Of a DNA stretch of 64,000 nt, positions 1-64,000 are shown piece by piece. The notes below the pieces were generated by a model. That model ran no database searches, was not told the DNA's origin, and saw only the letters and a list, made by a program, of their open reading frames with translations. The stretch covers positions 1 through 64,000 of the forward strand of contig NZ_LXYU01000003.1 of the NCBI RefSeq assembly GCF_001952075.1, read 5' to 3'. Numbering within the stretch: position 1 is the first letter of the stretch; every line of letters begins with the position of its first letter. The stretch is from Ditibartonella apis (GTDB taxonomy: Bacteria > Pseudomonadota > Alphaproteobacteria > Rhizobiales > Rhizobiaceae). The translations under genes were made by a program, and so were the position numbers.

Positions 1-2
1 TC

Positions 3-2672
3 AAGTTGCCTGATGGCAGCTTGGCCGACCACCACAGCTATATCTTCACAACAGCAATTGTATCGAAATCCGGCTATGTCGGCGAAGCGCATGACGTCGA
101 AGTGCGCGTTGATACAACAGGTGCTGCTAACGTTCCCGATTACGGGATTTCAAACAAAAATCAAGTGTCGAGGTCTGATGGAGATTCATCATATACGCAA
201 GCTGTCGCACTCAACAATAATGGCGAATGGCAGGTGCTTTCCAATTCGAATATCTGGGTGTTCCGTAACGATGGTACTGGTAAAGCAACCGGTTATTATC
301 TTGATTACTCTCTTGGAGTTGCTCGAGGAAACGTTAACGGATATCACGCGTTGACTAACGATGAAAACGTGCTCTTCGGTTCGTATACAATGGCCGATTA
401 TAACCACGATGGTTTTATCGATATTTGGACTACTAAGGCATACTATACTGGGAGTACAACCTCCGCTTATGTCGGCACGGGTGATAATCAATGGAATTAT
501 GTCGACATCAATTATAGCGACATGGTCAATGGGCTTAGCATCTTAAATCACCTCGGCGGCATTGCTACCTTTGACATGAATGGTGACGGCTATCTTGATG
601 TCATTCAGGGCGATTCTGGAAATGACTCCGGTTCCATTTTCTTGAACAGAGGTGAAACATCTTCGAATTTGGGGGGTGGCCAGTTTTATGGATTGGGAGA
701 CGGTTTTGGTCTCCGACAATCATCTTTTACAGCCAGTTTCTATACCGATCACCATGTCTCGGCAATTGACCTTGACAACAATGGTACCATCGATTTTGCC
801 GGGAATGGCAAAGTGAGAGGAGATAAATCGGGCTTTTATCAACTGCTTACTCTAATAAATAGCGGCGAAACAGCGCCGAATGGCGTTTATGGCGGCAATT
901 GGTCGCTTGGACAAAGCATTGCGGATGTTTCGCCAAGTAGGGGCGATATAAGGGATAATAGCATTGACAATGATTCCTACAAAAACACTGTTTCCATGAC
1001 ATGGGCCGATTATAATGGCGATGGCTATATGGATTTGTTCATGGCCAAAAATCATAGAGGTTGGAACGGTAATAAAGACAGCCAGATTCTTTATAATAAG
1101 GGAGATGGTAGCGGACAGTTAAATGATCCTGTGCGATTGAATGACAATGTTGATGGTCGCTGGTCGGTTGCTATCGACTGGGATCATGATGGCAAAATGG
1201 ATATCCTGGAGGTTCCGGGCTATGGTGTTAGTGCTGCCAATATGAAGCTTTGGCATAATGGTGGCAATAACGCTATTGACGGCTCGGTTAAATGGGACAA
1301 TTGGGATATCTTTGGTGACAAAGGTGGCCGTCTTGCTAGTGCCAATGGTGATGTTGACCCGAAGACAATTGATGGCAGTGGTAAGAACTATATTTATGGT
1401 ATTGGCCTTGTCGACTATGACTGGGATGGTGCGCTTGATGTTACCATGCAGCGTGACAACTTGCATTCATCGCTCATTTTGTCGAACAAAAACAAGGTCG
1501 GTTATGGAACGTCGTTGCATCTTCGCATTACCGACAAGGATGGTGCCAATGTATTCTATAACAATACCGTCCAGCTTTTTGACTCTGCCGGTAATCTGGT
1601 TGCCGTGCAGGTTATCAATGCGCAAGGTGGCATGGGTGTTTCCGATAATACCGGCCTTGTCCATTTCTATGGCTTGAAAGAAAATGAAACCTATTCGGTT
1701 GTTGTCTTGCGCAATACCAACGGTCAGTCGAATGATATTGGCGGTATTGCCCATACTCATACGACAGACCGGAATGGCAATGGTAAAGATAACGACATTG
1801 AAAATGTCAACACCTCTTGGACAGGTCTTAAAGCTGTAGAAGCAGACCATGCCTATATCCTAAATGCCAATAAAGATGGTGAAACAGTCACAACCGGCGT
1901 TGGCAATGCCGAGGATAAAACATCTCAAGGTTATCGTCCGGGGCTGGTTGGCACCGGTTATAATGACCTCTTTACAGCTGAAGCCGGTAGCCAGAGCTAT
2001 TCGGGTGGTGGCGGTTGGAGGAATGATGCCGGTGAAAAATACTGGCAGGCAAGTGGTGGTGAAGACATTGTCGACTTTGGCAAATCAACCACCGGTGTCA
2101 CTGTCGATTTGAGTAATAGCGGCTATCAATCGACGGGTTTCAACAACGCCAAGTTTATTGACATTGAAGGTATTTACGGAAGCAAATTCAACGATACCTT
2201 CACAGGTAGTAAAGGCGACAATTTCTTTGATGGTCGTGGTGGTGACGACACCTATCACCTTGAATCCGGTGGTCATGATCTTCTGCTTTATCGCCTGATC
2301 CAGCAGGATGATGCAACCGGTGGTAACGGTCATGACACAGTCTATGGCTTCAAAGTTGGCACCTATATTGATGCCGACAAAACCAAGATTGATGCCGATG
2401 CCGACCGCATTGATGTCAAGGATCTGTTGCAAGGCTATCGTGCCGATGCCGATGGTGCTGCCCATTATGATGACAAAGGCAAAGCCCAGATCGACTGGGG
2501 TGATAATATCAAGGACTTCCTTTCAACCCGCGTTGAAAACGGCAATACGATTTTGAGTATTGACCGTGATGGCAAGGGGAATGCCTTCCAGTCGACCGAC
2601 CTTCTGACTTTGAACAATGTCCAAACCGATTTGGAAACATTGTTGGCAAACCATCAGATCATCATCGGATGA
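3..2672 (+). CDS. Type I secreted FG-GAP/VCBS-like calcium-binding surface protein (5' end outside window)
   Basis: The reading frame is open to the left edge, so the N-terminus lies outside the window; about 889 residues are visible. Six FG-GAP/VCBS-type calcium loops are seen, such as DYNHDGFID, DMNGDGYLD, DYNGDGYMD and DWDHDGKMD, spread over roughly residues 130-480 of the visible part, as in integrin-like propeller folds. The last 200 residues contain RTX-like segments (GRGGDDTYHL, GGNGHDTV) and an Asp-rich tail with ADRIDVKDLL. That tail resembles the C-terminal target domain of LapA/BapA-type type I substrates. The genes downstream encode a complete type I exporter, so this is inferred to be its substrate: an exported adhesin or matrix protein. 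The family of the missing N-terminus is unknown. Confidence 0.85.
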   Translation, partial: KLPDGSLADHHSYIFTTAIVSKSGYVGEAHDVEVRVDTTGAANVPDYGISNKNQVSRSDGDSSYTQAVALNNNGEWQVLSNSNIWVFRNDGTGKATGYYLDYSLGVARGNVNGYHALTNDENVLFGSYTMADYNHDGFIDIWTTKAYYTGSTTSAYVGTGDNQWNYVDINYSDMVNGLSILNHLGGIATFDMNGDGYLDVIQGDSGNDSGSIFLNRGETSSNLGGGQFYGLGDGFGLRQSSFTASFYTDHHVSAIDLDNNGTIDFAGNGKVRGDKSGFYQLLTLINSGETAPNGVYGGNWSLGQSIADVSPSRGDIRDNSIDNDSYKNTVSMTWADYNGDGYMDLFMAKNHRGWNGNKDSQILYNKGDGSGQLNDPVRLNDNVDGRWSVAIDWDHDGKMDILEVPGYGVSAANMKLWHNGGNNAIDGSVKWDNWDIFGDKGGRLASANGDVDPKTIDGSGKNYIYGIGLVDYDWDGALDVTMQRDNLHSSLILSNKNKVGYGTSLHLRITDKDGANVFYNNTVQLFDSAGNLVAVQVINAQGGMGVSDNTGLVHFYGLKENETYSVVVLRNTNGQSNDIGGIAHTHTTDRNGNGKDNDIENVNTSWTGLKAVEADHAYILNANKDGETVTTGVGNAEDKTSQGYRPGLVGTGYNDLFTAEAGSQSYSGGGGWRNDAGEKYWQASGGEDIVDFGKSTTGVTVDLSNSGYQSTGFNNAKFIDIEGIYGSKFNDTFTGSKGDNFFDGRGGDDTYHLESGGHDLLLYRLIQQDDATGGNGHDTVYGFKVGTYIDADKTKIDADADRIDVKDLLQGYRADADGAAHYDDKGKAQIDWGDNIKDFLSTRVENGNTILSIDRDGKGNAFQSTDLLTLNNVQTDLETLLANHQIIIG

Positions 2673-2678
2673 TTTTCT

Positions 2679-2716
2679 CTATGGCGGGAGAAATTCCCGC
2701 CATAGAATTTTATCTT
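2679..2716 (+). terminator. Strong hairpin between substrate gene and exporter genes
   Basis: An 11-bp perfect stem (CTATGGCGGGA paired with TCCCGCCATAG, 2679-2689 with 2695-2705) has a 5-nt loop and is followed by AATTTTATCTTT. It starts 7 bp after the substrate stop codon. The U tract is interrupted, so it may act as a partial terminator or mRNA 3'-end stabiliser that keeps the substrate transcript in excess over the downstream exporter genes. That role is inferred. Confidence 0.7.
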
Positions 2717-2772
2717 TGGGCAGGTAGGGTTCCTGTCCATCGCAGTTTTAAAATCGCAGGTGGAGATAAAAA

Positions 2773-4455
2773 TTGCTTGATCTTAGGCGTGCAAAGAAAA
2801 TAGCAGTCGTCGGTGGCGGGTTGGCCGGCTGGTTTGCGGCACTGATGCTGCGTCGGGTATTCAGCCCGAATGTGGAAATTGTGGTTTTTGAAGATCCGAA
2901 GCGACCGCATTATTCGGGCGGCGAAGGTGGGCTTGGCAATTTCGTCGTCAATCTACAACGCGCTTCTATTGATATTGACGAGTTTGTGCATAAAACAGAC
3001 GCGACATTCAAAATGGGGAACGCCTATCGTGGTTGGCGTGAAGGTGGGCAGAACGATATCTATTACCAGCTTTTTCCTGCACCCAATGATCATGTTGAAG
3101 AAATCGATTTTTCCTATCGCGGAGTCTGGCCTTATCTTGCCACGCGTATTGCAACGAGAACGCCGCTTCATACTCTCTTCCCCGGTTTTTCGCTGATTGA
3201 AGCAGGATCATCGCAAGTTGAGGCGAATGCGGTTTTCAATTTGCGCCGCAGCGGCATTCAACCGACATTTCATTTTTCTGTTGGCAAACTCGTAACGCTT
3301 TTGAAAGATGTTGGTGTTTCACAGCAAATTTCCAGCCGCGAACAAAAGGTAACCGATCTCATTATTGCATCAAATGGCGATGTGACTGCTTTGAAGCTTG
3401 GTAGCGGTGATGAAGTTGCAGTGGACTTTGTTGTTGATGCTTCCGGTTTCGAGCGCATTAGCGCAGGCAAAAAATATAAAACCGAATGGCAGTCTTTTTC
3501 ATCAAGCTTGCTTGAAAACAAAACTTTGTCATTTTCAATGCCAAATGGAGGAAAAAATCCATCTTTTGTGAGCGAAGCCGCTGCACTTGGCGCAGGCTAT
3601 TTATGGCAAGTTCCGCTTCTTGATCACGTTTCGGCGCAATATGTCTTTTCGGATAAATATACAACCGAGACGCGAGCCAAAGAAGAGCTGCAATCCTATC
3701 TCGGCTTTGCAATTACACCGGGTGAAGTGTCAACTTTCGAAGCGGGAAACTTCAGAAAAATCTGGACAAATAATGTTGTTGCATTGGGTGTCGCATCCGG
3801 TTTTGTGAGCCCGATCGAGACGACGTCTCTTGGACATTTGCTTCAACAACTTGGTGAACTGGAGCGGACTTTTCTCGATTGCCATGGGATTATCGGCGAC
3901 CACACGATTGAGGCTTTCAACCATGCAAATGATAGAAGTTTCAGTGAGATAGCGGATTTTGTGCGGATGCATTATGACGGTGGTCGGCGTGACAGTAGCT
4001 TCTGGCGTGATGCCAGTCAGGCAAAGCGATCGGCAAATTTGGAAGCCATGAAGGCCTGTTTTTATGAACGGTTGCCACGCATTATTGATATTGACGGTTA
4101 TGGTACTGGCTGGCGCCCGCTTTATCATTTGATGAACTGGATGTTTGTTGCAGCCCCTCTGGGCATTATCAGTGCCGAGGCAGCCATGAGCGAACTCAAT
4201 TATCTGCCACCGCAAATACGCCAGAGAATGGAACAATATGGTGCAGAATTGATGCGTATGCGTGCATCAGTGACACAACCACAATGGGGAGAAGCACTGC
4301 CAAGAGAACAACGGGGCGGGCAGGGCTTCTCATCCTATCAGAATTTTCCTGCCGCTGGTGCATCTTATTATGATCAGGAAAATAATCGGCAGGCTTCAGG
4401 CAATTCCGACAATTTCCAAGAGGCGGAAGGGAGCTTACGTGCCACACACCGTTAA
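2773..4455 (+). CDS. Flavin-dependent tryptophan-halogenase-family protein in a type I secretion operon
   Basis: A 560-residue protein of the flavin-dependent halogenase family (Trp_halogenase). It has the N-terminal FAD-binding VVGGGLAGW at residues 12-20. Lys80 in TFKMG matches the catalytic lysine (Lys79 of PrnA), and Glu349 in SPIETT matches PrnA Glu346. A segment ADFVRMHY...SSFWRD is typical of the family. The WxWxIP signature is altered to Y276-L-W278-Q-V-P, so the first Trp is lost. The TTG start is supported by GGAG at 2762-2765, 7 nt upstream. The gene lies between a secreted-protein gene and its exporter and overlaps the next gene. Known members halogenate free tryptophan, indoles, phenols or carrier-bound substrates using reduced FAD and halide. 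Modification of the secreted neighbour or of a co-exported small molecule is inference only. A non-halogenating flavin monooxygenase is the alternative. Confidence 0.85.
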   Translation: MLDLRRAKKIAVVGGGLAGWFAALMLRRVFSPNVEIVVFEDPKRPHYSGGEGGLGNFVVNLQRASIDIDEFVHKTDATFKMGNAYRGWREGGQNDIYYQLFPAPNDHVEEIDFSYRGVWPYLATRIATRTPLHTLFPGFSLIEAGSSQVEANAVFNLRRSGIQPTFHFSVGKLVTLLKDVGVSQQISSREQKVTDLIIASNGDVTALKLGSGDEVAVDFVVDASGFERISAGKKYKTEWQSFSSSLLENKTLSFSMPNGGKNPSFVSEAAALGAGYLWQVPLLDHVSAQYVFSDKYTTETRAKEELQSYLGFAITPGEVSTFEAGNFRKIWTNNVVALGVASGFVSPIETTSLGHLLQQLGELERTFLDCHGIIGDHTIEAFNHANDRSFSEIADFVRMHYDGGRRDSSFWRDASQAKRSANLEAMKACFYERLPRIIDIDGYGTGWRPLYHLMNWMFVAAPLGIISAEAAMSELNYLPPQIRQRMEQYGAELMRMRASVTQPQWGEALPREQRGGQGFSSYQNFPAAGASYYDQENNRQASGNSDNFQEAEGSLRATHR

Positions 4456-6007
4456 CTTAAGCCTTTTACAAAAACTGTTTGTGCTCGGAACAGGTATCAT
4501 TGCATTCAGCTTGGGTTTTGCCGGTTGTACCACAACAACATCGCAAAGCCCCCGTGTGGTGCGCCATCATCCTGCCCAGCCACGAGCCCAGAGCGGTCAA
4601 CCTGGACTGTTGGCCGACGCCATGGCTTCTGCTGCGGACGAGCATAATAATAGCGTTGCAAAAGGCGAAAATGGCGAAGGTTTGAATCAACAAACGGTAA
4701 CTGGTGATGCCGCTAAATCTTCCGGAAATGCCGACAATGATGCAATCGCAAAATTACAAAGCGCAAGCGGTAAAGATGGTCCGATTAAAACGATCGGTTT
4801 GACTGGCATCGGTATTAAGGATGCAGTCGGGGTTGCGCTTGCCCGCCACCCCGATATCGGGCGCGCCAATGCGGTTGTAGCCCAAGGCAAAGCACAAATT
4901 GCTATCGAAAAATCGGCTTGGTATCCGACGCTTCAATATAGCGTTAATCCCGGTTATAACCGCTATTACAGCTCTTCCAACAACAAAAATGACCCAGGAA
5001 ATGTGCGCGGCACAGTCGGAGCCTCGCAACTTATTTATGACTTTGGTCGCACCTCAAGCCGCATCGGTGCAGCGCAGGCAACCAACGAAAAACAGCTCCA
5101 TCAGCTTGCCGGTACGATGGAAGATGTTGCGCAGAACATGGCCAACACTTTTATCGAACTTTCGGCTGCTCAGGATCTCATCAGTGCTGCCCAGCGTGAA
5201 ACCAATTTGTTGCGCGACACACATGATAAAATTTCCCAGCGCGTCAAAGCCGGTCTTTCCGACGCTTCCGATCTCAATCAGGCTGAAGTGGCAATGCAAC
5301 GGGCAAAGTCCGATTTATTGCAGGCAACAACACGCTTTGATGTAGCTGCAGGAAAATTTGCCCAAATTAGCGGTTTTCGTCCAACAAAAGTGGCAACACT
5401 TGCAGAGACGACGCGCTTTATGGATAGTTTGAGCAAGGGGAAGGGCGATGTTGACAAAACGCCGGCGGTGCTTGCGGCAGAAGCCGAAGTCAAAGCGTCT
5501 CAACAAAGGGTGCGGCTTGCAAAAGCAGATCGTTTCCCCTCTGTCAGTCTTGGCGTTAGTCAGTCCGGAGCAACCGGCCAGCGCAATGCAACCAATGACA
5601 GCACATTTGTCGGTTTGCAATTGAGCGGACAATTTTCGACAGGGAAACGCGAAAAATACCAGATCGAGGCTGCCGAAGCAGAATTACGTGCCGCAAGGCA
5701 GGCGCGCGACAATGAACAACTTGTCTCGCGCACCACAAGAGGTTCTGCCGAAACAGAAGAAAAGGGCGCGAGTGCCCGTATGGATAATGCCAAACAGTTG
5801 ATGGATTTGTCGTTATCGTCGCGTGACCTATATTGGCAACAATATACTTTAAACAAACGTCCGCTCACTGACGTCATCAATGCCGAGCGGGATACATTCT
5901 CGGCCGAAAGCGATCAGATCACAGCAATATCCGATCGCCTTTATGCAAAAGTAAAAGCCTATTACGCGGTGGGGCAATTGGTCACCCGTTTGCGTGAGCG
6001 CAATTGA
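4439..6007 (+). CDS. TolC-family outer-membrane lipoprotein of type I exporter 1
   Basis: Outer-membrane efflux protein of the TolC family, about 522 residues. The GTG start at 4439 is chosen because GGGAG lies 5 nt upstream and it places a lipoprotein signal peptide at the N-terminus (hydrophobic LGTGIIAFSLGFAG then Cys); an upstream ATG at 4358 has no comparable site. The signal is followed by a low-complexity linker of about 100 residues, then two long helical repeats typical of TolC (KDAVGVALARHPDI; ASQLIYDFGRT; LYWQQYTLNKRPLTDVINAE). It overlaps the 3' end of the halogenase-like gene by 17 bp and sits just before the ABC exporter gene, so translation is probably coupled. It should form the outer-membrane duct of the trans-envelope channel. 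Confidence 0.9.
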   Translation: MPHTVNLSLLQKLFVLGTGIIAFSLGFAGCTTTTSQSPRVVRHHPAQPRAQSGQPGLLADAMASAADEHNNSVAKGENGEGLNQQTVTGDAAKSSGNADNDAIAKLQSASGKDGPIKTIGLTGIGIKDAVGVALARHPDIGRANAVVAQGKAQIAIEKSAWYPTLQYSVNPGYNRYYSSSNNKNDPGNVRGTVGASQLIYDFGRTSSRIGAAQATNEKQLHQLAGTMEDVAQNMANTFIELSAAQDLISAAQRETNLLRDTHDKISQRVKAGLSDASDLNQAEVAMQRAKSDLLQATTRFDVAAGKFAQISGFRPTKVATLAETTRFMDSLSKGKGDVDKTPAVLAAEAEVKASQQRVRLAKADRFPSVSLGVSQSGATGQRNATNDSTFVGLQLSGQFSTGKREKYQIEAAEAELRAARQARDNEQLVSRTTRGSAETEEKGASARMDNAKQLMDLSLSSRDLYWQQYTLNKRPLTDVINAERDTFSAESDQITAISDRLYAKVKAYYAVGQLVTRLRERN

Positions 6008-6017
6008 AAGTTCCAAA

Positions 6018-8414
6018 ATGTCTAGTTCGCAAACCATTTCCAATCGGTTATCTTTCCCGTTGAGGAAGAAAACAAAGAAGACAAATGCCGAGCCACAGGT
6101 GCAAAACCAACGGACGGAAGGAGCTTCTGCGCCCGGAAAAAATTCGCCCGAGGCAGAACAGAAGCCAATAAAGCAAACTGGACGCTCCCCCGAAAATAAA
6201 GCACCGCGTGAGCCGGAAAAAGGCCCCGAAGTGTCAGAACAAGCTTCTGTTCAGCTTGAACAGATTGATGCTTCTTCATTGATTTCCAAATGGGTGGATA
6301 TTTTATTATTGGCAGCCCGCCAGCTTGATATTCCGATATCCGACGAACTCGTGAGAAATGCTGCCAAATGGAGTGGAAGAGAAGCCACCGAGCAATCAAT
6401 CATAGATGTTGCACTGGCATCCGGACTTGCGGCAACTTTTGTCAAAGTGAGCGCCAGCGAAATATCGTCAGTGATGTTACCCGCCGTTATACAGGTTGAT
6501 GGCACGCTAGGGCTTTTGACCGGTCGTGACAAAAACATAGCCATTGTGCATTTTGTGGCGAACAAAACCGCTTTTGAAAAGCGGATTCCGTTTGCCGATA
6601 TTGTCAAAACCGATAAAATCAAATTGCTTCTTCTTGAGCGTCATCTTGCGGTTCACGATGACCGGCTTGACGAATATTTGCAAAAAAAGCCGAAATCGTG
6701 GTTCAAAGGGCTTTTTGTCACCAATTGGCCAATATTTCTGCAATTGGGATTGGGATCGCTTGTAGGCAATATGCTGGCAATCGGCACATCGCTTTTTGCT
6801 ATGCAAGTGTGGGATCGGGTGGTGCCAGGACGTTCGACGAATACGTTATGGGTTCTCGCTTCCGGCGTTGCACTCGCTCTTCTTCTCGAATTTGTGTTGA
6901 AAACCACACGCGTTGCGGTCACTGACCATTTTGGTAAACAGGCCGATCTCAAATTGTCAGCCATGTTTTTTGCCCGCGTGTTGAATATCCGCAATGATGC
7001 GAGGCCCAGGTCACCGGGAACATTGATTTCGCAATTGCGTGATCTTGACCAGATGCGCGAATTGTTGACGTCAAGTACACTCGGTGTTTTGATCGACTTG
7101 CCATTTGTTGTCTCTTTTCTGTTTATCATCTGGCTTATCGGTGGACCAGTTGTTTTGGTTCCTATTGCAGCCATTCCTTTCATTGTTCTTCCCGGTATTA
7201 TTGCGCAATATCCCTTGGCCAAGCTTTCCAATGAGGGGCTTGAAGAGTCAGCCATGCGCAATGCTATTTTGATGGAGTCGATCTATCGGGCGGAAGACAT
7301 AAAATTGTTGCAGGCCGAACCCCGATTTCGCCGTATGTGGGATGAAGTCAACAAGGTCAGCAGCAAGATCAGTTTGAAGCAGCGTGAAATTGCTTCAATG
7401 CTGATGAATTTTTCTCAAACGATGCAGCAGATTGCCTATGTCGGCGTGGTCATCGCTGGCGTTTATGGCATCCTTGATGCTAAGCTTTCATTTGGTGCTG
7501 TTCTTGCTTGTTCAATTCTTACAAGCCGCACTATTGCACCGCTTGCGCAAATTCCGGCTATTTTAAGCAAATTACAAAATGCACGGGTGGGGAAAAGAGG
7601 GCTTGACGGACTGCTGACTTTGCCTGTCGATCATGATACCGATAAGGATTATTATCATAAGCCGGTTTTGCAAGGTCAGTACCAGATGCAAGACCTCGTT
7701 TATCTTTATGGCCCGCAAGAAAAACCGGCTTTGATTATCCCTAAACTTAATGTCCGTGCCGGTGAAAAAATTGCGATCCTCGGCCGTGTCGGTGCCGGTA
7801 AATCGACCTTGCTTCGTTTGTTTGCCGGCCTTTCGGCTCCGGTTCAGGGGCGCGTTTTGCTTGATGGCACGCCGATCAGCATGATTGATATTGCAGATAT
7901 TCGTCGTGATGTCGGGGCAATGTTCCAGGAATCAAGTTTGTTTTACGGCACATTGCGTGATAATCTTCTAGCTGCCAATCCTTTGGCAACCGATGAGCAA
8001 CTTCTGGAAGCAATGCGGTTATCCTCGGCCGATCATCTCCTTCTCAATCAGCCACATGGGCTTGACCTGAAACTTCGTGAAAGCGGTGTTGGCCTTTCGG
8101 GCGGGCAAAAACAAACATTAATGTTGGCGCGCCTTTTCTTACGCTCCCCCCACATTGTTCTGCTTGATGAGCCGACGGCATCTCTTGATGAAGCAACCGA
8201 GGTGGCGGTACTTGATAGGATGCAATCATGGCTCGGTGATAGAACATTTATTGTTGCCACCCATCGTTATCCGGTCTTGCAGCTCGTTGACCGTATCATC
8301 GTTGTCGACAATGGGCGGATTGTGCGCGATGGACCGAAAGACGAGATTTTAGGTATCCATCCGGTCAACACCGTAACGCCTGAAAGATCCTCGCGGTCGA
8401 AACAGGGGGTATGA
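6018..8414 (+). CDS. LapB-type type I secretion ABC transporter (C39-like domain, permease, ATPase)
   Basis: Inner-membrane ABC exporter of about 798 residues with fused permease and ATPase. The first ~95 residues are charged low-complexity. Next comes a C39-like domain that lacks the catalytic cysteine, so it should bind substrate without cleaving it. The membrane segments lie at about residues 225-500. The ATPase domain is complete: Walker A GRVGAGKST (~residue 590), signature LSGGQ (~692), Walker B VLLDEP (~713) and H-loop ATHR (~746). ATG 6018 is preferred with a weak GAAAG 7 nt upstream; GTG 5994, which would overlap the TolC gene, is possible. With its neighbours it forms a LapBCE-like exporter, probably for the FG-GAP protein upstream. 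Confidence 0.93.
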   Translation: MSSSQTISNRLSFPLRKKTKKTNAEPQVQNQRTEGASAPGKNSPEAEQKPIKQTGRSPENKAPREPEKGPEVSEQASVQLEQIDASSLISKWVDILLLAARQLDIPISDELVRNAAKWSGREATEQSIIDVALASGLAATFVKVSASEISSVMLPAVIQVDGTLGLLTGRDKNIAIVHFVANKTAFEKRIPFADIVKTDKIKLLLLERHLAVHDDRLDEYLQKKPKSWFKGLFVTNWPIFLQLGLGSLVGNMLAIGTSLFAMQVWDRVVPGRSTNTLWVLASGVALALLLEFVLKTTRVAVTDHFGKQADLKLSAMFFARVLNIRNDARPRSPGTLISQLRDLDQMRELLTSSTLGVLIDLPFVVSFLFIIWLIGGPVVLVPIAAIPFIVLPGIIAQYPLAKLSNEGLEESAMRNAILMESIYRAEDIKLLQAEPRFRRMWDEVNKVSSKISLKQREIASMLMNFSQTMQQIAYVGVVIAGVYGILDAKLSFGAVLACSILTSRTIAPLAQIPAILSKLQNARVGKRGLDGLLTLPVDHDTDKDYYHKPVLQGQYQMQDLVYLYGPQEKPALIIPKLNVRAGEKIAILGRVGAGKSTLLRLFAGLSAPVQGRVLLDGTPISMIDIADIRRDVGAMFQESSLFYGTLRDNLLAANPLATDEQLLEAMRLSSADHLLLNQPHGLDLKLRESGVGLSGGQKQTLMLARLFLRSPHIVLLDEPTASLDEATEVAVLDRMQSWLGDRTFIVATHRYPVLQLVDRIIVVDNGRIVRDGPKDEILGIHPVNTVTPERSSRSKQGV

Positions 8415-8416
8415 CA

Positions 8417-9586
8417 ATGAATGTCGATTCACTTGTAAAAATTCACGGCGTCAACCAGCGTGCACGTGTCATTTTGTGGATCATCATTGCGATGATCTGC
8501 ATTTTTATTGTCTGGTCCTATTTCGCGGTTTTGAACGAAGTGGCTATTGGTGAAGGCAAAGTGATGCCTGCTTCAAAAGGCCAGATTATCCAGAACCTCG
8601 AAGGTGGAATTCTTGCCGAACTGATGGTGAGAGAAGGCGACGAAGTCAAAGAGGGGCAAATTCTTGCTTCTCTTGACCCGGCAAAAGCCAAGTCCAATGT
8701 TGATGAGACACTTGCCAAAATTGTTGCTCTTAAAGCGCGTGCAGCACGTCTTGACGCTGAAATGAACAATCAGGAAAAAATCAAATATCCGCAGGATATA
8801 CGCGACCAGAAGGAAGTCATTGATCGCGAGACCGAGCTTTTTTATACCAATAGACAAGCTTTCAAAGAAAATGTTCTCAACCTCACAGAGCAGTTGAAAC
8901 TTGCTCAAAACGAAGTGGAAATTGCCAAACCGCTGCTTAAGACTGGAGCAGCAAGCGAAGTCGAAGTCTTGAAACTTCAGCAGAATGCTGCCGAACTTTC
9001 TTCGCGTCTTGCCGCTACAAAAAACGAATATTATGTCGCTTTGCGTGGTGATTTTACCAAAACCATGGCTGACCTTGAACCGCTGTTAAAAGCACGGGAA
9101 GGATTGGCTGATCAGTTGACCCGTACAGTTATTCGTGCCCCTACAAACGGTATTGTCAAAGATATCCGTGTCACCACTATTGGCGGTGTTGTTGCACCGG
9201 GTGGCACGCTCATGGAAATTGTACCGTTGGGTGATCAACTTCTTATTGAAGCCAAATTAAATCCGCGTGACATTGCCTTTATCCATAAAGACCAGAACGC
9301 GAATGTGAAAATCACCGCTTATGATTCAGCAATTTACGGTTCTTTGCCAGGGCATGTGCAAATGGTTTCGCCGGATTCGATTGAAGACGATGTCGACAAA
9401 CGTGTCTATTATTATCGCGCCTATATCCTGACAGACCATAGCTATCTTGAAACCAAAGACGGTAAAAAGCACCAGATTATTCCAGGAATGGTGGCAACCG
9501 CCGAAATTAGCACCGGTGAAAAAACTGTACTTGATTATCTTATCAAACCGCTCAATCGGGCGAAGGAGGCGCTACGCGAACGTTAG
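8417..9586 (+). CDS. HlyD-family membrane fusion protein of type I exporter 1
   Basis: Periplasmic adaptor of about 389 residues. It has one N-terminal membrane segment (ILWIIIAMICIFIVWSYFAV), a lipoyl-like half motif IIQNLEGGILAEL, a long alpha-helical hairpin with heptads (about residues 90-225), the second lipoyl half with VIRAPTNGIVKDI, and a beta-barrel domain ending in the family motif PGMVATAEISTGEKTVLDYL. The ATG at 8417 has GGGGG 7 nt upstream; the ATG at 8411 has almost no spacing and would overlap the ABC stop. It should link the ABC exporter to the TolC-type lipoprotein and is the last gene before a clear terminator. Confidence 0.93.
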   Translation: MNVDSLVKIHGVNQRARVILWIIIAMICIFIVWSYFAVLNEVAIGEGKVMPASKGQIIQNLEGGILAELMVREGDEVKEGQILASLDPAKAKSNVDETLAKIVALKARAARLDAEMNNQEKIKYPQDIRDQKEVIDRETELFYTNRQAFKENVLNLTEQLKLAQNEVEIAKPLLKTGAASEVEVLKLQQNAAELSSRLAATKNEYYVALRGDFTKTMADLEPLLKAREGLADQLTRTVIRAPTNGIVKDIRVTTIGGVVAPGGTLMEIVPLGDQLLIEAKLNPRDIAFIHKDQNANVKITAYDSAIYGSLPGHVQMVSPDSIEDDVDKRVYYYRAYILTDHSYLETKDGKKHQIIPGMVATAEISTGEKTVLDYLIKPLNRAKEALRER

Positions 9587-9642
9587 AAAACGGGATAAAT
9601 CAACGGTGATAGACTAACCCTTCTTTCACCCGTTTTATCTCG

Positions 9643-9692
9643 GGCCCGCTCTTTAGTCCCCAACAATAGAAGAGTGGGCCATCTACTTTTTT
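9643..9692 (+). terminator. Rho-independent terminator of type I operon 1
   Basis: An 11-bp stem (GGCCCGCTCTT, 9643-9653, with AAGAGTGGGCC, 9670-9680) contains one G-T pair and has a 16-nt loop. ATCTAC and a run of six T follow. A second inverted pair AAAACGGG/CCCGTTTT precedes it at about 9587-9637. Confidence 0.8.
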
Positions 9693-9852
9693 GTATTAGA
9701 AACAATTGTTTTGAAGAAATAGTTTTCAAAGTGAAAAATATAATAAAATTAAATAATTATTGAAATAATAATAAAATATTTATCAATAAACAATATTTAT
9801 AGAAATAGATAAAATTGGATCGGACCGAGTTTAGAGGACTTGAGACTATACA

Positions 9853-12800
9853 ATGGTTAATATTGCCGAACTGCTCAAGAAGTCGATAGAAAAGCAGAAA
9901 ATGAAGCCGACATCGGAAGTGCGCCAGCACATCTATGAAAAGGCACGTTCTGCAATCAAATCCAAACTCTCCGAAATGGACGCTCCGGAACTTGTGCGAC
10001 GTTCCTATATGCTCCAGCTTGAAGCAGCAATCTGTGAAGTCGAGGCTTTTTACGTTCTGGAACCTGAATTTTTCGAACTCAGGGAAGACAATGCGACCTG
10101 CCATTTTGCTTACAATGCTTATCTTCCGGATTATTTTGGTACGCGTCGTGATGTTGTCGTCGACCCGATGAAATTGCGCCCTTTATCCGGCGAACCAGCG
10201 CAATTGATGAAGATTGAAAAAATCGACGAAGACAAACAGGCACTTCAGCCTGATAGGGAACATCAAGTTTTTACTTTACATTCAGGAAAAGAGAAAAGTT
10301 CGCAAGTCTTGCCCGATGAGGCTTACCCCGTTGACCTCAACATTGCCGATCAGCAGCGAAATGATAATCAGAACTCTGAATTAACAGGTTTCAATGGAGA
10401 GCGTGGTGATAAGTTTGAGCCATCCGGTTCTGATTTGGATGACGGACATATCGAACCGCTGATTGAAGGCCTTGAAGAGGAATTCAATGAACTTTCAAAA
10501 AATATTGCTGATGAAACTCTTGAAAAAGAACGTGAGGATCAAAACGGCAAAGGAGAGGAGAAGATATTTCAACCTCGCCCCGTTGTAGAAGACAAAAAGT
10601 CGGCAAACGACGACAGTCATTTTGTTAAAAGTGATGCACAGCCGGAGCACGTGATCGAGGCCGAGCCGCATAGTATCAATCTACGTGAAAAAGCCGATGA
10701 CAGTTCACAAAGCCAACCGCGCGACAATTTAGATCTGAACGATAGAACAGCAAGTGAAACTCGTTTGGAAAACAGACGGGCTGAGGAAGTAGCGCAAGAA
10801 CCGATAGGTCGCATTGACCCGATGGTAGGACAAAGCGCTTTTTCGAACACTTTAAAAAATGAGACAAGAGTTGAAAACGATTACGCGAAGAAACCGGAAC
10901 CGGCTTTTACTGAAATGCCTGAAAATAGATTGGAAACGAAGTCAGTCAATGCCGGTCAATCAGAAACATCGTCTTTAAAGCAAGATAGCTTTGCCGCGAC
11001 AAGCATTAATGCTCAACACATAGAAGACATTGGTGAGGTCGGCGCTGGTGGGAAAGATATTGACGGGAAAGACATTGATAGGAAAAACATGGACGCAAAG
11101 TCAGGAACTCCGAAAGAAGCGACTAGCGTCTTTGGCTTTTCCAAATCCAGGCGTGGTTTTCCCCGTCGCTCGGCTGTTGATGATTATCCCCTCTATATTG
11201 ATACGCCATCCTATCCAGCGTCAGCAGGAGGATTTTTTGGCAAGGACGCTTTTGGTACGATTGGTGGACAGACGGCTAGCATGGAAAGGCAGCCCTTTGG
11301 CACGTTCAATAGAGAGACTGCCAACAATAAAGCCGATAGCGGTAATAATCATCAAATACCAGGCTTTAAAACAGAAACAGTCGTTATGGCGTCAACAACG
11401 CCGATTTCCAAGGACGCTGATAAAGCTGAGATTTTCTCTCGCAAAGCGAATGGGCAAGCGGGTACAAATGAATTGCAAACACCAGAAATTGCAACCAAAG
11501 CAAATCCCGTTAATATGTCGGCGTATAATGCGGACAAAGGTGTTGTAAACCGTGTTATGTCTGCGGAAACCTCTGCTGCCAAAATTTCGGCGCCTATTTC
11601 GCAAGGAATCGTGCACGATAATTCAAGCAACCAAACAGATGTAGAGAAACTGAACTCCAAGCAAGATAAAACTGCCGACAGCTTTTTGAAAGTCGGTCGA
11701 AATCCTGCTCAAAATGATCGTAGCGTTTCACCCACCAAAAACTGCTCCGATGACGATAATCGCTTGGGTGGTTTATCAAAACGATTTTCTAACGATGCGA
11801 ATGGAAAATCGATTGAACAAAATAATGCGGATACAAAACCACAGGCGCAGTTAAATCGTTTGTCGGAGAAGGCTTTTTTAGTTGAATCCCCTGTTCCAGT
11901 TAAAAATAATTCCGGCGAAGAACGGGCAAAACCAGATGGCGGTCCATCTTTTCCAAGGGGACAGGCTAGTACATATGGAAAAACTGAAGTTATTTCGGAA
12001 AAACGCACAATTATTTCCAACAATGACGGCACGACTTCAATTGATGAAGAAAGCAAGGTTCTGGCTTTTTCTGGCCACGAGATTCCGGGAAAAGACAGAA
12101 AGGTGGAGGAAGAAATTCCTGCTGGTGTATCAGGAGAAAAGGAAGAAAAAGAGAGTACGCTCGACATCGCCGAAAAATTCGACCAGAAGAGAACTGAGTT
12201 TTTCGACCGTCTTGATAACGCACGTAACGATCGGCTGGAACAGGATCTCTTCCCGACTGTAAGTTCTTTCGATCAAAAAGACAGAGGAAAAACCGTTAAT
12301 CGTTCGCTATCGCGTGGGCAACGGTCAAGTAACTTTGCAAAAATATTGACTGGTCGTTCGGTTGCAGCTGGTGCATTTTTTGTTTTTGTGCTCGCTTTTG
12401 GTGCTTATTTCCTCAGTCGTTCAGGTCCGTCAATACCACTTACCGAACAACATCCCCAAAATATTACAATGCGAGATCAGGATGTACGCAATAATCCGGA
12501 TCCGGCACAAACCGCTGCCATCAATGACAAGGGGTCAAATGACAATGCGGAAAAATTGCTACGCGAAAATTACATTGCTTCGAAGAATCAAAAAAACGAC
12601 CAAAACAATTTTGGTAAAAAAATCACAGAGGAAAAAGCTGATGAACCTCTAAAATCCGGTGAGAAAGACGAAGTCAAGCCGACAGAATCTGATGATATAA
12701 AAAGTTCGAATGACGCGTCATCGGTGATTGATAAAAAACAGCCTGAAAAACTTGCATCCATTCCGATATCAGTGACGCGGCCAGTTGTAGAGGAGATGCC

Positions 12801-13425
12801 AAACAAAAATAGTGATAATGAACCCACAGATAACATCAAGAATGATACGGAAAATTTGTCCCAAGACAAACAAGGTGCGGGTGTTGAAAAACCGGAGGCC
12901 AGTCTCTTGCTTATCAATGATAAAAAAGGCAAACAAGTGAAATTGCAATCGACTGTTACATGGTCGCTAAAGCCACCGCATTCACCTGAAAACCCTTTGG
13001 ATGAAACAGCCTTGGTTGCCAATTTTAAAACCGATGATGGTAAACTCGGTGCGCGCATGAGCATCCGCAAAAATTATCGCGACAATCTCGGTGCAACTCA
13101 TTTGATCGACCTTTCGTTTTCGCAAGCAGACGGCTTCGATAGTGGAGTCGTTGTTGATGTTAAGGGAGTTTATTACGGCGACAAAATCAATGTCTTGAAC
13201 AAGCAGGCTTCGACAATTGTCGCAGACCTTTATGAAAATAATTTTGTGGCTTCATTGCGTGATGATAAAGACAACAAAGAAAACAACAGAAATTTTCTAA
13301 CTCGCTCAGCTGTTATCGGTTTCCAGACCGTTTTTACCGATGGGAAAACTGCTTTGTTTATGTTGAACAAAGGCGCAGCTGAAAATCAACTCTTTGATAA
13401 GTTTAATGATCCGACAACGCATTAA
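9853..13425 (+). CDS. Large single-pass membrane protein with disordered charged region, function unknown
   Basis: A 1190-residue protein. The first ~120 residues form a helical N-terminal domain (NIAELLKKSIEKQK; a Rhizobiales-type start). About 700 residues of charged, Asn/Asp/Glu/Lys/Ser-rich, probably disordered sequence follow. A single membrane helix lies at about residues 837-856 (VAAGAFFVFVLAFGAYFLS), then a second disordered linker. The last ~170 residues form a compact domain with VTWSLKPP, HLIDLSFSQADGF and GFQTVFTDGKTALFMLNKG. I recall related proteins with this N-terminal helix, central membrane span and C-terminal domain in other Rhizobiales, all of unknown role. The topology suggests a cytoplasmic N-terminus and a periplasmic C-terminal domain. 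It lies between two type I systems but has its own terminators, so a role in secretion is not shown. The disordered part appears greatly expanded. Confidence 0.85.
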   Translation: MVNIAELLKKSIEKQKMKPTSEVRQHIYEKARSAIKSKLSEMDAPELVRRSYMLQLEAAICEVEAFYVLEPEFFELREDNATCHFAYNAYLPDYFGTRRDVVVDPMKLRPLSGEPAQLMKIEKIDEDKQALQPDREHQVFTLHSGKEKSSQVLPDEAYPVDLNIADQQRNDNQNSELTGFNGERGDKFEPSGSDLDDGHIEPLIEGLEEEFNELSKNIADETLEKEREDQNGKGEEKIFQPRPVVEDKKSANDDSHFVKSDAQPEHVIEAEPHSINLREKADDSSQSQPRDNLDLNDRTASETRLENRRAEEVAQEPIGRIDPMVGQSAFSNTLKNETRVENDYAKKPEPAFTEMPENRLETKSVNAGQSETSSLKQDSFAATSINAQHIEDIGEVGAGGKDIDGKDIDRKNMDAKSGTPKEATSVFGFSKSRRGFPRRSAVDDYPLYIDTPSYPASAGGFFGKDAFGTIGGQTASMERQPFGTFNRETANNKADSGNNHQIPGFKTETVVMASTTPISKDADKAEIFSRKANGQAGTNELQTPEIATKANPVNMSAYNADKGVVNRVMSAETSAAKISAPISQGIVHDNSSNQTDVEKLNSKQDKTADSFLKVGRNPAQNDRSVSPTKNCSDDDNRLGGLSKRFSNDANGKSIEQNNADTKPQAQLNRLSEKAFLVESPVPVKNNSGEERAKPDGGPSFPRGQASTYGKTEVISEKRTIISNNDGTTSIDEESKVLAFSGHEIPGKDRKVEEEIPAGVSGEKEEKESTLDIAEKFDQKRTEFFDRLDNARNDRLEQDLFPTVSSFDQKDRGKTVNRSLSRGQRSSNFAKILTGRSVAAGAFFVFVLAFGAYFLSRSGPSIPLTEQHPQNITMRDQDVRNNPDPAQTAAINDKGSNDNAEKLLRENYIASKNQKNDQNNFGKKITEEKADEPLKSGEKDEVKPTESDDIKSSNDASSVIDKKQPEKLASIPISVTRPVVEEMPNKNSDNEPTDNIKNDTENLSQDKQGAGVEKPEASLLLINDKKGKQVKLQSTVTWSLKPPHSPENPLDETALVANFKTDDGKLGARMSIRKNYRDNLGATHLIDLSFSQADGFDSGVVVDVKGVYYGDKINVLNKQASTIVADLYENNFVASLRDDKDNKENNRNFLTRSAVIGFQTVFTDGKTALFMLNKGAAENQLFDKFNDPTTH

Positions 13426-13458
13426 GCCCTTTTTGAGGCGGGAGACTTTAAAAAAACG

Positions 13459-13481
13459 CAGAATTGTAAAGTTCTGTTTTA
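13459..13481 (+). terminator. Probable weak terminator after the 1190-residue gene
   Basis: A 7-bp stem (CAGAATT, 13459-13465, with AGTTCTG, 13470-13476, one wobble) has a 4-nt loop and is followed directly by TTTTATT. Confidence 0.5.
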
Positions 13482-14441
13482 TTGAAGCGTTTAATGCGAC
13501 AAAATGTCACGAAAATAAGTCGGCTTATATTTTTTGACGAGCAGAGTTTACCGAATTATCAAACGACCATGTTTTATCGATTTTGCCGGCGAATGCAGAA
13601 ATGATCGCCCATAGCGGAATAGTTCAATAGCCGAGATTGGTGCGGAGTGCGCGGAAATACAGTCAATTGAAATTGAAATGGGCAATCATAAGTAGGATTT
13701 ACCGATTTTTGAAGAGTTATTGAGGTGCTTATATAAACTCGTTCGGCAGGGAAAAGGCTTCAACGTTATCCACAAATTTTTATTTGATTTAAATTTGAAT
13801 AAAATAATTCAATCGAATTATAATTTTTTATCATGCATATTTTAAAAAAATAAATTACAGTAGATATAATTAAAATAAAAATAATAATTTTAAATTCAAT
13901 TAAATATATTTATTTTAAAAAATTTTGAATTTGAAAATTATAAAATATATAATTTTTTCATTAAAAAATATGACACATGAGATGAAAATTATAACGTTTT
14001 TCTTTTCGTAAATTACGATTATAAAATAGTCTTACGGATATCAAAAAAAATTTTTTTAAAAATGAACTCTCTATCGCAAATGATTAGATGACGAATTGCC
14101 AACCAAGGGTTTATTATCTATTTGTTAAACAGTGTTAATCGCCGTGGTAACCGGGGTTGTCTATGGATATTTCGGTTTCGGGATATATTTGATTTGGAAT
14201 CAATGTGATGCACTTACGCCATGGTGATTTCATAAAGTTCGTTAACCAAAAATTAACCATACCTTGAAAAGATTTGCCAAACCGTTAAAAGACTATACTG
14301 ATTCTTAACTGGCGGGTGCGTCGGGGCAGTAAAAATTAACTGTCTAGGCCGGTTTCGGGCAAAAGGGATTGTCGGCAAGTTGCCGCAGTGAAGATAAGGC
14401 AGAAGTTGGGCCATGCTTTTTTTTATACATAAGGGGGTCGT
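13482..14441. other. Long AT-rich intergenic leader before the Sii-like operon
   Basis: About 960 bp without a credible gene. The part 13780-14060 is almost entirely A and T. The right part holds a CtrA-type box at 14242-14257, a near-match TTAA-N6-TTAA at about 14125-14138 and a TATACT hexamer at 14294-14299. The distance to the first gene suggests a long untranslated leader or several promoters. Confidence 0.6.
14242..14257 (+). promoter_or_regulatory. CtrA-type binding box
   Basis: TTAACCAAAAATTAAC is an exact match to the alphaproteobacterial CtrA consensus TTAA-N7-TTAAC. A TATACT hexamer lies 36 bp further on, and the MotA-like gene starts 185 bp downstream. Control of the second type I operon by CtrA is inferred. 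This motif is common in Rhizobiales genomes, so a chance or inactive site is possible. Confidence 0.5.
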
Positions 14442-15959
14442 ATGAGATCTACACGTTCTGTGCTCTATTTGTCATTGCTGTTAACAGTGCTGTCGCTGTT
14501 TGCCTTGTTCTACACCCTGGTTTTTCATGGCGATTTTGTAGCGCACAATATTGTTTTCAACTCGATTATTGCCTGTTTTGATGTAATCGTTTTGCTCTAT
14601 GCTCTCTACGCGAACTTTTTTGTCGGACGCGGCATTACACAATGGGAACAGTTCAAGCGTCATTTTCCGCGCGACGAAGAACCGAAGCTTAAAGGTGGCA
14701 TGCGGTTGCTTCGCGGTCGTCTTCACGATCTTATCAGTTTTAACGAAGATGAAAGAAACTCGGCAGTTGCGCTGGTGGCAAAGGCACTCGATTGGCGTGT
14801 CGACTTTCTGTTTTATGCAGCTGGTGCGGTTATCTCTATGGGCTTGCTCGGCACCTTCTTCGGTTTGACGTTTACCATGGAAGGTATTCGCGGTTCGATT
14901 GACGTTCTTTCCTCTGCCGATGAAATCCAGGCGAAATCCCTTATCAATTCGTTGGCCGCCCCTCTTGGTGGTATGGCGACGGCGTTCTCATCTTCCATGT
15001 TCGGTTTGGGCTCGTCCATTTGTACCGGTCTCGTTGCGCACTTTATGGGGCGTGCGACAGAAGGCTGGGTCTATGACATTGAAAAATGGTCTTTCGTTGC
15101 AAGTGGTGAAGAAGCATCGAAAGTGGCGGGCGAGACCGGCACGATCGACGCAACGACACGCGCGATTAACCGTCTGGCAGCAGTTTTATCCCGCCATGTC
15201 GAGTTTTCGCATGAAGACACCGGCAAATTTCTGGATATCTCTGGCAATTTTGTTCAAGGACAGGCGATACAACAGGAAACGATGGATAAAATGTTGACTG
15301 TTATTTCCGAACAATCAGAAAATAATAAACAGTCGATTGAAACTATCCTGAACACAGTTACGGCCAATGGAGAGGCAACGAGGCAAATTGTCGAGATTCT
15401 TCAGAATAGTTCGGTTGTATTGGCAGGGCTTGGTGATATTGTAAAATCGAATAGCGCTTATATCGCTCGCAGCATCGAAGCACAGGAAAGCAACAGCCAG
15501 ACAATCGGTCAGGCTATTGCCGGTTTGAACCAGATGCGCATAGAATTTATGGGTAGTCTTGATACAATTTCGAACAAGCTTAAAGGAATTCAGGACAATA
15601 CCGGTGCTCTTGAAGCAATCTCGGATGAACTTAAAGGGGTTCATGCCAATACCAGTGCGTTAGAGGCAATTTCCAATGACCTCAAGGGAGTTCAGGCGAA
15701 TACCGGTGCGTTAGAGGCGATTTCCGGTAATCTTAAAGAACTTCAGGCAAGTGCCGGTTCCATTCAACAATCAACCAATCAATTGCTGGGCTACAGTGTC
15801 AATCAGGCGGAAGCATTACAAAACGCAAATCAGGTTATGCAGGTTCAGCAAAAAGCAATTATGGAAGGGATGCGGGATTTGACCGAAGCCCGCGTTTCGA
15901 TTGTGTCAGCAATACGTGCTGTCCAAAAGGTTAGCGACGTTCCACCCACGAAAGGCTAA
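14442..15959 (+). CDS. MotA/TolQ/ExbB-like proton-channel protein of a type I secretion system (SiiB-like)
   Basis: A 505-residue inner-membrane protein. Two N-terminal membrane helices (about residues 5-27 and 33-57) are followed by a cytoplasmic segment and a second pair of helices (~122-147 and 165-195). These contain GLLGTFFGLTFTMEGI and the small-residue run PLGGMATAFSSSMFGLG, typical of the MotA/TolQ/ExbB channel core. The last ~290 residues are a predicted coiled-coil tail containing three 17-residue repeats. It is the first gene of a tight operon with TolC, MotB-like, HlyD, giant substrate and ABC genes. Such a MotAB-like pair in a type I cluster is known from Salmonella SPI-4 (SiiB with SiiA), where it conducts protons and supports SiiE function. 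Long tails also occur in ZorA, but no Zorya partner genes are present. Confidence 0.85.
   Translation: MRSTRSVLYLSLLLTVLSLFALFYTLVFHGDFVAHNIVFNSIIACFDVIVLLYALYANFFVGRGITQWEQFKRHFPRDEEPKLKGGMRLLRGRLHDLISFNEDERNSAVALVAKALDWRVDFLFYAAGAVISMGLLGTFFGLTFTMEGIRGSIDVLSSADEIQAKSLINSLAAPLGGMATAFSSSMFGLGSSICTGLVAHFMGRATEGWVYDIEKWSFVASGEEASKVAGETGTIDATTRAINRLAAVLSRHVEFSHEDTGKFLDISGNFVQGQAIQQETMDKMLTVISEQSENNKQSIETILNTVTANGEATRQIVEILQNSSVVLAGLGDIVKSNSAYIARSIEAQESNSQTIGQAIAGLNQMRIEFMGSLDTISNKLKGIQDNTGALEAISDELKGVHANTSALEAISNDLKGVQANTGALEAISGNLKELQASAGSIQQSTNQLLGYSVNQAEALQNANQVMQVQQKAIMEGMRDLTEARVSIVSAIRAVQKVSDVPPTKG
15597..15749 (+). repeat. Three in-frame 51-bp repeats in the MotA-like tail
   Basis: Units start at 15597, 15648 and 15699, each beginning AATACC(G/A)GTGC. 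Each encodes a 17-residue unit of the type NTGALEAISxxLKGVQA, which extends the coiled-coil tail. The identical 51-bp period suggests recent unit duplication and possible copy-number variation. Confidence 0.85.
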
Positions 15960-15962
15960 TTC

Positions 15963-17435
15963 ATGATGAATTGCTCAGAAAATATCAAACGTGTGGTGTC
16001 GATCCTATTGGTGAGCTGCAGTATTGTTTCGACAGGATGTGCGTCGAATAGAAACCCTGCTGCTCGTGCAGATGTTGATACAATGACAACTCAGGCTGTT
16101 AACGAAAATCATCAGCCTGCGATCAGCAAGGATCCCAGAGTTGCGAATACTAACAATCCGGCAACGGCAAGAGCCAAGGAAGCTCTAAAGCGCGAAAAAC
16201 AGAGATTGACGCTTGACGAAGCGTTGAAGAAAGCTGCCGATTATTCGTGGACGATTAAAGTTGCAAAGAGCCAGCTTGATATTGCCGAGAGTCGTCTTGA
16301 TCAGGCAAAAGCCAAATATTATCCCACGGTCGGTGCGGAAATAACGGCTCCGAACCTTCGCTATGACGGTGGTATCACAAGCCGTGACCGTGATTTCGAC
16401 GATACCGCTTTTGCCGGCCTCGATGTTCGTTATAGTATTTATGATTTCGGCCGACGGGATGCCGACAAGGAAGCAGCAAGTTACAACTTGCGGGCCAGTG
16501 GACATGCCAAACATGCTCAGGATTTGACTGTTCTGTTCGATACGGCCAACGCCTATATGGCGGTTCAGGCTTATACCGAGCAGTTACAATCGGCTATCGG
16601 CTATGTCGACAAAATTACCGCTTTGAACAAAACCATCGGTGAAAGTGTGACCGGTGGTATTTCACCGCAGTCGGATGCCGTTCGCGGGCGTCTGGCCTTG
16701 AGCAATGCGATCAACCGGCGCAAGGATATCGAACTCAAATTATCACGTGCCCATCAGAAATTGAATGCTCTGGTCGGTATAGACGTTGAAGTTTTGCCTG
16801 CCAAACGTATGGCATTACCGCATATCGGAGACCTTGATAGCGTTGCAGTCAATGCAGCCGATCAGAACCCGGCGGTTCTTGCCAGAGGTGCAGCTCTTGA
16901 AGGTAGCCGTAAGAGCGTGGTTGGTGCAAAAGCAAGTCTGAAGCCGCGGCTTGATCTTACGATTGACTATAAGCGTACTTTGGAAAACGTTGATAATCTT
17001 TACAATGTGTCTGATACAGATGGCGGTGTCCAGCTCAAATTGACGTTCGACATTTTTGATCTTTCCAAGAAGGCGAAGATTCGCGAAGCTTATGCGCAGG
17101 TCAATGTCAATGAAGCACAATTGGGTAAAGAGCGTTCAACGGTGAATGATGAAGTCCGTGCGCTTCTCGGTGATATCGATATCACATCTCAGCAGTGGAC
17201 AATCAGTGAAGAGGCAAGCAAGGAAGCGGATAAGACCCGTGGCCTTTATCTGGAAGAATTCCGTTTGGGCGACCGTAAATTGTCTGATCTTATTACTGCG
17301 GAAACCGAGTATTTTACCTCGCGCACAGATGCGATTGATGCCCGTTATGGTTTTATGCGTGCAGTGTTCAGTATTTATTACCTGGCTGGGAAGCCTCGTG
17401 AAGGACTTCAGGCTCTTCAGCTGGTGGAGCGTTAA
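15963..17435 (+). CDS. TolC-family outer-membrane lipoprotein of type I exporter 2 (SiiC-like)
   Basis: A 490-residue TolC-family protein with a lipoprotein signal (VVSILLVSCSIVSTG then Cys). The mature part has a short linker and the two TolC repeats: LTLDEALKKAADYSWTIKVA, VRYSIYDFGRRDADKEAA, and a second half with PAVLARGAALEGSRKSV and LYLEEFRLGDRKLSDLITAE. It starts 3 bp after the MotA-like gene and ends 2 bp before the MotB-like gene, so the three are surely co-transcribed. It corresponds by position and family to SiiC. It is clearly diverged from the TolC protein of the first operon, so the two type I systems each have their own outer-membrane duct. Confidence 0.9.
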   Translation: MMNCSENIKRVVSILLVSCSIVSTGCASNRNPAARADVDTMTTQAVNENHQPAISKDPRVANTNNPATARAKEALKREKQRLTLDEALKKAADYSWTIKVAKSQLDIAESRLDQAKAKYYPTVGAEITAPNLRYDGGITSRDRDFDDTAFAGLDVRYSIYDFGRRDADKEAASYNLRASGHAKHAQDLTVLFDTANAYMAVQAYTEQLQSAIGYVDKITALNKTIGESVTGGISPQSDAVRGRLALSNAINRRKDIELKLSRAHQKLNALVGIDVEVLPAKRMALPHIGDLDSVAVNAADQNPAVLARGAALEGSRKSVVGAKASLKPRLDLTIDYKRTLENVDNLYNVSDTDGGVQLKLTFDIFDLSKKAKIREAYAQVNVNEAQLGKERSTVNDEVRALLGDIDITSQQWTISEEASKEADKTRGLYLEEFRLGDRKLSDLITAETEYFTSRTDAIDARYGFMRAVFSIYYLAGKPREGLQALQLVER

Positions 17436-17437
17436 TA

Positions 17438-18109
17438 ATGGCAGAAAAACGTGGTGGTGAAAATATCTGGATTGCTTACGCAGATATGCTGACCGTTCTT
17501 CTGATGGTTTTTCTTTTGCTGGCTATGTTGTTTCAGGTTATTGTTGCAACATCGAAAATTGCCGGCCCGGAAGATCAGGCAGGAAACCAGAACGCCGAAA
17601 GTGAACAGCAGTCGAAGAAGGCGCCGACAGTTATCGACGATAAGTCGAAATTTTCGATGGCCAATGAAAACAAGCCGAATAAGAATGGCGGTATTGACGA
17701 TACAACGGGTAGCAGTGAACAGGTTGCTGCCAATCTACCACTTGTCATGGTTGATACAGGGGCTTTGAAACCGCGCGATGGTGACTTGCGTCTCAATGTC
17801 GAACTGAATAGAACCTATTTGACATCTATCCAGCAAAATGAAGTCCGTGCCTGGGCCTTGAGAAACAAGGCTGCGCTTACAACAGAAAAATTGAGGATTT
17901 ATTCGGTCGGGCGGAGTGTGAATGTTTCAACCGGTGACACCTTGCTGATGCAGGTCAACCGCGCTGTTGCGACAATGGCGGTTCTGCAGAAAGAAGGCGC
18001 CATTATTAAAAACATCAGATTTGATAATCTGATTGTGCCGGATAATACCGAAGACTATATCATACTACGTACTGAAGATAGCAATGCAAATAACAGTAAA
18101 ACGCAGTAA
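17438..18109 (+). CDS. MotB/SiiA-like stator protein with proton-channel Asp and OmpA-like end
   Basis: A 223-residue protein with one membrane helix directly at the N-terminus: WIAYADMLTVLLMVFLLLAM, residues 11-30. Asp16 in YADM aligns with the proton-carrying Asp of MotB (and the essential Asp of SiiA). A disordered linker follows, then a short C-terminal domain (about residues 115-210) that resembles the OmpA/MotB peptidoglycan-binding fold, with NRAVATMAVLQKEGA where OmpA-like domains have an Arg-containing helix. It should pair with the MotA-like protein two genes upstream; the TolC gene lies between them. Start ATG 17438 has a GGAG-type site about 8 nt upstream. Together these would be an ion-driven energiser tied to peptidoglycan. 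The substrate ion is inferred. Confidence 0.85.
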   Translation: MAEKRGGENIWIAYADMLTVLLMVFLLLAMLFQVIVATSKIAGPEDQAGNQNAESEQQSKKAPTVIDDKSKFSMANENKPNKNGGIDDTTGSSEQVAANLPLVMVDTGALKPRDGDLRLNVELNRTYLTSIQQNEVRAWALRNKAALTTEKLRIYSVGRSVNVSTGDTLLMQVNRAVATMAVLQKEGAIIKNIRFDNLIVPDNTEDYIILRTEDSNANNSKTQ

Positions 18110-19373
18110 GTGGGGAAAAATCATCGACGGGCTTAAGGCTATTTCGTTGGGAAAATGGCTGCTTGCCCTTTGTGTGCTTGCTGCGTTTTTATGGGCTGCT
18201 TTCTGGCCTTTCGATGTTTTGGTTCGCGGACACGGAATTATCCGTGTCGAAGGCCACAATATTGAAATACAACATCCGGAAGGCGGAGTGTTGAAGCAAC
18301 TGCTCGTAACCAATGGTGAAACTGTCAAAGCCGGGCAGGTTCTTGCCAATGTTGAAAACCTGACAGTTGCCGAAGATAATGAAAGCAATTTTATTGCCCT
18401 TCGTGCCTATGAATTGCGCGAACAACGGTTGCGTGCGGAACTTACCGGCAACGATTTCAATCCGCCGAAGCCCAATAACCCGAAACTTGCCGAAATTTAT
18501 CAAAACGAAACGGATTTATATAATGCGCGCCGGCGTGCGTTGGATGAATCGGTTGCAATTGCCAAAACCCAGTACGAGCAAAAAGAAGCCCAACTCGCGT
18601 CGAATGCAATAGCAATTGAAAATCTCGGCGCCGAAATGCAGCTTTCGAACGAGCACATCAAGCTGCTCGAACCGTTGGTGGCAAGGGGCGCAGCACCGGA
18701 AGCAACACTTGTCCAGCGGCGTCTTGAATATCAAAAGGTTTTAAGCACACTTGCCGATGCTCGTTCAAAGGTTCCCGGAATGACAGCAGCGCGTGATGAG
18801 GCCAAGCTTAAAATTTCGATGTATAAAACCGAATTCAACGAGGATGCCAATAAACAGCTTGCCGAGGTTCAGGTAAAGCTCGAAACTGCCAAAGCGCAGT
18901 GGGAAGCAAGCCGCCAGCGGGCAAAGAATTCGGAAATTGTCTCGCCGGTGGATGGCGTTATCCAACAGGTTGTCATGCCCCACGTCGGGGCGGTGCTTAG
19001 AGCCGGTGAAAAAATGTTCGAAATTGCGCCAAGCGAGGTGCCACTGGTTGCGGATGTGAAGGTTAACCCGCAAGACCGCGACCGTTTGTGGGTGGGGCAG
19101 GATGTGCGCGTTCGTGTACTGGCGATATCCAACTACAATAGTCCGACACTGAAAGGTAAAGTTTCTGTGATCAGTGCCGACGCTGTCGGGGAAGAGGATA
19201 AAGGGGGGCGCTATTATGAAGTTACCGTCACAATGGATGCAGACCAACACAAGAAATTGAAAATATTTCCCGGAATGACTGTGGAGACTTTTGCATTGGC
19301 GGGGCAGAGGACATTTCTTCAATATTTGTTCAAACCGTTCCTCGATGGAATGTCGGTGGTCTTCAGCGAATGA
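18084..19373 (+). CDS. HlyD-family membrane fusion protein of type I exporter 2 (SiiD-like)
   Basis: Periplasmic adaptor of about 429 residues. ATG 18084 is preferred because GAAGA lies 6 nt upstream and it puts the membrane helix (WLLALCVLAAFLWAAFWPF) near the N-terminus; a 17-residue longer form from 18033 would overlap more of the MotB-like gene. Features are a lipoyl half IEIQHPEGGVLKQLLV, a long helical hairpin (about residues 90-275), the second half IVSPVDGVIQQVVMPHVGAV, a beta-barrel domain, and the family end motif PGMTVETFALAGQRTFLQYL. It overlaps the MotB-like gene by 26 bp, which suggests translational coupling. Confidence 0.92.
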   Translation: MQITVKRSKWGKIIDGLKAISLGKWLLALCVLAAFLWAAFWPFDVLVRGHGIIRVEGHNIEIQHPEGGVLKQLLVTNGETVKAGQVLANVENLTVAEDNESNFIALRAYELREQRLRAELTGNDFNPPKPNNPKLAEIYQNETDLYNARRRALDESVAIAKTQYEQKEAQLASNAIAIENLGAEMQLSNEHIKLLEPLVARGAAPEATLVQRRLEYQKVLSTLADARSKVPGMTAARDEAKLKISMYKTEFNEDANKQLAEVQVKLETAKAQWEASRQRAKNSEIVSPVDGVIQQVVMPHVGAVLRAGEKMFEIAPSEVPLVADVKVNPQDRDRLWVGQDVRVRVLAISNYNSPTLKGKVSVISADAVGEEDKGGRYYEVTVTMDADQHKKLKIFPGMTVETFALAGQRTFLQYLFKPFLDGMSVVFSE

Positions 19374-19393
19374 GACGGGGCACTGTGTCGCAA

Positions 19394-19422
19394 TTGAGCT
19401 TGTTAAAGAAGCAGGCTATAAC
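19394..19422 (+). promoter_or_regulatory. Candidate sigma70-type promoter for the giant substrate gene
   Basis: TTGAGC (19394-19399) and TATAAC (19417-19422) are separated by 17 bp. They lie in the 115-bp gap before the giant gene and would allow separate expression of the substrate from the exporter genes. No start site is known. Confidence 0.4.
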
Positions 19423-19488
19423 TATATTTTAGTCGGGTGGAGTTTATACTGATTTCGGGGCTTTGGAGTCTATAGGGGTTATATCGAG

Positions 19489-22400
19489 ATGAAACTACCT
19501 TTTCCACAGAAGGACGGAGTATCTGTTCTTGTTGATACGTATTCGGATAACGATGTACCGCTAGCGATTTCCCAGGTTGAAATCATTATTCGCGGAAGTG
19601 ATGTTGTCATTCGTATGCAGGATGGCTCTGAACTGACGCTGGTTCAGGCTGCGCAAATGTCGTCCATGCACGAAAATTTGTTCAACCTGAGGTTTATGGA
19701 TGGCACAGTTGTTTCATCGAACGAATTGTTCCAGCGTGCCGATCTCATCGAACCGGGTCCGGAATTAAGTGAAATTCGCGAAAAGAACGCAAAGGTCGAT
19801 GCCAGTGCTGATCCGCTCGTTGCTGTTGTCCAGAATGCTCCGGTAAGCGAAACAACCGATCTTAATGCCGATGAAGATGTTGTCGGTGGACAAAGTGGCG
19901 GAAGAGGCGATGATCGTCTTTCAGTTGCCGACTTTTTAGGCACACCGCCTTCGATACTTGATGACACAGTAAGCTTTGTTCCGTCGACCTCGGCCGGCGG
20001 CGGGGCTCCGTTGTCCAATCAGTCTCCTTCGGAACCGATGCCCAATCCTATGTTGCCGCCAACTCCCTCGGAACCGTCCACGCCATCTGAACCGTCCACG
20101 CCGGTAAATCCTGATAATGGTGGTGGTAGCCATAACCATAACGAAGGGAATGGCGGAAATAATAACGATAACAATAATGATCACAATGGTGGTAATAACG
20201 ATAACAATAATGATCACAACGGTGGTAATAACGATAACAACAATGATCATACCGGTGGTGATGGCGATAACACCGGTAATGCGGGATTGGCTTTTGTCGA
20301 CAAGGCCAATCTTTATCAGGTAAACAGCACCAGAACGACTGTCCAGAATGAGGATGGAACACAATCGACCGTCTGGCATCTGGGTGGCGGTTCGCCTGCT
20401 GCACGTACGAATCCTGATCTTGGTGTCCAATATGGCGAACCTGCTATTCTTGATTTGCGCCATGAGGCCGGTCAGGAAAACGGATTTGTTGTCCATGCCG
20501 ATAATGGTGCTTTCAAATATGGTCAGGTCAATACAGAAAACAATCCGAACAATCTGGATCGTCGTTTGGGACGTATTGTGTCTTTCGACCAGCTGGTCGG
20601 CGGGGAATCTGTTGCCGGCAAGCATATCAAGGATGTCAGCCAAATTCCGGATGGTATGACCATTATCTGGAAGGGAAGCCCTGATTACGCGGATTTTGTT
20701 GCCAAATACGGTATCGAACTTAAAGATAACGAAATATTCGTCAGCTATAAGGGCAATGTCGATTATAACGGCAATAACGTCAACATCACCTGGGTTGATG
20801 ACCAGGGTAAGGAAACCAGAGCAAAGTCCGAATTTACCAACCAGTATGTGGGTGATCATCCGGATACTGTTATCAATGGAAATCACGCGATTGTTTTGCC
20901 GCAAACGCCGAATGCCCGCGAAATCTATGGTGGCAGCGGAAACGACACGATTTATGCTTCACAGTTCAATAACCATATCAAATATGATGGCGAGGGTGGC
21001 ACAAACCGCCTGATCTATGGCGATGATTATCCTGTTACCGCACAGCAGGGATCAAATGTATTGCCTGGTCTGACATTCGATATTGCCAATAACAAAGTTA
21101 CCGATAACGGCAATAATGATGTTGCCGAAATGCACAATTTTACCGAGATTGTCGGCACCAAAGGTGATGACAAGTTTTTGATCGGTGATGTAGCGACCTC
21201 TTATTATTTTGACGGGCGCGATGGCAATAACATCTTCAATATGCAGATGACCGATCCGAACACCGGTGTCACTACAGGCTCGAGCGGTAATAACCGGTTA
21301 TATGCCGGTGCAGGAGAAGACATCTATAATCTCGATAATTCTTCGGGCAATAACACTATTGTCGATAGTGGTAAAGGAGACTCGAACGATAGCTATAATT
21401 TTGAATCCTCGACAGGCGTGAATAAGATTGCAGATTCAGGCGGGAGTGATTTCTACCACTTCAACAAGGCTATCAATCGCGTAGAGATCATTGATTCCGC
21501 AGCCGGTAATGATCATTATCAGTTTCATAATATCAAAGACAATCATGTTACGATCAATGATCTTAATGATGGTGACAGTTTAAGCGGAAGCGATGTCTAT
21601 GATTTTGCTACTTTGGCTTCAGTTGATAGCACAGCAACAGATCATGTCGAGAATTCCATTGTTACTATTCTTGATGAAAATGGCAGCGATAAATATCAAT
21701 TTGACCGCACAAAAGGCGGTTCTGTTACGATTGATGACGAAGGCGTGATCAGCGCAAAAGATCAAGCTCAGGATGAGTACCATTTTTCAGGCGCTGACAC
21801 AAAAATCGATATTACCGATAAGGATGGTGCTGATAAATATTCCTTTGATCATGCAAAGACGAGTGCGGATAACACAATCAAGATCAAGGATTATGGTACC
21901 GCCAATGATATTTATAATTTCAATGATGTAACATCGGCTAGCATGGCAGAAGGCGATGCCGCGAATATTTCGATCACGGATGATGGCGGCAAGGACGAAT
22001 ATCACTTTGACAGGGTTCAAAGTAAAGTCCACATTGATGACATTGGCTCGGGCGACAACTATTATACTTTCCACGACGCCAAGAAATCCGATGTTACCAT
22101 TAACAATAAAAACGATGGCATTTATCTCGGTGGCAACGACATTTATGACTTTGCAACGCTAAAGGATAATAATGAATCCGCCACTGATCATATTGAAGAT
22201 ACGACCGTTGCTATCGCCGATGAAAACGGCAATGATACCTACAATTTCGATCGTACGACCGGCGGTTCTGTAACCATCAAGGATACCGGTGCTGGAAGTT
22301 CAAGCGACAGAACACTGGCGGCTGACGAGTATCATTTTTCCAAAGTCGCGACGAAAGTCGATATTACCGATCAGGATGGTGCTGATAAATATGATTTCAG

Positions 22401-25400
22401 CGATTCTACAACATCAGCTGATAATACAATTAAAATTACCGATAACAGCGATAGCAATTATACGGACGATTATAATTTCAACGGAACCAAAGCAACAGAG
22501 CTTGTCTCGGGAGCGGATGCCAATGTTGTTATTTATGACGCGGGTGGCTTAGACAACTATCATTTCAATAACATCACCAGTAAGGTGAAGATTGACGATC
22601 ATGGAGCGGGTAACGACAATTATACGTTCCATGAGGCAACCGACTCGGATATTACCATTCACGATTACTTCGATAATCGTAACACAGCACAATATCTCAA
22701 CAATACTTATGATTTTGCTACCCATGATGCAACGGGTAACCCGACCGATCATATCACCAATACAACTGTCAATATCACCGACGAAAGCGGTCAAGACCAG
22801 TATTATTTTGAACGCACGCAAGGTGGCGCGGTCACAATTGTGGATTCTGCATTCAACAATAATTATTCCAATGATAGGGATAGTTACTTCTTCAATGACT
22901 CCCATACAAAGGTTTCAATAACCGATGGTGGTGGTTATGATAACTATTACTTCAACCGTATATTGGTTGATCAGACTAACACTGTTACTATCAACGATCA
23001 GGGTGGCAGTAATTCGGGAAATGACAACTATTACTTCAATGATGTGAAAGCGACAGCTGCCGCTGCTTCCGGTGCGGCTCATATTACTATTTCTGATCAG
23101 TGGGGTTCGGACAACTATAATTTTAACAATTTTGGCGATGCCAACAGTTCGGTTGTCTCGACAGTAAAAATCGAAGACAGAGGCAACTATCAAGATACGT
23201 ACCTGTTCCACAATGCGGTGAACGCGAAAGTCGATATTCATGAATATCAAGGGACTTCCGTAGACGATACTTACGATTTTGCTACCAATAATGATACGGC
23301 TACCGACCATATTTCGAATGTCACTGTCAATATTCAGGATGAGGATGGACGGGACAATTATTTGTTCAACCGGACAGACAGTTCAACAATCACGATTATC
23401 GACAATTCTACTTGGAATGATAATTATTATTTCAACAATATCAATAATTCTACAGTCACAATTAGTGACGGTGGCAGCACTTCAAATTATAATAACACCC
23501 CTGATAATTTCAACTTCAATAACGCCAAGGGCGGTAGTGTGACGATAACGGAAGGTAGCGGAGCCACTAGATATTACTTCCAAAAGGTAAAAACAAAAGT
23601 CGATATTACCGATCAGACGGGTGATGACAGCTATTCTTTTCAGAATTCGCTAACGAGCGATTCGAATACAATTACAATACGTGACAACTCTGGTTTTAAT
23701 AGTTATTATTTTAGTGGAACGGATTCGACCAATTTTGCTAGTGGGGACAACTACAATATTAGTATAACGAATGCTGGAGCAGGGCGGAACTCTTATGATT
23801 TTACTTCTGCCCACTCGAAAGTCTATATTTATGACGCGGGGCGTTATGACGATTCATATAACTTTACCAAAGTTCACGATTCTATTGTGACAATTGTTGA
23901 CACCAGTTTTGATAATGGTTCCGGCGATAAATATAACTTTGGTGATGGAACATTTGAAAACCGTATAACAAACACTGTGGTCAATATCACCGATAACGGC
24001 GAGGCCGACACCTATTCGTTCCAATATTCGGATGCCGGTCAGGCAGATGGTCAACGGGGCGCAGTGACCATTGTCGATAACGGGACCGTTACTAGTTATT
24101 CTGTTGATGACAAGTACCTATTTTCCAATAGTCATTTGAAAACTGTTGATATTACCGAAGCGAGAGGTTCCGATACTTATAACTTTACGAATTCGACAAT
24201 CGACAAAGTAACCATTAACGATAATGGCGATAATACTACAAGTAATGGAGTAGCAGGAACTGATAGTTATGATTTTACCGGTTCGGCAAACAAAGAAACG
24301 ATCATCAAGGATACAACAGGCCAAAGCAAATACACGTTTACGAATGCCGGATTTGTTAATAAGGACGGTGAAAATGTGACGGCATCGTCGACTGTCAAGA
24401 TTATTGATGGCGACAGCACGGATGTCTATACATTTGACCACAGCAAAGGCGTGGTCAATATTATTGACGGTGGCAACAACCTCAAGACGACGCAAAGGCG
24501 TATCCAGTATGATGATAACGGCCACATCAAATACACCCAAACAGAAACCGACGACGGTTCCGTCAATGTTCCTACGACAACAGACAGTTTTAGTGCTCAA
24601 GCAGCCGATGAATTCAATTTCAGATATTCTTCGGCAAAGGTGAATATACAGGATGGTATTTTTGCTGGCGATGATTCGGGATTAGGCACTGATGATGGTA
24701 ATTCCGATGGCAACTATTATTTCCAATATTCGACCGGCGATGCAACAATCACCAATAAAGGTGGCATGGATAAATATTACCTCGGTGGTTCTACCGGTAA
24801 ATTTATTGTCAATGGCGGAACCGGTACGGATATTCTTTATGTTGGTAAGGGGTATCTTGTATATGATGGTGGCACACGAACCGATGGCGGCAAGGAAAAC
24901 GACTGGATTTCGTTTCAGGATGTTCTGGAAAGCATAGATGCCAACGGTAATCCGGTCACTAATAAAGTAGATCCGAATGCGCGCACTGACGGCGTTTATA
25001 TCAATCTTGGTGCAAGTGAAAAAGGTTACGCTGACTATAGCTCTGTTATCAGTCATGACAGTAATGGTGCAGTACTTGCTGATGGCGCCGATAAAGGTCA
25101 TGTAACCAATGTTGAGAATGTTATTGGCAGTAAATTGAAGGATCTGATTTACGGCAATGACAAAGACAATTATTTTCTGGCAACCCAGGGTAATGATGAA
25201 TATTACGGCGGCGGTGGTTCGGATACATATTATGTCGGTGCTCCCGACATTGGGGGACGTATTGATGGGTTGTTCCTGAAACCGGATGGCACGCCTGACG
25301 ATGCAGCAGCTGATTATGCACAAATGGCGGCATGGGCAGATCCGTCAAATCTTATTGTTACCAGAGATAAAGTTATTATTGATCTTGACCACGGATATGC

Positions 25401-26598
25401 AAAAACTTTGTGGAAAGATGAAAATAATGTCCAGTCTCAGGATACATTGCATGATTTTGAAAATGCCTACGGTGCTTTATTCTATAGAAACGACATCACC
25501 GGCAGATGGGGGACAGACGGCAGGTTTGTGGGCGGTTATAAAGGGGATACTTTTTATTCTGTTCAAAATTCGAGCAAGGACGGCATTAGTTATTTTGATG
25601 GTAATGATACTCGTACCGTACGAGGGCCGAAGGGCGGAACTTTACTGACAAGCGATATCTTGCGTTATGACTATGTAAACGATCATGGTGAGTATATCCA
25701 TGGTGTCTACGTAAAAATGGATACAGATGCGTCCTATTCGGGAACAACAGTAAAGGGCTTCACTGGTTTTGATGCACAGAATGTTGCCCAAGGTACCCAA
25801 GGCAAGGATATCTTCAAAAGTATCGGAACCATTTTTGGTACAAAAGGTGACGATACATTCGAGGGAAGTAATGCTGGTGGCCATTCTTTTGACGGTGTTT
25901 CTGGTAATGACAGGTTTATCAGTCATGGCGGGGTGGCGAGCCAATATGCCAACGGTGCTATCCTTGACTATAGCAAGCTTACCAAAAGAGAGTTTCTGGA
26001 TATCTTAATGAGCGATGACCAACATGGTCTGATTACTCGTGGCGGCGGAAACGAAGCGGATAAAATAAGTAATGTTAATTCCATTATCGGTACGCCCGGT
26101 GATGATCTCATCCATTTCACAACCAATAAACAACTTTCTGAATCGGCTTTTATTGGTTTTGACGGTGGTGGCGGTGTCAACTATATGACAAAAAGGCAGG
26201 ATACTATCGGTAGCATTCATGACCAGATTTATAACATTGGCGGCGGCTTTAAAAATGTTCAAGGTTTCAGCTTTATTGATTCATATAAAGATACATTGAA
26301 TGTCGACCTTGACGCTTTCTTCAAGGATTTCAAAACAGGCACTGCCGATAGTGATGGTCATTATCATGCGAAGTTCTTCTTGAATGGAGATCCCAATAGC
26401 GGTGACCCAAATGCCGACATCTTTAACGGGGTTGATAAAGACGGCGGTTGGAGCTGGCATAAGACCGCAGATGACGGTCATGGTAACGAAACCTGGAGTG
26501 CATTTGAAAATGATGTCAATACGGGCGATACAATCGAAGTTACAAGAGGAAGACAGGGCGATAATCACCTGCAGGATTCTCACCCTTCAATTCCGTAA
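19489..26598 (+). CDS. Giant secreted repeat protein (2369 aa), likely type I substrate and adhesin (SiiE position)
   Basis: The N-terminal ~110 residues form a compact domain (VEIIIRGSDVVIRMQDGSEL) with no cleavable signal peptide. A Pro/Ser stretch and an Asn/Asp/His/Gly linker (residues ~200-265) follow, then a globular region. From about residue 480 to 1780 there are dozens of units of about 20-30 residues built on D-x-Y-x-F ... V-x-I-x-D-x-G, for example KVDITDQDGADKYDF and SDNYNFNNF. These look like a beta-solenoid with Asp ladders that could bind calcium. They differ from the canonical RTX GGxGxDxUx. Near the C-terminus are a few RTX-like spots (GSKLKDLIYGNDKDN, GTKGDDTFEGSN, GTPGDDLIHF). 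It is encoded between the HlyD and ABC genes, as siiE is, but has none of the Ig-like repeats of SiiE. Adhesion is inferred from size and context. Confidence 0.88.
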   Translation: MKLPFPQKDGVSVLVDTYSDNDVPLAISQVEIIIRGSDVVIRMQDGSELTLVQAAQMSSMHENLFNLRFMDGTVVSSNELFQRADLIEPGPELSEIREKNAKVDASADPLVAVVQNAPVSETTDLNADEDVVGGQSGGRGDDRLSVADFLGTPPSILDDTVSFVPSTSAGGGAPLSNQSPSEPMPNPMLPPTPSEPSTPSEPSTPVNPDNGGGSHNHNEGNGGNNNDNNNDHNGGNNDNNNDHNGGNNDNNNDHTGGDGDNTGNAGLAFVDKANLYQVNSTRTTVQNEDGTQSTVWHLGGGSPAARTNPDLGVQYGEPAILDLRHEAGQENGFVVHADNGAFKYGQVNTENNPNNLDRRLGRIVSFDQLVGGESVAGKHIKDVSQIPDGMTIIWKGSPDYADFVAKYGIELKDNEIFVSYKGNVDYNGNNVNITWVDDQGKETRAKSEFTNQYVGDHPDTVINGNHAIVLPQTPNAREIYGGSGNDTIYASQFNNHIKYDGEGGTNRLIYGDDYPVTAQQGSNVLPGLTFDIANNKVTDNGNNDVAEMHNFTEIVGTKGDDKFLIGDVATSYYFDGRDGNNIFNMQMTDPNTGVTTGSSGNNRLYAGAGEDIYNLDNSSGNNTIVDSGKGDSNDSYNFESSTGVNKIADSGGSDFYHFNKAINRVEIIDSAAGNDHYQFHNIKDNHVTINDLNDGDSLSGSDVYDFATLASVDSTATDHVENSIVTILDENGSDKYQFDRTKGGSVTIDDEGVISAKDQAQDEYHFSGADTKIDITDKDGADKYSFDHAKTSADNTIKIKDYGTANDIYNFNDVTSASMAEGDAANISITDDGGKDEYHFDRVQSKVHIDDIGSGDNYYTFHDAKKSDVTINNKNDGIYLGGNDIYDFATLKDNNESATDHIEDTTVAIADENGNDTYNFDRTTGGSVTIKDTGAGSSSDRTLAADEYHFSKVATKVDITDQDGADKYDFSDSTTSADNTIKITDNSDSNYTDDYNFNGTKATELVSGADANVVIYDAGGLDNYHFNNITSKVKIDDHGAGNDNYTFHEATDSDITIHDYFDNRNTAQYLNNTYDFATHDATGNPTDHITNTTVNITDESGQDQYYFERTQGGAVTIVDSAFNNNYSNDRDSYFFNDSHTKVSITDGGGYDNYYFNRILVDQTNTVTINDQGGSNSGNDNYYFNDVKATAAAASGAAHITISDQWGSDNYNFNNFGDANSSVVSTVKIEDRGNYQDTYLFHNAVNAKVDIHEYQGTSVDDTYDFATNNDTATDHISNVTVNIQDEDGRDNYLFNRTDSSTITIIDNSTWNDNYYFNNINNSTVTISDGGSTSNYNNTPDNFNFNNAKGGSVTITEGSGATRYYFQKVKTKVDITDQTGDDSYSFQNSLTSDSNTITIRDNSGFNSYYFSGTDSTNFASGDNYNISITNAGAGRNSYDFTSAHSKVYIYDAGRYDDSYNFTKVHDSIVTIVDTSFDNGSGDKYNFGDGTFENRITNTVVNITDNGEADTYSFQYSDAGQADGQRGAVTIVDNGTVTSYSVDDKYLFSNSHLKTVDITEARGSDTYNFTNSTIDKVTINDNGDNTTSNGVAGTDSYDFTGSANKETIIKDTTGQSKYTFTNAGFVNKDGENVTASSTVKIIDGDSTDVYTFDHSKGVVNIIDGGNNLKTTQRRIQYDDNGHIKYTQTETDDGSVNVPTTTDSFSAQAADEFNFRYSSAKVNIQDGIFAGDDSGLGTDDGNSDGNYYFQYSTGDATITNKGGMDKYYLGGSTGKFIVNGGTGTDILYVGKGYLVYDGGTRTDGGKENDWISFQDVLESIDANGNPVTNKVDPNARTDGVYINLGASEKGYADYSSVISHDSNGAVLADGADKGHVTNVENVIGSKLKDLIYGNDKDNYFLATQGNDEYYGGGGSDTYYVGAPDIGGRIDGLFLKPDGTPDDAAADYAQMAAWADPSNLIVTRDKVIIDLDHGYAKTLWKDENNVQSQDTLHDFENAYGALFYRNDITGRWGTDGRFVGGYKGDTFYSVQNSSKDGISYFDGNDTRTVRGPKGGTLLTSDILRYDYVNDHGEYIHGVYVKMDTDASYSGTTVKGFTGFDAQNVAQGTQGKDIFKSIGTIFGTKGDDTFEGSNAGGHSFDGVSGNDRFISHGGVASQYANGAILDYSKLTKREFLDILMSDDQHGLITRGGGNEADKISNVNSIIGTPGDDLIHFTTNKQLSESAFIGFDGGGGVNYMTKRQDTIGSIHDQIYNIGGGFKNVQGFSFIDSYKDTLNVDLDAFFKDFKTGTADSDGHYHAKFFLNGDPNSGDPNADIFNGVDKDGGWSWHKTADDGHGNETWSAFENDVNTGDTIEVTRGRQGDNHLQDSHPSIP
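20155..20253 (+). repeat. Three in-frame 33-bp repeats encoding an Asn/Asp/His linker
   Basis: Units start at 20155, 20188 and 20221, each encoding GGNNDNNNDHN or a close variant. The linker joins the N-terminal domain to the rest of the giant protein. Such repeats are prone to slippage, so linker length may vary between strains. Confidence 0.85.
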
Positions 26599-26661
26599 CT
26601 GCAACGTTGAATTCAAGGCAGAGTGCCTTTAAAACCTAATGCCCGTTTTGGAAAGAACCGA

Positions 26662-28944
26662 ATGACTCCTTTGATCGACGCTCTGGAAACCGCGTGTAAC
26701 AAAATACGCGGTTCTCTTCCTTTTCACTGGCAGCGTCTGCGTACTTTGCCGATGTCGGGCGACGAAACTTTGATCAAGCTCGTCGAGCGCCAGCTCGGCG
26801 TTCATATCATTCGTGTCAACAAACAATCGGCCTTGCAAATTGGCGGTGTCTATATTGTCATAACCCCTGCGGGTAATTACCGCGCGGTGGAAGTGGCAAA
26901 TGACGGGACATTCGTTTTTCTTGATGAAGACAAAGAGCAAAGCCGGAAAGCCGAAGCTGATGACATCCGCCCCGCTACTGTCGTGGCAACTGTCGAAAGC
27001 AAAATCGAACCTTCTCTTGAACTGGAGAAACATCCTTCCGGGGCTCACGTAACGCCGCAAGCCTTAAAAAAAGCTGTGCATCCGGCCGAGGTTGTGAAAC
27101 TTGATGCACTCGCAAAAACGGATGACAAGCGTGAGATCACGCAAGCCGGCAACACCGAAACCAGTGGCTCGAAAACTGCTCAAGGGACAGCTCGGGAAAA
27201 AGCGCAAAAATTTACCGATCAATGTATTCCGCAATATCAGGTTTTTAAAGCAAGCCTTCTCGATAATTTCGATTTGCGCCGTCTTATTTCTTCAGATCCG
27301 GTGGCGGTTTCTATCCTCTGGAAATTGCTTTTCGGCTCGATTTTTATCAATCTGATGATTGTGGTCACACCGCTTTATCTGAATGCAATTTATAGCCGTA
27401 TTTTGCCTGCTTATGCGTCAGCCTCGTTATGGGCCTTTTCAGTCGGTGTCGCATTGGCGCTGCTTGCCGAATATCTACTTCGTCGTGACCGACAGAAGCT
27501 CAATATTTCGCTCGTCCAGCGCATTCACACAACAATTGAACCCAATATTGTGAGGCGGCTTTTGCGCGTCAATGCCAGCCAGTCGAATGAATGGGGCGCT
27601 GCCCAGTTCCGCGCGCTGGATGATTGGAAAATGGTGCGTAATTTCGCGTTTCTGGCATTGAATCTCAATGTTGTGGATGTTCCCTTCATTCTGCTCTTTC
27701 TTTTGGTCATTGCCATACTCGGGCAATGGATTGTCGTTGTTCCGATATTCATCATCGGCGTTATTTTTTGCGTCATGTATTACTATTGGCGGCAGGCAGA
27801 GTTGCAGTTTAACGAAAGGCCACTTCATCGCGACCCTCCGACACCGGTCGATATGATGGTCGCCTCCATTATCGGGCGGCCGGATGTTGTCAGCGATCGC
27901 TATATGTCCGACTCCGAGACCGATATTGAAGCCTGGAAAAAGCGTTATCAACGCAGTGCCGCTTTCCAGCGTTTAAATTACGCTATCAATGGCGTTCAGC
28001 TCGTGCTCATTGTCATTATGGCCTATTATCTGGTTCTCGCCGGCTCGCTCAATCAGGGAGCGATTTTTGCGGTTATCCTGCTTGCCGGTCGTATGCTTAT
28101 GCCACTTTTCAGCACGTCAAGTATTGTCTATGAGGCTTATGGAGCGCACCGCTCCTACAAGCGGTTGAAAAAACTCATTACCGAAAGTTCCGACAATCAG
28201 GATCAACCGATCCATCTTGAAAAATACGAAAATCTCAAATCGCCATTATGGATGATTGAACACGGAACTTTTGCCTATAACAATGAAAAGGTTATTCTCG
28301 ATGATCTTGATCTTGTTATACCGAAGGGACAGAAAGTCGCACTGTTCGGGCGCAACGGGAGCGGCAAAAGCACTTTGTTAAAATTGCTGGCCGGATATCT
28401 TTCACTTGAAAAAGGCACGCTCTCGTTTTCAAAACGTCCGCTCCATGCCGGTGATGAATCGATCAAACATCTCATTCATTATGCCTGGCAAGAGCATGTG
28501 ATGTTGACAAGCTCGGTATATGAATTTCTTTGTCTGGAAGGCCGCTTGACGCGCGAAGAATGTGAAAACATTCTTCATCAGCTTGATCTGGTGAGTGGCG
28601 AAATGCAAATCGCCGACAAGCTGGAAGTGACATGGCGCGATGCCGGTTTTTATCCCAATCCTGCACATCGGCAGATGCTTGCCTCGGCACGCCTTGCGCT
28701 AACAAAACGCAAGATTTTGCTTCTCGACGAGCCGACCTCGCAACTGTCACAAAAACAGGAGTCACGCGTTGCCAATGTGCTTAAAAACATATTGCAGCCT
28801 GATACAACAATGGTCGTGTCGACAGACCGTTTTGATATTCTGAGTTTGACAGAACGCGTTATTGTTCTCGATCAGGGGCATATCCAGTTTGACGGGCCAA
28901 CACGCGAATTCCTGCGCCGTTCCAACCACCCGCAAAATAGCTAA
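26662..28944 (+). CDS. Type I secretion ABC transporter with degenerate ATPase motifs (SiiF-like)
   Basis: About 760 residues. An N-terminal C39-like region without a catalytic cysteine is followed by a linker, membrane segments (about residues 215-470) and an ATPase domain. Walker A GRNGSGKST (~563) and Walker B LLLDEP (~685) are intact, and the Q-loop AWQEHVML is present. The LSGGQ signature is replaced by YPNPAHRQ (~664), and the H-loop histidine is replaced by Asp in STDR (~718). The D-loop is SQLSQ instead of SxLD. The ABC protein of the first operon keeps all of these motifs. ATG 26662 is chosen for GGAAAG 6 nt upstream; GTG 26623 is an alternative. It should export the giant protein, yet a homodimer of this domain would lack standard catalytic contacts. 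Confidence 0.88.
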   Translation: MTPLIDALETACNKIRGSLPFHWQRLRTLPMSGDETLIKLVERQLGVHIIRVNKQSALQIGGVYIVITPAGNYRAVEVANDGTFVFLDEDKEQSRKAEADDIRPATVVATVESKIEPSLELEKHPSGAHVTPQALKKAVHPAEVVKLDALAKTDDKREITQAGNTETSGSKTAQGTAREKAQKFTDQCIPQYQVFKASLLDNFDLRRLISSDPVAVSILWKLLFGSIFINLMIVVTPLYLNAIYSRILPAYASASLWAFSVGVALALLAEYLLRRDRQKLNISLVQRIHTTIEPNIVRRLLRVNASQSNEWGAAQFRALDDWKMVRNFAFLALNLNVVDVPFILLFLLVIAILGQWIVVVPIFIIGVIFCVMYYYWRQAELQFNERPLHRDPPTPVDMMVASIIGRPDVVSDRYMSDSETDIEAWKKRYQRSAAFQRLNYAINGVQLVLIVIMAYYLVLAGSLNQGAIFAVILLAGRMLMPLFSTSSIVYEAYGAHRSYKRLKKLITESSDNQDQPIHLEKYENLKSPLWMIEHGTFAYNNEKVILDDLDLVIPKGQKVALFGRNGSGKSTLLKLLAGYLSLEKGTLSFSKRPLHAGDESIKHLIHYAWQEHVMLTSSVYEFLCLEGRLTREECENILHQLDLVSGEMQIADKLEVTWRDAGFYPNPAHRQMLASARLALTKRKILLLDEPTSQLSQKQESRVANVLKNILQPDTTMVVSTDRFDILSLTERVIVLDQGHIQFDGPTREFLRRSNHPQNS

Positions 28945-28967
28945 CAGCGAACCGGAAGAGCATATCA

Positions 28968-29028
28968 AACTGGCCGGAACATCTGGCCGGTTGATGCGAA
29001 TTATCCAGCCGGGAATCCGGATTTTTTT
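28968..29028 (+). terminator. Terminator region after type I operon 2
   Basis: A hairpin of AACTGGCCGG with CTGGCCGGTT (28968-28992, 5-nt loop, two wobbles) overlaps an alternative stem CCGGTTG/CAGCCGG. A short CCGG-GAAT-CCGG stem follows, directly before A and a run of seven T (29022-29028). The T run and nested stems support rho-independent termination. Confidence 0.65.
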
Positions 29029-29459
29029 ACTGATATTGCTTCGTAAAAATCATGTGAACGAAGTTGGAAATTTCCAGTTATTCTGACTTCATTAAAACAA
29101 ATAGCCGCTAATAAAATCCATTTAGTAGATCTCCATTCTCTTCAATGGCGTCGTGCATTTAGTTCGTTGATTTCAAAATCAATGAAACCACGAATAACGG
29201 CAGGTCCGAACGAAAAAAACTGTCCCATTGATGAAAAATGCGCACATAAAGCGGCTTTTAAACTGCCTTTATCAAGAATTCTTGAAAAATAGATCGTTAA
29301 GAGTATAAAACTGTCGAACGTTCATATTTAAAAAAGATATATATTGAAAATAGTCGTTTTTATGTCTTGGGGTTTTCTGACTTTAATCAAAATAAATAGA
29401 ATGGTTCTTATGGCGCCAGCAATAATAAAGTCGATACGAAATAAAGGAAAAATAAAAAA
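29029..29459. other. AT-rich intergenic stretch before the HNH nuclease gene
   Basis: No credible gene or RNA is seen. Base composition falls to AT-rich here and stays so through the next gene. This marks the likely left side of the accessory region, although no sharp boundary or direct repeat was found. Confidence 0.5.
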
Positions 29460-30410
29460 ATGAACTTGAATGAGGCCTTTAAAGTTGTCATCGAAAATTA
29501 CGAAAAAGCAAGGAGTGAGTTGTTTTCTAAAGCAAATCCTATGTATCAAACAATAATAAAAGAAATTCCAGGAAAAATCGTTGATTTGCTAGGAGCCAAA
29601 TGGAGCGGATTAAAGGTAAAAGGTGGGGTAGGAACCGGGAATTGGGCGCAAGTACCATGGTGTTGCTTGCTCAATTTTAGAGTTACAACAACACCAAAAA
29701 GAGGTATTTATGTAGTATACTTATTTAACAGTAAATATAATAAGATTTATCTAAGTCTGAATCAGGGGACGGATTCGTTAAACGAAGAATATGGTGAAAA
29801 GGAATATATCAATATTCTCAAACTTAGAGCTTCACTTTACAAAAGTAAGTTAAGTAAATATAAAAAACAGCTTCCTCTCGATAATATCGTTAATTTTAGA
29901 GGTAGAAAAGCCGACGGTTACTCAGCCGGTCATATCATTGGTATTGAATATGATGCCATGAATTTGCCTTCAGATGGTAAGTTGGTGGCCGATTTAAATG
30001 AGGTTTTAAACGCATATAGTTCATTGTCTGACTATGAAATTAAGCCACTTGATCAAGATGAAGCGGAATTGATAGCTTCAAAGTATAAAACGATTGAAGA
30101 GAGAAAAATATATTGTTTGCACAGGAGCATTGAACGCAATTCATCTGCAAAAAAAGTAAAAAAGATTCATGGACTAAGATGTGAATGCTGCGGTTTAAAT
30201 TTTGAAGAACGATATGGAGAGATTGGTAAGGGATTTATTGAAGTTCATCATTTAATACCTTTGTCATCATTAAAACTAGGAGAATGCAGAGAATACGATT
30301 CGCACAAAGATTTTGCGGTTCTTTGTTCTAATTGTCATAGGATGATCCATAGGCAGAGCGACCCCTCTGACATAGATGCGTTGAGGAAACGGCTTAAGGT
30401 TACTGTTTAA
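29460..30410 (+). CDS. McrB N-terminal-domain/HNH endonuclease, putative modification-dependent restriction enzyme
   Basis: A 316-residue protein with two parts. Residues ~15-200 match the MrcB_N (DUF3578) fold: GTGNWAQVPWCCLL, GIYVVYLFNSKYNKIYLSLN and a later HIIGIEYDAMNLPSDG. This domain is known from McrB-type proteins, where it reads modified bases. Residues ~235-305 are an HNH nuclease with zinc ligands CECC and CSNC and the core EVHHLIPL. The fusion is that of stand-alone type IV-like enzymes that cut modified DNA. It stands alone, with AT-rich codon use unlike the type I genes, which suggests horizontal transfer. It begins the defence region. The recognised modification cannot be read from the sequence. 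Confidence 0.82.
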   Translation: MNLNEAFKVVIENYEKARSELFSKANPMYQTIIKEIPGKIVDLLGAKWSGLKVKGGVGTGNWAQVPWCCLLNFRVTTTPKRGIYVVYLFNSKYNKIYLSLNQGTDSLNEEYGEKEYINILKLRASLYKSKLSKYKKQLPLDNIVNFRGRKADGYSAGHIIGIEYDAMNLPSDGKLVADLNEVLNAYSSLSDYEIKPLDQDEAELIASKYKTIEERKIYCLHRSIERNSSAKKVKKIHGLRCECCGLNFEERYGEIGKGFIEVHHLIPLSSLKLGECREYDSHKDFAVLCSNCHRMIHRQSDPSDIDALRKRLKVTV

Positions 30411-30792
30411 CAAGATTGTCGAAAGTCGCATTTATTTCCGTGAACATTCTGCATTCTGCGGCCGCCAATATTTTCCTCTCATATGATTTTTTGTTTCATT
30501 CGGTAATATTCCTGCCGGTTAGATGATACGCGTATTGTGGTTTTTAATTCGTATATCAGTTTTCAGAATTGAAATGCATAAATGGATGTCTCCTTCTCAC
30601 TCCATTCAATTTCAATTTGTTAAATTGGATACTATCTGCCGGTATGATATAAAGTGATGGTAGCTTGAAGTATTCGGAAAGCGTGGCGCCTGAAATAGCC
30701 TTCCGGTTCATTTATGCCGGTTTTCAACGATCAAAAGCTTTACAACATCAAAAATACGGGGTCTGATAAGGTTGCAATTTCTCGAAACAACA
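30411..30792. other. Intergenic stretch with an imperfect inverted repeat
   Basis: No gene is recognised. AATTGAAAT (30567-30575) pairs with ATTTCAATT (30609-30617), and inside it ATGGA pairs with TCCAT, which gives an imperfect ~51-bp inverted repeat. No nuclease or helicase remnant of the type ISP gene that follows can be read here. Confidence 0.4.
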
Positions 30793-33549
30793 ATGCCGGT
30801 TGCAAAGCATATAAGTGCTCGCCAGTGGCAGGAATGGGCACGTGATATTGCGCGGCTTTTTCAATGCTCTATCAGGCAACTTACAAAAAATCTTGGAAAT
30901 GCAGAAAATACAACTCTTCATGCTGTTTTTGATGAATTTTCTGCCGCACTCGAAAATGACGTGAATGGTCCGCTTGATGATAACGACATTATCGAAATGC
31001 TGGCACAATATCTCGTAACAAAACCGGTTTTCGATATTTTGTTTGAAAGTTCCAGTTTAATCGACAGTGATCCTTTGTCCAAAGCGCTTGACAAAGCGTT
31101 CAATGCTTTCAAAGAAGTTGCCGAGGCTCATAACACGAAAAAGCTTGACCAGTTTTATCAAGTGTTGGCACAGCGCGCTTCGGAATTGGATGGGAAAACC
31201 GAGGCACGCCAGAAATTTATTGCCGGGCTTTATGACCGGTTTTTTAGTAAAGCATTTCCGAAGATGACCGACCGTTTGGGAATTGTCTATACGCCAGTCG
31301 AAGTGGTGGATTTCATCCTTCATAGCGTCGATGACATTTTACGAACGGAGTTTAATTGCTCGTTTGGAAGTCACGGCGTGCAAATCCTTGACCCTTTCAC
31401 TGGAACCGGCATTTTTATTGCCCGTCTGATCGAATGCGGGTTGATCAAAGAAGAAGATTTAGAACGCGTTTATAAAAACGAGCTTCGCGCCAATGAGGTC
31501 GTTTTACTTGCTTATTTTATCGCCAAGCTCAATATCGAAACAGCCTATCAAGTGAAAAACGGCACGCCCTATCGGGCTTTTTCCGGTGTCCATTTTTGCG
31601 ATACATTCGTGACCGGTGAAAAAGACAAATCACGATTGGTGGACTCTGCCAACAGCCACGATCGCCAACAGAGCCCTAAGCAGCTGAATTTTGAGAACGC
31701 GCGTGATCTGCCGGATGTCCGGATTATTATCGGCAATCCGCCTTATTCAACGGGGCAGGAGAGCGCCAATGATGATGCGGCCAATCAGAAATATCCGGAA
31801 ATTGACCGGAGGATTGCCGAAACCTATCTTGCTTCGACATTGACAAAAGGTGGCAAGCGTTCTTCTTATGATAGCTACATCCGTGCTATTCGTTGGGCTT
31901 CCGATCATATCGGCAATTGTGGCATTATCGGCTTTGTAACCAATGCCGGCTTTATTCAATCCGCCTCAGCCGATGGCATGCGCAAATGTCTTGCCGACGA
32001 ATTTTCCAATATCTACATTTTTCATTTGCGCGGCAATGCGCGCACATCCGGCACATTGCGACAAAAAGAGGGAGGCAACATATTCGGCGTTGGCTCACGC
32101 GCACCTGTTGCCATTTCGCTTCTTGTCAAAAATCCTTTAGCCAAACAATCAGGGCAGATTTTTTTCTACGATATTGGCGATTATCTCGACATTACTCAAA
32201 AGCTTGAAAAAATCAAAAAGCTCAAAAGCATTGCCGGTCTAAAAGATAAATGGAAAAAAATTGTTCCCGACAGTTATCACGATTGGCTTAATCAACGCGA
32301 CGGGTGTTTCAGGAATTTTCCTGCAATGGGCAACAAAAAGAATAAACAGCGCCTTACCATTTTCAAACTCTATTCGAGCGGCATTGTTTCTGGGCGGGAT
32401 GCCTGGGTCTATAACGCTTCGAAAACGAAGCTCTTGCAAAATGTCCAGCGGATGACAGAGTTTTATAATCAGGAAATTGACCGATATTCCCGCTACAGGC
32501 AGCGTTTCCCTAACAAAGCTGTCAATGTGAGAGATTTCGTCAAAAAAGACGTAAAAAAATTCAGTTGGGGCGGTGGTAACTGGCAGGCCAGTTTTAAAAA
32601 ACAGATCAAAGAAACATTTTCGGAAGATTTGACCGAAATATCCAATGTCCGGCCGTTTACAAAATCATGGCATTATAGAGCAACACGGTTCAATCACAGC
32701 TCCTATTCAATGAAAGAAATATTTCCGACGGAGGCTTCGGAAAACCTTGCTATTTGTGTGTCCGGAAATGGCAAGCGCGGCGGTTTTTCAGTCATCATGT
32801 CAAACAGGATTACAGATTTCCAGTTCGAAGATAATGGCCAATGTTTCCCGCTTTATTTTTATGAAAAAAGCGATGCGGGTGACAAGGGAAAGGACTGCGC
32901 CAAACAGAGCGGCTTCAAGCGTTCTCATGCCATCACCGACGAGGCGTTAAAATATTATCAGAACGCCTATTCAGATAATCACATCAGTAAAGAAGATCTG
33001 TTTTATTACATTTACGGGATTTTGCATTCACCGGACTATCGAGCCCGTTTTTCCGACAATCTCGTTAAAGAATTGCCCCATATTCCGGCTGTCAAAAGAT
33101 TTGAAGACTTCAAGGCTTTTACAAACGCCGGTCGCGCATTGGGGCATTTGCATGTGAACTATGAAAGCGTTGAAAAATATCCGGTCAAACTGGTAACAAA
33201 AAAGAAGAAACTTGGCGCGGCCGATTTTTATGTAACCAAAATGCGCTATGGCGGGAGGGGCAAAAACAAAGACCGCTCGGTCATCCACTACAATGACAAA
33301 ATTACTATTACCGGAATTCCTCTTGCCGCTTATGACTACATCGTCAACAATAAAACGGCGATTGACTGGGTGATGGAAAGGCAAAGTATACGCATTGATA
33401 AAACTAGTGGAATTATCAATGACGCTAATGATTTTGCACGCGAGACAATGCATAATCCTGCCTATCCGCTGAACCTCTTGCAAAGAGTGATAAGTGTTTC
33501 TGTTAAAACGGTCAAAATTATCCGAAACTTGTCAAAACTGGATATTTAG
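30793..33549 (+). CDS. Truncated type ISP restriction-modification protein: methylase and target-recognition part only
   Basis: About 918 residues that align end to end with the C-terminal half of the full type ISP enzyme further right in this window. Homology starts around RQWQEWARDIA (full enzyme RQWEEFTDEIA). It has methylase motif I ILDPFTGTGIF (~residue 197) and motif IV NPPYS (~314), typical of N6-adenine methylases, then the target-recognition region and the shared tail ending KLDI. The Mrr-like nuclease and helicase parts are absent. ATG 30793 is at the edge of homology; TTG 30772 is possible. Both methylase motifs are intact, so it may act as an orphan methylase that protects DNA. 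Alternatively it is the stable remnant of an older island. The downstream flank also matches the flank of the full copy. Confidence 0.8.
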   Translation: MPVAKHISARQWQEWARDIARLFQCSIRQLTKNLGNAENTTLHAVFDEFSAALENDVNGPLDDNDIIEMLAQYLVTKPVFDILFESSSLIDSDPLSKALDKAFNAFKEVAEAHNTKKLDQFYQVLAQRASELDGKTEARQKFIAGLYDRFFSKAFPKMTDRLGIVYTPVEVVDFILHSVDDILRTEFNCSFGSHGVQILDPFTGTGIFIARLIECGLIKEEDLERVYKNELRANEVVLLAYFIAKLNIETAYQVKNGTPYRAFSGVHFCDTFVTGEKDKSRLVDSANSHDRQQSPKQLNFENARDLPDVRIIIGNPPYSTGQESANDDAANQKYPEIDRRIAETYLASTLTKGGKRSSYDSYIRAIRWASDHIGNCGIIGFVTNAGFIQSASADGMRKCLADEFSNIYIFHLRGNARTSGTLRQKEGGNIFGVGSRAPVAISLLVKNPLAKQSGQIFFYDIGDYLDITQKLEKIKKLKSIAGLKDKWKKIVPDSYHDWLNQRDGCFRNFPAMGNKKNKQRLTIFKLYSSGIVSGRDAWVYNASKTKLLQNVQRMTEFYNQEIDRYSRYRQRFPNKAVNVRDFVKKDVKKFSWGGGNWQASFKKQIKETFSEDLTEISNVRPFTKSWHYRATRFNHSSYSMKEIFPTEASENLAICVSGNGKRGGFSVIMSNRITDFQFEDNGQCFPLYFYEKSDAGDKGKDCAKQSGFKRSHAITDEALKYYQNAYSDNHISKEDLFYYIYGILHSPDYRARFSDNLVKELPHIPAVKRFEDFKAFTNAGRALGHLHVNYESVEKYPVKLVTKKKKLGAADFYVTKMRYGGRGKNKDRSVIHYNDKITITGIPLAAYDYIVNNKTAIDWVMERQSIRIDKTSGIINDANDFARETMHNPAYPLNLLQRVISVSVKTVKIIRNLSKLDI

Positions 33550-34009
33550 CACCATCGCTAGCGTCCGCCGAAAGGTGGGCGGCAAGCTGGACAAAAAGAA
33601 AATATACTTTCTTAAATTATTGTAATTGCTTTATTTATTATGAATGAAATAATACCCATAAGAAGCAGGTTTTGCTGATATTTTTCACTCCTTTCTAACT
33701 GTTATTATGATACAAAATATCTTGCAATATTTTCCCTGTGGTACAATAGGGAATTGGTGAATTGTCCAAGGTAAATGATCACTTGTTTTCCTTAGCTATA
33801 AAAGCGCTGCCCTTTTAGGGACGAAGTCTAGCGTAATCAATTTCAGAATAACGAAAATCGACGATTGATTTATCACAAAAGAAAATCATAATTACAAAAT
33901 TAAAACAGAAATTTCGTTTTCTTGTTTTAAAATGAAAATATTCTTAAATTATTTGAAGATAGACAATTATAAGAATCTATAAAATGCGTTGTTTTCGTCA
34001 GGAGAGCAA
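33550..34009. other. Degraded island right end between truncated ISP gene and AbpA-like gene
   Basis: The first ~110 bp align with the sequence between the full ISP gene and tRNA-Leu: the GCCGAAAGGTGGGC block at 33566-33580, CTTTCTTAA and a T-rich stretch. TAATACCCATAAGA (33650-33663) sits where the att core TGGTGCCCAGAAGA should be and matches it at 10 of 14 positions, with three of the four differences being G to A. The rest is AT-rich leader for the next gene. Confidence 0.55.
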
Positions 34010-35629
34010 TTGAGTATCGACGATTTAAAAAGTATTTCTGCATCATCAGATGCTGGTGGTATTGCGGCTCGTAATGGGTTTCGATTTCAGGATCATGTTG
34101 CAGCCCGTTTAACGATCGAGATGTTAGACGATCCCAACATATTACAAGTGGAGTGTGAGACTGCAGATGATATTGTTTTACGTCGTAAAGAAAATGGAAA
34201 GGCAGTTATCGAATACATTCAAGTCAAAACAACTGAAAAAGATTCAAAATGGACAAAAAGTGAGCTTACTAGACGTGTTAAAGGAAAAATAGGTAATTCA
34301 ATTTGTGAAAAATCGCTTCTGTGCGATAAACATGGCGAAATTGCTTGGTTTCGTTTTGTATCTACGCGGGCAATAGCAAAACAACTAAAACCGTTTCAAA
34401 AAAATCGTTCTAAGCGGACAAATTGTTCGGATCTGGAAAAACTGGCTAATAGCTTTTTAAGAGAGTTATCAACAGTACAGTCGGATTCGGGGCGCACCGT
34501 GTATGACTGGGCTCAAAACATGCTCTGGGAGGTTGACGGGAATGAGGAAACATTGAGTGAACGTAACACTTCAACGCTCCTTAAACTTTCAAATAAGCGT
34601 GGCATTTATCCAGATTACAAAGTCATCAAAGGTGTCTATAGCTTACTTACTGATAAAGTTAGATCGATGGGTGATAAGCCATCAGTGGATAATGACCAAA
34701 AGGTTTGGAAACGAGAAGATTGTTTGAAGTGGTGGGAATCCCAACTTGATAAAATGCAAAAAACTGGGACTGGGGCAATCAAAGTTTATCAGATACGCAA
34801 TCTTCCAAAGTTCTTCTCAGAAATATGCTCGATTAATGAAGAGGATATCAAGCGGGCCTTGTACGCATATGATGTTGAGTTTGACGGTGACATTTGGCGA
34901 AAGAGTGAACTCATTGTTCATTTGTTAAAATGGCTCCCTGAAATTGCGCTTGAGCCGAAAACCCTAGCAAATTTCAATTATCTCGAAGCGAAGAAAATAA
35001 TCAGCGACGCATTGAAACAGTTGGATCGCCGCAGTTTTACTGACATGCAACAGCTCATAGCTTCACTTATGTTAAATGCCATACTTCGATATCATTTCAA
35101 AGCAGAGCCAATTGCATGTCGTATTTTTTTCTTAGTTAAAGGAAAGATGCGGGCGAGTAGTGCCCATATTGTTCACTTGCCTACAGGGGAAGAGATTTGG
35201 TTAGGCCGTTCGCGATTGGTTACAGCGTCTACGCATGAAGCTGTAGTTAATGAAGTTATTTCAGAAATGCGAACTTCTTTGACAAATGATGTTTTGAATG
35301 AGGAACGAGATATCATCATACAGCTACGTGAACCGCAACATTTAAGAGATGACAAACTCGGCTCAATATTGAGCGAGACAGGAAAAACATCAGAATTTTT
35401 AAAAATCCTGCATTTTCCTATTTTGGTAGCTTATGATAGCACCATACTTGGCTCCGGTTTTACTGTCGACTATCTAGCAAAGTTAAAAGAAGAGGTTGAA
35501 AAGGAATATTCCAGGATTAAAGCCTTATTAGTTGACGATTTAACAACTGTAAAAATTTCAATATTTCTTATTCCGGTGCTTTGTGCCGATACGCTTGCTA
35601 AAGATTTTGAGAAAGAGCTGAGGAAGTGA
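34010..35629 (+). CDS. AbpA-like DUF4297 nuclease-domain protein
   Basis: About 539 residues. The N-terminal DUF4297-type nuclease domain is marked by GFRFQDHVAARL (~residues 23-34), acidic ECETADD (~48-54) and IEYIQVKTTE with Q71-V-K73, which together suit a PD-(D/E)xK-like active site. The remaining ~400 residues are helical and not assigned. TTG 34010 is chosen because AGGAG lies 5 nt upstream; a longer TTG 33989 has no such site. It ends 2 bp before a Ski2-like helicase gene. This nuclease-helicase pairing and both protein lengths fit E. coli AbpA/AbpB (YfjL/YfjK), a prophage-borne anti-phage pair. DUF4297 also occurs in other defence systems such as Cap4 of CBASS. Function in this host is inferred. 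Confidence 0.75.
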   Translation: MSIDDLKSISASSDAGGIAARNGFRFQDHVAARLTIEMLDDPNILQVECETADDIVLRRKENGKAVIEYIQVKTTEKDSKWTKSELTRRVKGKIGNSICEKSLLCDKHGEIAWFRFVSTRAIAKQLKPFQKNRSKRTNCSDLEKLANSFLRELSTVQSDSGRTVYDWAQNMLWEVDGNEETLSERNTSTLLKLSNKRGIYPDYKVIKGVYSLLTDKVRSMGDKPSVDNDQKVWKREDCLKWWESQLDKMQKTGTGAIKVYQIRNLPKFFSEICSINEEDIKRALYAYDVEFDGDIWRKSELIVHLLKWLPEIALEPKTLANFNYLEAKKIISDALKQLDRRSFTDMQQLIASLMLNAILRYHFKAEPIACRIFFLVKGKMRASSAHIVHLPTGEEIWLGRSRLVTASTHEAVVNEVISEMRTSLTNDVLNEERDIIIQLREPQHLRDDKLGSILSETGKTSEFLKILHFPILVAYDSTILGSGFTVDYLAKLKEEVEKEYSRIKALLVDDLTTVKISIFLIPVLCADTLAKDFEKELRK

Positions 35630-35631
35630 CG

Positions 35632-37815
35632 ATGGAACTTGATGATATTCGAGCGTGCATCGCTAATCCGGATAAACTGATGGAAGCTCGTTTTCCTATC
35701 TTCCAGGAGGTTACTCGTCTTGCAAACAGGGAGCAAACAAGTGCTATCGCCCGAGAGCTAGTTATTCGGTTATTGCCGCACAAGGAACTTCTAACTGATG
35801 GATATGATGATCTACTTGAGGCATTGGTGCGGGAAGTTGGCCTATTTCCTTATGCCAACCAGCTGAAAAATACTGGAATTGAAGAGCAAATGCTCTTTGA
35901 AGCTCATAGAGTGCATGGTATCGGGGAGGAAAAGTTCTTTCATAGCCTCCAGCTAGCGGTTTTTCATGAAATAATGAATAAAAGAAATGTCGTTTTGAGC
36001 GCACCTACCAGTGTTGGAAAAAGCCTTATTATCGATGCCGTCCTTGCTACTCGGATGCACAAAAAAGTGGTTATTATTGTCCCAACGATTGCACTTATCG
36101 ATGAAACGAGACGACGTATAACAGAAACGTTGGGTGGAACTCACGATATTATTACACATCCGAGCCAGACTGGTCTTGGTGATGGTCGGCCTACTGTCTA
36201 CATTCTTACTCAAGAGAGAGCGCTAGGCCGTACTGACCTTGACGATACCGATTTTTTTGTGATTGATGAATTTTATAAATTGGATATTCGTAATGAACAC
36301 GATGAAAGAGCGATTGATTTAAATATTTGTTTTCATCGATTAGCAGAAACAGGTGCTCAATTTTATCTTATTGGCCCGAACATTACGAGTGTTAACGGGC
36401 TTGCATCAAAATACAAACATGTATTTATACCGTCTGATTTTTCTACAGTAGCCTTGGATATTGAATATTTTGACTTAAAACGGATTGGCGAAGAGCGGAA
36501 CCTAAAATTGGTTGAGTTGTGTGAAACTCTCAAGAGCCCCACACTCGTGTATTGTCAGTCACCCCGTAGTGCTCGTGATGCAGCGAGAACGATATATAAC
36601 ACTTCAAAGCTTCCTATCAGTGAGGCTACGAAGCATGCCGTTGATTGGCTGACGCAGTACTATCCCATGGAATGGGAAGTTATACAAGCTCTGAAGTATG
36701 GAATAGGCATTCATCATGGTAACGTTCCAAGAGCGATCCAGCAATACATGGTAAGAGCTTTCGAGGAAGGTCTAATAAGAACACTTGTTTGTACATCAAC
36801 GATCATTGAGGGAGTAAATACGGTTGCCGAAAACGTCATAATCTTTGATCGTCGAATGAATAACAGAACTATAGATGATTTTACATTTAAAAATATTGCT
36901 GGAAGAGCAGGTCGAATGAACCGCTATTTCATAGGGAAGGTATTTGTTTTAGAAGAAGCTGTAGTGGAGGGGGAGCATATTGTTAAGTTGCCTATAGGAA
37001 ATCAGAATGAAACAACCCCGTTGTCACTAATTCTTGATCTACCTAAAGAGAGTTTAACCTCCCAATCACAAGAACGGATATCAAAGGTTTTTGAATTGTC
37101 AGAACTCAGTGAAGAGACAATTCGTCAAAATAGATATGTTCCGATAGATGATCAAAATAAATTATTTAAGGCGGTTTCAACGTATTATGATACCAATCCA
37201 GAACATATACAGTGGAAGGGTATGCCAAGTTCAGAGCAATTACTTGCCGCGTGTAATTTCATTTACGATTATATTGATCATGGAAATTCATTGCGCAAAC
37301 ATCAGATATTTGCAGGGAATCAACTTCAGGCTGTACTTACAAAGCTTATGGCTGCGCAATCTTTTAAAGACTTTATTAATCAGTGTGTCGAAGACCGTAG
37401 AGAAGATGATACGATCAGTGAAGCCGTGGAAGGAGCTTTGTCATTTCTTCGAAACTATGTGGGATATAAGTTCGGCCGTCAACTAATGGCTTTGAGCAGA
37501 ATTCAAGCGGATGTGCTTTTGCATCATAAGAAAGTTGACCCGGGTGATTACTCTTTGTTTGCAGCTCATGCCGATTCTCTGTTTATGCCAGCAGGAATCT
37601 TTGCCTTGGATGAGTATGGTGTTCCGTTTGAAATTGCTCGAAAGATCATGAAAAATGACAATTCAATTGAGACTGTTGATCAAGGCCTTAAGTTCTTGGC
37701 TAATGTAAACCTTGAGCAAAAAAATCTCGATCCTTTTGAAAGAGAAATATTAGAGAATGCTCAAAAGTCCCTACCTTTGCGTGCCTTCTATAGAGCTAAT
37801 GTTGAGGAAAACTAA
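35632..37815 (+). CDS. AbpB-like DEAD/DEAH-box helicase of a two-gene defence pair
   Basis: About 727 residues, a superfamily 2 helicase of the Ski2-like group. It shows Walker A APTSVGKS (~residue 124), motif II VIDEF (~210), TSTIIEGVN (motif V region) and IAGRAGR (motif VI, ~421), then a C-terminal helical region. ATG 35632 has AGGA 7 nt upstream; GTG 35626 would overlap the AbpA-like stop but has almost no spacing. Length and partner match AbpB (YfjK) of E. coli, which with AbpA blocks several phages. Hachiman HamB is a related helicase, but its partner HamA is a shorter DUF1837 protein, unlike the neighbour here. Confidence 0.78.
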   Translation: MELDDIRACIANPDKLMEARFPIFQEVTRLANREQTSAIARELVIRLLPHKELLTDGYDDLLEALVREVGLFPYANQLKNTGIEEQMLFEAHRVHGIGEEKFFHSLQLAVFHEIMNKRNVVLSAPTSVGKSLIIDAVLATRMHKKVVIIVPTIALIDETRRRITETLGGTHDIITHPSQTGLGDGRPTVYILTQERALGRTDLDDTDFFVIDEFYKLDIRNEHDERAIDLNICFHRLAETGAQFYLIGPNITSVNGLASKYKHVFIPSDFSTVALDIEYFDLKRIGEERNLKLVELCETLKSPTLVYCQSPRSARDAARTIYNTSKLPISEATKHAVDWLTQYYPMEWEVIQALKYGIGIHHGNVPRAIQQYMVRAFEEGLIRTLVCTSTIIEGVNTVAENVIIFDRRMNNRTIDDFTFKNIAGRAGRMNRYFIGKVFVLEEAVVEGEHIVKLPIGNQNETTPLSLILDLPKESLTSQSQERISKVFELSELSEETIRQNRYVPIDDQNKLFKAVSTYYDTNPEHIQWKGMPSSEQLLAACNFIYDYIDHGNSLRKHQIFAGNQLQAVLTKLMAAQSFKDFINQCVEDRREDDTISEAVEGALSFLRNYVGYKFGRQLMALSRIQADVLLHHKKVDPGDYSLFAAHADSLFMPAGIFALDEYGVPFEIARKIMKNDNSIETVDQGLKFLANVNLEQKNLDPFEREILENAQKSLPLRAFYRANVEEN

Positions 37816-38326
37816 AAGGCATAGTAATTCAAATTCGAGAATTTTTGTGTAATATAGAAAAGAAGATCAAAGTAAATTCCAGTGTGGAGTGCTTGCCCGT
37901 TTGTCTTCAAATGCTTTTCGCGCGAAGACCAGCTAATATTTTGCAACAAAGCTCAGCCGTAGCCACAAAATATGTATCCTGCTACTAAACCTTATCTGCA
38001 GCAGCGTGTAACCCTTTACCAGTCTTCATCAACAGTCAAAACAGGTTCTGTTTTCTTTTTTGCCTGTCGGTTTGGCTCTTAAAACAAGCAATCAATCTTC
38101 ATTTACTGATATTATATTTCAAGGATAACAGGTCTGAAGTGAGCTCCTAATTGCAGTTTTACGAGCTTGCATTGAAACTGTATTCCGGTGAACCTCTAAC
38201 TGCTGGTTTACAGTTCAGCCTAGTATCCATATTTGGCGGAGCCTTTAAATTCCGGCTGATTTCCGTATGCTTGAACGAAAGCAAGTTGCAAAACCATTCG
38301 GAAACAACGAGTTATGTTTTTGGGAA
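37816..38326. other. Intergenic stretch left of the integrative element
   Basis: About 510 bp with no credible gene. A weak inverted pair GTCTTC/GAAGAC lies near 37902-37928. No promoter stands out. This is the boundary between the AbpAB-like pair and the left att site of the element. Confidence 0.4.
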
Positions 38327-38342
38327 TGGTGCCCAGAAGAGG
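38327..38342 (+). repeat. Left attachment site (attL core)
   Basis: TGGTGCCCAGAAGAGG is identical to the last 16 bases (reverse strand) of tRNA-Leu at the other end of the element. The flanking bases differ on both sides, so the identity stops at the core. Confidence 0.85.
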
Positions 38343-38471
38343 CAACCCATTGATATTTCAGGATAAATCAATGATTATCTGTTTATATCAAACAAATTGA
38401 TATTGCTTTATGTTCTTGTTTCGTTCACTATCACGATTTATCATTGAATTTCATCCTAGCGCACGCCGAAA

Positions 38472-38517
38472 GGGGGACTGTAGGGTGGACTGAAAAAACA
38501 TCTTTAAAGGTGGACTG
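38472..38517 (+). repeat. Putative integrase arm-type sites, left end
   Basis: Three 9-bp direct repeats lie just before the integrase start: GGGGGACTG (38472), GGTGGACTG (38484) and GGTGGACTG (38509). The first two are 12 bp apart, the same spacing as the pair at the right end. They sit in a 44-bp block (38452-38495) that is repeated at 48906-48950. A role as integrase arm sites, and possibly self-control of int, is inferred. Confidence 0.6.
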
Positions 38518-38521
38518 GGAC

Positions 38522-39724
38522 ATGCGAGCGATAAATCGTTTAAGTGCAAAAGCGGTATCTGCACTGGGAGCTGGTAAATATAATGATGGAGCTGGTCTAT
38601 GGCTTATCAAATCCGATGCTGAAAGTGGCAAGTGGGTCATGCGTTATACTGTACACGGAAGGCGGCGAGAAATGGGGCTTGGCACTATCCGGTCTGTATC
38701 ACTGAAAGAGGTAAGACAGACAGCCGAGCGTTGGCGTGCGGAATTGCGGAATGGCAATGATCCTATCAAACAGCGCGAAAAAGAAAAGCGAGAGGCCGCC
38801 GGCAATCTTCATTTGTTAAAAGATATTGCACGTGATGCCTTCGAAAGTCGCAAAGCCGAATTAAAAGGCGATGGCAAGGCGGGGCGCTGGTTTACACCTC
38901 TTGAACTTCACGTTTTGCCAAGGTTGGGCAATGTGCCAGTGTCTGATATAGATCAAACGGATATACGGGATACATTAGCCCCTATCTGGCATGATAAAGC
39001 CGATACGGCGCGCAAAGCCATGAACCGCCTGAATATCTGTTTGAAGCATGCTGCGGCTTTAGGGCTTGATGTAGATTTGCAAGCCACAATGAAAGCGCGT
39101 GCATTATTGGGTAAAAGTAGACACAAGCCCCAGAATATCCCTGCAATGAATTGGAAAGATGTGCCTGCTTTCTATTCAAGCCTTGATGATGGGAGCGCAA
39201 CGCATCTGGCTTTGAAGCTTTTAATTCTGACCGGTGTGCGTTCTAATCCCTTAAGGCATATCCATGAAGATCAAATTGATGGTGATGTGTGGACGATACC
39301 AGCTGAGGCCATGAAAGGACGCAAGGATGCAACCAGTGATTTTCGAGTGCCATTATCCAAAGAAGCTTTAAAAGTGATTGATGAGGCGCGACGGATATCC
39401 AGGGACGGCTTTTTATTCGTCGGTGCCCGTCGTGGCGTTATTTCTGATATGGCGATGGCCAAGCATATGGAACGGGCTGGATTGAAAGCCCGTCCACATG
39501 GTTTTAGATCAAGTTTAAGGGATTGGCTGGCAGAGGCAACAGACGCACCCCATGATGTAGCGGAGACGATTTTAGGGCATGTTGTGGGAGGCAGTGTTGA
39601 ACGCGCTTATAGACGTACTGATTTTATAGACCAGCGCAGGGCATTAATGGAACGATGGGCGCAGCATGTAACAGGTAATAACAGCCAAGTAATCCAATTT
39701 GAAACGCCTAAAAAACAAGCCTAA
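38522..39724 (+). CDS. Tyrosine recombinase (P4-type integrase)
   Basis: About 400 residues. The N-terminal DUF4102-type arm-binding domain starts INRLSAKAVSALGAGKYNDG and continues with GLGTIRSVSLKEVR; a core-binding domain and the catalytic domain follow. Catalytic residues visible are Arg in LTGVRSNPLRHI, His and Arg in HGFRSSLRDW, His in ILGHVVGG and the probable nucleophile Tyr in ERAYRRTD. ATG 38522 is preferred over ATG 38444: it matches the usual family start, and the extra 26 residues would be read from the arm-site repeats. It lies 180 bp from attL and should integrate and excise the element at tRNA-Leu. Confidence 0.92.
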   Translation: MRAINRLSAKAVSALGAGKYNDGAGLWLIKSDAESGKWVMRYTVHGRRREMGLGTIRSVSLKEVRQTAERWRAELRNGNDPIKQREKEKREAAGNLHLLKDIARDAFESRKAELKGDGKAGRWFTPLELHVLPRLGNVPVSDIDQTDIRDTLAPIWHDKADTARKAMNRLNICLKHAAALGLDVDLQATMKARALLGKSRHKPQNIPAMNWKDVPAFYSSLDDGSATHLALKLLILTGVRSNPLRHIHEDQIDGDVWTIPAEAMKGRKDATSDFRVPLSKEALKVIDEARRISRDGFLFVGARRGVISDMAMAKHMERAGLKARPHGFRSSLRDWLAEATDAPHDVAETILGHVVGGSVERAYRRTDFIDQRRALMERWAQHVTGNNSQVIQFETPKKQA

Positions 39725-40021
39725 CCCCTGCTATCTAACCTTTCCTATGGAGTGGTGCTCAAGTTATGCACGAGTTATCTGTACTGAAAAGGGAGTGCTC
39801 TATTGTGCACCTAGATACATAAAGATGCACCAAGATGCATGGCGTGTCGTTTAGTGAATGAATTTTTTAAGCTATTGAAATAATTAAATTATAATCTCAA
39901 TGTTCTCCTTTTATTCTCTATGTCAAAAAATTATAATCATCTCATATCAACGCGGCGTATGGGGCTAGGGTTAACTTAAAACCCTCATGCTTCATAAGCC
40001 TAAACTTATGAGGTAAAAAGC
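39725..40021. other. Intergenic region with hairpin over the alpA ribosome site
   Basis: About 300 bp. CATAAG (39993-39998) pairs with CTTATG (40005-40010), and the stem can extend into the AGG of the Shine-Dalgarno site of the next gene. It could damp its translation or be an operator. Short repeats of GATGCA(C/T) occur near 39832-39840. Confidence 0.4.
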
Positions 40022-40222
40022 ATGACGAATATCGATACACTTTTAAACGCAAAAGAAAGTGCAAAAATTCTTCAAATCAGCGCCCCTACTTTTTGGAGGC
40101 GTGTTGCTGATGGAACGATACCCCCAGCTGTTAAGATTGGTAATCTATCGCGCTGGCCGCAATCGGAAATATTAGAGGTAATTGAAAAAGCCAAGGCGCA
40201 ACGCAATGTCGATGCCCATTAA
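40022..40222 (+). CDS. AlpA-family regulator/excisionase-like protein
   Basis: A 66-residue protein with the AlpA/MerR-like winged helix-turn-helix: LLNAKESAKILQISAPTFWR, then GTIPPAVKIGNLSRWPQSEI. Proteins of this type control the integrase gene or act as excisionases in P4-like elements. GAGG lies about 8 nt before the ATG. It is the first gene of the rightward replication group. Confidence 0.88.
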   Translation: MTNIDTLLNAKESAKILQISAPTFWRRVADGTIPPAVKIGNLSRWPQSEILEVIEKAKAQRNVDAH

Positions 40223-40324
40223 AGAAAAACCCCGCCATTGTGGGACGGGGCAAAGCTTTCTCAATTTAGATCTAAAGAATAGCAGAACCCGTCACATGGC
40301 GCAATGTCATGGAGACAAGAAACA

Positions 40325-41260
40325 ATGTCATTCAATAAAAACAGAGCACGAGAAATCACCGCCGCACTTCACGGGCAATGGTTTGGAAGCTACGGCTTGG
40401 CGCGCTGCCCGGTCCATAATGACAATAGGCCGAGCTTATCGCTATCAGATGGCAAGGATGGACGTTTATTGGCATGTTGTCATGCCGGATGTAGCTTCGA
40501 TGATATTATTCATGAGTTGCGTTGTATTGGACTTATAGATGGCGCTGGTCTTCACTATGACCGGAACGTGATAGAGCCTGAAGGTCTAAAAGGACATAGC
40601 ATCAGCAAGCAGGCTATGAAAACCTTAGGCTTGGAAGATGAAACCAGCGCACGTAAAACAGAAGCCGCAAGGAAACTTTGGAATGAAGCACTGCCGATAG
40701 ATGGCACCCTTGCTGCCCGTTACCTTCACGGTCGTGGCATTGATTGTGCCCTGCCTGATAGTTTGCGCTTTCATTGCAATTGCCGTCATCCGTCCGGTTC
40801 TTATTATCCGGCTATGATTGCCCGTGTTGATGGTTGTGACGCCTTTGCAGTCCATAGAACCTATCTTTCACCAGATGGCAGAAAAGCTAATGTCGTGCCA
40901 GCCAAGGCTATGCTGGGGCGTGTTGCAGGTGGTGCCGTTCGACTTGCAAAGTGGCGTGGTAACCGGCTGGTCATTTGTGAAGGCATTGAAACAGGGCTTT
41001 CGCTTGCGTGTGGTCTATTGCTTGAACCTGCAAACATATGGGCGGCGTTATCTACAAGTGGCATGAAAGCATTGAAATTACCAAAACAGATAGGACAGTT
41101 GACGGTAGCGTTTGATGGTGATCGTGCCGGGCAAATAGCAGGCGCGGCATTGGCAAGGAATGCCAAGGCACATGGTTGGACCGTCAAGGTATCACAGCCG
41201 CCGGACGGATATGACTTTAATGATCTATTGGTTGAATATCGAAAAGGTGGTGCAGCATGA
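40325..41260 (+). CDS. Primase-like protein with CHC2-type zinc site and TOPRIM domain
   Basis: About 311 residues. The zinc-binding start contains CPVHNDNRPSL and CCHAGCSFDD (~residues 30-60). The TOPRIM domain (~215-305) shows VICEGIETGLS with the catalytic Glu and VAFDGDRAGQ with the DxD pair. The end GYDFNDLL is typical of element-borne primases. ATG 40325 has GGAGA 9 nt upstream and is preferred over ATG 40304. Its stop overlaps the next start by 4 bp. With the DUF3987 protein it should support replication of the excised element. Confidence 0.88.
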   Translation: MSFNKNRAREITAALHGQWFGSYGLARCPVHNDNRPSLSLSDGKDGRLLACCHAGCSFDDIIHELRCIGLIDGAGLHYDRNVIEPEGLKGHSISKQAMKTLGLEDETSARKTEAARKLWNEALPIDGTLAARYLHGRGIDCALPDSLRFHCNCRHPSGSYYPAMIARVDGCDAFAVHRTYLSPDGRKANVVPAKAMLGRVAGGAVRLAKWRGNRLVICEGIETGLSLACGLLLEPANIWAALSTSGMKALKLPKQIGQLTVAFDGDRAGQIAGAALARNAKAHGWTVKVSQPPDGYDFNDLLVEYRKGGAA

Positions 41261-42783
41261 GCGAGAGCATCACAATACCCAAAATTAAAGAACTGCCTTT
41301 TCATGATAATTCAAACCGTGAATGGCAAAAGATAAAGCCGATTGCCTCTAGTTTACCAGCTGTCGAACCTTTCAAGGAAATTATGCTGCCGGATGCTTTA
41401 AGTAGTTATGTTTATGACGTTGCAGATCGGCAGCAATCGCCAGCGGATTTTGTCGCTGTTTCTTGTCTATGTGGATTAGCTGCGGTGGTCGGCAATGGTG
41501 TAAGAGTGTCACCAAAACAGCATGATGATTGGCTGATCGTGCCGAATTTATGGGGTGCAGTTATAGGGCGACCTTCTGCTATGAAGTCACCAGCCATGCA
41601 ATCAGCGCTTGCGCCTATTTTCGCTATTCAGGATGATATGCGTAAGAAATGGCAGGAAAGCCAAAAACAAGCTTCCATTGATGATGTTCTCAAAGCTTTG
41701 GATGAAAAGGATAAAAAGAAAAAAGCAGTACAGGCATTCAAGGGAGGAGATAGGGAAGCTGCCCGCGCGCTATTGGCTGACAGTGTTGTAGATGATGACG
41801 ATAAAATCCCATGCCCGCGCCTTGTGGTTAATGACGCGACAGTAGAAAAATTAGGAGAGCTGTTAAATGAAAACCAGCGCGGCCTTTTACTGATACGCGA
41901 TGAATTGGCAGGCTTTCTGGTCAAGATGGAAGGGGATGATTATCAGTCTGATAGAGCGTTCTATTTGGAGGCCTTCAATGGAGATGGCCAATTTACCTAT
42001 GATCGCATTGGGCGCGGTACTGTGCATATCCAGAATGCCACTATTTCCATGATCGGTGGCATACAACCGTCACGAATTGCCCCGATTGTTAACAATGCAA
42101 TGACCGGAAAAGGTGATGATGGCTTGGTGCAGCGTTTGCAATTGGCTGTCTGGCCGGATGACGTGCACGATTGGCAATGGACTGACAGACTTCCTGATAA
42201 AGAAGCAAGGCGGGCGTATGAAGCTGTGTTTAGAAACCTTCATGATAATCCGTTGGGCACGCCAGAAAATCCACTGGTGATGCATTTTTCATCATCCGCT
42301 CAATTGATGTTTCGGGAATGGATGGAAGACATACAGGCAGAAGCCAGAAGCGGCAAGGTTTCCAGTGTTATGGAATCTCATATGCTGAAAATGCCAAAGA
42401 CGGTAGCATCACTGGCCTTGATTTTTGAACTTGTCGAAGGTGGACGCTTCGAGATTGGTGACTTGGCAACGGCGACAGCCTTGGTCTGGGCTGAATATTT
42501 GGTAAGTCATGCAAAGCGATTATATTCGGCAGGCCAGACAATGGCCGAGGATGGGGCTAAACTCATCATAGAGCGCCGCCACGAATTACCTGACTTGTTT
42601 ACGGTTAGGGATATTCATCAAAAGCGATGGGCAAGGCTCACAGATCGTGAAGCAGTATTGTCTGCAATAGAAATTCTGACTGATGCGAATTACTGCCGTG
42701 AGGTAGAAGCGAGCCCGGACCGCTCAAGGGGACGGCCGACGGTTCAATATGAATGGAATCCCGTGCTGGACGGTAGGGGGTGA
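41257..42783 (+). CDS. DUF3987 family protein, replication-associated
   Basis: A 508-residue protein of the DUF3987 type, common beside TOPRIM primases on phages and integrative elements. A P-loop-like segment GAVIGRPSAMKSPA (~residues 97-110) stands where helicases have GxxxxGKS. Further on are RDELAGFLVKMEGD and NATISMIGGIQPSRIAPIV, typical of the family, and a C-terminal winged-helix-like region with RSRGRPTVQYEW. It starts by ATGA overlap with the primase gene. A helicase-like role in element replication is inferred; the altered P-loop leaves activity uncertain. Confidence 0.82.
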   Translation: MSESITIPKIKELPFHDNSNREWQKIKPIASSLPAVEPFKEIMLPDALSSYVYDVADRQQSPADFVAVSCLCGLAAVVGNGVRVSPKQHDDWLIVPNLWGAVIGRPSAMKSPAMQSALAPIFAIQDDMRKKWQESQKQASIDDVLKALDEKDKKKKAVQAFKGGDREAARALLADSVVDDDDKIPCPRLVVNDATVEKLGELLNENQRGLLLIRDELAGFLVKMEGDDYQSDRAFYLEAFNGDGQFTYDRIGRGTVHIQNATISMIGGIQPSRIAPIVNNAMTGKGDDGLVQRLQLAVWPDDVHDWQWTDRLPDKEARRAYEAVFRNLHDNPLGTPENPLVMHFSSSAQLMFREWMEDIQAEARSGKVSSVMESHMLKMPKTVASLALIFELVEGGRFEIGDLATATALVWAEYLVSHAKRLYSAGQTMAEDGAKLIIERRHELPDLFTVRDIHQKRWARLTDREAVLSAIEILTDANYCREVEASPDRSRGRPTVQYEWNPVLDGRG

Positions 42784-42786
42784 CCG

Positions 42787-43377
42787 ATGGGCAAGTGGTT
42801 ATCTGTTTTAAAAAATATCAAAAACAAGAAACTTCCAAACACTCAAAATCCTCAAAATTCGAAAAAATGTATTTTTGATGATTTTGAGGGTTCCGAATAT
42901 GAGCAAAAACAGGAAAAAAATAATGCTAGTCACTTTTATGATGATGACCAGACCCATCAGATAGAGGAACGGGCAGCGGTTCTTGAGTATGATGGAGGCT
43001 ATCTTCGAGATGAGGCTGAACGAATTGCGGGGATAAAAACCAGCGCATCTATGTTGACAAATGTTAACATTTTTAACGATGCAATGAGCGTTACTCGATT
43101 GAAGAATGTCGAGACCTTCAACAGACCTAAACAACCACAGCCTTATCTTGAAACTCTTTATGACGGTATTGCCAAGCCGGATGACGATGAGACCTATCTC
43201 AAAGCTCTTCAGCTTCATGGTGCCATGTCATATGGGATGGCTATGCGTGTGTTGGGCTGGGGTGGTACTCGTGCAGCCAAAGCAGAAGATCGATTGCGTA
43301 AATCGGGACGCATTGCATATAGCAAGCATGGTAGGGCGGTGGTGGTAAGTAGTGATGCCAGTGGCAAAGAGCTGTAG
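42787..43377 (+). CDS. Small element protein of unknown function with winged-helix-like end
   Basis: A 196-residue protein starting 3 bp after the DUF3987 gene with an AGGGGG site upstream, so clearly in the same operon. The N-terminal half is charged and low-complexity. The last ~65 residues (ALQLHGAMSYGMAMRVLGWG, RLRKSGRIAYSKHGRAVV) look like a winged helix in which a small domain reads DNA. I do not recognise a named family. A regulatory or replication-accessory role is possible. Confidence 0.7.
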   Translation: MGKWLSVLKNIKNKKLPNTQNPQNSKKCIFDDFEGSEYEQKQEKNNASHFYDDDQTHQIEERAAVLEYDGGYLRDEAERIAGIKTSASMLTNVNIFNDAMSVTRLKNVETFNRPKQPQPYLETLYDGIAKPDDDETYLKALQLHGAMSYGMAMRVLGWGGTRAAKAEDRLRKSGRIAYSKHGRAVVVSSDASGKEL

Positions 43378-44024
43378 CATGAGAAGTTTTTTAATTTGTG
43401 TTTGATTTTTACGGTATTCAAATAAACAGGCGAAAGTATACATCCCGCGCCTTTTTATAGTTAGTAAAGTTATAACGACCAGTGCGCTGGTTTTGCAATC
43501 TTTTTCACGAATTAACTTGACAAAAAAGCCTGTTAAGTAACGTTAAGTTTCTTAAAAATACATGAGGGCAAGAATCTCAAAAACCTGAAGCCGAAACCTG
43601 TTGGGACAGGTAGCCCGCAAGCAGCCATTTATTAACAAATGGTCATATGTACGGTTTTGGTTTTGATGATTATTTTTTCAAAAGCCGGTAAAAAATAAAG
43701 AGTTGTGGGGGGAGAGCTAAAGTCGTGAACCTTATGGAAGCCTAAACCGGCATGGGGCGCATGCGTATCTTTTTTATTGGTGTTTGATTATTTTGATTTT
43801 CTATCTGTCTTCTGTCGGTAGCGTGCCAAAGGCACTGACTTTTTATCAGTTAAAACGGGTAGGGAGCAATACCGCAAAAATTTTAATTTGATGATCGCTG
43901 CATGACTTTCGCACACAAAAAAACATCATTTTAATGAAAATGTCTTTTCATTTTAGATGATTAAGGTATGACTTTTGTACATAAATCAGTCAAAGGCTGC
44001 GTACATTTTAGCGGAGGCAATAGC
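43378..44024. other. Non-coding stretch before the type ISP gene
   Basis: About 650 bp without a credible gene. It holds CCATTT-ATTAAC-AAATGG (43625-43642), a CCTGT-TGGG-ACAGG hairpin (about 43595-43608) and AT-rich sequence. Promoter elements for the restriction gene, or a replication origin of the element, could lie here. Neither can be shown. Confidence 0.4.
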
Positions 44025-47000
44025 ATGAGCGAGGTACTAGAACAGACATCCCTTGAAAAAGTCTTGAACCGTTTTCGCAATGCTGCGGCGTCCGAGCGTG
44101 AAAAAGGTACCTATTTTGAAAAGTTGATCGTTGCTTATCTGAAACATGAACCTTTTTATGCTGATCTTTATTCACACGTATGGACGTTTAGAGATTGGGC
44201 GGTGTCACATGGCAAAGATGGCAAAGACAAGGGGATTGATCTTGTAGCCCAAACCAAGAAGGGTGAACTTCATGCTATACAGTGCAAATTTTATGCACCG
44301 GACCATAAAATTGAAAAAAGAGATATAGACAGCTTTTTGGCGGCATCCGGTCAAAGACCTTTTGTAAACCGCTTTATCATCTGCACAACCAATCATTGGG
44401 GTAATAATGCCGAGGCGATGCTGGAAAACCAGCAAATTCCCGTCAGCAAAATTGATCTCGCAGCTCTTGAACAAAGTGTTATCGATTGGGAAAAATATGC
44501 ACGGGATAAAGCACTTGTCATTCACGACAAGAAAAAGTTAAGGCCGCATCAAGAAACAGCTGTAAAAAATGTGCTCAAAGGTTTTGAGACGGCCGATCGT
44601 GGTAAGCTTTTTATGGCTTGTGGTACAGGTAAAACTTTCACCAGTCTTAAAATTGCAGAGGCACAGGCCGGCAAAGGCAAACGGGTCTTGTTTCTTGTGC
44701 CAAGTCTTGCCTTATTAAGCCAGACACTGACGGAATGGACGCAACAGAGCGAAACCAAATTGCATAGCTTCGCTGTTTGTTCGGATGCAGAGGTCGGTAA
44801 AAAACGCGATAGAAAAGACGATGACAGTGTGCAGACCTTTGTGCACGAGCTGCAATATCCTGCCACGACCGATGCCAAGAGACTGGCCGAGGAGATGATT
44901 GCTTGGCACGAAGAAAACGCCATGAGTGTTATTTTCTCGACCTATCAATCTATTGATGTCATTTCGCAAGCGCAAAAAAATTATGACTTGCCTGCTTTTG
45001 ATCTTGTCATCTGTGACGAGGCGCACCGCACAACTGGCCAAACCTATGGAGGTGAGGAAGAAAGTGCTTTTGTTCGCGTTCATTTTAACGATTTTATTAA
45101 AGCAGCAAAACGTCTTTATATGACAGCCACGCCGCGCATCTATCGGGATGGTGACAAACTTAAAGCCGAGGATCGTAATCTTAAGGTCTATTCTATGAAT
45201 GATCCGGACTTTTATGGCAAAGACCTATATGTTTTGACTTTTTCGGAAGCGGTAGAGCGCGGCCTTTTAGTTGACTACAAGGTGATTTTGTTGTCAATTG
45301 AAGAACGCCTGATCAACCGCCGTTTGCAAAATCTTCTCAAAGACGAGAATAACGAATTGCGGGTGGATGATGCGACCAAGATTATCGGTTGTTGGAAGGC
45401 GCTGTCGAAGCAGGATTCGTGTGAAAGTCTTCAAGGTGATGTCAGCCCGATGCAACGCGCTGTTGCCTTTTGTCAGGTGATTGACCGGAAAAAAAGCAAT
45501 AAGGTTGGATCCCTCCAGATTGCGAGCATGTTTCAGGCGGTGGTGGAAGAATACCAGCGCACCGCAACTGATGAGGAAGAAACGTCCGTTAAGCTGCATT
45601 GCGAGGCGCGCCATGTTGATGGCGGCATGAATGCCAGTGAAAAGGAAGAAAAAATCCAGTGGCTTAGATCACCGGCTCCCAAAGACACGTGCCGCATTTT
45701 GTCAAATGTGCGCTGTCTGTCTGAAGGCGTGGATGTGCCAGCCCTGGATGCGGTTTTGTTTTTAACTGCACGCAATAGTCAGGTTGATGTGGTGCAATCG
45801 GTCGGGCGTGTTATGCGCAATGCGCCAGGTAAAACCCGTGGTTATATCGTCCTGCCGGTGGTTATCCCTTCGGGTGTAGAGCCGCATGAAGCCCTGAATG
45901 ATAACAAGACCTACAAGGTCGTCTGGCAGGTTTTGCAGGCACTACGTTCGCATGACGATCAATTCGATGCGATGATCAATAAAATAGCTTTAAATGGTGT
46001 TGATCCGCAAAAAATGGAAGTCATTGCTGTTACCGATATTGGTAAGAGACGTAAAAAAGTAATGAAAGAAGCAACAGGTCTTGCAAAGCGTCAATATAAT
46101 TTAGGTAAAGCCCAACCCTCTTCAGGTGCGGCAGAAGAACATCAAGGCGAATTTGTTTTTGAGGTAACAGAGTTTGAAAGGGCTATCATAGCCAAAGTAG
46201 TTGAAAAGGTCGGCAATCGACGCCAATGGGAAGAGTTCACCGATGAGATTGCCAAGACAGCCCGTACTCATATTGACCGCATCAAGGCCATTTTGGAAAA
46301 CCCTAAAAACACTAAGGCCATTGCAACATTCAAGGAATTTTCCGCCGAATTGAAAGATGATTTGAATGATGCTCTCACCGACGACGAAATCATCGAGATG
46401 TTGGCACAACATCTCATCACCAAGCCGGTTTTTGATGCTTTGTTTTCGGACTATAGCTTTGCAGCTCATAACCCGATGTCGCAAGCGATCCAGAAAGTTT
46501 TGGATGTGCTAAGTGAATTCAACATTAATAAAGAATCGACAAGCCTGGATGAATTTTATCACAAGGTTGCCATGCGTGCCGGGGGTATCAACTCGGCAGA
46601 GGGCCGCCAGAAATTGGTTGTCGAACTTTATGACAAGTTTTTCCGTAACGCATTCCCAAAAATGACCGAGCGACTGGGTATTGTCTATACACCGGTCGAG
46701 GTGGTGGACTTTATCCTGCACAGCGTCAATGATGTGCTAAAAGCTGAATTCAACCAGAGCTTGGGTAGCGAGGGCGTGCATATTCTGGACCCTTTCACTG
46801 GCACAGGCACCTTTATTACAAGGCTGATGCAAAGTGGCTTAATAGCCAAGCAAGATTTGCCGCGCGTTTATAAACACCAACTTCATGCCAATGAACTGGT
46901 GCTGCTTGCTTATTATATTGCCGCCGTCAATATTGAATCGGCCTACCATGCCCTTGTCGGGGGAGACTATGAGCCTTTCTCCGGTATTTTGCTCACCGAC

Positions 47001-48902
47001 ACATTCCAGATGAGCGAAAAGGGCGACTTGATTGACAACATTCTGGTTGATAATAGCCAGCGTCGCAAAGACCAGATGGCCTTGGATATCAAAGTTATTG
47101 TCGGCAACCCGCCTTATTCGGTTGGGCAAAAAAGTGAAAATGATAATAATCAAAACTTATCATATTTGAAATTAGATCAGCGCATTGCCGACACTTATGA
47201 GAAATTTTCAAATGCTAAATTAAGAACGTCGTTATATGACAGCTATATTCGTGCAATTCGTTGGGCTTCAGACCGGATTGGCGAGGCCGGTGTCATCGGT
47301 TTTGTCACCAATGCTGGTTATATCGAATCTTCATCGGCAGACGGCTTGCGAAAATGTTTGGCAGAAGAGTTTTCCAATATTTATATTTTCCATTTACGTG
47401 GTAACCAGCGTACGTCCGGTGAGCGTTCCCGCAAAGAAGGTGGGAAAATCTTTGGTTCAGGTTCCCGCGCGCCAATTGCCATTTCGATATTTGTGAAAAA
47501 CCCTGCGGCCAAGCAGCATGGGCAGATTTTCTTTCATGATATTGGCGACTATCTCACCACCGAGCAAAAGCTTGAAAAACTCGCCGATCTTACATCCATC
47601 TCAGGTTTAAAAGATCAATGGCAAATCATCACTCCTGATGTCCATAATGATTGGCTTAACCAACGTGATGATAGTTTTAATGAATTTATTAGCATAGGAG
47701 ATAAAAAGGAAAAAAATAGTTTAGCCATTTTTGATAATTATTCTTCCGGTGTGAAAACGAACCGAGATGCTTGGGCTTATAATTTTTCTAAAAGCAAACT
47801 GTCAAATAACATGCAAAGCATGATTGATTTTTATAATTCTGAAATTAACCGTTTCAATAATTCAAATATTAAAGAATTGAAAATAGATGATTTTATTAAT
47901 CTCGACACAACAAAAATAAGCTGGTCAGGTGATTTAAAAGATGCATTTAGGAAACAATTTAAGGGAATTTATTCAGTAGATAACATTAAATCTAGTCTGT
48001 ATAGGCCATTTACTAAAGAATTTTTATATTTTGATAAATTGTTTAATAACAGTATATACAAAATTCCTATTATTTTTCCTAATGCAGAAGCAGAAAATAC
48101 TGTTATACAAATAAACGAAAACTATAATGGTGATAGTAACCTTGCACTTATAAGCAATTATATTGCTGACTTGCATTGTAATGGTGACAGTCAATGTTTT
48201 CCACTTTATCTTTATGATCAGGAGCAGGCGGGAGAAGGCTTGTTTGCCAGTGATGATAAGCCAAAATTAAAGCGTCGCGATGCGATAACAGATGCGGGCT
48301 TGCAACATTTCCAGAAGGCCTATCAAGACAATACCATCAGCAAGGAAGACCTTTTTTATTATATTTATGGGCTGCTACATTCGGAAGATTATCGCACCCG
48401 TTTTGCTGATAATCTGATGAAAGAATTGCCGCGTATACCAGCCGTTAAAAAGCTTGATGACTTCAAGGCATTTTCACAGGCGGGCCGCGCCTTGGCCAAT
48501 TTGCATTTGAATTATGAAACAGTGGCGAAATACCCAGCCAATATCATTACCAAAAATAAAAAATTGCAAGATTCTGACTATTATGTTCAAAAAATGAAAT
48601 ATGGTCGCAATGGTAAGGATAAAGATCTTTCAACAATTATCTATAATGACAAGATCACCATCAAAGATATTCCGTTGGAAGCTTATGACTATATCGTCAA
48701 TGGCAAATCTGCCATTGATTGGGTGGTGGAGCGTCAGGGAGTCAAGACAGATAAAGCCAGCGGTATTGTTAATGATGCCAATGACTGGGCAATAGAGACC
48801 ATGCATAACCCTGCCTATCCGCTGGAACTCTTATTAAGAGTTATCACAGTTTCACTGGAAACGATGAAAATTGTTCGCAATCTGCCGAAACTGGATATTT
48901 AA
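44025..48902 (+). CDS. Type ISP restriction-modification enzyme (nuclease, helicase, N6-adenine methylase, target recognition)
   Basis: About 1625 residues with all activities in one chain. An Mrr-like nuclease lies at ~60-110 (GIDLVAQ and AIQCKFY give the D...QxK site). A superfamily 2 translocase follows with Walker A ACGTGKT (~198), CDEAH (~328) and QSVGRVMRN. Then come a helical coupler, a methylase with motif I ILDPFTGTGTF (~918) and motif IV NPPYS (~1027), and a target-recognition region with a conserved tail. This is the layout of LlaGI/LlaBIII-type enzymes, which methylate one strand and cut after translocation. ATG 44025 is chosen for GGAGG 8 nt upstream. It is the last gene of the element. 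The target region (about 47640-48200) is much more AT-rich than its flanks and differs strongly from the truncated paralogue. Confidence 0.9.
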   Translation: MSEVLEQTSLEKVLNRFRNAAASEREKGTYFEKLIVAYLKHEPFYADLYSHVWTFRDWAVSHGKDGKDKGIDLVAQTKKGELHAIQCKFYAPDHKIEKRDIDSFLAASGQRPFVNRFIICTTNHWGNNAEAMLENQQIPVSKIDLAALEQSVIDWEKYARDKALVIHDKKKLRPHQETAVKNVLKGFETADRGKLFMACGTGKTFTSLKIAEAQAGKGKRVLFLVPSLALLSQTLTEWTQQSETKLHSFAVCSDAEVGKKRDRKDDDSVQTFVHELQYPATTDAKRLAEEMIAWHEENAMSVIFSTYQSIDVISQAQKNYDLPAFDLVICDEAHRTTGQTYGGEEESAFVRVHFNDFIKAAKRLYMTATPRIYRDGDKLKAEDRNLKVYSMNDPDFYGKDLYVLTFSEAVERGLLVDYKVILLSIEERLINRRLQNLLKDENNELRVDDATKIIGCWKALSKQDSCESLQGDVSPMQRAVAFCQVIDRKKSNKVGSLQIASMFQAVVEEYQRTATDEEETSVKLHCEARHVDGGMNASEKEEKIQWLRSPAPKDTCRILSNVRCLSEGVDVPALDAVLFLTARNSQVDVVQSVGRVMRNAPGKTRGYIVLPVVIPSGVEPHEALNDNKTYKVVWQVLQALRSHDDQFDAMINKIALNGVDPQKMEVIAVTDIGKRRKKVMKEATGLAKRQYNLGKAQPSSGAAEEHQGEFVFEVTEFERAIIAKVVEKVGNRRQWEEFTDEIAKTARTHIDRIKAILENPKNTKAIATFKEFSAELKDDLNDALTDDEIIEMLAQHLITKPVFDALFSDYSFAAHNPMSQAIQKVLDVLSEFNINKESTSLDEFYHKVAMRAGGINSAEGRQKLVVELYDKFFRNAFPKMTERLGIVYTPVEVVDFILHSVNDVLKAEFNQSLGSEGVHILDPFTGTGTFITRLMQSGLIAKQDLPRVYKHQLHANELVLLAYYIAAVNIESAYHALVGGDYEPFSGILLTDTFQMSEKGDLIDNILVDNSQRRKDQMALDIKVIVGNPPYSVGQKSENDNNQNLSYLKLDQRIADTYEKFSNAKLRTSLYDSYIRAIRWASDRIGEAGVIGFVTNAGYIESSSADGLRKCLAEEFSNIYIFHLRGNQRTSGERSRKEGGKIFGSGSRAPIAISIFVKNPAAKQHGQIFFHDIGDYLTTEQKLEKLADLTSISGLKDQWQIITPDVHNDWLNQRDDSFNEFISIGDKKEKNSLAIFDNYSSGVKTNRDAWAYNFSKSKLSNNMQSMIDFYNSEINRFNNSNIKELKIDDFINLDTTKISWSGDLKDAFRKQFKGIYSVDNIKSSLYRPFTKEFLYFDKLFNNSIYKIPIIFPNAEAENTVIQINENYNGDSNLALISNYIADLHCNGDSQCFPLYLYDQEQAGEGLFASDDKPKLKRRDAITDAGLQHFQKAYQDNTISKEDLFYYIYGLLHSEDYRTRFADNLMKELPRIPAVKKLDDFKAFSQAGRALANLHLNYETVAKYPANIITKNKKLQDSDYYVQKMKYGRNGKDKDLSTIIYNDKITIKDIPLEAYDYIVNGKSAIDWVVERQGVKTDKASGIVNDANDWAIETMHNPAYPLELLLRVITVSLETMKIVRNLPKLDI

Positions 48903-48926
48903 CAGCATCGCAAGCGCCCGCCGAAA

Positions 48927-48947
48927 GGTGGGCTGTGGGGTGGACTG
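48927..48947 (+). repeat. Putative integrase arm-type sites, right end
   Basis: GGTGGGCTG (48927) and GGTGGACTG (48939) are direct repeats 12 bp apart. They reproduce the spacing of the left-end pair, 55 bp inside the right att core. Confidence 0.6.
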
Positions 48948-49001
48948 AAAGGAAATAAAATTTCTTAACTTATTGTTTTTATTGTATTTTTAGGAATATT
49001 T

Positions 49002-49017
49002 TGGTGCCCAGAAGAGG
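49002..49017 (+). repeat. Right attachment site (attR core) within tRNA-Leu
   Basis: TGGTGCCCAGAAGAGG is the complement of the tRNA 3' end including CCA and the acceptor strand. The element lies on the 3' side of the tRNA, and the tRNA stays intact. Confidence 0.85.
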
Positions 49018-49086
49018 ACTCGAACCTCCACGCCTTGCAGCACAGATACCTGAAACCTGCGCGTCTACCAATTCCGCCATCTGGGC
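49002..49086 (-). tRNA. tRNA-Leu (anticodon CAG)
   Basis: An 85-nt tRNA with acceptor stem GCCCAGA/TCTGGGC, discriminator A and encoded CCA. The D arm contains GCGGAATTGGTAGACGC, the anticodon loop is TTCAGGT, so the anticodon is CAG, and the T arm contains GGTTCGAGTCC. The long variable arm is that of a class II leucine tRNA. It reads CUG codons and serves as the integration site of the element. Confidence 0.95.
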
Positions 49087-49605
49087 ATTGCGTTTCATCT
49101 AAGCTGGCAATCTTTAACTGTCAACCCGAATTTTGGTTAGCCCACAAGCCAACATGACATTTATCTCGAAGACAATTTCGCCGATTGATGAAAATTCAGC
49201 CGAAACGGAAATAACGTAATTTTTCTACCAGCAATGCAAGGTAGTATAATGTCGTCGAAAAAATGTCGGGTAGTGTGATTTCAGGCAATGTAACGCCATG
49301 AAAAGTAATTGTCGAATAGAGTGATGTCGGGCAGGGTGAGTCAGGCGAAGTAATGCCGACGGTGCAATATCACGCAAAGTCATGTCAGACGGTGGAATGT
49401 CGAGTAGTATGAAGTCTTGAGCAAGGTAATGTAAGGCAGTGTGATGTCGGGTGGTGCTGTCTTGACCTTTTCAACGCCGCCCCCGCCTTTAATCCCGCCT
49501 TTAATATTGTGCGCGTTGCATTTTTGCGTGCCTCAGCTTCAGAATTTATGGCTTTAGGTGTTACCTATCAATTTTCATGGTGCTGACTGATAGAAAGCAG
49601 TAATC
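49087..49605. other. Non-coding stretch between tRNA-Leu and gpmA with a degenerate tandem array
   Basis: About 520 bp without a gene; the middle is the tandem array listed separately. No promoter is evident for genes leaving to the left except what the tRNA itself needs. Confidence 0.5.
49231..49465. repeat. Degenerate ~15-bp tandem repeat array
   Basis: About 14 contiguous imperfect units of 14-17 bp follow the theme TGTCGGGCAGTGTGA, for example TGTCGGGTAGTGTGA, TTTCAGGCAATGTAA, TGTCGGGCAGGGTGA and TGTAAGGCAGTGTGA. Units abut without spacers and share a core (T)GTC(G/A)GG(C/T)A(G/A)TGT(G/A)A. It looks like a decayed minisatellite. Function is unknown. Confidence 0.75.
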
Positions 49606-49638
49606 ATAAAAAATGCCGGAGCAGATTTGTTCCGGCAT
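49606..49638 (-). terminator. Rho-independent terminator of dapB-gpmA
   Basis: ATGCCGGA (49613-49620) pairs with TCCGGCAT (49631-49638) around a 10-nt loop. On the reverse strand the stem runs straight into TTTTTT. It lies 26 bp after the gpmA stop. Confidence 0.85.
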
Positions 49639-49663
49639 GGCTTAAGTTTAAATTGAGGTCGAT

Positions 49664-50281
49664 CTATTCCAGCACTTTTTTGGAAGCGATGGTTGAATCG
49701 GCATTGAGTTCGTAAATCATTGGGACACCTGTTGCGAGCTCACGCTTGACGATTTCTTCGCCGCTCAAGCCTTCCAATGCCATGATGAGTGCGCGCAATG
49801 AATTGCCGTGGGCTGCAACGAGCACAGTTTCTTCACGCAATACATGCGGCTGGATGTTGTGAAGGTAATAGGGCCAAACGCGTGCACCTGTATCGCGCAA
49901 GCTTTCGCCACCCGGAGGTGGAACATCGTAAGAGCGGCGCCAGATGTGAACCTGCTCTTCGCCCCATTTCTTGCGGGCGTCATCTTTGTTGAGGCCGGAA
50001 AGGTCGCCATAGTCACGTTCGTTCAAAGCCTGATTTTTGATTGTTTCAAGCTTTGGCTGCCCCATTTCATCCAGAATGTGCTGGCAGGTATGTTGTGCAC
50101 GTTGCAGAGCGGATGTGAAGGCAATGTCGAACTTCAATCCTGCTGCCTTCAATTTTTTTCCGGCAGAGATTGCTTCTTCCAATCCTTTTTCAGAAAGATC
50201 GGGATCTTTCCATCCGGTAAAGAGATTTTTCAGGTTCCACTCGCTTTGTCCGTGTCGAACCAAAACCAATATTCGCGACAT
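49664..50281 (-). CDS. gpmA: 2,3-bisphosphoglycerate-dependent phosphoglycerate mutase
   Basis: A 205-residue cytoplasmic glycolytic enzyme that interconverts 3- and 2-phosphoglycerate through a phosphohistidine. The catalytic motif [10 protein letters not shown] is at residues 7-16 with the nucleophile His10, the second catalytic site is in [12 protein letters not shown], and [12 protein letters not shown] is typical of dPGM. The length is the short form usual in Rhizobiales, not the ~250 residues of enteric enzymes. It starts 34 bp after dapB on the same strand and is followed by a good terminator, so the two form a small operon. Confidence 0.97.
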
Positions 50282-50315
50282 TCTTTCCTCCTTGATAGGG
50301 GTTTACTCAAGTCAA

Positions 50316-51122
50316 TTAATCATTAAGGCCCAAAACATCGGCCATGGAATAAAGTCCATGCTTTTGTTTGTGCGCCCAGAGCGCAGCTTTCACTGCACCA
50401 TCGGCGAAAATCGAACGGTCCTGTGCAAGATGCGAAAGAACAATGCGCTCGTTATCGCCGGCAAAAATCACCGAATGGTCGCCGACCACAGTGCCACCGC
50501 GTAGCGACGAAAAACCGATTGTACCGGTTTTTCTTTCGCCAGTATGCCCGTCACGCCCGCGCACACTCACTTCTGCCAAATTCTGATTGCGGGCCTCTGC
50601 GGCTGCCTTGCCTAAAAGCAGCGCTGTACCGGAAGGGGCATCAACCTTTTTGCGGTGGTGCATTTCGGCAATTTCAATATCGTAATCTTCCATATCCAAG
50701 GCCTTGGCGGCTCTTTTGACCAGACCTGCGAGCAGGTTTACGCCAAGGCTCATATTGCCCGATTTGACAATTGTTGCATGGGCGGCAGCCGCTTTGATTT
50801 TCTTTTCATCATCTTCGGAAAAACCGGTTGTGCCGATAACATGGACAATGCGTGCCTGCGCGGCATAGCCTGCATAAAGCACACTTGCGACCGGACTGGT
50901 AAAATCAAGCACACCTTCGACTTTTGCAAAAACCGGCAAAGGATCATCGGTAATGGTGACGCCAAGATTTGCCTGACCGATAAGAAGGCCTGCATCCTTT
51001 CCAATAAACGGAGAACCCGATTTGACAATGGCACCTTGAAGCTCGACACCGTCAATCCGCCCGATTGCGGAAAGAAGCTCTCTTCCCATTCTACCATCGG
51101 CACCAACCACAGCCAAACGCAT
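50316..51122 (-). CDS. dapB: 4-hydroxy-tetrahydrodipicolinate reductase
   Basis: A 268-residue enzyme of lysine and meso-diaminopimelate synthesis that reduces hydroxy-tetrahydrodipicolinate with NAD(P)H. The N-terminal nucleotide site VVGADGRMG and GTTGFS are visible. The catalytic and substrate-binding segment [15 protein letters not shown] contains the His and Lys of the active site, and [22 protein letters not shown] is the usual following block. Full length for the family. It is transcribed with gpmA, and the ATG is preceded by AGGAG in the upstream strand sequence. Confidence 0.97.
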
Positions 51123-51791
51123 CGTTTTCTCCTGTCAAACATTATCATCGGGAAATCATTTTCTAATGTTTTATCTGATCGGCAGGAAAATGAGAAGAGC
51201 TTTAACCGGTGAATAAAGCGGCATCACGCTTTTTAAAAAATAGCCTGCTGCAAATTTCTGATGACGAATTCTGTCTTCTATGTCTTTCCGTTACGTGCAT
51301 CTATAGTGCTTTCAATTCCGGTTTTCTCACTTTCTGTTTTTTAGGAAGTGGCGTTCGGGGATTAGGAAAACTTGGCAGAATAGTGTTTTTGTAAAGCTTG
51401 CAAGCACGGCTTGCCGGTTTTTTATTCATGAGCAATCGTGCGGAAATTTTTTAGCTATGTGCGAAAGATCGTTTAGTTCAATCAGAAATAATATTTCTGT
51501 TTCTGTAAATAATAAAAAAATGTATTAGGCTTTCGAAAGCGTAAACCGTTCAATCAGACGAATAAAATTGACGAATTTGTTGAACATTTATGCTAGTAAT
51601 ATCACAATCGGGTTATAGAGATTTACAGTTTTAAAGAGATAATATCATCAATAATATATATGATAACATAACGATATTTTTTTATTATTTGAATTTATAT
51701 GTGAAATATAATATATTTCAAAATGGCATTAATGAATAATGTCAATCGGGTCCATAAAGGCAGACATGATGGCTGTCATTTCCCCCTTTAT
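51123..51791. other. AT-rich intergenic region, divergent promoters of dapB and an unknown gene
   Basis: About 670 bp with no credible gene. The part 51500-51740 is strongly AT-rich. It should hold the promoters for dapB (leftward) and the unknown gene (rightward), but no clear hexamer pair can be assigned. Confidence 0.4.
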
Positions 51792-51818
51792 TTATGCATC
51801 AGGTGGGGTGGTGCATAA
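51792..51818 (+). promoter_or_regulatory. Leader hairpin touching the ribosome site of the 210-residue gene
   Basis: TTATGCATC (51792-51800) pairs with GGTGCATAA (51810-51818) with one wobble and a 9-nt G-rich loop. The 3' arm runs into AAGAGG, the Shine-Dalgarno site at 51817-51822. Control of translation, for example by temperature or a small RNA, is possible but unproven. Confidence 0.45.
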
Positions 51819-51830
51819 GAGGTGAGTAAA

Positions 51831-52463
51831 ATGATAAACACATCCTATTCCGCTTATGGCATTAATCAATTTTCCAATCAGAATACGACGACAACGTCCA
51901 CAGGTAAGGGAACAGATGCAACAAACTCGGTTACGGCCGAAAAGTTGAAACCTGCCCGTATCAACGTGACAGATGATGCTGAAAGTTTTAAAGGGCTTTC
52001 GCGCAATCAACTTGCTGAAATCATGGCCAATAAAGATGGCCTCTATACAGAAGACCAGCAGGATACAGCAGAGTTCTTCATTTATGAGATGGGCATGGAT
52101 GAATATACGAGGGTCTATCAGGCGACTGGTAGTCATAGAGCTGGTTTCGAGGCGTTGATAAAGTTTGAAGATCAAGCTGGTCCTTTAGAAAAGCAGACGT
52201 TTCAATGGGCAAAAAGGCGCGCGAATGCGGTTGTCATTTACGAGAACTATGCTCGAAGCGATGGTGTTATTGCCAAGGATTATGACATCGGAAACAGTCT
52301 CTATAAAAAGTTGAAAGCTTTCTATATTCGCATGTCTAACGAAAGTTCTATTGCTTTTCTCGCTGGTCGGGAAATGCCTGATCTTTACGGTGATCCGGAA
52401 TATAAAAAGATAAAATCGGATTTTTATGCGGAAAACAGAACCGGCTTCAAATTTACCGTGTGA
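51831..52463 (+). CDS. Conserved-looking protein of unknown function (210 aa)
   Basis: About 210 residues. A Ser/Thr/Asn-rich first 45 residues (YSAYGINQFSNQNTTTT) resembles the unstructured starts of secreted or flagellar-type proteins. The rest is a charged helical domain with NQLAEIMANKDGLYTEDQQD and FFIYEMGMDEYTRVYQATG. No signal peptide or membrane helix is seen. ATG 51831 has AGAGG 8 nt upstream; GTG 51822 overlaps that site and is unlikely. I do not recognise the family. It stands alone between dapB and the autotransporters. Export by a specialised route is a guess from the N-terminal composition. Confidence 0.65.
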   Translation: MINTSYSAYGINQFSNQNTTTTSTGKGTDATNSVTAEKLKPARINVTDDAESFKGLSRNQLAEIMANKDGLYTEDQQDTAEFFIYEMGMDEYTRVYQATGSHRAGFEALIKFEDQAGPLEKQTFQWAKRRANAVVIYENYARSDGVIAKDYDIGNSLYKKLKAFYIRMSNESSIAFLAGREMPDLYGDPEYKKIKSDFYAENRTGFKFTV

Positions 52464-52869
52464 GCCGGTTTCATGTCTTCATTAGCAGAAGTTGTAATTG
52501 TTTTGATTGTCTCATGCTCTGTTGTGTATTTTCCGGTTTAATTGTCGGGTAGAGGCGGGATGTTATCAAGCAATCAATCGGAAGTCAGGATGTGTGCAAA
52601 ACTGTGGCGGTTCACAGGCGCGGTTTCCTTTGGCAATTTAGAGATGTAATCCTGTTCGGAAATTGACTGAAACAATCCTATATTATCATTTCATAGATGC
52701 GACTTTGTCCGGATAATTGAACGGAACGGTTTTACGTTCCGAGTTTTAAGATGCAATCCGACAGAAGCTTCATTGGTCTAGCATAGGCTTTGAATAGCTC
52801 AAAGCTTTATGCATCCATCGGTTTTCGTGTTTTCCACGTTTGCCGCCGTTTGTGTTGATTTTGTTTCAA
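52464..52869. other. Intergenic stretch after the 210-residue gene
   Basis: About 400 bp with no gene or RNA seen. Transcripts converge here from the unknown gene (rightward) and the first autotransporter (leftward). Confidence 0.4.
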
Positions 52870-52908
52870 ACATAAAAGGCCTTGCGGAGTGTTTTTTCGT
52901 AAGGCCTT
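52870..52908 (-). terminator. Terminator of autotransporter 1
   Basis: AAGGCCTTGCG (52876-52886) pairs with CGTAAGGCCTT (52898-52908), 11 bp with one wobble. On the reverse strand the stem ends in TTTTATG. It is 130 bp beyond the stop codon. Confidence 0.6.
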
Positions 52909-53037
52909 AATTCGTTACCGGTCAAAATCTATAAGACAAGAATTTGCTGTCTGTTAAAATCAATTTGGCAAAGCCTGTCTTTTTGAGATTGAAGCGCATT
53001 CAAAGCAGAATGCACGGCTCTGCCAAAGCGTGTTTTA

Positions 53038-56000
53038 TTAGAACTCGTATTTGAGTTTAACGCCGCCACCGCCACCTTGGCGGGCGCCGACATAACCCTG
53101 ACCATCAACATTGATTGTCAAGGCCTTGTTGTCTCTCAACGGGTTCATCTTGAAGCCTGCTTCAAAAATACCGGTCGAGCCTTCAAGTGACGGTTTGTTC
53201 AAATCGAATTCATAAGCTTTGGCACCGATATCACCATCAAACTCGTAATCATAGGTTGCACCGATATAAGGCTTGAACCAGTCATTATATTGATAAGAGT
53301 AACGGGAGCCAAGCTCCATGCGCGAACTAATGGACCTGTCAAAATGCAATTGTTCAGCGTCGATCTTGACCGTGTCGCTTTCCATGCGTGTCCATAAATA
53401 GCGGCCATAGACATCAAGGGCACGTTTATCATCAAAGTTGAACACATAACCGCCTGTGACATGGCCACCGAAATAATTGACCGTGCTGTCATAAGAACCG
53501 TGATAATCGTCCTCTCCGTCAATGCTGAAGTTGCGACCGGCACTGAACTTTCCATCCAACTGGCCGAAACGCAAGGATGCATCAAGATAAAGCCCGTCAG
53601 TTTCGTCGGGTTTCAAATCTTTAACCCGGCCAAGGCCGGTGCCCGCAAATTCGACACGGGCGAGAATGCCACCGCCCTTATAATCGCTATCGCCATCACC
53701 ATGGACAGAAGCGAAACGGTCGAAGCTGTTATAGGTGTCATAAGTGCCGCGGCCATATTCAAAAAATGCGCCGGTTGTGACTTTATGACCACTTTCAAGG
53801 TTAAAGCCGAAAGCAAGGCCGGCAATCATATTGAAACCGTCAACGCTGACATAGCTTCCGGTTTGATAACGGGATGAAGAACCGCCGGTGATGATAAAGG
53901 GAACATAGACCGGATGATTGAAGCGGGCATCCGTCCTTGCTGCGAGGCCTGCGATTGTGCCCATGCTGTTGGCAATAACATCGGAGCCTTGCGAAACAAA
54001 GGCGAGGCTTGCTGCACGCCCTTCCGAATAAGTTTTCGACTGCGGGTTCAATTGTGCCGCTGATTGTCCCGGATTGTTGTTTCCTGTGCCTTGATTATTT
54101 CCGCCATTACTATCGGTGCCATTGCCTCCGGTATTATTGCTGCCACCGTTATGATCGCCACCACCGGTGTTGTCGCCGCCGCCACCGGTATTGCCACCAT
54201 TGTGGTCACCCCCGCCGGTATTATCTCCACCACCAGTGTTATCACCGGTATGATCATGACCGGGAGTATTATCGGTTTTCTGGCTAAATTGCAGAACGAA
54301 AGCGGTGTTATCGCCAGCCTGCTTTTGCTCGAGGGTTGTATCGTAAAAGATAAATTGCCCTTGTTTGAGTGTATAGGTTGTCGGTGTCCAGTTGCCGCCG
54401 GATTTATCGATCATGGTCACCATATCGCCCGCCATAAATTGCGGACCATTCGGGTCAAGACCGGCAATAGTGTGTTTCGTATTGGTTAAATCAACCGGTG
54501 TACCGCCTTCGGCAATTTTTATCACCGTATCGCCATTTTTTACACCCGCCGGCAAAGTCCAGTTATAATTTTCAAAATTATAGATACCGGAAACGGTTCC
54601 GCGGTAACCGTTGAGATTGAGAGTATTGCCGGAAAAAACATCGGCTGTAAGGCAGTCTTGACCATCACCACTAAGGCTGCGACCACCCCAGATCGAGCCG
54701 TATTGTGTTACATTTCCTTCCTCATCGCGTTCGCCAATGACGATCTGGTCGCCGTTAAGAGTTACGGTATTGTGGTTGGCATTACCGCCAAAACCGACCT
54801 CGCTGTTGATGAGCTGATTTTTGTCATTAAAGTGAGTGCCGGCTTTTCCACCTTGTGAAAGACCGCCATAAATATCTTTATTGATTGCGGATTTTCCGGA
54901 AATTTCAATTGTATTGCCACTGACATCGCCGGCATCACCACCCTTGCCGCCGTTTTTGTTAATGCTGTTGCTAATGTCGCCAAAGCCACCGTCTCCGCCA
55001 ATGCTGACGCCGCCATAAACCCCGTATTTATGATCGCCATTTCCGCTCGTTTGCGTGCCATAAAGTGTCACGTCGGTCAAACTGATACGGTTATTGGTGA
55101 CATTGCCACCTTTGCCGCCATTACCATTGGTTTGTGTCGCGTCATATCCTATTCCGCCAGCACCACCGACACTTGCACCCCCATAGATGCTTCCGCCATC
55201 CGTACCGCGAATACCGGACCCTTCATTGCCATTGTTTTCGCCGTTGATATTTCCGGCAGCGCCGCCAGCACCACCGTGAAGTTCTACCCGTTCAAGTATA
55301 ATGATATTGCCACTGACAGTGCCGGCATTGCCACCAGTGCCATTTTTCAATCCCCCTTGCGAACCATAGCCACCGGCACCACCAAGGCTGATCCCGCCAA
55401 AAACGCTGCCGCCGCCAGCGCCGCCGCCGCCGCTGCCACCCATACTAACGCTCTTGCCGCCTTCTTCGTCCTGGATTGTAATCGTATGGGAAATTGCCCC
55501 ACCGGTGCCGCCAGCATTGCCATTCAATGTGGAATCGACAATCTTTATCCGGTTATCGGTAACATCACCGCTATCGCCGCCATTGCCATTATATTTTTTT
55601 GAATTCGAACCGTTGCCACCGCCGCCGCCGGTACTCAAACCGCCGATAACACTGCCGCCGCCTATGCCGCCAATGCCACCACCCTGGCCGCCTGTGCCGC
55701 CAATACCACCATTCAGTGTTGTGTGATCGAGAGAAATAATATTGTTGCTGACAACTCCGCTACTGCCGCCATTACCGCCTCTACTCTCGCTATTTTGCGT
55801 GTTTGATTTTGCGTCACCCGCACCACCGGCACCGCCCATGGAAAGACCGCCAAAGATCGTACCGCCGCCAGCGCCACCGGCACCACCACCACTTGTTGTG
55901 CTCGAGCCACCAGCGCCGCCAGCGCCTCCGTCGATCGTGACTTCGACCAATGTAACGCTATTGGATTTTACATAATCGGCGATACCTCCATTACCGCTCG

Positions 56001-57339
56001 ACGTATCAGCCACATAGCCGGAGCCACCGGCACCACCGATGGTCATGCCGCCAAAAATCAGACCACCGCCCATGCCACCAACGCCACCGCCGCTATTGGG
56101 TGCGCCGTCACCGCCTTTACCGGCATTTCCGCCTTTGATGTTTACGTGGGTCAGGGTGAGCTCGTTGTCATGGATGGCGCCACTATTACCGCCATCAGCA
56201 TTCGAGGCGCCGCTATTTCCGGCAAAACCACCCCCGCCGGCAATTGCCAGGCCGCCTCCGATTATACCGCCGCCGAAACCAGCCGTTCCGCCACTCCCGT
56301 TATCGCTAGTGGTCGAGCCGCCATTACCGCCATCGGCACCGGTCAAAGTTACATCCGTTAAAATAACGTGGTTATCGGAGATGACACCCGTTGATCCACC
56401 CTGACTATTATGTTGGGTTCCGCTATAACTGATGCCGCCGGCACCACCGATAGAAACACCGCCCAACACACTTGCACCGCCAAAGCCCGCGGCACTTCCA
56501 CCGGCTTTCGCACCACCATTGCCGCCTTTGCCACCATAAAGGTCGGTTTTGTTCAAAGTAACATAATTGCCGCTTATGTCGCCTCCGCTGCCACCATTTG
56601 AACCATCGACGGTTGAACGTGTTGACCAGGCTCCGGCACCACCGATACTGATAGCGCCAAAAACCGAACCACCCCCCATGCCGCCAACAGTGCTTCCACG
56701 ATGGTTGTCACCAAGTGAACTATTTCCGTCACCGGCATCGGCTCCATGAATGGCGACATTATCAAGGGTAACATGAACGCCCTTGATGTAACCGCCATTT
56801 CCTCCCAAGGCCACATTCGTACCATCATAGGCGGTACTCCCCGGGGCGCCTGCACTGAGGCCACCAAAAACCGAGCCGCCTCCCATGCCACCAAGTCGAC
56901 CGGCTTGTTCGGCATTTGTTGCTTGGTTTCCGGCACCGCTCCAGTCATATTCAACATCTTTGACCGACACGATCGCCCCTGTGTTAGAGGTGCCGTCAAT
57001 GCCATTATTGCCTGTGACATTATCTTGCACAGAAGCAAAGCCGTAGACATTATAGGGAGCAACAGTGTTTTCCCAATGCGTTCTTTGCCCTGCGACGGCC
57101 CCTTTAACGGTCATTGTATTGGTTTCATCACCCGTGCGCGGGAGAAGGCTCATGCGGGAAGCGTTTATATCGGTCGGATCCGCGGTTAAAACGCTAGGGT
57201 CAGTGCCGTCATAGGTAAGCTCTTCAGCTATCACCGCTTGCATTGTCATACCCGAAAGAGCCACAGTTGAAAGAACAATGCACGAGGCAGTGTTTAACAA
57301 GACCTTTGACAGGCAGCTCTGATTAGAAGACAGGCGCAT
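53038..57339 (-). CDS. Glycine-rich type V autotransporter 1
   Basis: About 1433 residues. Start ATG 57339 has AGGAG 5 nt upstream. A signal peptide ends near MQAVIA-EEL. The passenger (to about residue 980) has about a dozen units of roughly 50 residues with the pattern GNGGxxGxVxxNxIxLxxVTLxGGxGG then GGSVFGGxSIGGAGG, which should form a Gly-rich beta-helix. A linker rich in Gly, Asp, Asn, Thr and His follows. The last ~290 residues are an autotransporter barrel ending VKLKYEF with the terminal Phe needed for outer-membrane assembly. Its neighbour encodes a paralogue with an almost identical barrel. Role as a surface adhesin is inferred; no protease motif is seen. Confidence 0.92.
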   Translation of the reverse strand: MRLSSNQSCLSKVLLNTASCIVLSTVALSGMTMQAVIAEELTYDGTDPSVLTADPTDINASRMSLLPRTGDETNTMTVKGAVAGQRTHWENTVAPYNVYGFASVQDNVTGNNGIDGTSNTGAIVSVKDVEYDWSGAGNQATNAEQAGRLGGMGGGSVFGGLSAGAPGSTAYDGTNVALGGNGGYIKGVHVTLDNVAIHGADAGDGNSSLGDNHRGSTVGGMGGGSVFGAISIGGAGAWSTRSTVDGSNGGSGGDISGNYVTLNKTDLYGGKGGNGGAKAGGSAAGFGGASVLGGVSIGGAGGISYSGTQHNSQGGSTGVISDNHVILTDVTLTGADGGNGGSTTSDNGSGGTAGFGGGIIGGGLAIAGGGGFAGNSGASNADGGNSGAIHDNELTLTHVNIKGGNAGKGGDGAPNSGGGVGGMGGGLIFGGMTIGGAGGSGYVADTSSGNGGIADYVKSNSVTLVEVTIDGGAGGAGGSSTTSGGGAGGAGGGTIFGGLSMGGAGGAGDAKSNTQNSESRGGNGGSSGVVSNNIISLDHTTLNGGIGGTGGQGGGIGGIGGGSVIGGLSTGGGGGNGSNSKKYNGNGGDSGDVTDNRIKIVDSTLNGNAGGTGGAISHTITIQDEEGGKSVSMGGSGGGGAGGGSVFGGISLGGAGGYGSQGGLKNGTGGNAGTVSGNIIILERVELHGGAGGAAGNINGENNGNEGSGIRGTDGGSIYGGASVGGAGGIGYDATQTNGNGGKGGNVTNNRISLTDVTLYGTQTSGNGDHKYGVYGGVSIGGDGGFGDISNSINKNGGKGGDAGDVSGNTIEISGKSAINKDIYGGLSQGGKAGTHFNDKNQLINSEVGFGGNANHNTVTLNGDQIVIGERDEEGNVTQYGSIWGGRSLSGDGQDCLTADVFSGNTLNLNGYRGTVSGIYNFENYNWTLPAGVKNGDTVIKIAEGGTPVDLTNTKHTIAGLDPNGPQFMAGDMVTMIDKSGGNWTPTTYTLKQGQFIFYDTTLEQKQAGDNTAFVLQFSQKTDNTPGHDHTGDNTGGGDNTGGGDHNGGNTGGGGDNTGGGDHNGGSNNTGGNGTDSNGGNNQGTGNNNPGQSAAQLNPQSKTYSEGRAASLAFVSQGSDVIANSMGTIAGLAARTDARFNHPVYVPFIITGGSSSRYQTGSYVSVDGFNMIAGLAFGFNLESGHKVTTGAFFEYGRGTYDTYNSFDRFASVHGDGDSDYKGGGILARVEFAGTGLGRVKDLKPDETDGLYLDASLRFGQLDGKFSAGRNFSIDGEDDYHGSYDSTVNYFGGHVTGGYVFNFDDKRALDVYGRYLWTRMESDTVKIDAEQLHFDRSISSRMELGSRYSYQYNDWFKPYIGATYDYEFDGDIGAKAYEFDLNKPSLEGSTGIFEAGFKMNPLRDNKALTINVDGQGYVGARQGGGGGVKLKYEF

Positions 57340-58486
57340 AAGATCTCCTCTCTCTTTCATGGACAAGGCCGGAGTCGCAAAAAATACAAAGCGCTCTTTA
57401 TCGGCAGATAGCTGATCAATTAGCGGCGCATGAATCGGATATAGTCTATCTTGATCTAATGAAATTTAAAAGGAGAAAAATACAAAATAATTTAATAAAT
57501 ATTAAATAGAAAATAAAACAAAAAAATTTTAATTCATAAAATAAAAAAAGTTGTATTTGAAATCTTATTTTTAAATAACAGAATATATTAATAATAAGAA
57601 TATTTATATTTTTATATTTTAATATTAAAAAACAGTATTATAATTTTATTGAATTACCAGACTTAGTAATTATATTTTTATGATAATTCTCTATATGAAT
57701 AAAAGTAAAAATATGTTTCCTATAATAGATTCTCAGGAAGAAAAAACATGAGAATGCTATTCGCAAAATGACGGTTTCAGCGTCAATCAAAAGGGAATAT
57801 CAGAATTTTACCTTTGTTTTTCTTTACCGCTTTTAAAGACAATGTCTGGACCTTAGCAAAATTGTTTAAAAACCGGTTGGAAATTCAATAATTTGCTTTT
57901 TGACAAAGATTGAAAAAACGTCACGGAATCGGGTTGGTGATTTGCGTTATAACGGATTTTCCGGTTTCTTAAATAACGGGCCATCGTAATGTTGCAGAAA
58001 AATTGGTGATGGGAAAAGACGTTCTAAAAAACCTTTTGTCGAAAAATGGGCAGAAAATTTTTGCAGGCAAAGAAGACGAATAAAATATAAAATAATTCCG
58101 AAATAGCGCGGCAATTAAAAAGACAAAACATCTTTTAGAGAATTTTATAGCGGGTTTCTTTTCAAATTCGGTAAATGTTTCTCATGACCAAGTGACAGGA
58201 AGGTGTTCGGGAAAATCAAAAACAAAATTTTCCGGAATGAAAAGACCGGAATGAAAAGAAAAGGGGAGGGGGGTATTGAAAAAAGTCACAGGCAAGAAAG
58301 GCCGTAAAGCCGAGAAGGGAGTTTCCCCATGAGGCAGGTTTATTTCGAGTGAAAAACCGGTCTAATAAAGCCTTGCTTGACGCAATCTCTCCGGCAAGGC
58401 AGGTGGTCTTGGAGACTTTGCCCTACCAAAGCCCGAAACTTTGTCTCGCCAGAGCTTAAGATTTTTCTTTGCCAAGCCTTGTTTTA
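57340..58486. other. Long AT-rich gap between the two autotransporter genes
   Basis: About 1150 bp without a credible gene. 57470-57720 is nearly all A and T and probably contains the autotransporter 1 promoter. A 14-bp tandem duplication CCGGAATGAAAAGA lies at 58232-58259. A weak GGCAA/TTGCC pair near 58394-58424 may help end the transcript of autotransporter 2. Confidence 0.5.
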
Positions 58487-61400
58487 TCAGAACTCGTATT
58501 TGAGTTTGACACCGCCGCCACCACCTTGGCGGGCGCCGACATAACCCTGACCATCTACATTGATTGTCAAAGCCTTGTTGTCTCTCAACGGGTTCATCTT
58601 GAAGCCTGCTTCAAAAATACCGGTCGAGCCTTCAAGTGACGGTTTGTGCAAATTGAATTCATAAGCTTTTGCACCGACATCGCCTTCAAACTCGTAATCA
58701 TAGGTTGCGCCGATATAAGGCTTGAACCAGTTATTATATTGATAGGAATAACGGGAGCCAAGCTCGATACGCGAACTCGTTGCACTGTCAAAATGCAATT
58801 TTTCTTGGTCGATTTTTACCGTATCGCTTTCCATACGTGTCCATAAATAGCGGCCATAGACATCAAGGGCACGCCGATCATCAAAATTGAAGACGTAGCC
58901 GCCTGTGATATGACCGCCGAAATAATTGGCCGTGCTGTTATAAGAACCGTGATAGTCGACCACCTGTTCCTCAAGACCGAATTCGCGACCGGCAGTAAAC
59001 TTCCCGTCCGACTGGCCAAAACGCAAAGATGCATCGGCATAAAGCCCGTCAGTTTCGTCTGGTTTCAGGTCTTTGACCCGCCCAAGACCGGTGCCGGCAA
59101 ATTCGATACGGGCGAGAATGCCACCGCCCTTATAATCGCTGTCACCATCACCATGGACGGAAGCGAAACGGTCGAAACTGTTATAAGTGTCATAAGTGCC
59201 GCGGCCATATTCGAAAAATGCGCCGGTTGTGACTTTATGACCAGCTTCAAGGTTAAAGCCGAAAGCAAAGCCGGCAATCATGTTGAAACCGTCAATCTCG
59301 ACATGGCTTCCTGTCTGATAACGGGAGGAAGAACCGCCGGTCATGATAAAGGGAACATAGAGCGGATGATTGAAGCGGTTATCCGCTGTTGTTGCAAGGC
59401 CGGCAATTGTGCCCATGCTGTTTGCAATAACATCGGAGCCTTGCGAAACAAAGGCGAGGCTTGCTGCACGACCTTCCGAATAAGCCTTCGACTGCGGGTT
59501 CAATTGTGCCGCCGATTGATCCGGATTGTTGTGATCGCCACCGGTATTGATGCCGGTTTTGCCGTCATTTTGTCTTCTGGCAATTTTCAGAACAAGAGCA
59601 TTATCGCTGTCGTGCGTCTGTTGAAGTTTTGCCTGATAGACAATGAATTGCCCTTGATGGATGGTGTAAGGGCTTTGTGCGTTTAGTGTTCCGCTGGTTT
59701 TGTCGATCAAAGTGACGATATTGCCGGTTTCAAGGCGGTTACCCGAAGGAGCCATATCGGCAATTGTATGGTTGGTATTGGTGAGATCAACAGCCTTGCC
59801 ACCTTCGGCAATTTTTATCAAGGTATCACCATTTTTCACATCGGTCGGCAAAATCCAGTGATAATTCTGGAAATTATAAATGCCGGAGACTTTACCGCGA
59901 TAGCCGTCAAGAGTGAGAGTGTTACCGGTAAAGACATTGGCCAATTCATTGATTGTGCCGTCGCCTTTCAGACTGTAACCGCCATAAATTGCGCCGTAAC
60001 TTACTATATTGCCGTTTTGATCGCGCTTGCCGATGGTAATTTCATCACCTTCAAGCGTAATGCCATTTCCTGTTATGTCGCCAGACAAACCTGTTTTCGC
60101 GTCTTTACCGGCTGCACCACCTTGCGAAAAGCCGCCATAAACATTGCCGGAGATAGAGGTTTTTCCGGAAATGACGATTGTATTGTCTTTAACATCGCCA
60201 CCTTTTCCGGCCGTGCTTTCTCTTCCATCACCATCTCCGCTTGCTCCGCTGATACTGGCCCCGCCAAAAACAGAGCCGCCTTCAAACCCGTCAATTCCGG
60301 CACCACCCCTACTACCTTTTCCTCCGCTTCTGCCGACATTGCCGGCATTTAAAGTGACATTGTCGAGAAGAATATGATTGTTGTAAACGTTTCCGCATTT
60401 GCCAGATATTTTTGTACCAAGACCATTGGCACTGGAAATGGATAAACCGCCGAAGACAGAGCCACCAGCCACGCCACCATTGCCAGAACCGGCATCATAA
60501 TTCGCCAAGCCACCATTTCCGCCATTTCCGCCAATCAATGTGACATCGACAAGAGTAATTTCATTATCATGGACTGCACCGCCATCACCGGCTTCAAAAG
60601 GTCCACCTGCAGCACCGATACTGACACCACCAAAGACGGAGCCGCCGCCGAAACCACCTAGACCTCCCGCGCTACTTCCCAAATAAAGATTAGTTCCGCC
60701 ATTTCCACCATTACCGCCAATGAGGGTTACATTTTTCAAACTTATTGTATTATTGAATACGTCACCGCCGTTTCCGCTTTCGCCCTCAGCGCCATTATGG
60801 TCGAATGCGTATTCGGTAACTCCAATGCTCAATCCACCAAAAATAGAAGCTCCCCCCATGCCTCCGATACTGCTCCCTGCAACGGTTAACATCACATTGC
60901 GTTCATTCGCCGCATGACCGCCATTACCGCCCGTCACGCTGACATTTTCAAGGATAATGGAGTTTCCGGAAATGCTTTTGCCATGTACTCCGTTCTTTTG
61001 CTCCTCATTGCCGTTTGTATTTGAACCATTGCCATAGCTCAGCCCGCCGATTATGGAACCGCCGCCGAATTGACCGGGTTGAAAATAAGAATGGTTATTT
61101 TCCGCAGTAACGGCTGACCAGTCATAGGAAACATTTTTTATGATGAGGGTGTTAGCGGAGATATTATCGCTAAGGGGGTGGGAAGCCGCTTTATTTTTTT
61201 CGAAGATATCGACCCCGCCATAAATAATATAGGGTGCAATGGCGCCATCTGTTGTCGACCATTCTATCCGCTTGTCTTCCCCGCCAATGACGGTGATGGT
61301 ATTTCCGGAAAGGTTTGTTTGCGAATAGAGGCTTTTATATTGATCGGAATTTGATGTGGGGTCCTTGAGAAGCAGGCTATTATCACTTCCATTATAGCTT

Positions 61401-61513
61401 ATCTCGCCGGCTAAAGCGCAATTTGCAACAAGGGTTGTGGAAGCGGTTACGCCGATTACCGCAGAAAAGGCAAATAGAGAAACCGAATGCAGATATTTCA
61501 GTTTGAATGACAT
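58487..61513 (-). CDS. Glycine-rich type V autotransporter 2, paralogue of autotransporter 1
   Basis: About 1008 residues. ATG 61513 is chosen because GGGGG lies about 8 nt upstream and a standard signal peptide follows (LFAFSAVIGVTASTTLVANCALA-GEI); a 40-residue longer start at 61633 would bury that signal. The passenger has about seven Gly-rich units with GGNGGNGG and GGSVFGGxSI, fewer than in autotransporter 1, and a much shorter linker before the barrel. The final ~290 residues differ from those of autotransporter 1 at only a small fraction of positions and end in the same KLKYEF. Probably arose by tandem duplication. Surface exposure is expected; the ligand is unknown. Confidence 0.92.
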   Translation of the reverse strand: MSFKLKYLHSVSLFAFSAVIGVTASTTLVANCALAGEISYNGSDNSLLLKDPTSNSDQYKSLYSQTNLSGNTITVIGGEDKRIEWSTTDGAIAPYIIYGGVDIFEKNKAASHPLSDNISANTLIIKNVSYDWSAVTAENNHSYFQPGQFGGGSIIGGLSYGNGSNTNGNEEQKNGVHGKSISGNSIILENVSVTGGNGGHAANERNVMLTVAGSSIGGMGGASIFGGLSIGVTEYAFDHNGAEGESGNGGDVFNNTISLKNVTLIGGNGGNGGTNLYLGSSAGGLGGFGGGSVFGGVSIGAAGGPFEAGDGGAVHDNEITLVDVTLIGGNGGNGGLANYDAGSGNGGVAGGSVFGGLSISSANGLGTKISGKCGNVYNNHILLDNVTLNAGNVGRSGGKGSRGGAGIDGFEGGSVFGGASISGASGDGDGRESTAGKGGDVKDNTIVISGKTSISGNVYGGFSQGGAAGKDAKTGLSGDITGNGITLEGDEITIGKRDQNGNIVSYGAIYGGYSLKGDGTINELANVFTGNTLTLDGYRGKVSGIYNFQNYHWILPTDVKNGDTLIKIAEGGKAVDLTNTNHTIADMAPSGNRLETGNIVTLIDKTSGTLNAQSPYTIHQGQFIVYQAKLQQTHDSDNALVLKIARRQNDGKTGINTGGDHNNPDQSAAQLNPQSKAYSEGRAASLAFVSQGSDVIANSMGTIAGLATTADNRFNHPLYVPFIMTGGSSSRYQTGSHVEIDGFNMIAGFAFGFNLEAGHKVTTGAFFEYGRGTYDTYNSFDRFASVHGDGDSDYKGGGILARIEFAGTGLGRVKDLKPDETDGLYADASLRFGQSDGKFTAGREFGLEEQVVDYHGSYNSTANYFGGHITGGYVFNFDDRRALDVYGRYLWTRMESDTVKIDQEKLHFDSATSSRIELGSRYSYQYNNWFKPYIGATYDYEFEGDVGAKAYEFNLHKPSLEGSTGIFEAGFKMNPLRDNKALTINVDGQGYVGARQGGGGGVKLKYEF

Positions 61514-61989
61514 TAGTAAACCCCCGAGAAGCAAATGAAAGTGCAGCTCTTGCCAAAGAAATTTGGCAATTCGTCGGGTTGGTTTTTTAAGAGTTATCAA
61601 ACAGGAAAGCAAGGCTAATATGGCATACACCATGCATATTGTTAATACAGGAATAATATTTTGCGTTTTTATTTTTAAAATTTATAGAACGAAACTACAT
61701 TTTTTCCCGGCTGATCAGATGAAACCCAAAACGGAACGAGAAAAAACTTTGTCTGTTTAAATAAACTGTCTGGTTAAATAAAAACTGTCAGGTAAAAGGC
61801 AAGTTATGAGAGCATTGCAAAGGGTAAGAAGACTGTCGCGACAGAATGGAAAAGTGCCTTCTAGTGGTTAACAGTGCCGATCATTCCGCTTGATCGTTGT
61901 AAAGGGCTTTATTGCGCGGGAATTGGTTTTATAGACCTAAATTCGGATTGGTTACTATATTCGGGGTATTTCCTGTTTACTCCGGTTTT
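61514..61989. other. Intergenic region between autotransporter 2 and glk
   Basis: About 475 bp. It includes two copies of AAACTGTC(T/A)GGT near 61758-61794. The glk stop overlaps a CCGGTT-TTTT-AACCGG hairpin (61982-61997) that lacks a T run on the reverse strand. No gene is seen. Confidence 0.4.
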
Positions 61990-63024
61990 TTAACCGGCAT
62001 GTTTGACAAAAAAGCGGCCTTCCATATCAAGCATGAAACGTTCCGGATGGCGGACATAGGATTCCATACCCACAAGAGCAGCACGCGGATGGGTTAAGAC
62101 AAAAGTGGGAATGTTTTCCAGAAGCTTTTCATGGGGTTGTTTATGGATAAAATTCCGGCGGAACAGGTTTTCATCAATAAGTGGCAGCATTTCCGGCAGA
62201 ATGCCGCCGCCGATATAAACGCCACCTTCGGCTTTGAAAACAAGGGCGAAATCACCCGCCAATCGCGCCAGATAATTGATGAAAAATTGCACTGCTTCGT
62301 AAGCCTGATTTTCGATGGCGCGATGGGGGTGGACAAGACGTGCTTCGGCTGTAATTTCTTCAGGCAATTCGATAGGGGCTTTCACATTGCGCATAGCGCA
62401 AATTGCGCGATAAATGTTTAAAAGTCCGCGCCCGCTTAATAATTCCTCGGCGCTGACCCGACCGATGATTTTTTTCAAAAACGGGTAGAGGGCAAGGTCT
62501 TCGTCGCTTTGCGGGGCAAAGTCGATATGCCCGCCTTCACCTTCAATCGGGATATAACGGCCGTTCAAATAGATAAGTCCGGCAATGCCAAGTCCGGATC
62601 CCGCGCCGATGACAACTTTCGTCTGATCTGTCGCGGTGGTTATTTTGCCGATCGGTTCAAGATATTTTTCTGGCAGAACAATAGTCGAAAGTGCCTGTGC
62701 CTCGAAATCGTTGATTAAGAAAACTTCATTGAAACCGAATTGTTCGATGAGTTTTGTCGGCGAAATGATCCAGTTACAATTGGTGAGCTTGATTTCTTTG
62801 CCGGTAACCGGACCGGCAATAGCGAGAAATAGCGACTTCGGATGTGTCTTTATGAGCGGCAGAATAGCCGAACCGATAGCGTCCTCGATCGTTGGAAAAT
62901 CATTAACTTTACCGGTTGCAATTGCCATTTGTTCTCCGGCCTGATTGAGGATCAGCGAAAACCGCATATTGGTGCCACCAATATCGCCGATAAGAACAGG
63001 AAATTCCAGATTCCGATTTTGCAT
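61990..63024 (-). CDS. glk: Glucokinase
   Basis: A 344-residue cytoplasmic sugar kinase that phosphorylates glucose with ATP. The N-terminal phosphate site GDIGGTNMRFSL, the catalytic region LINDFEAQAL with the conserved Asp, GAGSGLGIAGL, and EGEGGHIDFAP are visible, and the length fits alphaproteobacterial Glk. The ATG has GGGGA about 8 nt upstream. It follows mepA on the same strand after about 120 bp, so co-transcription is possible. Confidence 0.95.
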   Translation of the reverse strand: MQNRNLEFPVLIGDIGGTNMRFSLILNQAGEQMAIATGKVNDFPTIEDAIGSAILPLIKTHPKSLFLAIAGPVTGKEIKLTNCNWIISPTKLIEQFGFNEVFLINDFEAQALSTIVLPEKYLEPIGKITTATDQTKVVIGAGSGLGIAGLIYLNGRYIPIEGEGGHIDFAPQSDEDLALYPFLKKIIGRVSAEELLSGRGLLNIYRAICAMRNVKAPIELPEEITAEARLVHPHRAIENQAYEAVQFFINYLARLAGDFALVFKAEGGVYIGGGILPEMLPLIDENLFRRNFIHKQPHEKLLENIPTFVLTHPRAALVGMESYVRHPERFMLDMEGRFFVKHAG

Positions 63025-63043
63025 AAGCTATTCCCCGTTTTAG

Positions 63044-63081
63044 TGGTTGCCGTTTTTGTGGTTGCCGTTTTTGTGGTTGAC
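63044..63081. repeat. 15-bp tandem repeat between mepA and glk
   Basis: GTGGTTGCCGTTTTT occurs twice exactly (63044-63058, 63059-63073), with a partial third unit (63074-63081). It lies in the glk leader, 20 bp before the start codon, where copy number could alter expression. Confidence 0.8.
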
Positions 63082-63143
63082 GTCGTAATGGTTGTGTCGG
63101 CCGTTATAATTTTTTTAACCGGAACTAAATTGCAAAGCACGTT

Positions 63144-64000
63144 TTATTTGGCCGGTTTTTCTGGTGCATTCAAAACTGCCGTGCATTCCTTAGGCAATTC
63201 CGAAACCATCATAATATGCGGTTTCGGTGGTGTGGCGGTCGTGGGCTTTTTGGGCTTTTTGTCGGCCCATGGCTCATCGGTAAACCACCAGGCAAGCGAT
63301 TTGTCGCAACCGTCGCCGGCTGTCACTTTCGGTTGCGGCTTGCAATTGCCCGAACCCGGTTGACATTTTAGCCGGACATGGAAGTGCCAGAAATGCCCCC
63401 AATAGGGGCGCACCTTCTGTAGCCACGAACGGTCGCCGGTCACCGTGTCGCATAATTGTTTTTTGATGCCCGGATGCACAAAAATGCGCTCGACTTCAGG
63501 GTTTTCTGCCGCGTCACGAATAAGCGCGGTGCGTTCGGGAGTCCATTTTTTCGGGTCGGCATAAAGCGAATCTTTTTTAAGCATAGATACGCCCTGCATG
63601 TTTTCTCTTTCTTCCCGACTTAAACGATGATCGGGCATGGGGGTGAGCCAGATATCCGCATCAAGACCGATCTGGTGGGATGCGTGCCCGTTCAACATCG
63701 GGCCGCCGCGAGGTTGCGAAATGTCGCCGATGAGGAGGCCTGACCAGCCATCTTTTGCTGCCTGTCGCGATAATTGTTCGATAAAGCGTATGGTTGCAGG
63801 ATGCCCCCAATTGCGGTTACGGGAAAGGCGCATGACTTGCCAGTTGGGGCCGTCGATCGGCAGGGCTACCGCCCCATTAAGACAACCCTTGGAATAAAAG
63901 CCGATGGATTGTGCTTGACCGGTCGAAGGCAATTTGACATCGCCAAAAGCCTGTTTTGCCGGTTCGTCACTATGGGCAGCCGCGACAGGCAGAAAAACCG
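63144..64000 (-). CDS. mepA: Penicillin-insensitive murein endopeptidase (5' end outside window)
   Basis: The frame is open to the right edge, so the start and most of the signal peptide lie outside; the visible end of the signal is VFLPVAAA followed by HSDEPAK. About 285 residues are seen. MepA is a periplasmic zinc (LAS-type) peptidase that cuts D-Ala-meso-DAP crosslinks in peptidoglycan. Zinc-site motifs are NGHASHQIGLDAD and WGHFWHFHVRL, with conserved Cys in KGCLNGA, KKQLCD and LKCQPG. The C-terminal ~50 residues are a Pro/Lys/Thr-rich extension. Confidence 0.93.
   Translation of the reverse strand, partial: VFLPVAAAHSDEPAKQAFGDVKLPSTGQAQSIGFYSKGCLNGAVALPIDGPNWQVMRLSRNRNWGHPATIRFIEQLSRQAAKDGWSGLLIGDISQPRGGPMLNGHASHQIGLDADIWLTPMPDHRLSREERENMQGVSMLKKDSLYADPKKWTPERTALIRDAAENPEVERIFVHPGIKKQLCDTVTGDRSWLQKVRPYWGHFWHFHVRLKCQPGSGNCKPQPKVTAGDGCDKSLAWWFTDEPWADKKPKKPTTATPPKPHIMMVSELPKECTAVLNAPEKPAK

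Follow-up and report, generated by a model that had tools for sequence, protein, structure and literature searches.

A type I secretion operon with a MotA/MotB-type gene pair in Bartonella, probably related to Salmonella SPI-4

A six-gene operon of Ditibartonella apis, found in a window of 64,000 nucleotides (contig NZ_LXYU01000003.1, positions 1 to 64,000), raises the question whether a MotA/MotB-like pair set among type I exporter genes is related to SiiB and SiiA of Salmonella SPI-4, and what it might do for the giant protein that is exported. The initial annotation had described MotA-like, TolC, MotB-like (with Asp16), HlyD, giant substrate and ABC genes in one tight operon, and all six genes and their families were found. 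The order B-C-A-D-E-F, which it had also given, can be read directly from the coordinates:

14442..15959, + strand: gene B, MotA/SiiB-like inner-membrane protein, 505 aa
14799..15089, + strand: conserved core of B, residues ~120-216
15963..17435, + strand: gene C, TolC-type outer-membrane channel, 490 aa (OEP, 4e-35)
17438..18109, + strand: gene A, MotB/SiiA-like protein, 223 aa
17483..17485, + strand: Asp16 codon; this membrane-helix residue of A aligns with SiiA Asp13
17765..18079, + strand: periplasmic OmpA/SiiA-like fold of A in the predicted model, residues ~110-214
18084..19373, + strand: gene D, HlyD-type periplasmic adaptor (TIGR01843, 1e-91)
19489..26598, + strand: gene E, giant type I substrate, 2369 aa, rich in Asp, Gly and Asn and without cysteine
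19489..19758, + strand: N-terminal domain of E (~90 residues), common to Enterobacteriaceae substrates and SiiE-type proteins
21376..24648, + strand: ~40 degenerate repeats in E, residues ~630-1720, mostly of 20-32 residues, YxF...[VI]xIxD
26623..28944, + strand: gene F, type I secretion ABC transporter, 773 aa

Each of the six reading frames runs uninterrupted on the + strand between 14442 and 28944, and they are tightly packed, with intergenic distances of 3, 2, -26, 115 and 24 bases in operon order, the A/D overlap of 26 bases reflecting the ATG of D at 18084 within the end of A. The likely start of F is at 26662, 39 bases downstream of the listed one, where most aligned relatives begin; F matched TIGR03375 at 2.3e-83, yet under the model's own cut-off. 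Base composition gave no sign of transfer, with 45.8% G+C in the operon and 44.8% in the window. A second type I system lies in the window at 4358-9586, with no MotA/MotB-like pair among its listed ORFs.

In the protein scan, A matched MotB_plug at 1.1e-4 and B matched MotA_ExbB at 0.024, both under the Pfam cut-offs; in a genome search A stood right at the cut-off, with a stronger MotB_plug match on contig C10 and stronger MotA_ExbB matches on C6 (two) and C10 (one). While these library matches alone are weak, the MotA/MotB labels are strengthened by the best PADLOC matches (ZorA for B, 1.8e-11; ZorB for A, 9.7e-7), by a widespread alphaproteobacterial MotA-like family, by hhalign and by the model of A. 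B matched the SiiB-type MotA-like profile by hhalign at 97.1% (6e-11), rising to 98.8% with intermediates, and its long C-terminal part gave weak matches of coiled-coil type only. A of Bartonella by itself reached a non-significant 13.6% against SiiA; its model, however, has the MotB plan of helix, linker and peptidoglycan-binding domain, with the SiiA crystal domain as rank-2 structure match, and use of this model was limited to the helix and residues ~110-214 because of a mean pLDDT of 57.8. Asp16 is kept in 14 of 14 MotB-like rows (alignment A8), and R175 aligns with Arg167 of SiiA. The MotA/MotB folds expected of the pair were thus borne out in part, by structure for A and by profile only for B, and the assignment of B-A as a MotA/MotB-type pair, related to SiiB/SiiA by profile and, for A, by fold, is supported by these comparisons.

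The gene order is kept in eight of the nine Bartonella relatives fetched, in seven of 14 Enterobacteriaceae regions and on a plasmid of Enterobacter asburiae. One of the eight relatives has an interrupted substrate frame, and the ninth consists of a contig fragment. The 14 regions came from 16 matching genomes (G1146 and G1287 were left out) and include two partial or rearranged loci (L199, L194) and one that is not a type I locus (L198). In relatives keeping the order, the aligned A, B, E and F sequences share 55-97% identity (the Bartonella alignments omit L016, L017 and L020 in A1, A2 and A4, plus L012 in A3); together with dN/dS values of 0.02-0.18 for A and B, this marks the operon as more than chance. 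Chance adjacency of the six genes is ruled out by the kept order.

The B-A pair thus stays beside exporter genes in both groups, as the initial annotation would have it, and its suggestion of a strategy broader than one Salmonella island holds for seven Enterobacteriaceae chromosomal loci and one plasmid. Among the sampled Alphaproteobacteria the linked pair was found only in Bartonella, so that 'broader' so far means Enterobacteriaceae and part of one genus. There was no match in a viral-contig scan with B, in plasmid searches that used A from the window or B from L187 as query, or in E. coli genomes searched with plasmid-type and SPI-4-type DNA; an ABC profile at 1e-40 likewise matched none of 60 alphaproteobacterial genomes, an empty answer that is uninformative for this search. 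A search of the gammaproteobacterial class with A8 matched 28 of 229 genomes; among the loci tested, with 1.5-kb flanks, TolC or HlyD was seen at that of G1106 only, and the others match chiefly through the membrane-helix end of the profile.

Substrates of the linked systems measure 2042-2369 aa in Bartonella, 1351-1936 aa in L186-L192 and 1905 aa on the plasmid. A family scan of E at E<=0.1 found no Ig family, in line with the earlier remark that the substrate lacks Ig repeats, and gave one sub-threshold RTX match as its sole hit; E carries the YxF/VxIxD repeats instead. The N-terminal domain of E matched that of SiiE by hhalign at 93.8% (1.7e-7) with intermediates and at 68.3% alone. A profile of this domain built without SiiE missed L195 and L196 at E<=1 (hmmsearch), and one containing SiiE scored 0.13 in one (L078) of 17 comparison loci, nine of which span ~4 kb and may stop short of a substrate gene. 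BapA_N, at 18% by hhalign, is a doubtful relative of the domain at best.

Compared with SPI-4 (SiiABCDEF), all six functions are present, as first proposed: TolC, HlyD, ABC, SiiB-type and SiiA-type proteins, and a substrate with the SiiE N-terminal domain. The membrane Asp and one Arg align, as mentioned above. In contrast, the order is B-C-A-D-E-F rather than A-B-C-D-E, E has its own repeats where the SPI-4 substrate has Ig repeats, and Leu stands at the position of SiiA Arg162. BapA/LapA-type adhesin systems also combine a TolC-ABC-HlyD exporter with a large surface-type protein; however, eight such 20-kb regions held no B-like match, and their N-terminal domain is the doubtful relative noted above. 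As for the genome's flagellar stator MotAB, stronger MotA_ExbB and MotB_plug matches than those of this pair lie on C6 and C10, as given above; the pair here sits inside an exporter operon.

Building on the observed gene set, order, conservation, Asp16, fold of A and common N-terminal domain, we consider it probable that the locus encodes an SPI-4-related type I system of a separate branch, in which the B-A motor controls whether E is held or released. E would be exported through a channel built from F, D and C. B and A would make a MotAB-type inner-membrane channel, in which the channel helices and a cytoplasmic tail would come from B, and Asp16, as proton carrier, and an anchor to peptidoglycan from A. 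The N-terminal domain of E would exit last, and E would most likely stall with that end in the channel and so stay on the surface; proton-driven motion of B-A might then act on the stalled complex, at the N-terminal domain or at F/D, to hold or release E. The stoichiometry, proton flow, stalling, target of the motor and surface display are all presumed in this scheme, proton flow and a role in keeping E at the surface or not being carried over by analogy from the Salmonella work, and 'proton-driven' and 'adhesin' are putative labels for this system. Work on SiiE found over-retention when the first sheet domain was deleted and reduced retention when the coiled coil was lost (PMC6272769). This implies that the N-terminal sheet of SiiE acts in release and not in holding, a point against the stalled-E model, which has to accommodate it. 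Together with the non-significant match of A alone to SiiA and the misses of the N-terminal profile, it lowers our confidence somewhat.

Such a pair could instead power export itself, supplying proton-motive force for a very long protein. The lengths of the substrates would suit this; SiiE secretion in Salmonella, however, was unaffected by deletion of siiA and siiB (PMC12607715), and the second type I system of the window has no such pair among its listed ORFs, so we regard an export energiser as unlikely. It is far less credible that B-A serves as a defence motor of the Zorya type, or that a general MotA/MotB-like pair merely happens to lie beside an exporter. The ZorA and ZorB matches and several defence genes in the right flank speak for it, but TolC splits the pair (B-C-A) in Bartonella, the seven Enterobacteriaceae regions and the plasmid alike, and the remaining four genes of the operon encode exporter and substrate rather than Zorya effectors, none of which was found in the operon (PADLOC covered part of the window genes). 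The general alphaproteobacterial MotA-like proteins (~380 aa) share 26-33% identity with B over the core, where most matches fall, and the fetched stretches of all 79 loci lacked any match to TolC or HlyD.

B resembles this family (hhalign 99.5%) no less than it does SiiB, a point against the SPI-4-related reading. SPI-4 and the B-C-A-D-E-F branch may have recruited a MotAB-type pair separately, their likeness being convergence. In the MotA tree (16 of the 79 general loci and 12 from A6) SPI-4 stands apart, while one general alphaproteobacterial protein (L089) joins the B-C-A-D-E-F branch at 90/81; the analysis neither demonstrates a joint clade with SPI-4 nor excludes one (AU p 0.499). SiiF was not placed with F of the branch in the ABC tree, and the gene order differs. 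Against this, the HlyD tree unites the linked systems, SPI-4 included, opposite 15 others at 100/100, a split at which long branches meet and whose 15 outsiders were picked by F likeness (the ABC and HlyD trees omit L194 and loci duplicating L074-L081). The common substrate domain and the rank of SiiA among structure matches of A also argue against convergence, and separate recruitment seems rather improbable to us. One common origin with SPI-4 is likely, with HlyD in its favour and the ABC and MotA trees giving no resolution.

SiiA and SiiB of SPI-4 were termed 'unique accessory proteins' in a 2017 paper (PMC5466336). With a probable SPI-4-related branch, they would become one member of a wider set in which the cargo is exchangeable and one cargo domain constant. 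It is quite possible, and we propose it tentatively, that type I secretion coupled to a motor constitutes a separate mobile class, in which a cell-wall-anchored MotAB-type proton motor works on the N-terminal gate domain of a cargo whose remainder (Ig, RTX-type or YxF repeats) can be exchanged, and that the module moved between Enterobacteriaceae, plasmids and the Bartonella clade. The motor-paired exporter of a giant protein, so far described from one Salmonella island, is met here in Bartonella, several enterobacteria and a plasmid, and its constant N-terminal domain makes the control of SiiE by SiiAB directly testable, also outside Salmonella.

The six genes at 14442-28944 (forward strand) matched the initial annotation in ORF calls and family matches: a MotA/SiiB-like protein (B), TolC (C), a MotB/SiiA-like protein (A), HlyD (D), a giant substrate (E) and an ABC transporter (F), in the order B-C-A-D-E-F. 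The window is the beginning of its contig, from a 2.6-Mb genome, and holds the following other features.

6-9586, upstream: a second type I system, of the ordinary kind; its FG-GAP/RTX protein is encoded at the contig edge, and its other genes are tryptophan halogenase, TolC, ABC and HlyD
9853-13425: ORF of 1190 aa, flanked by the two type I systems
29460-48902, downstream of the operon: defence genes (MrcB_N-HNH, IIG-type restriction-methylase, HamA/HamB, type ISP)
33989-37815: Hachiman HamA/HamB
43968-48902: type ISP restriction enzyme
53038-57366 and 58487-61633, minus strand: two large ORFs (1442 and 1048 aa)

No MotA/MotB match was found among the ORFs of the second type I system, whose giant protein and halogenase resemble the arrangement reported for Candidatus Tokpelaia hoelldoblerii and B. 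tamiae (PMC5156944). The 1190-aa ORF had no Pfam/NCBIfam match at E<=0.1, and its first 224 residues were 58% identical to a B. choladocola stretch. At E<=0.001, neither Pfam nor PADLOC gave a match for the two large minus-strand ORFs.

The same operon was present in Bartonella choladocola BBC0122 (NZ_CP015625.1), a honey-bee gut symbiont, and the MotB-like gene occurs in 10 of 71 genomes of the genus Bartonella, to which the source genome (counted among the 10) belongs. Nine genus regions were fetched (L012-L020), eight of which (L012-L019) had the order B-C-A-D-E-F, with F truncated in L012 by the edge of the fetched region and the E reading frame interrupted in L017; L020, a contig of 5 kb, carries D together with fragments of A and E. 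Identity to the window proteins in alignments of five to six relatives each was 64-92% for A, 66-97% for B, 81-93% for F and 55-93% for E. Compared with five relatives, A had dN/dS values of 0.09-0.18 and B of 0.02-0.07; with four relatives, the values were 0.06-0.12 in F and 0.15-0.23 in E. All are rough, since dS exceeded 1 in many pairs. The A-B pair is under purifying selection. One MotB-like protein (L019:11219-12217, genome G057) has a far longer periplasmic linker and 333 aa in total.

Across the order, the MotB-like profile matched 2 of 347 genomes, namely the source and one genome with a match to the helix-and-linker segment (3.5e-6). The MotA-like profile matched 217 of 337 genomes of the class, source included, and the aligned matches belonged to a general family, mostly of ~380 aa with 26-33% core identity. 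One of the best 80 MotA-like loci listed, from a named genome collection, was B. choladocola; among these 80, no TolC or HlyD match was present around the 79 other loci (the flanks covered reached 10 kb at most, and less where the contig was small). The closest relatives of the ABC protein occurred in 22 of 398 genomes of a phylum sample, source included. No B match was found by tblastn in eight 20-kb regions of the nearest ABC relatives, and ten genes selected from three of these regions belonged to OEP, HlyD, OmpA, SapC, BapA_N, Ig, RTX and other families, with no MotA-like family among them. These nearest relatives look like ordinary type I systems.

The proposed kinship of B with SiiB held in profile comparison by hhalign (97.1%, 6e-11 for Bartonella B; 98.8%, 1e-16 with Enterobacteriaceae rows). 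Both B (99.5%, 4e-23) and SiiB (97.8%) also matched the general MotA-like family. For A and SiiA, the Bartonella and Enterobacteriaceae A sets, which matched each other at 99.3% (2e-20), matched SiiA when joined (95.4%, 2e-8; five column-shuffled controls, 0.1-0.2%), whereas Bartonella A alone reached 13.6%. The A-SiiA link thus runs through intermediates. W11, A13, Y14 and D16 were invariant in the 14-row MotB-like alignment, and SiiA retains the W and D. The top PADLOC matches were ZorA for B and ZorB for A; ZorA has a long cytoplasmic tail, to which that of B may be likened by analogy.

In Enterobacteriaceae, an assignment resting on tolB of three members (85-87% identical to E. coli), a MotA-like match occurred in 16 of 324 genomes. 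Fourteen regions were fetched and read, yielding 11 full or SPI-4-type sets: seven were B-C-A-D-E-F, four of these with two substrates of ~1350 aa, and four were SPI-4-type A-B-C-D-E, with F found in both regions searched for it (L200, L201). Two further regions held a partial or rearranged locus and one no type I locus. SiiA of locus L195 matched the solved SiiA domain 6qvp (6e-50) and has Asp13, Arg162 and Arg167. The annotation of Enterobacter asburiae plasmid NZ_AP028423.1 gives the same order (MotA/TolQ/ExbB, TolC, hypothetical, HlyD, calcium-binding protein, ABC), and its 'hypothetical' is a MotB-like protein with the motif W-P-A-Y-V-D. This IncFII plasmid (L232) carries blaFRI-5 a few kb from the motor-linked type I operon. 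Providencia rettgeri plasmid NZ_CP077318.1 (L233) holds an incomplete MotA-like/TolC-like pair remnant, and in L199 (G1230, 2.2-Mb genome) MotA-like, TolC and HlyD genes share a stretch with a substrate-type N-terminal domain, which is encoded on the opposite strand.

Bartonella grouped with the B-C-A-D-E-F set in the HlyD (97/96), ABC (100/99) and MotA core (100/99) trees. All linked systems were separated from 15 others in the HlyD tree (100/100); in this and the ABC tree long branches meet and the others were chosen as nearest by F. SiiF was not placed with the Bartonella/B-C-A-D-E-F branch in the ABC tree. SPI-4 stood apart in the MotA core tree, where long branches meet, a joint clade was not rejected (AU p 0.499), and a general protein of Candidatus Paracaedibacter (L089) grouped with the Bartonella/B-C-A-D-E-F branch (90/81). 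Transfer of the system between the Bartonella and Enterobacteriaceae groups is likely because its presence is patchy (10 of 71 genomes in the genus, a single weak match to the helix across the other 346 genomes of the order, and, with 14 regions read, 11 full or SPI-4-type sets in 324 Enterobacteriaceae genomes) and a plasmid copy exists; G+C composition gave no transfer signal.

The substrate differed in its body. Window E has ~40 degenerate repeats, mostly of 20-32 residues (YxF ... [VI]xIxD), from residues ~630 to 1720, and SiiE carries Ig repeats (PMC6272769). Substrates of L186-L189 have 10-13 GGxGxD motifs each, both of those in L187 with classic RTX repeats (HemolysinCabind, 5e-42 and 4e-49), and no Pfam match was found for the L190 or NZ_AP028423.1 substrates. 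The N-terminus was common to Bartonella and Enterobacteriaceae (hhalign 99.5%, 3e-23), and the two together matched SiiE-type N-termini at 93.8% (1.7e-7; Bartonella alone 68.3%; shuffled controls <=0.4%; BapA_N 18%). A profile built from the Bartonella and Enterobacteriaceae N-termini matched the plasmid substrate (3e-28), L199 (1.2e-5), L193 (5.6e-5) and L197 (0.0044), with no match at E<=1 in L195 or L196 and none in 17 other type I loci, eight being 20-kb regions and nine of ~4 kb that may not reach the substrate. With SiiE added to the profile, L078, one of these 17, matched at 0.13.

According to PMC12607715 and PMC6272769, SiiAB is a proton channel in Salmonella, loss of siiA/siiB leaves SiiE secretion unaffected and reduces invasion and virulence, SiiF binds SiiB, and an uncoupler lowers SiiE retention. 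Given the operon anatomy and this Salmonella work, the B-A pair would, by analogy, most likely control the retention and release of E. In Salmonella SiiE, deletion of the first sheet domain caused over-retention and that of the coiled coil less retention (PMC6272769); the common N-terminal domain, if equal to that sheet domain, would therefore serve release. As this deletion points to release over holding, and as nine comparison loci are short, our confidence fell slightly; the explanation as a whole, an SPI-4-related branch in which a B-A motor would set whether E is held or released, is still fairly probable. Among the open-licence literature matches listed, none described a MotA/MotB-like pair with a type I system outside SPI-4 in its title or abstract start. 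The main new lead is a motor that stays constant and a cargo whose start is constant and whose body varies.
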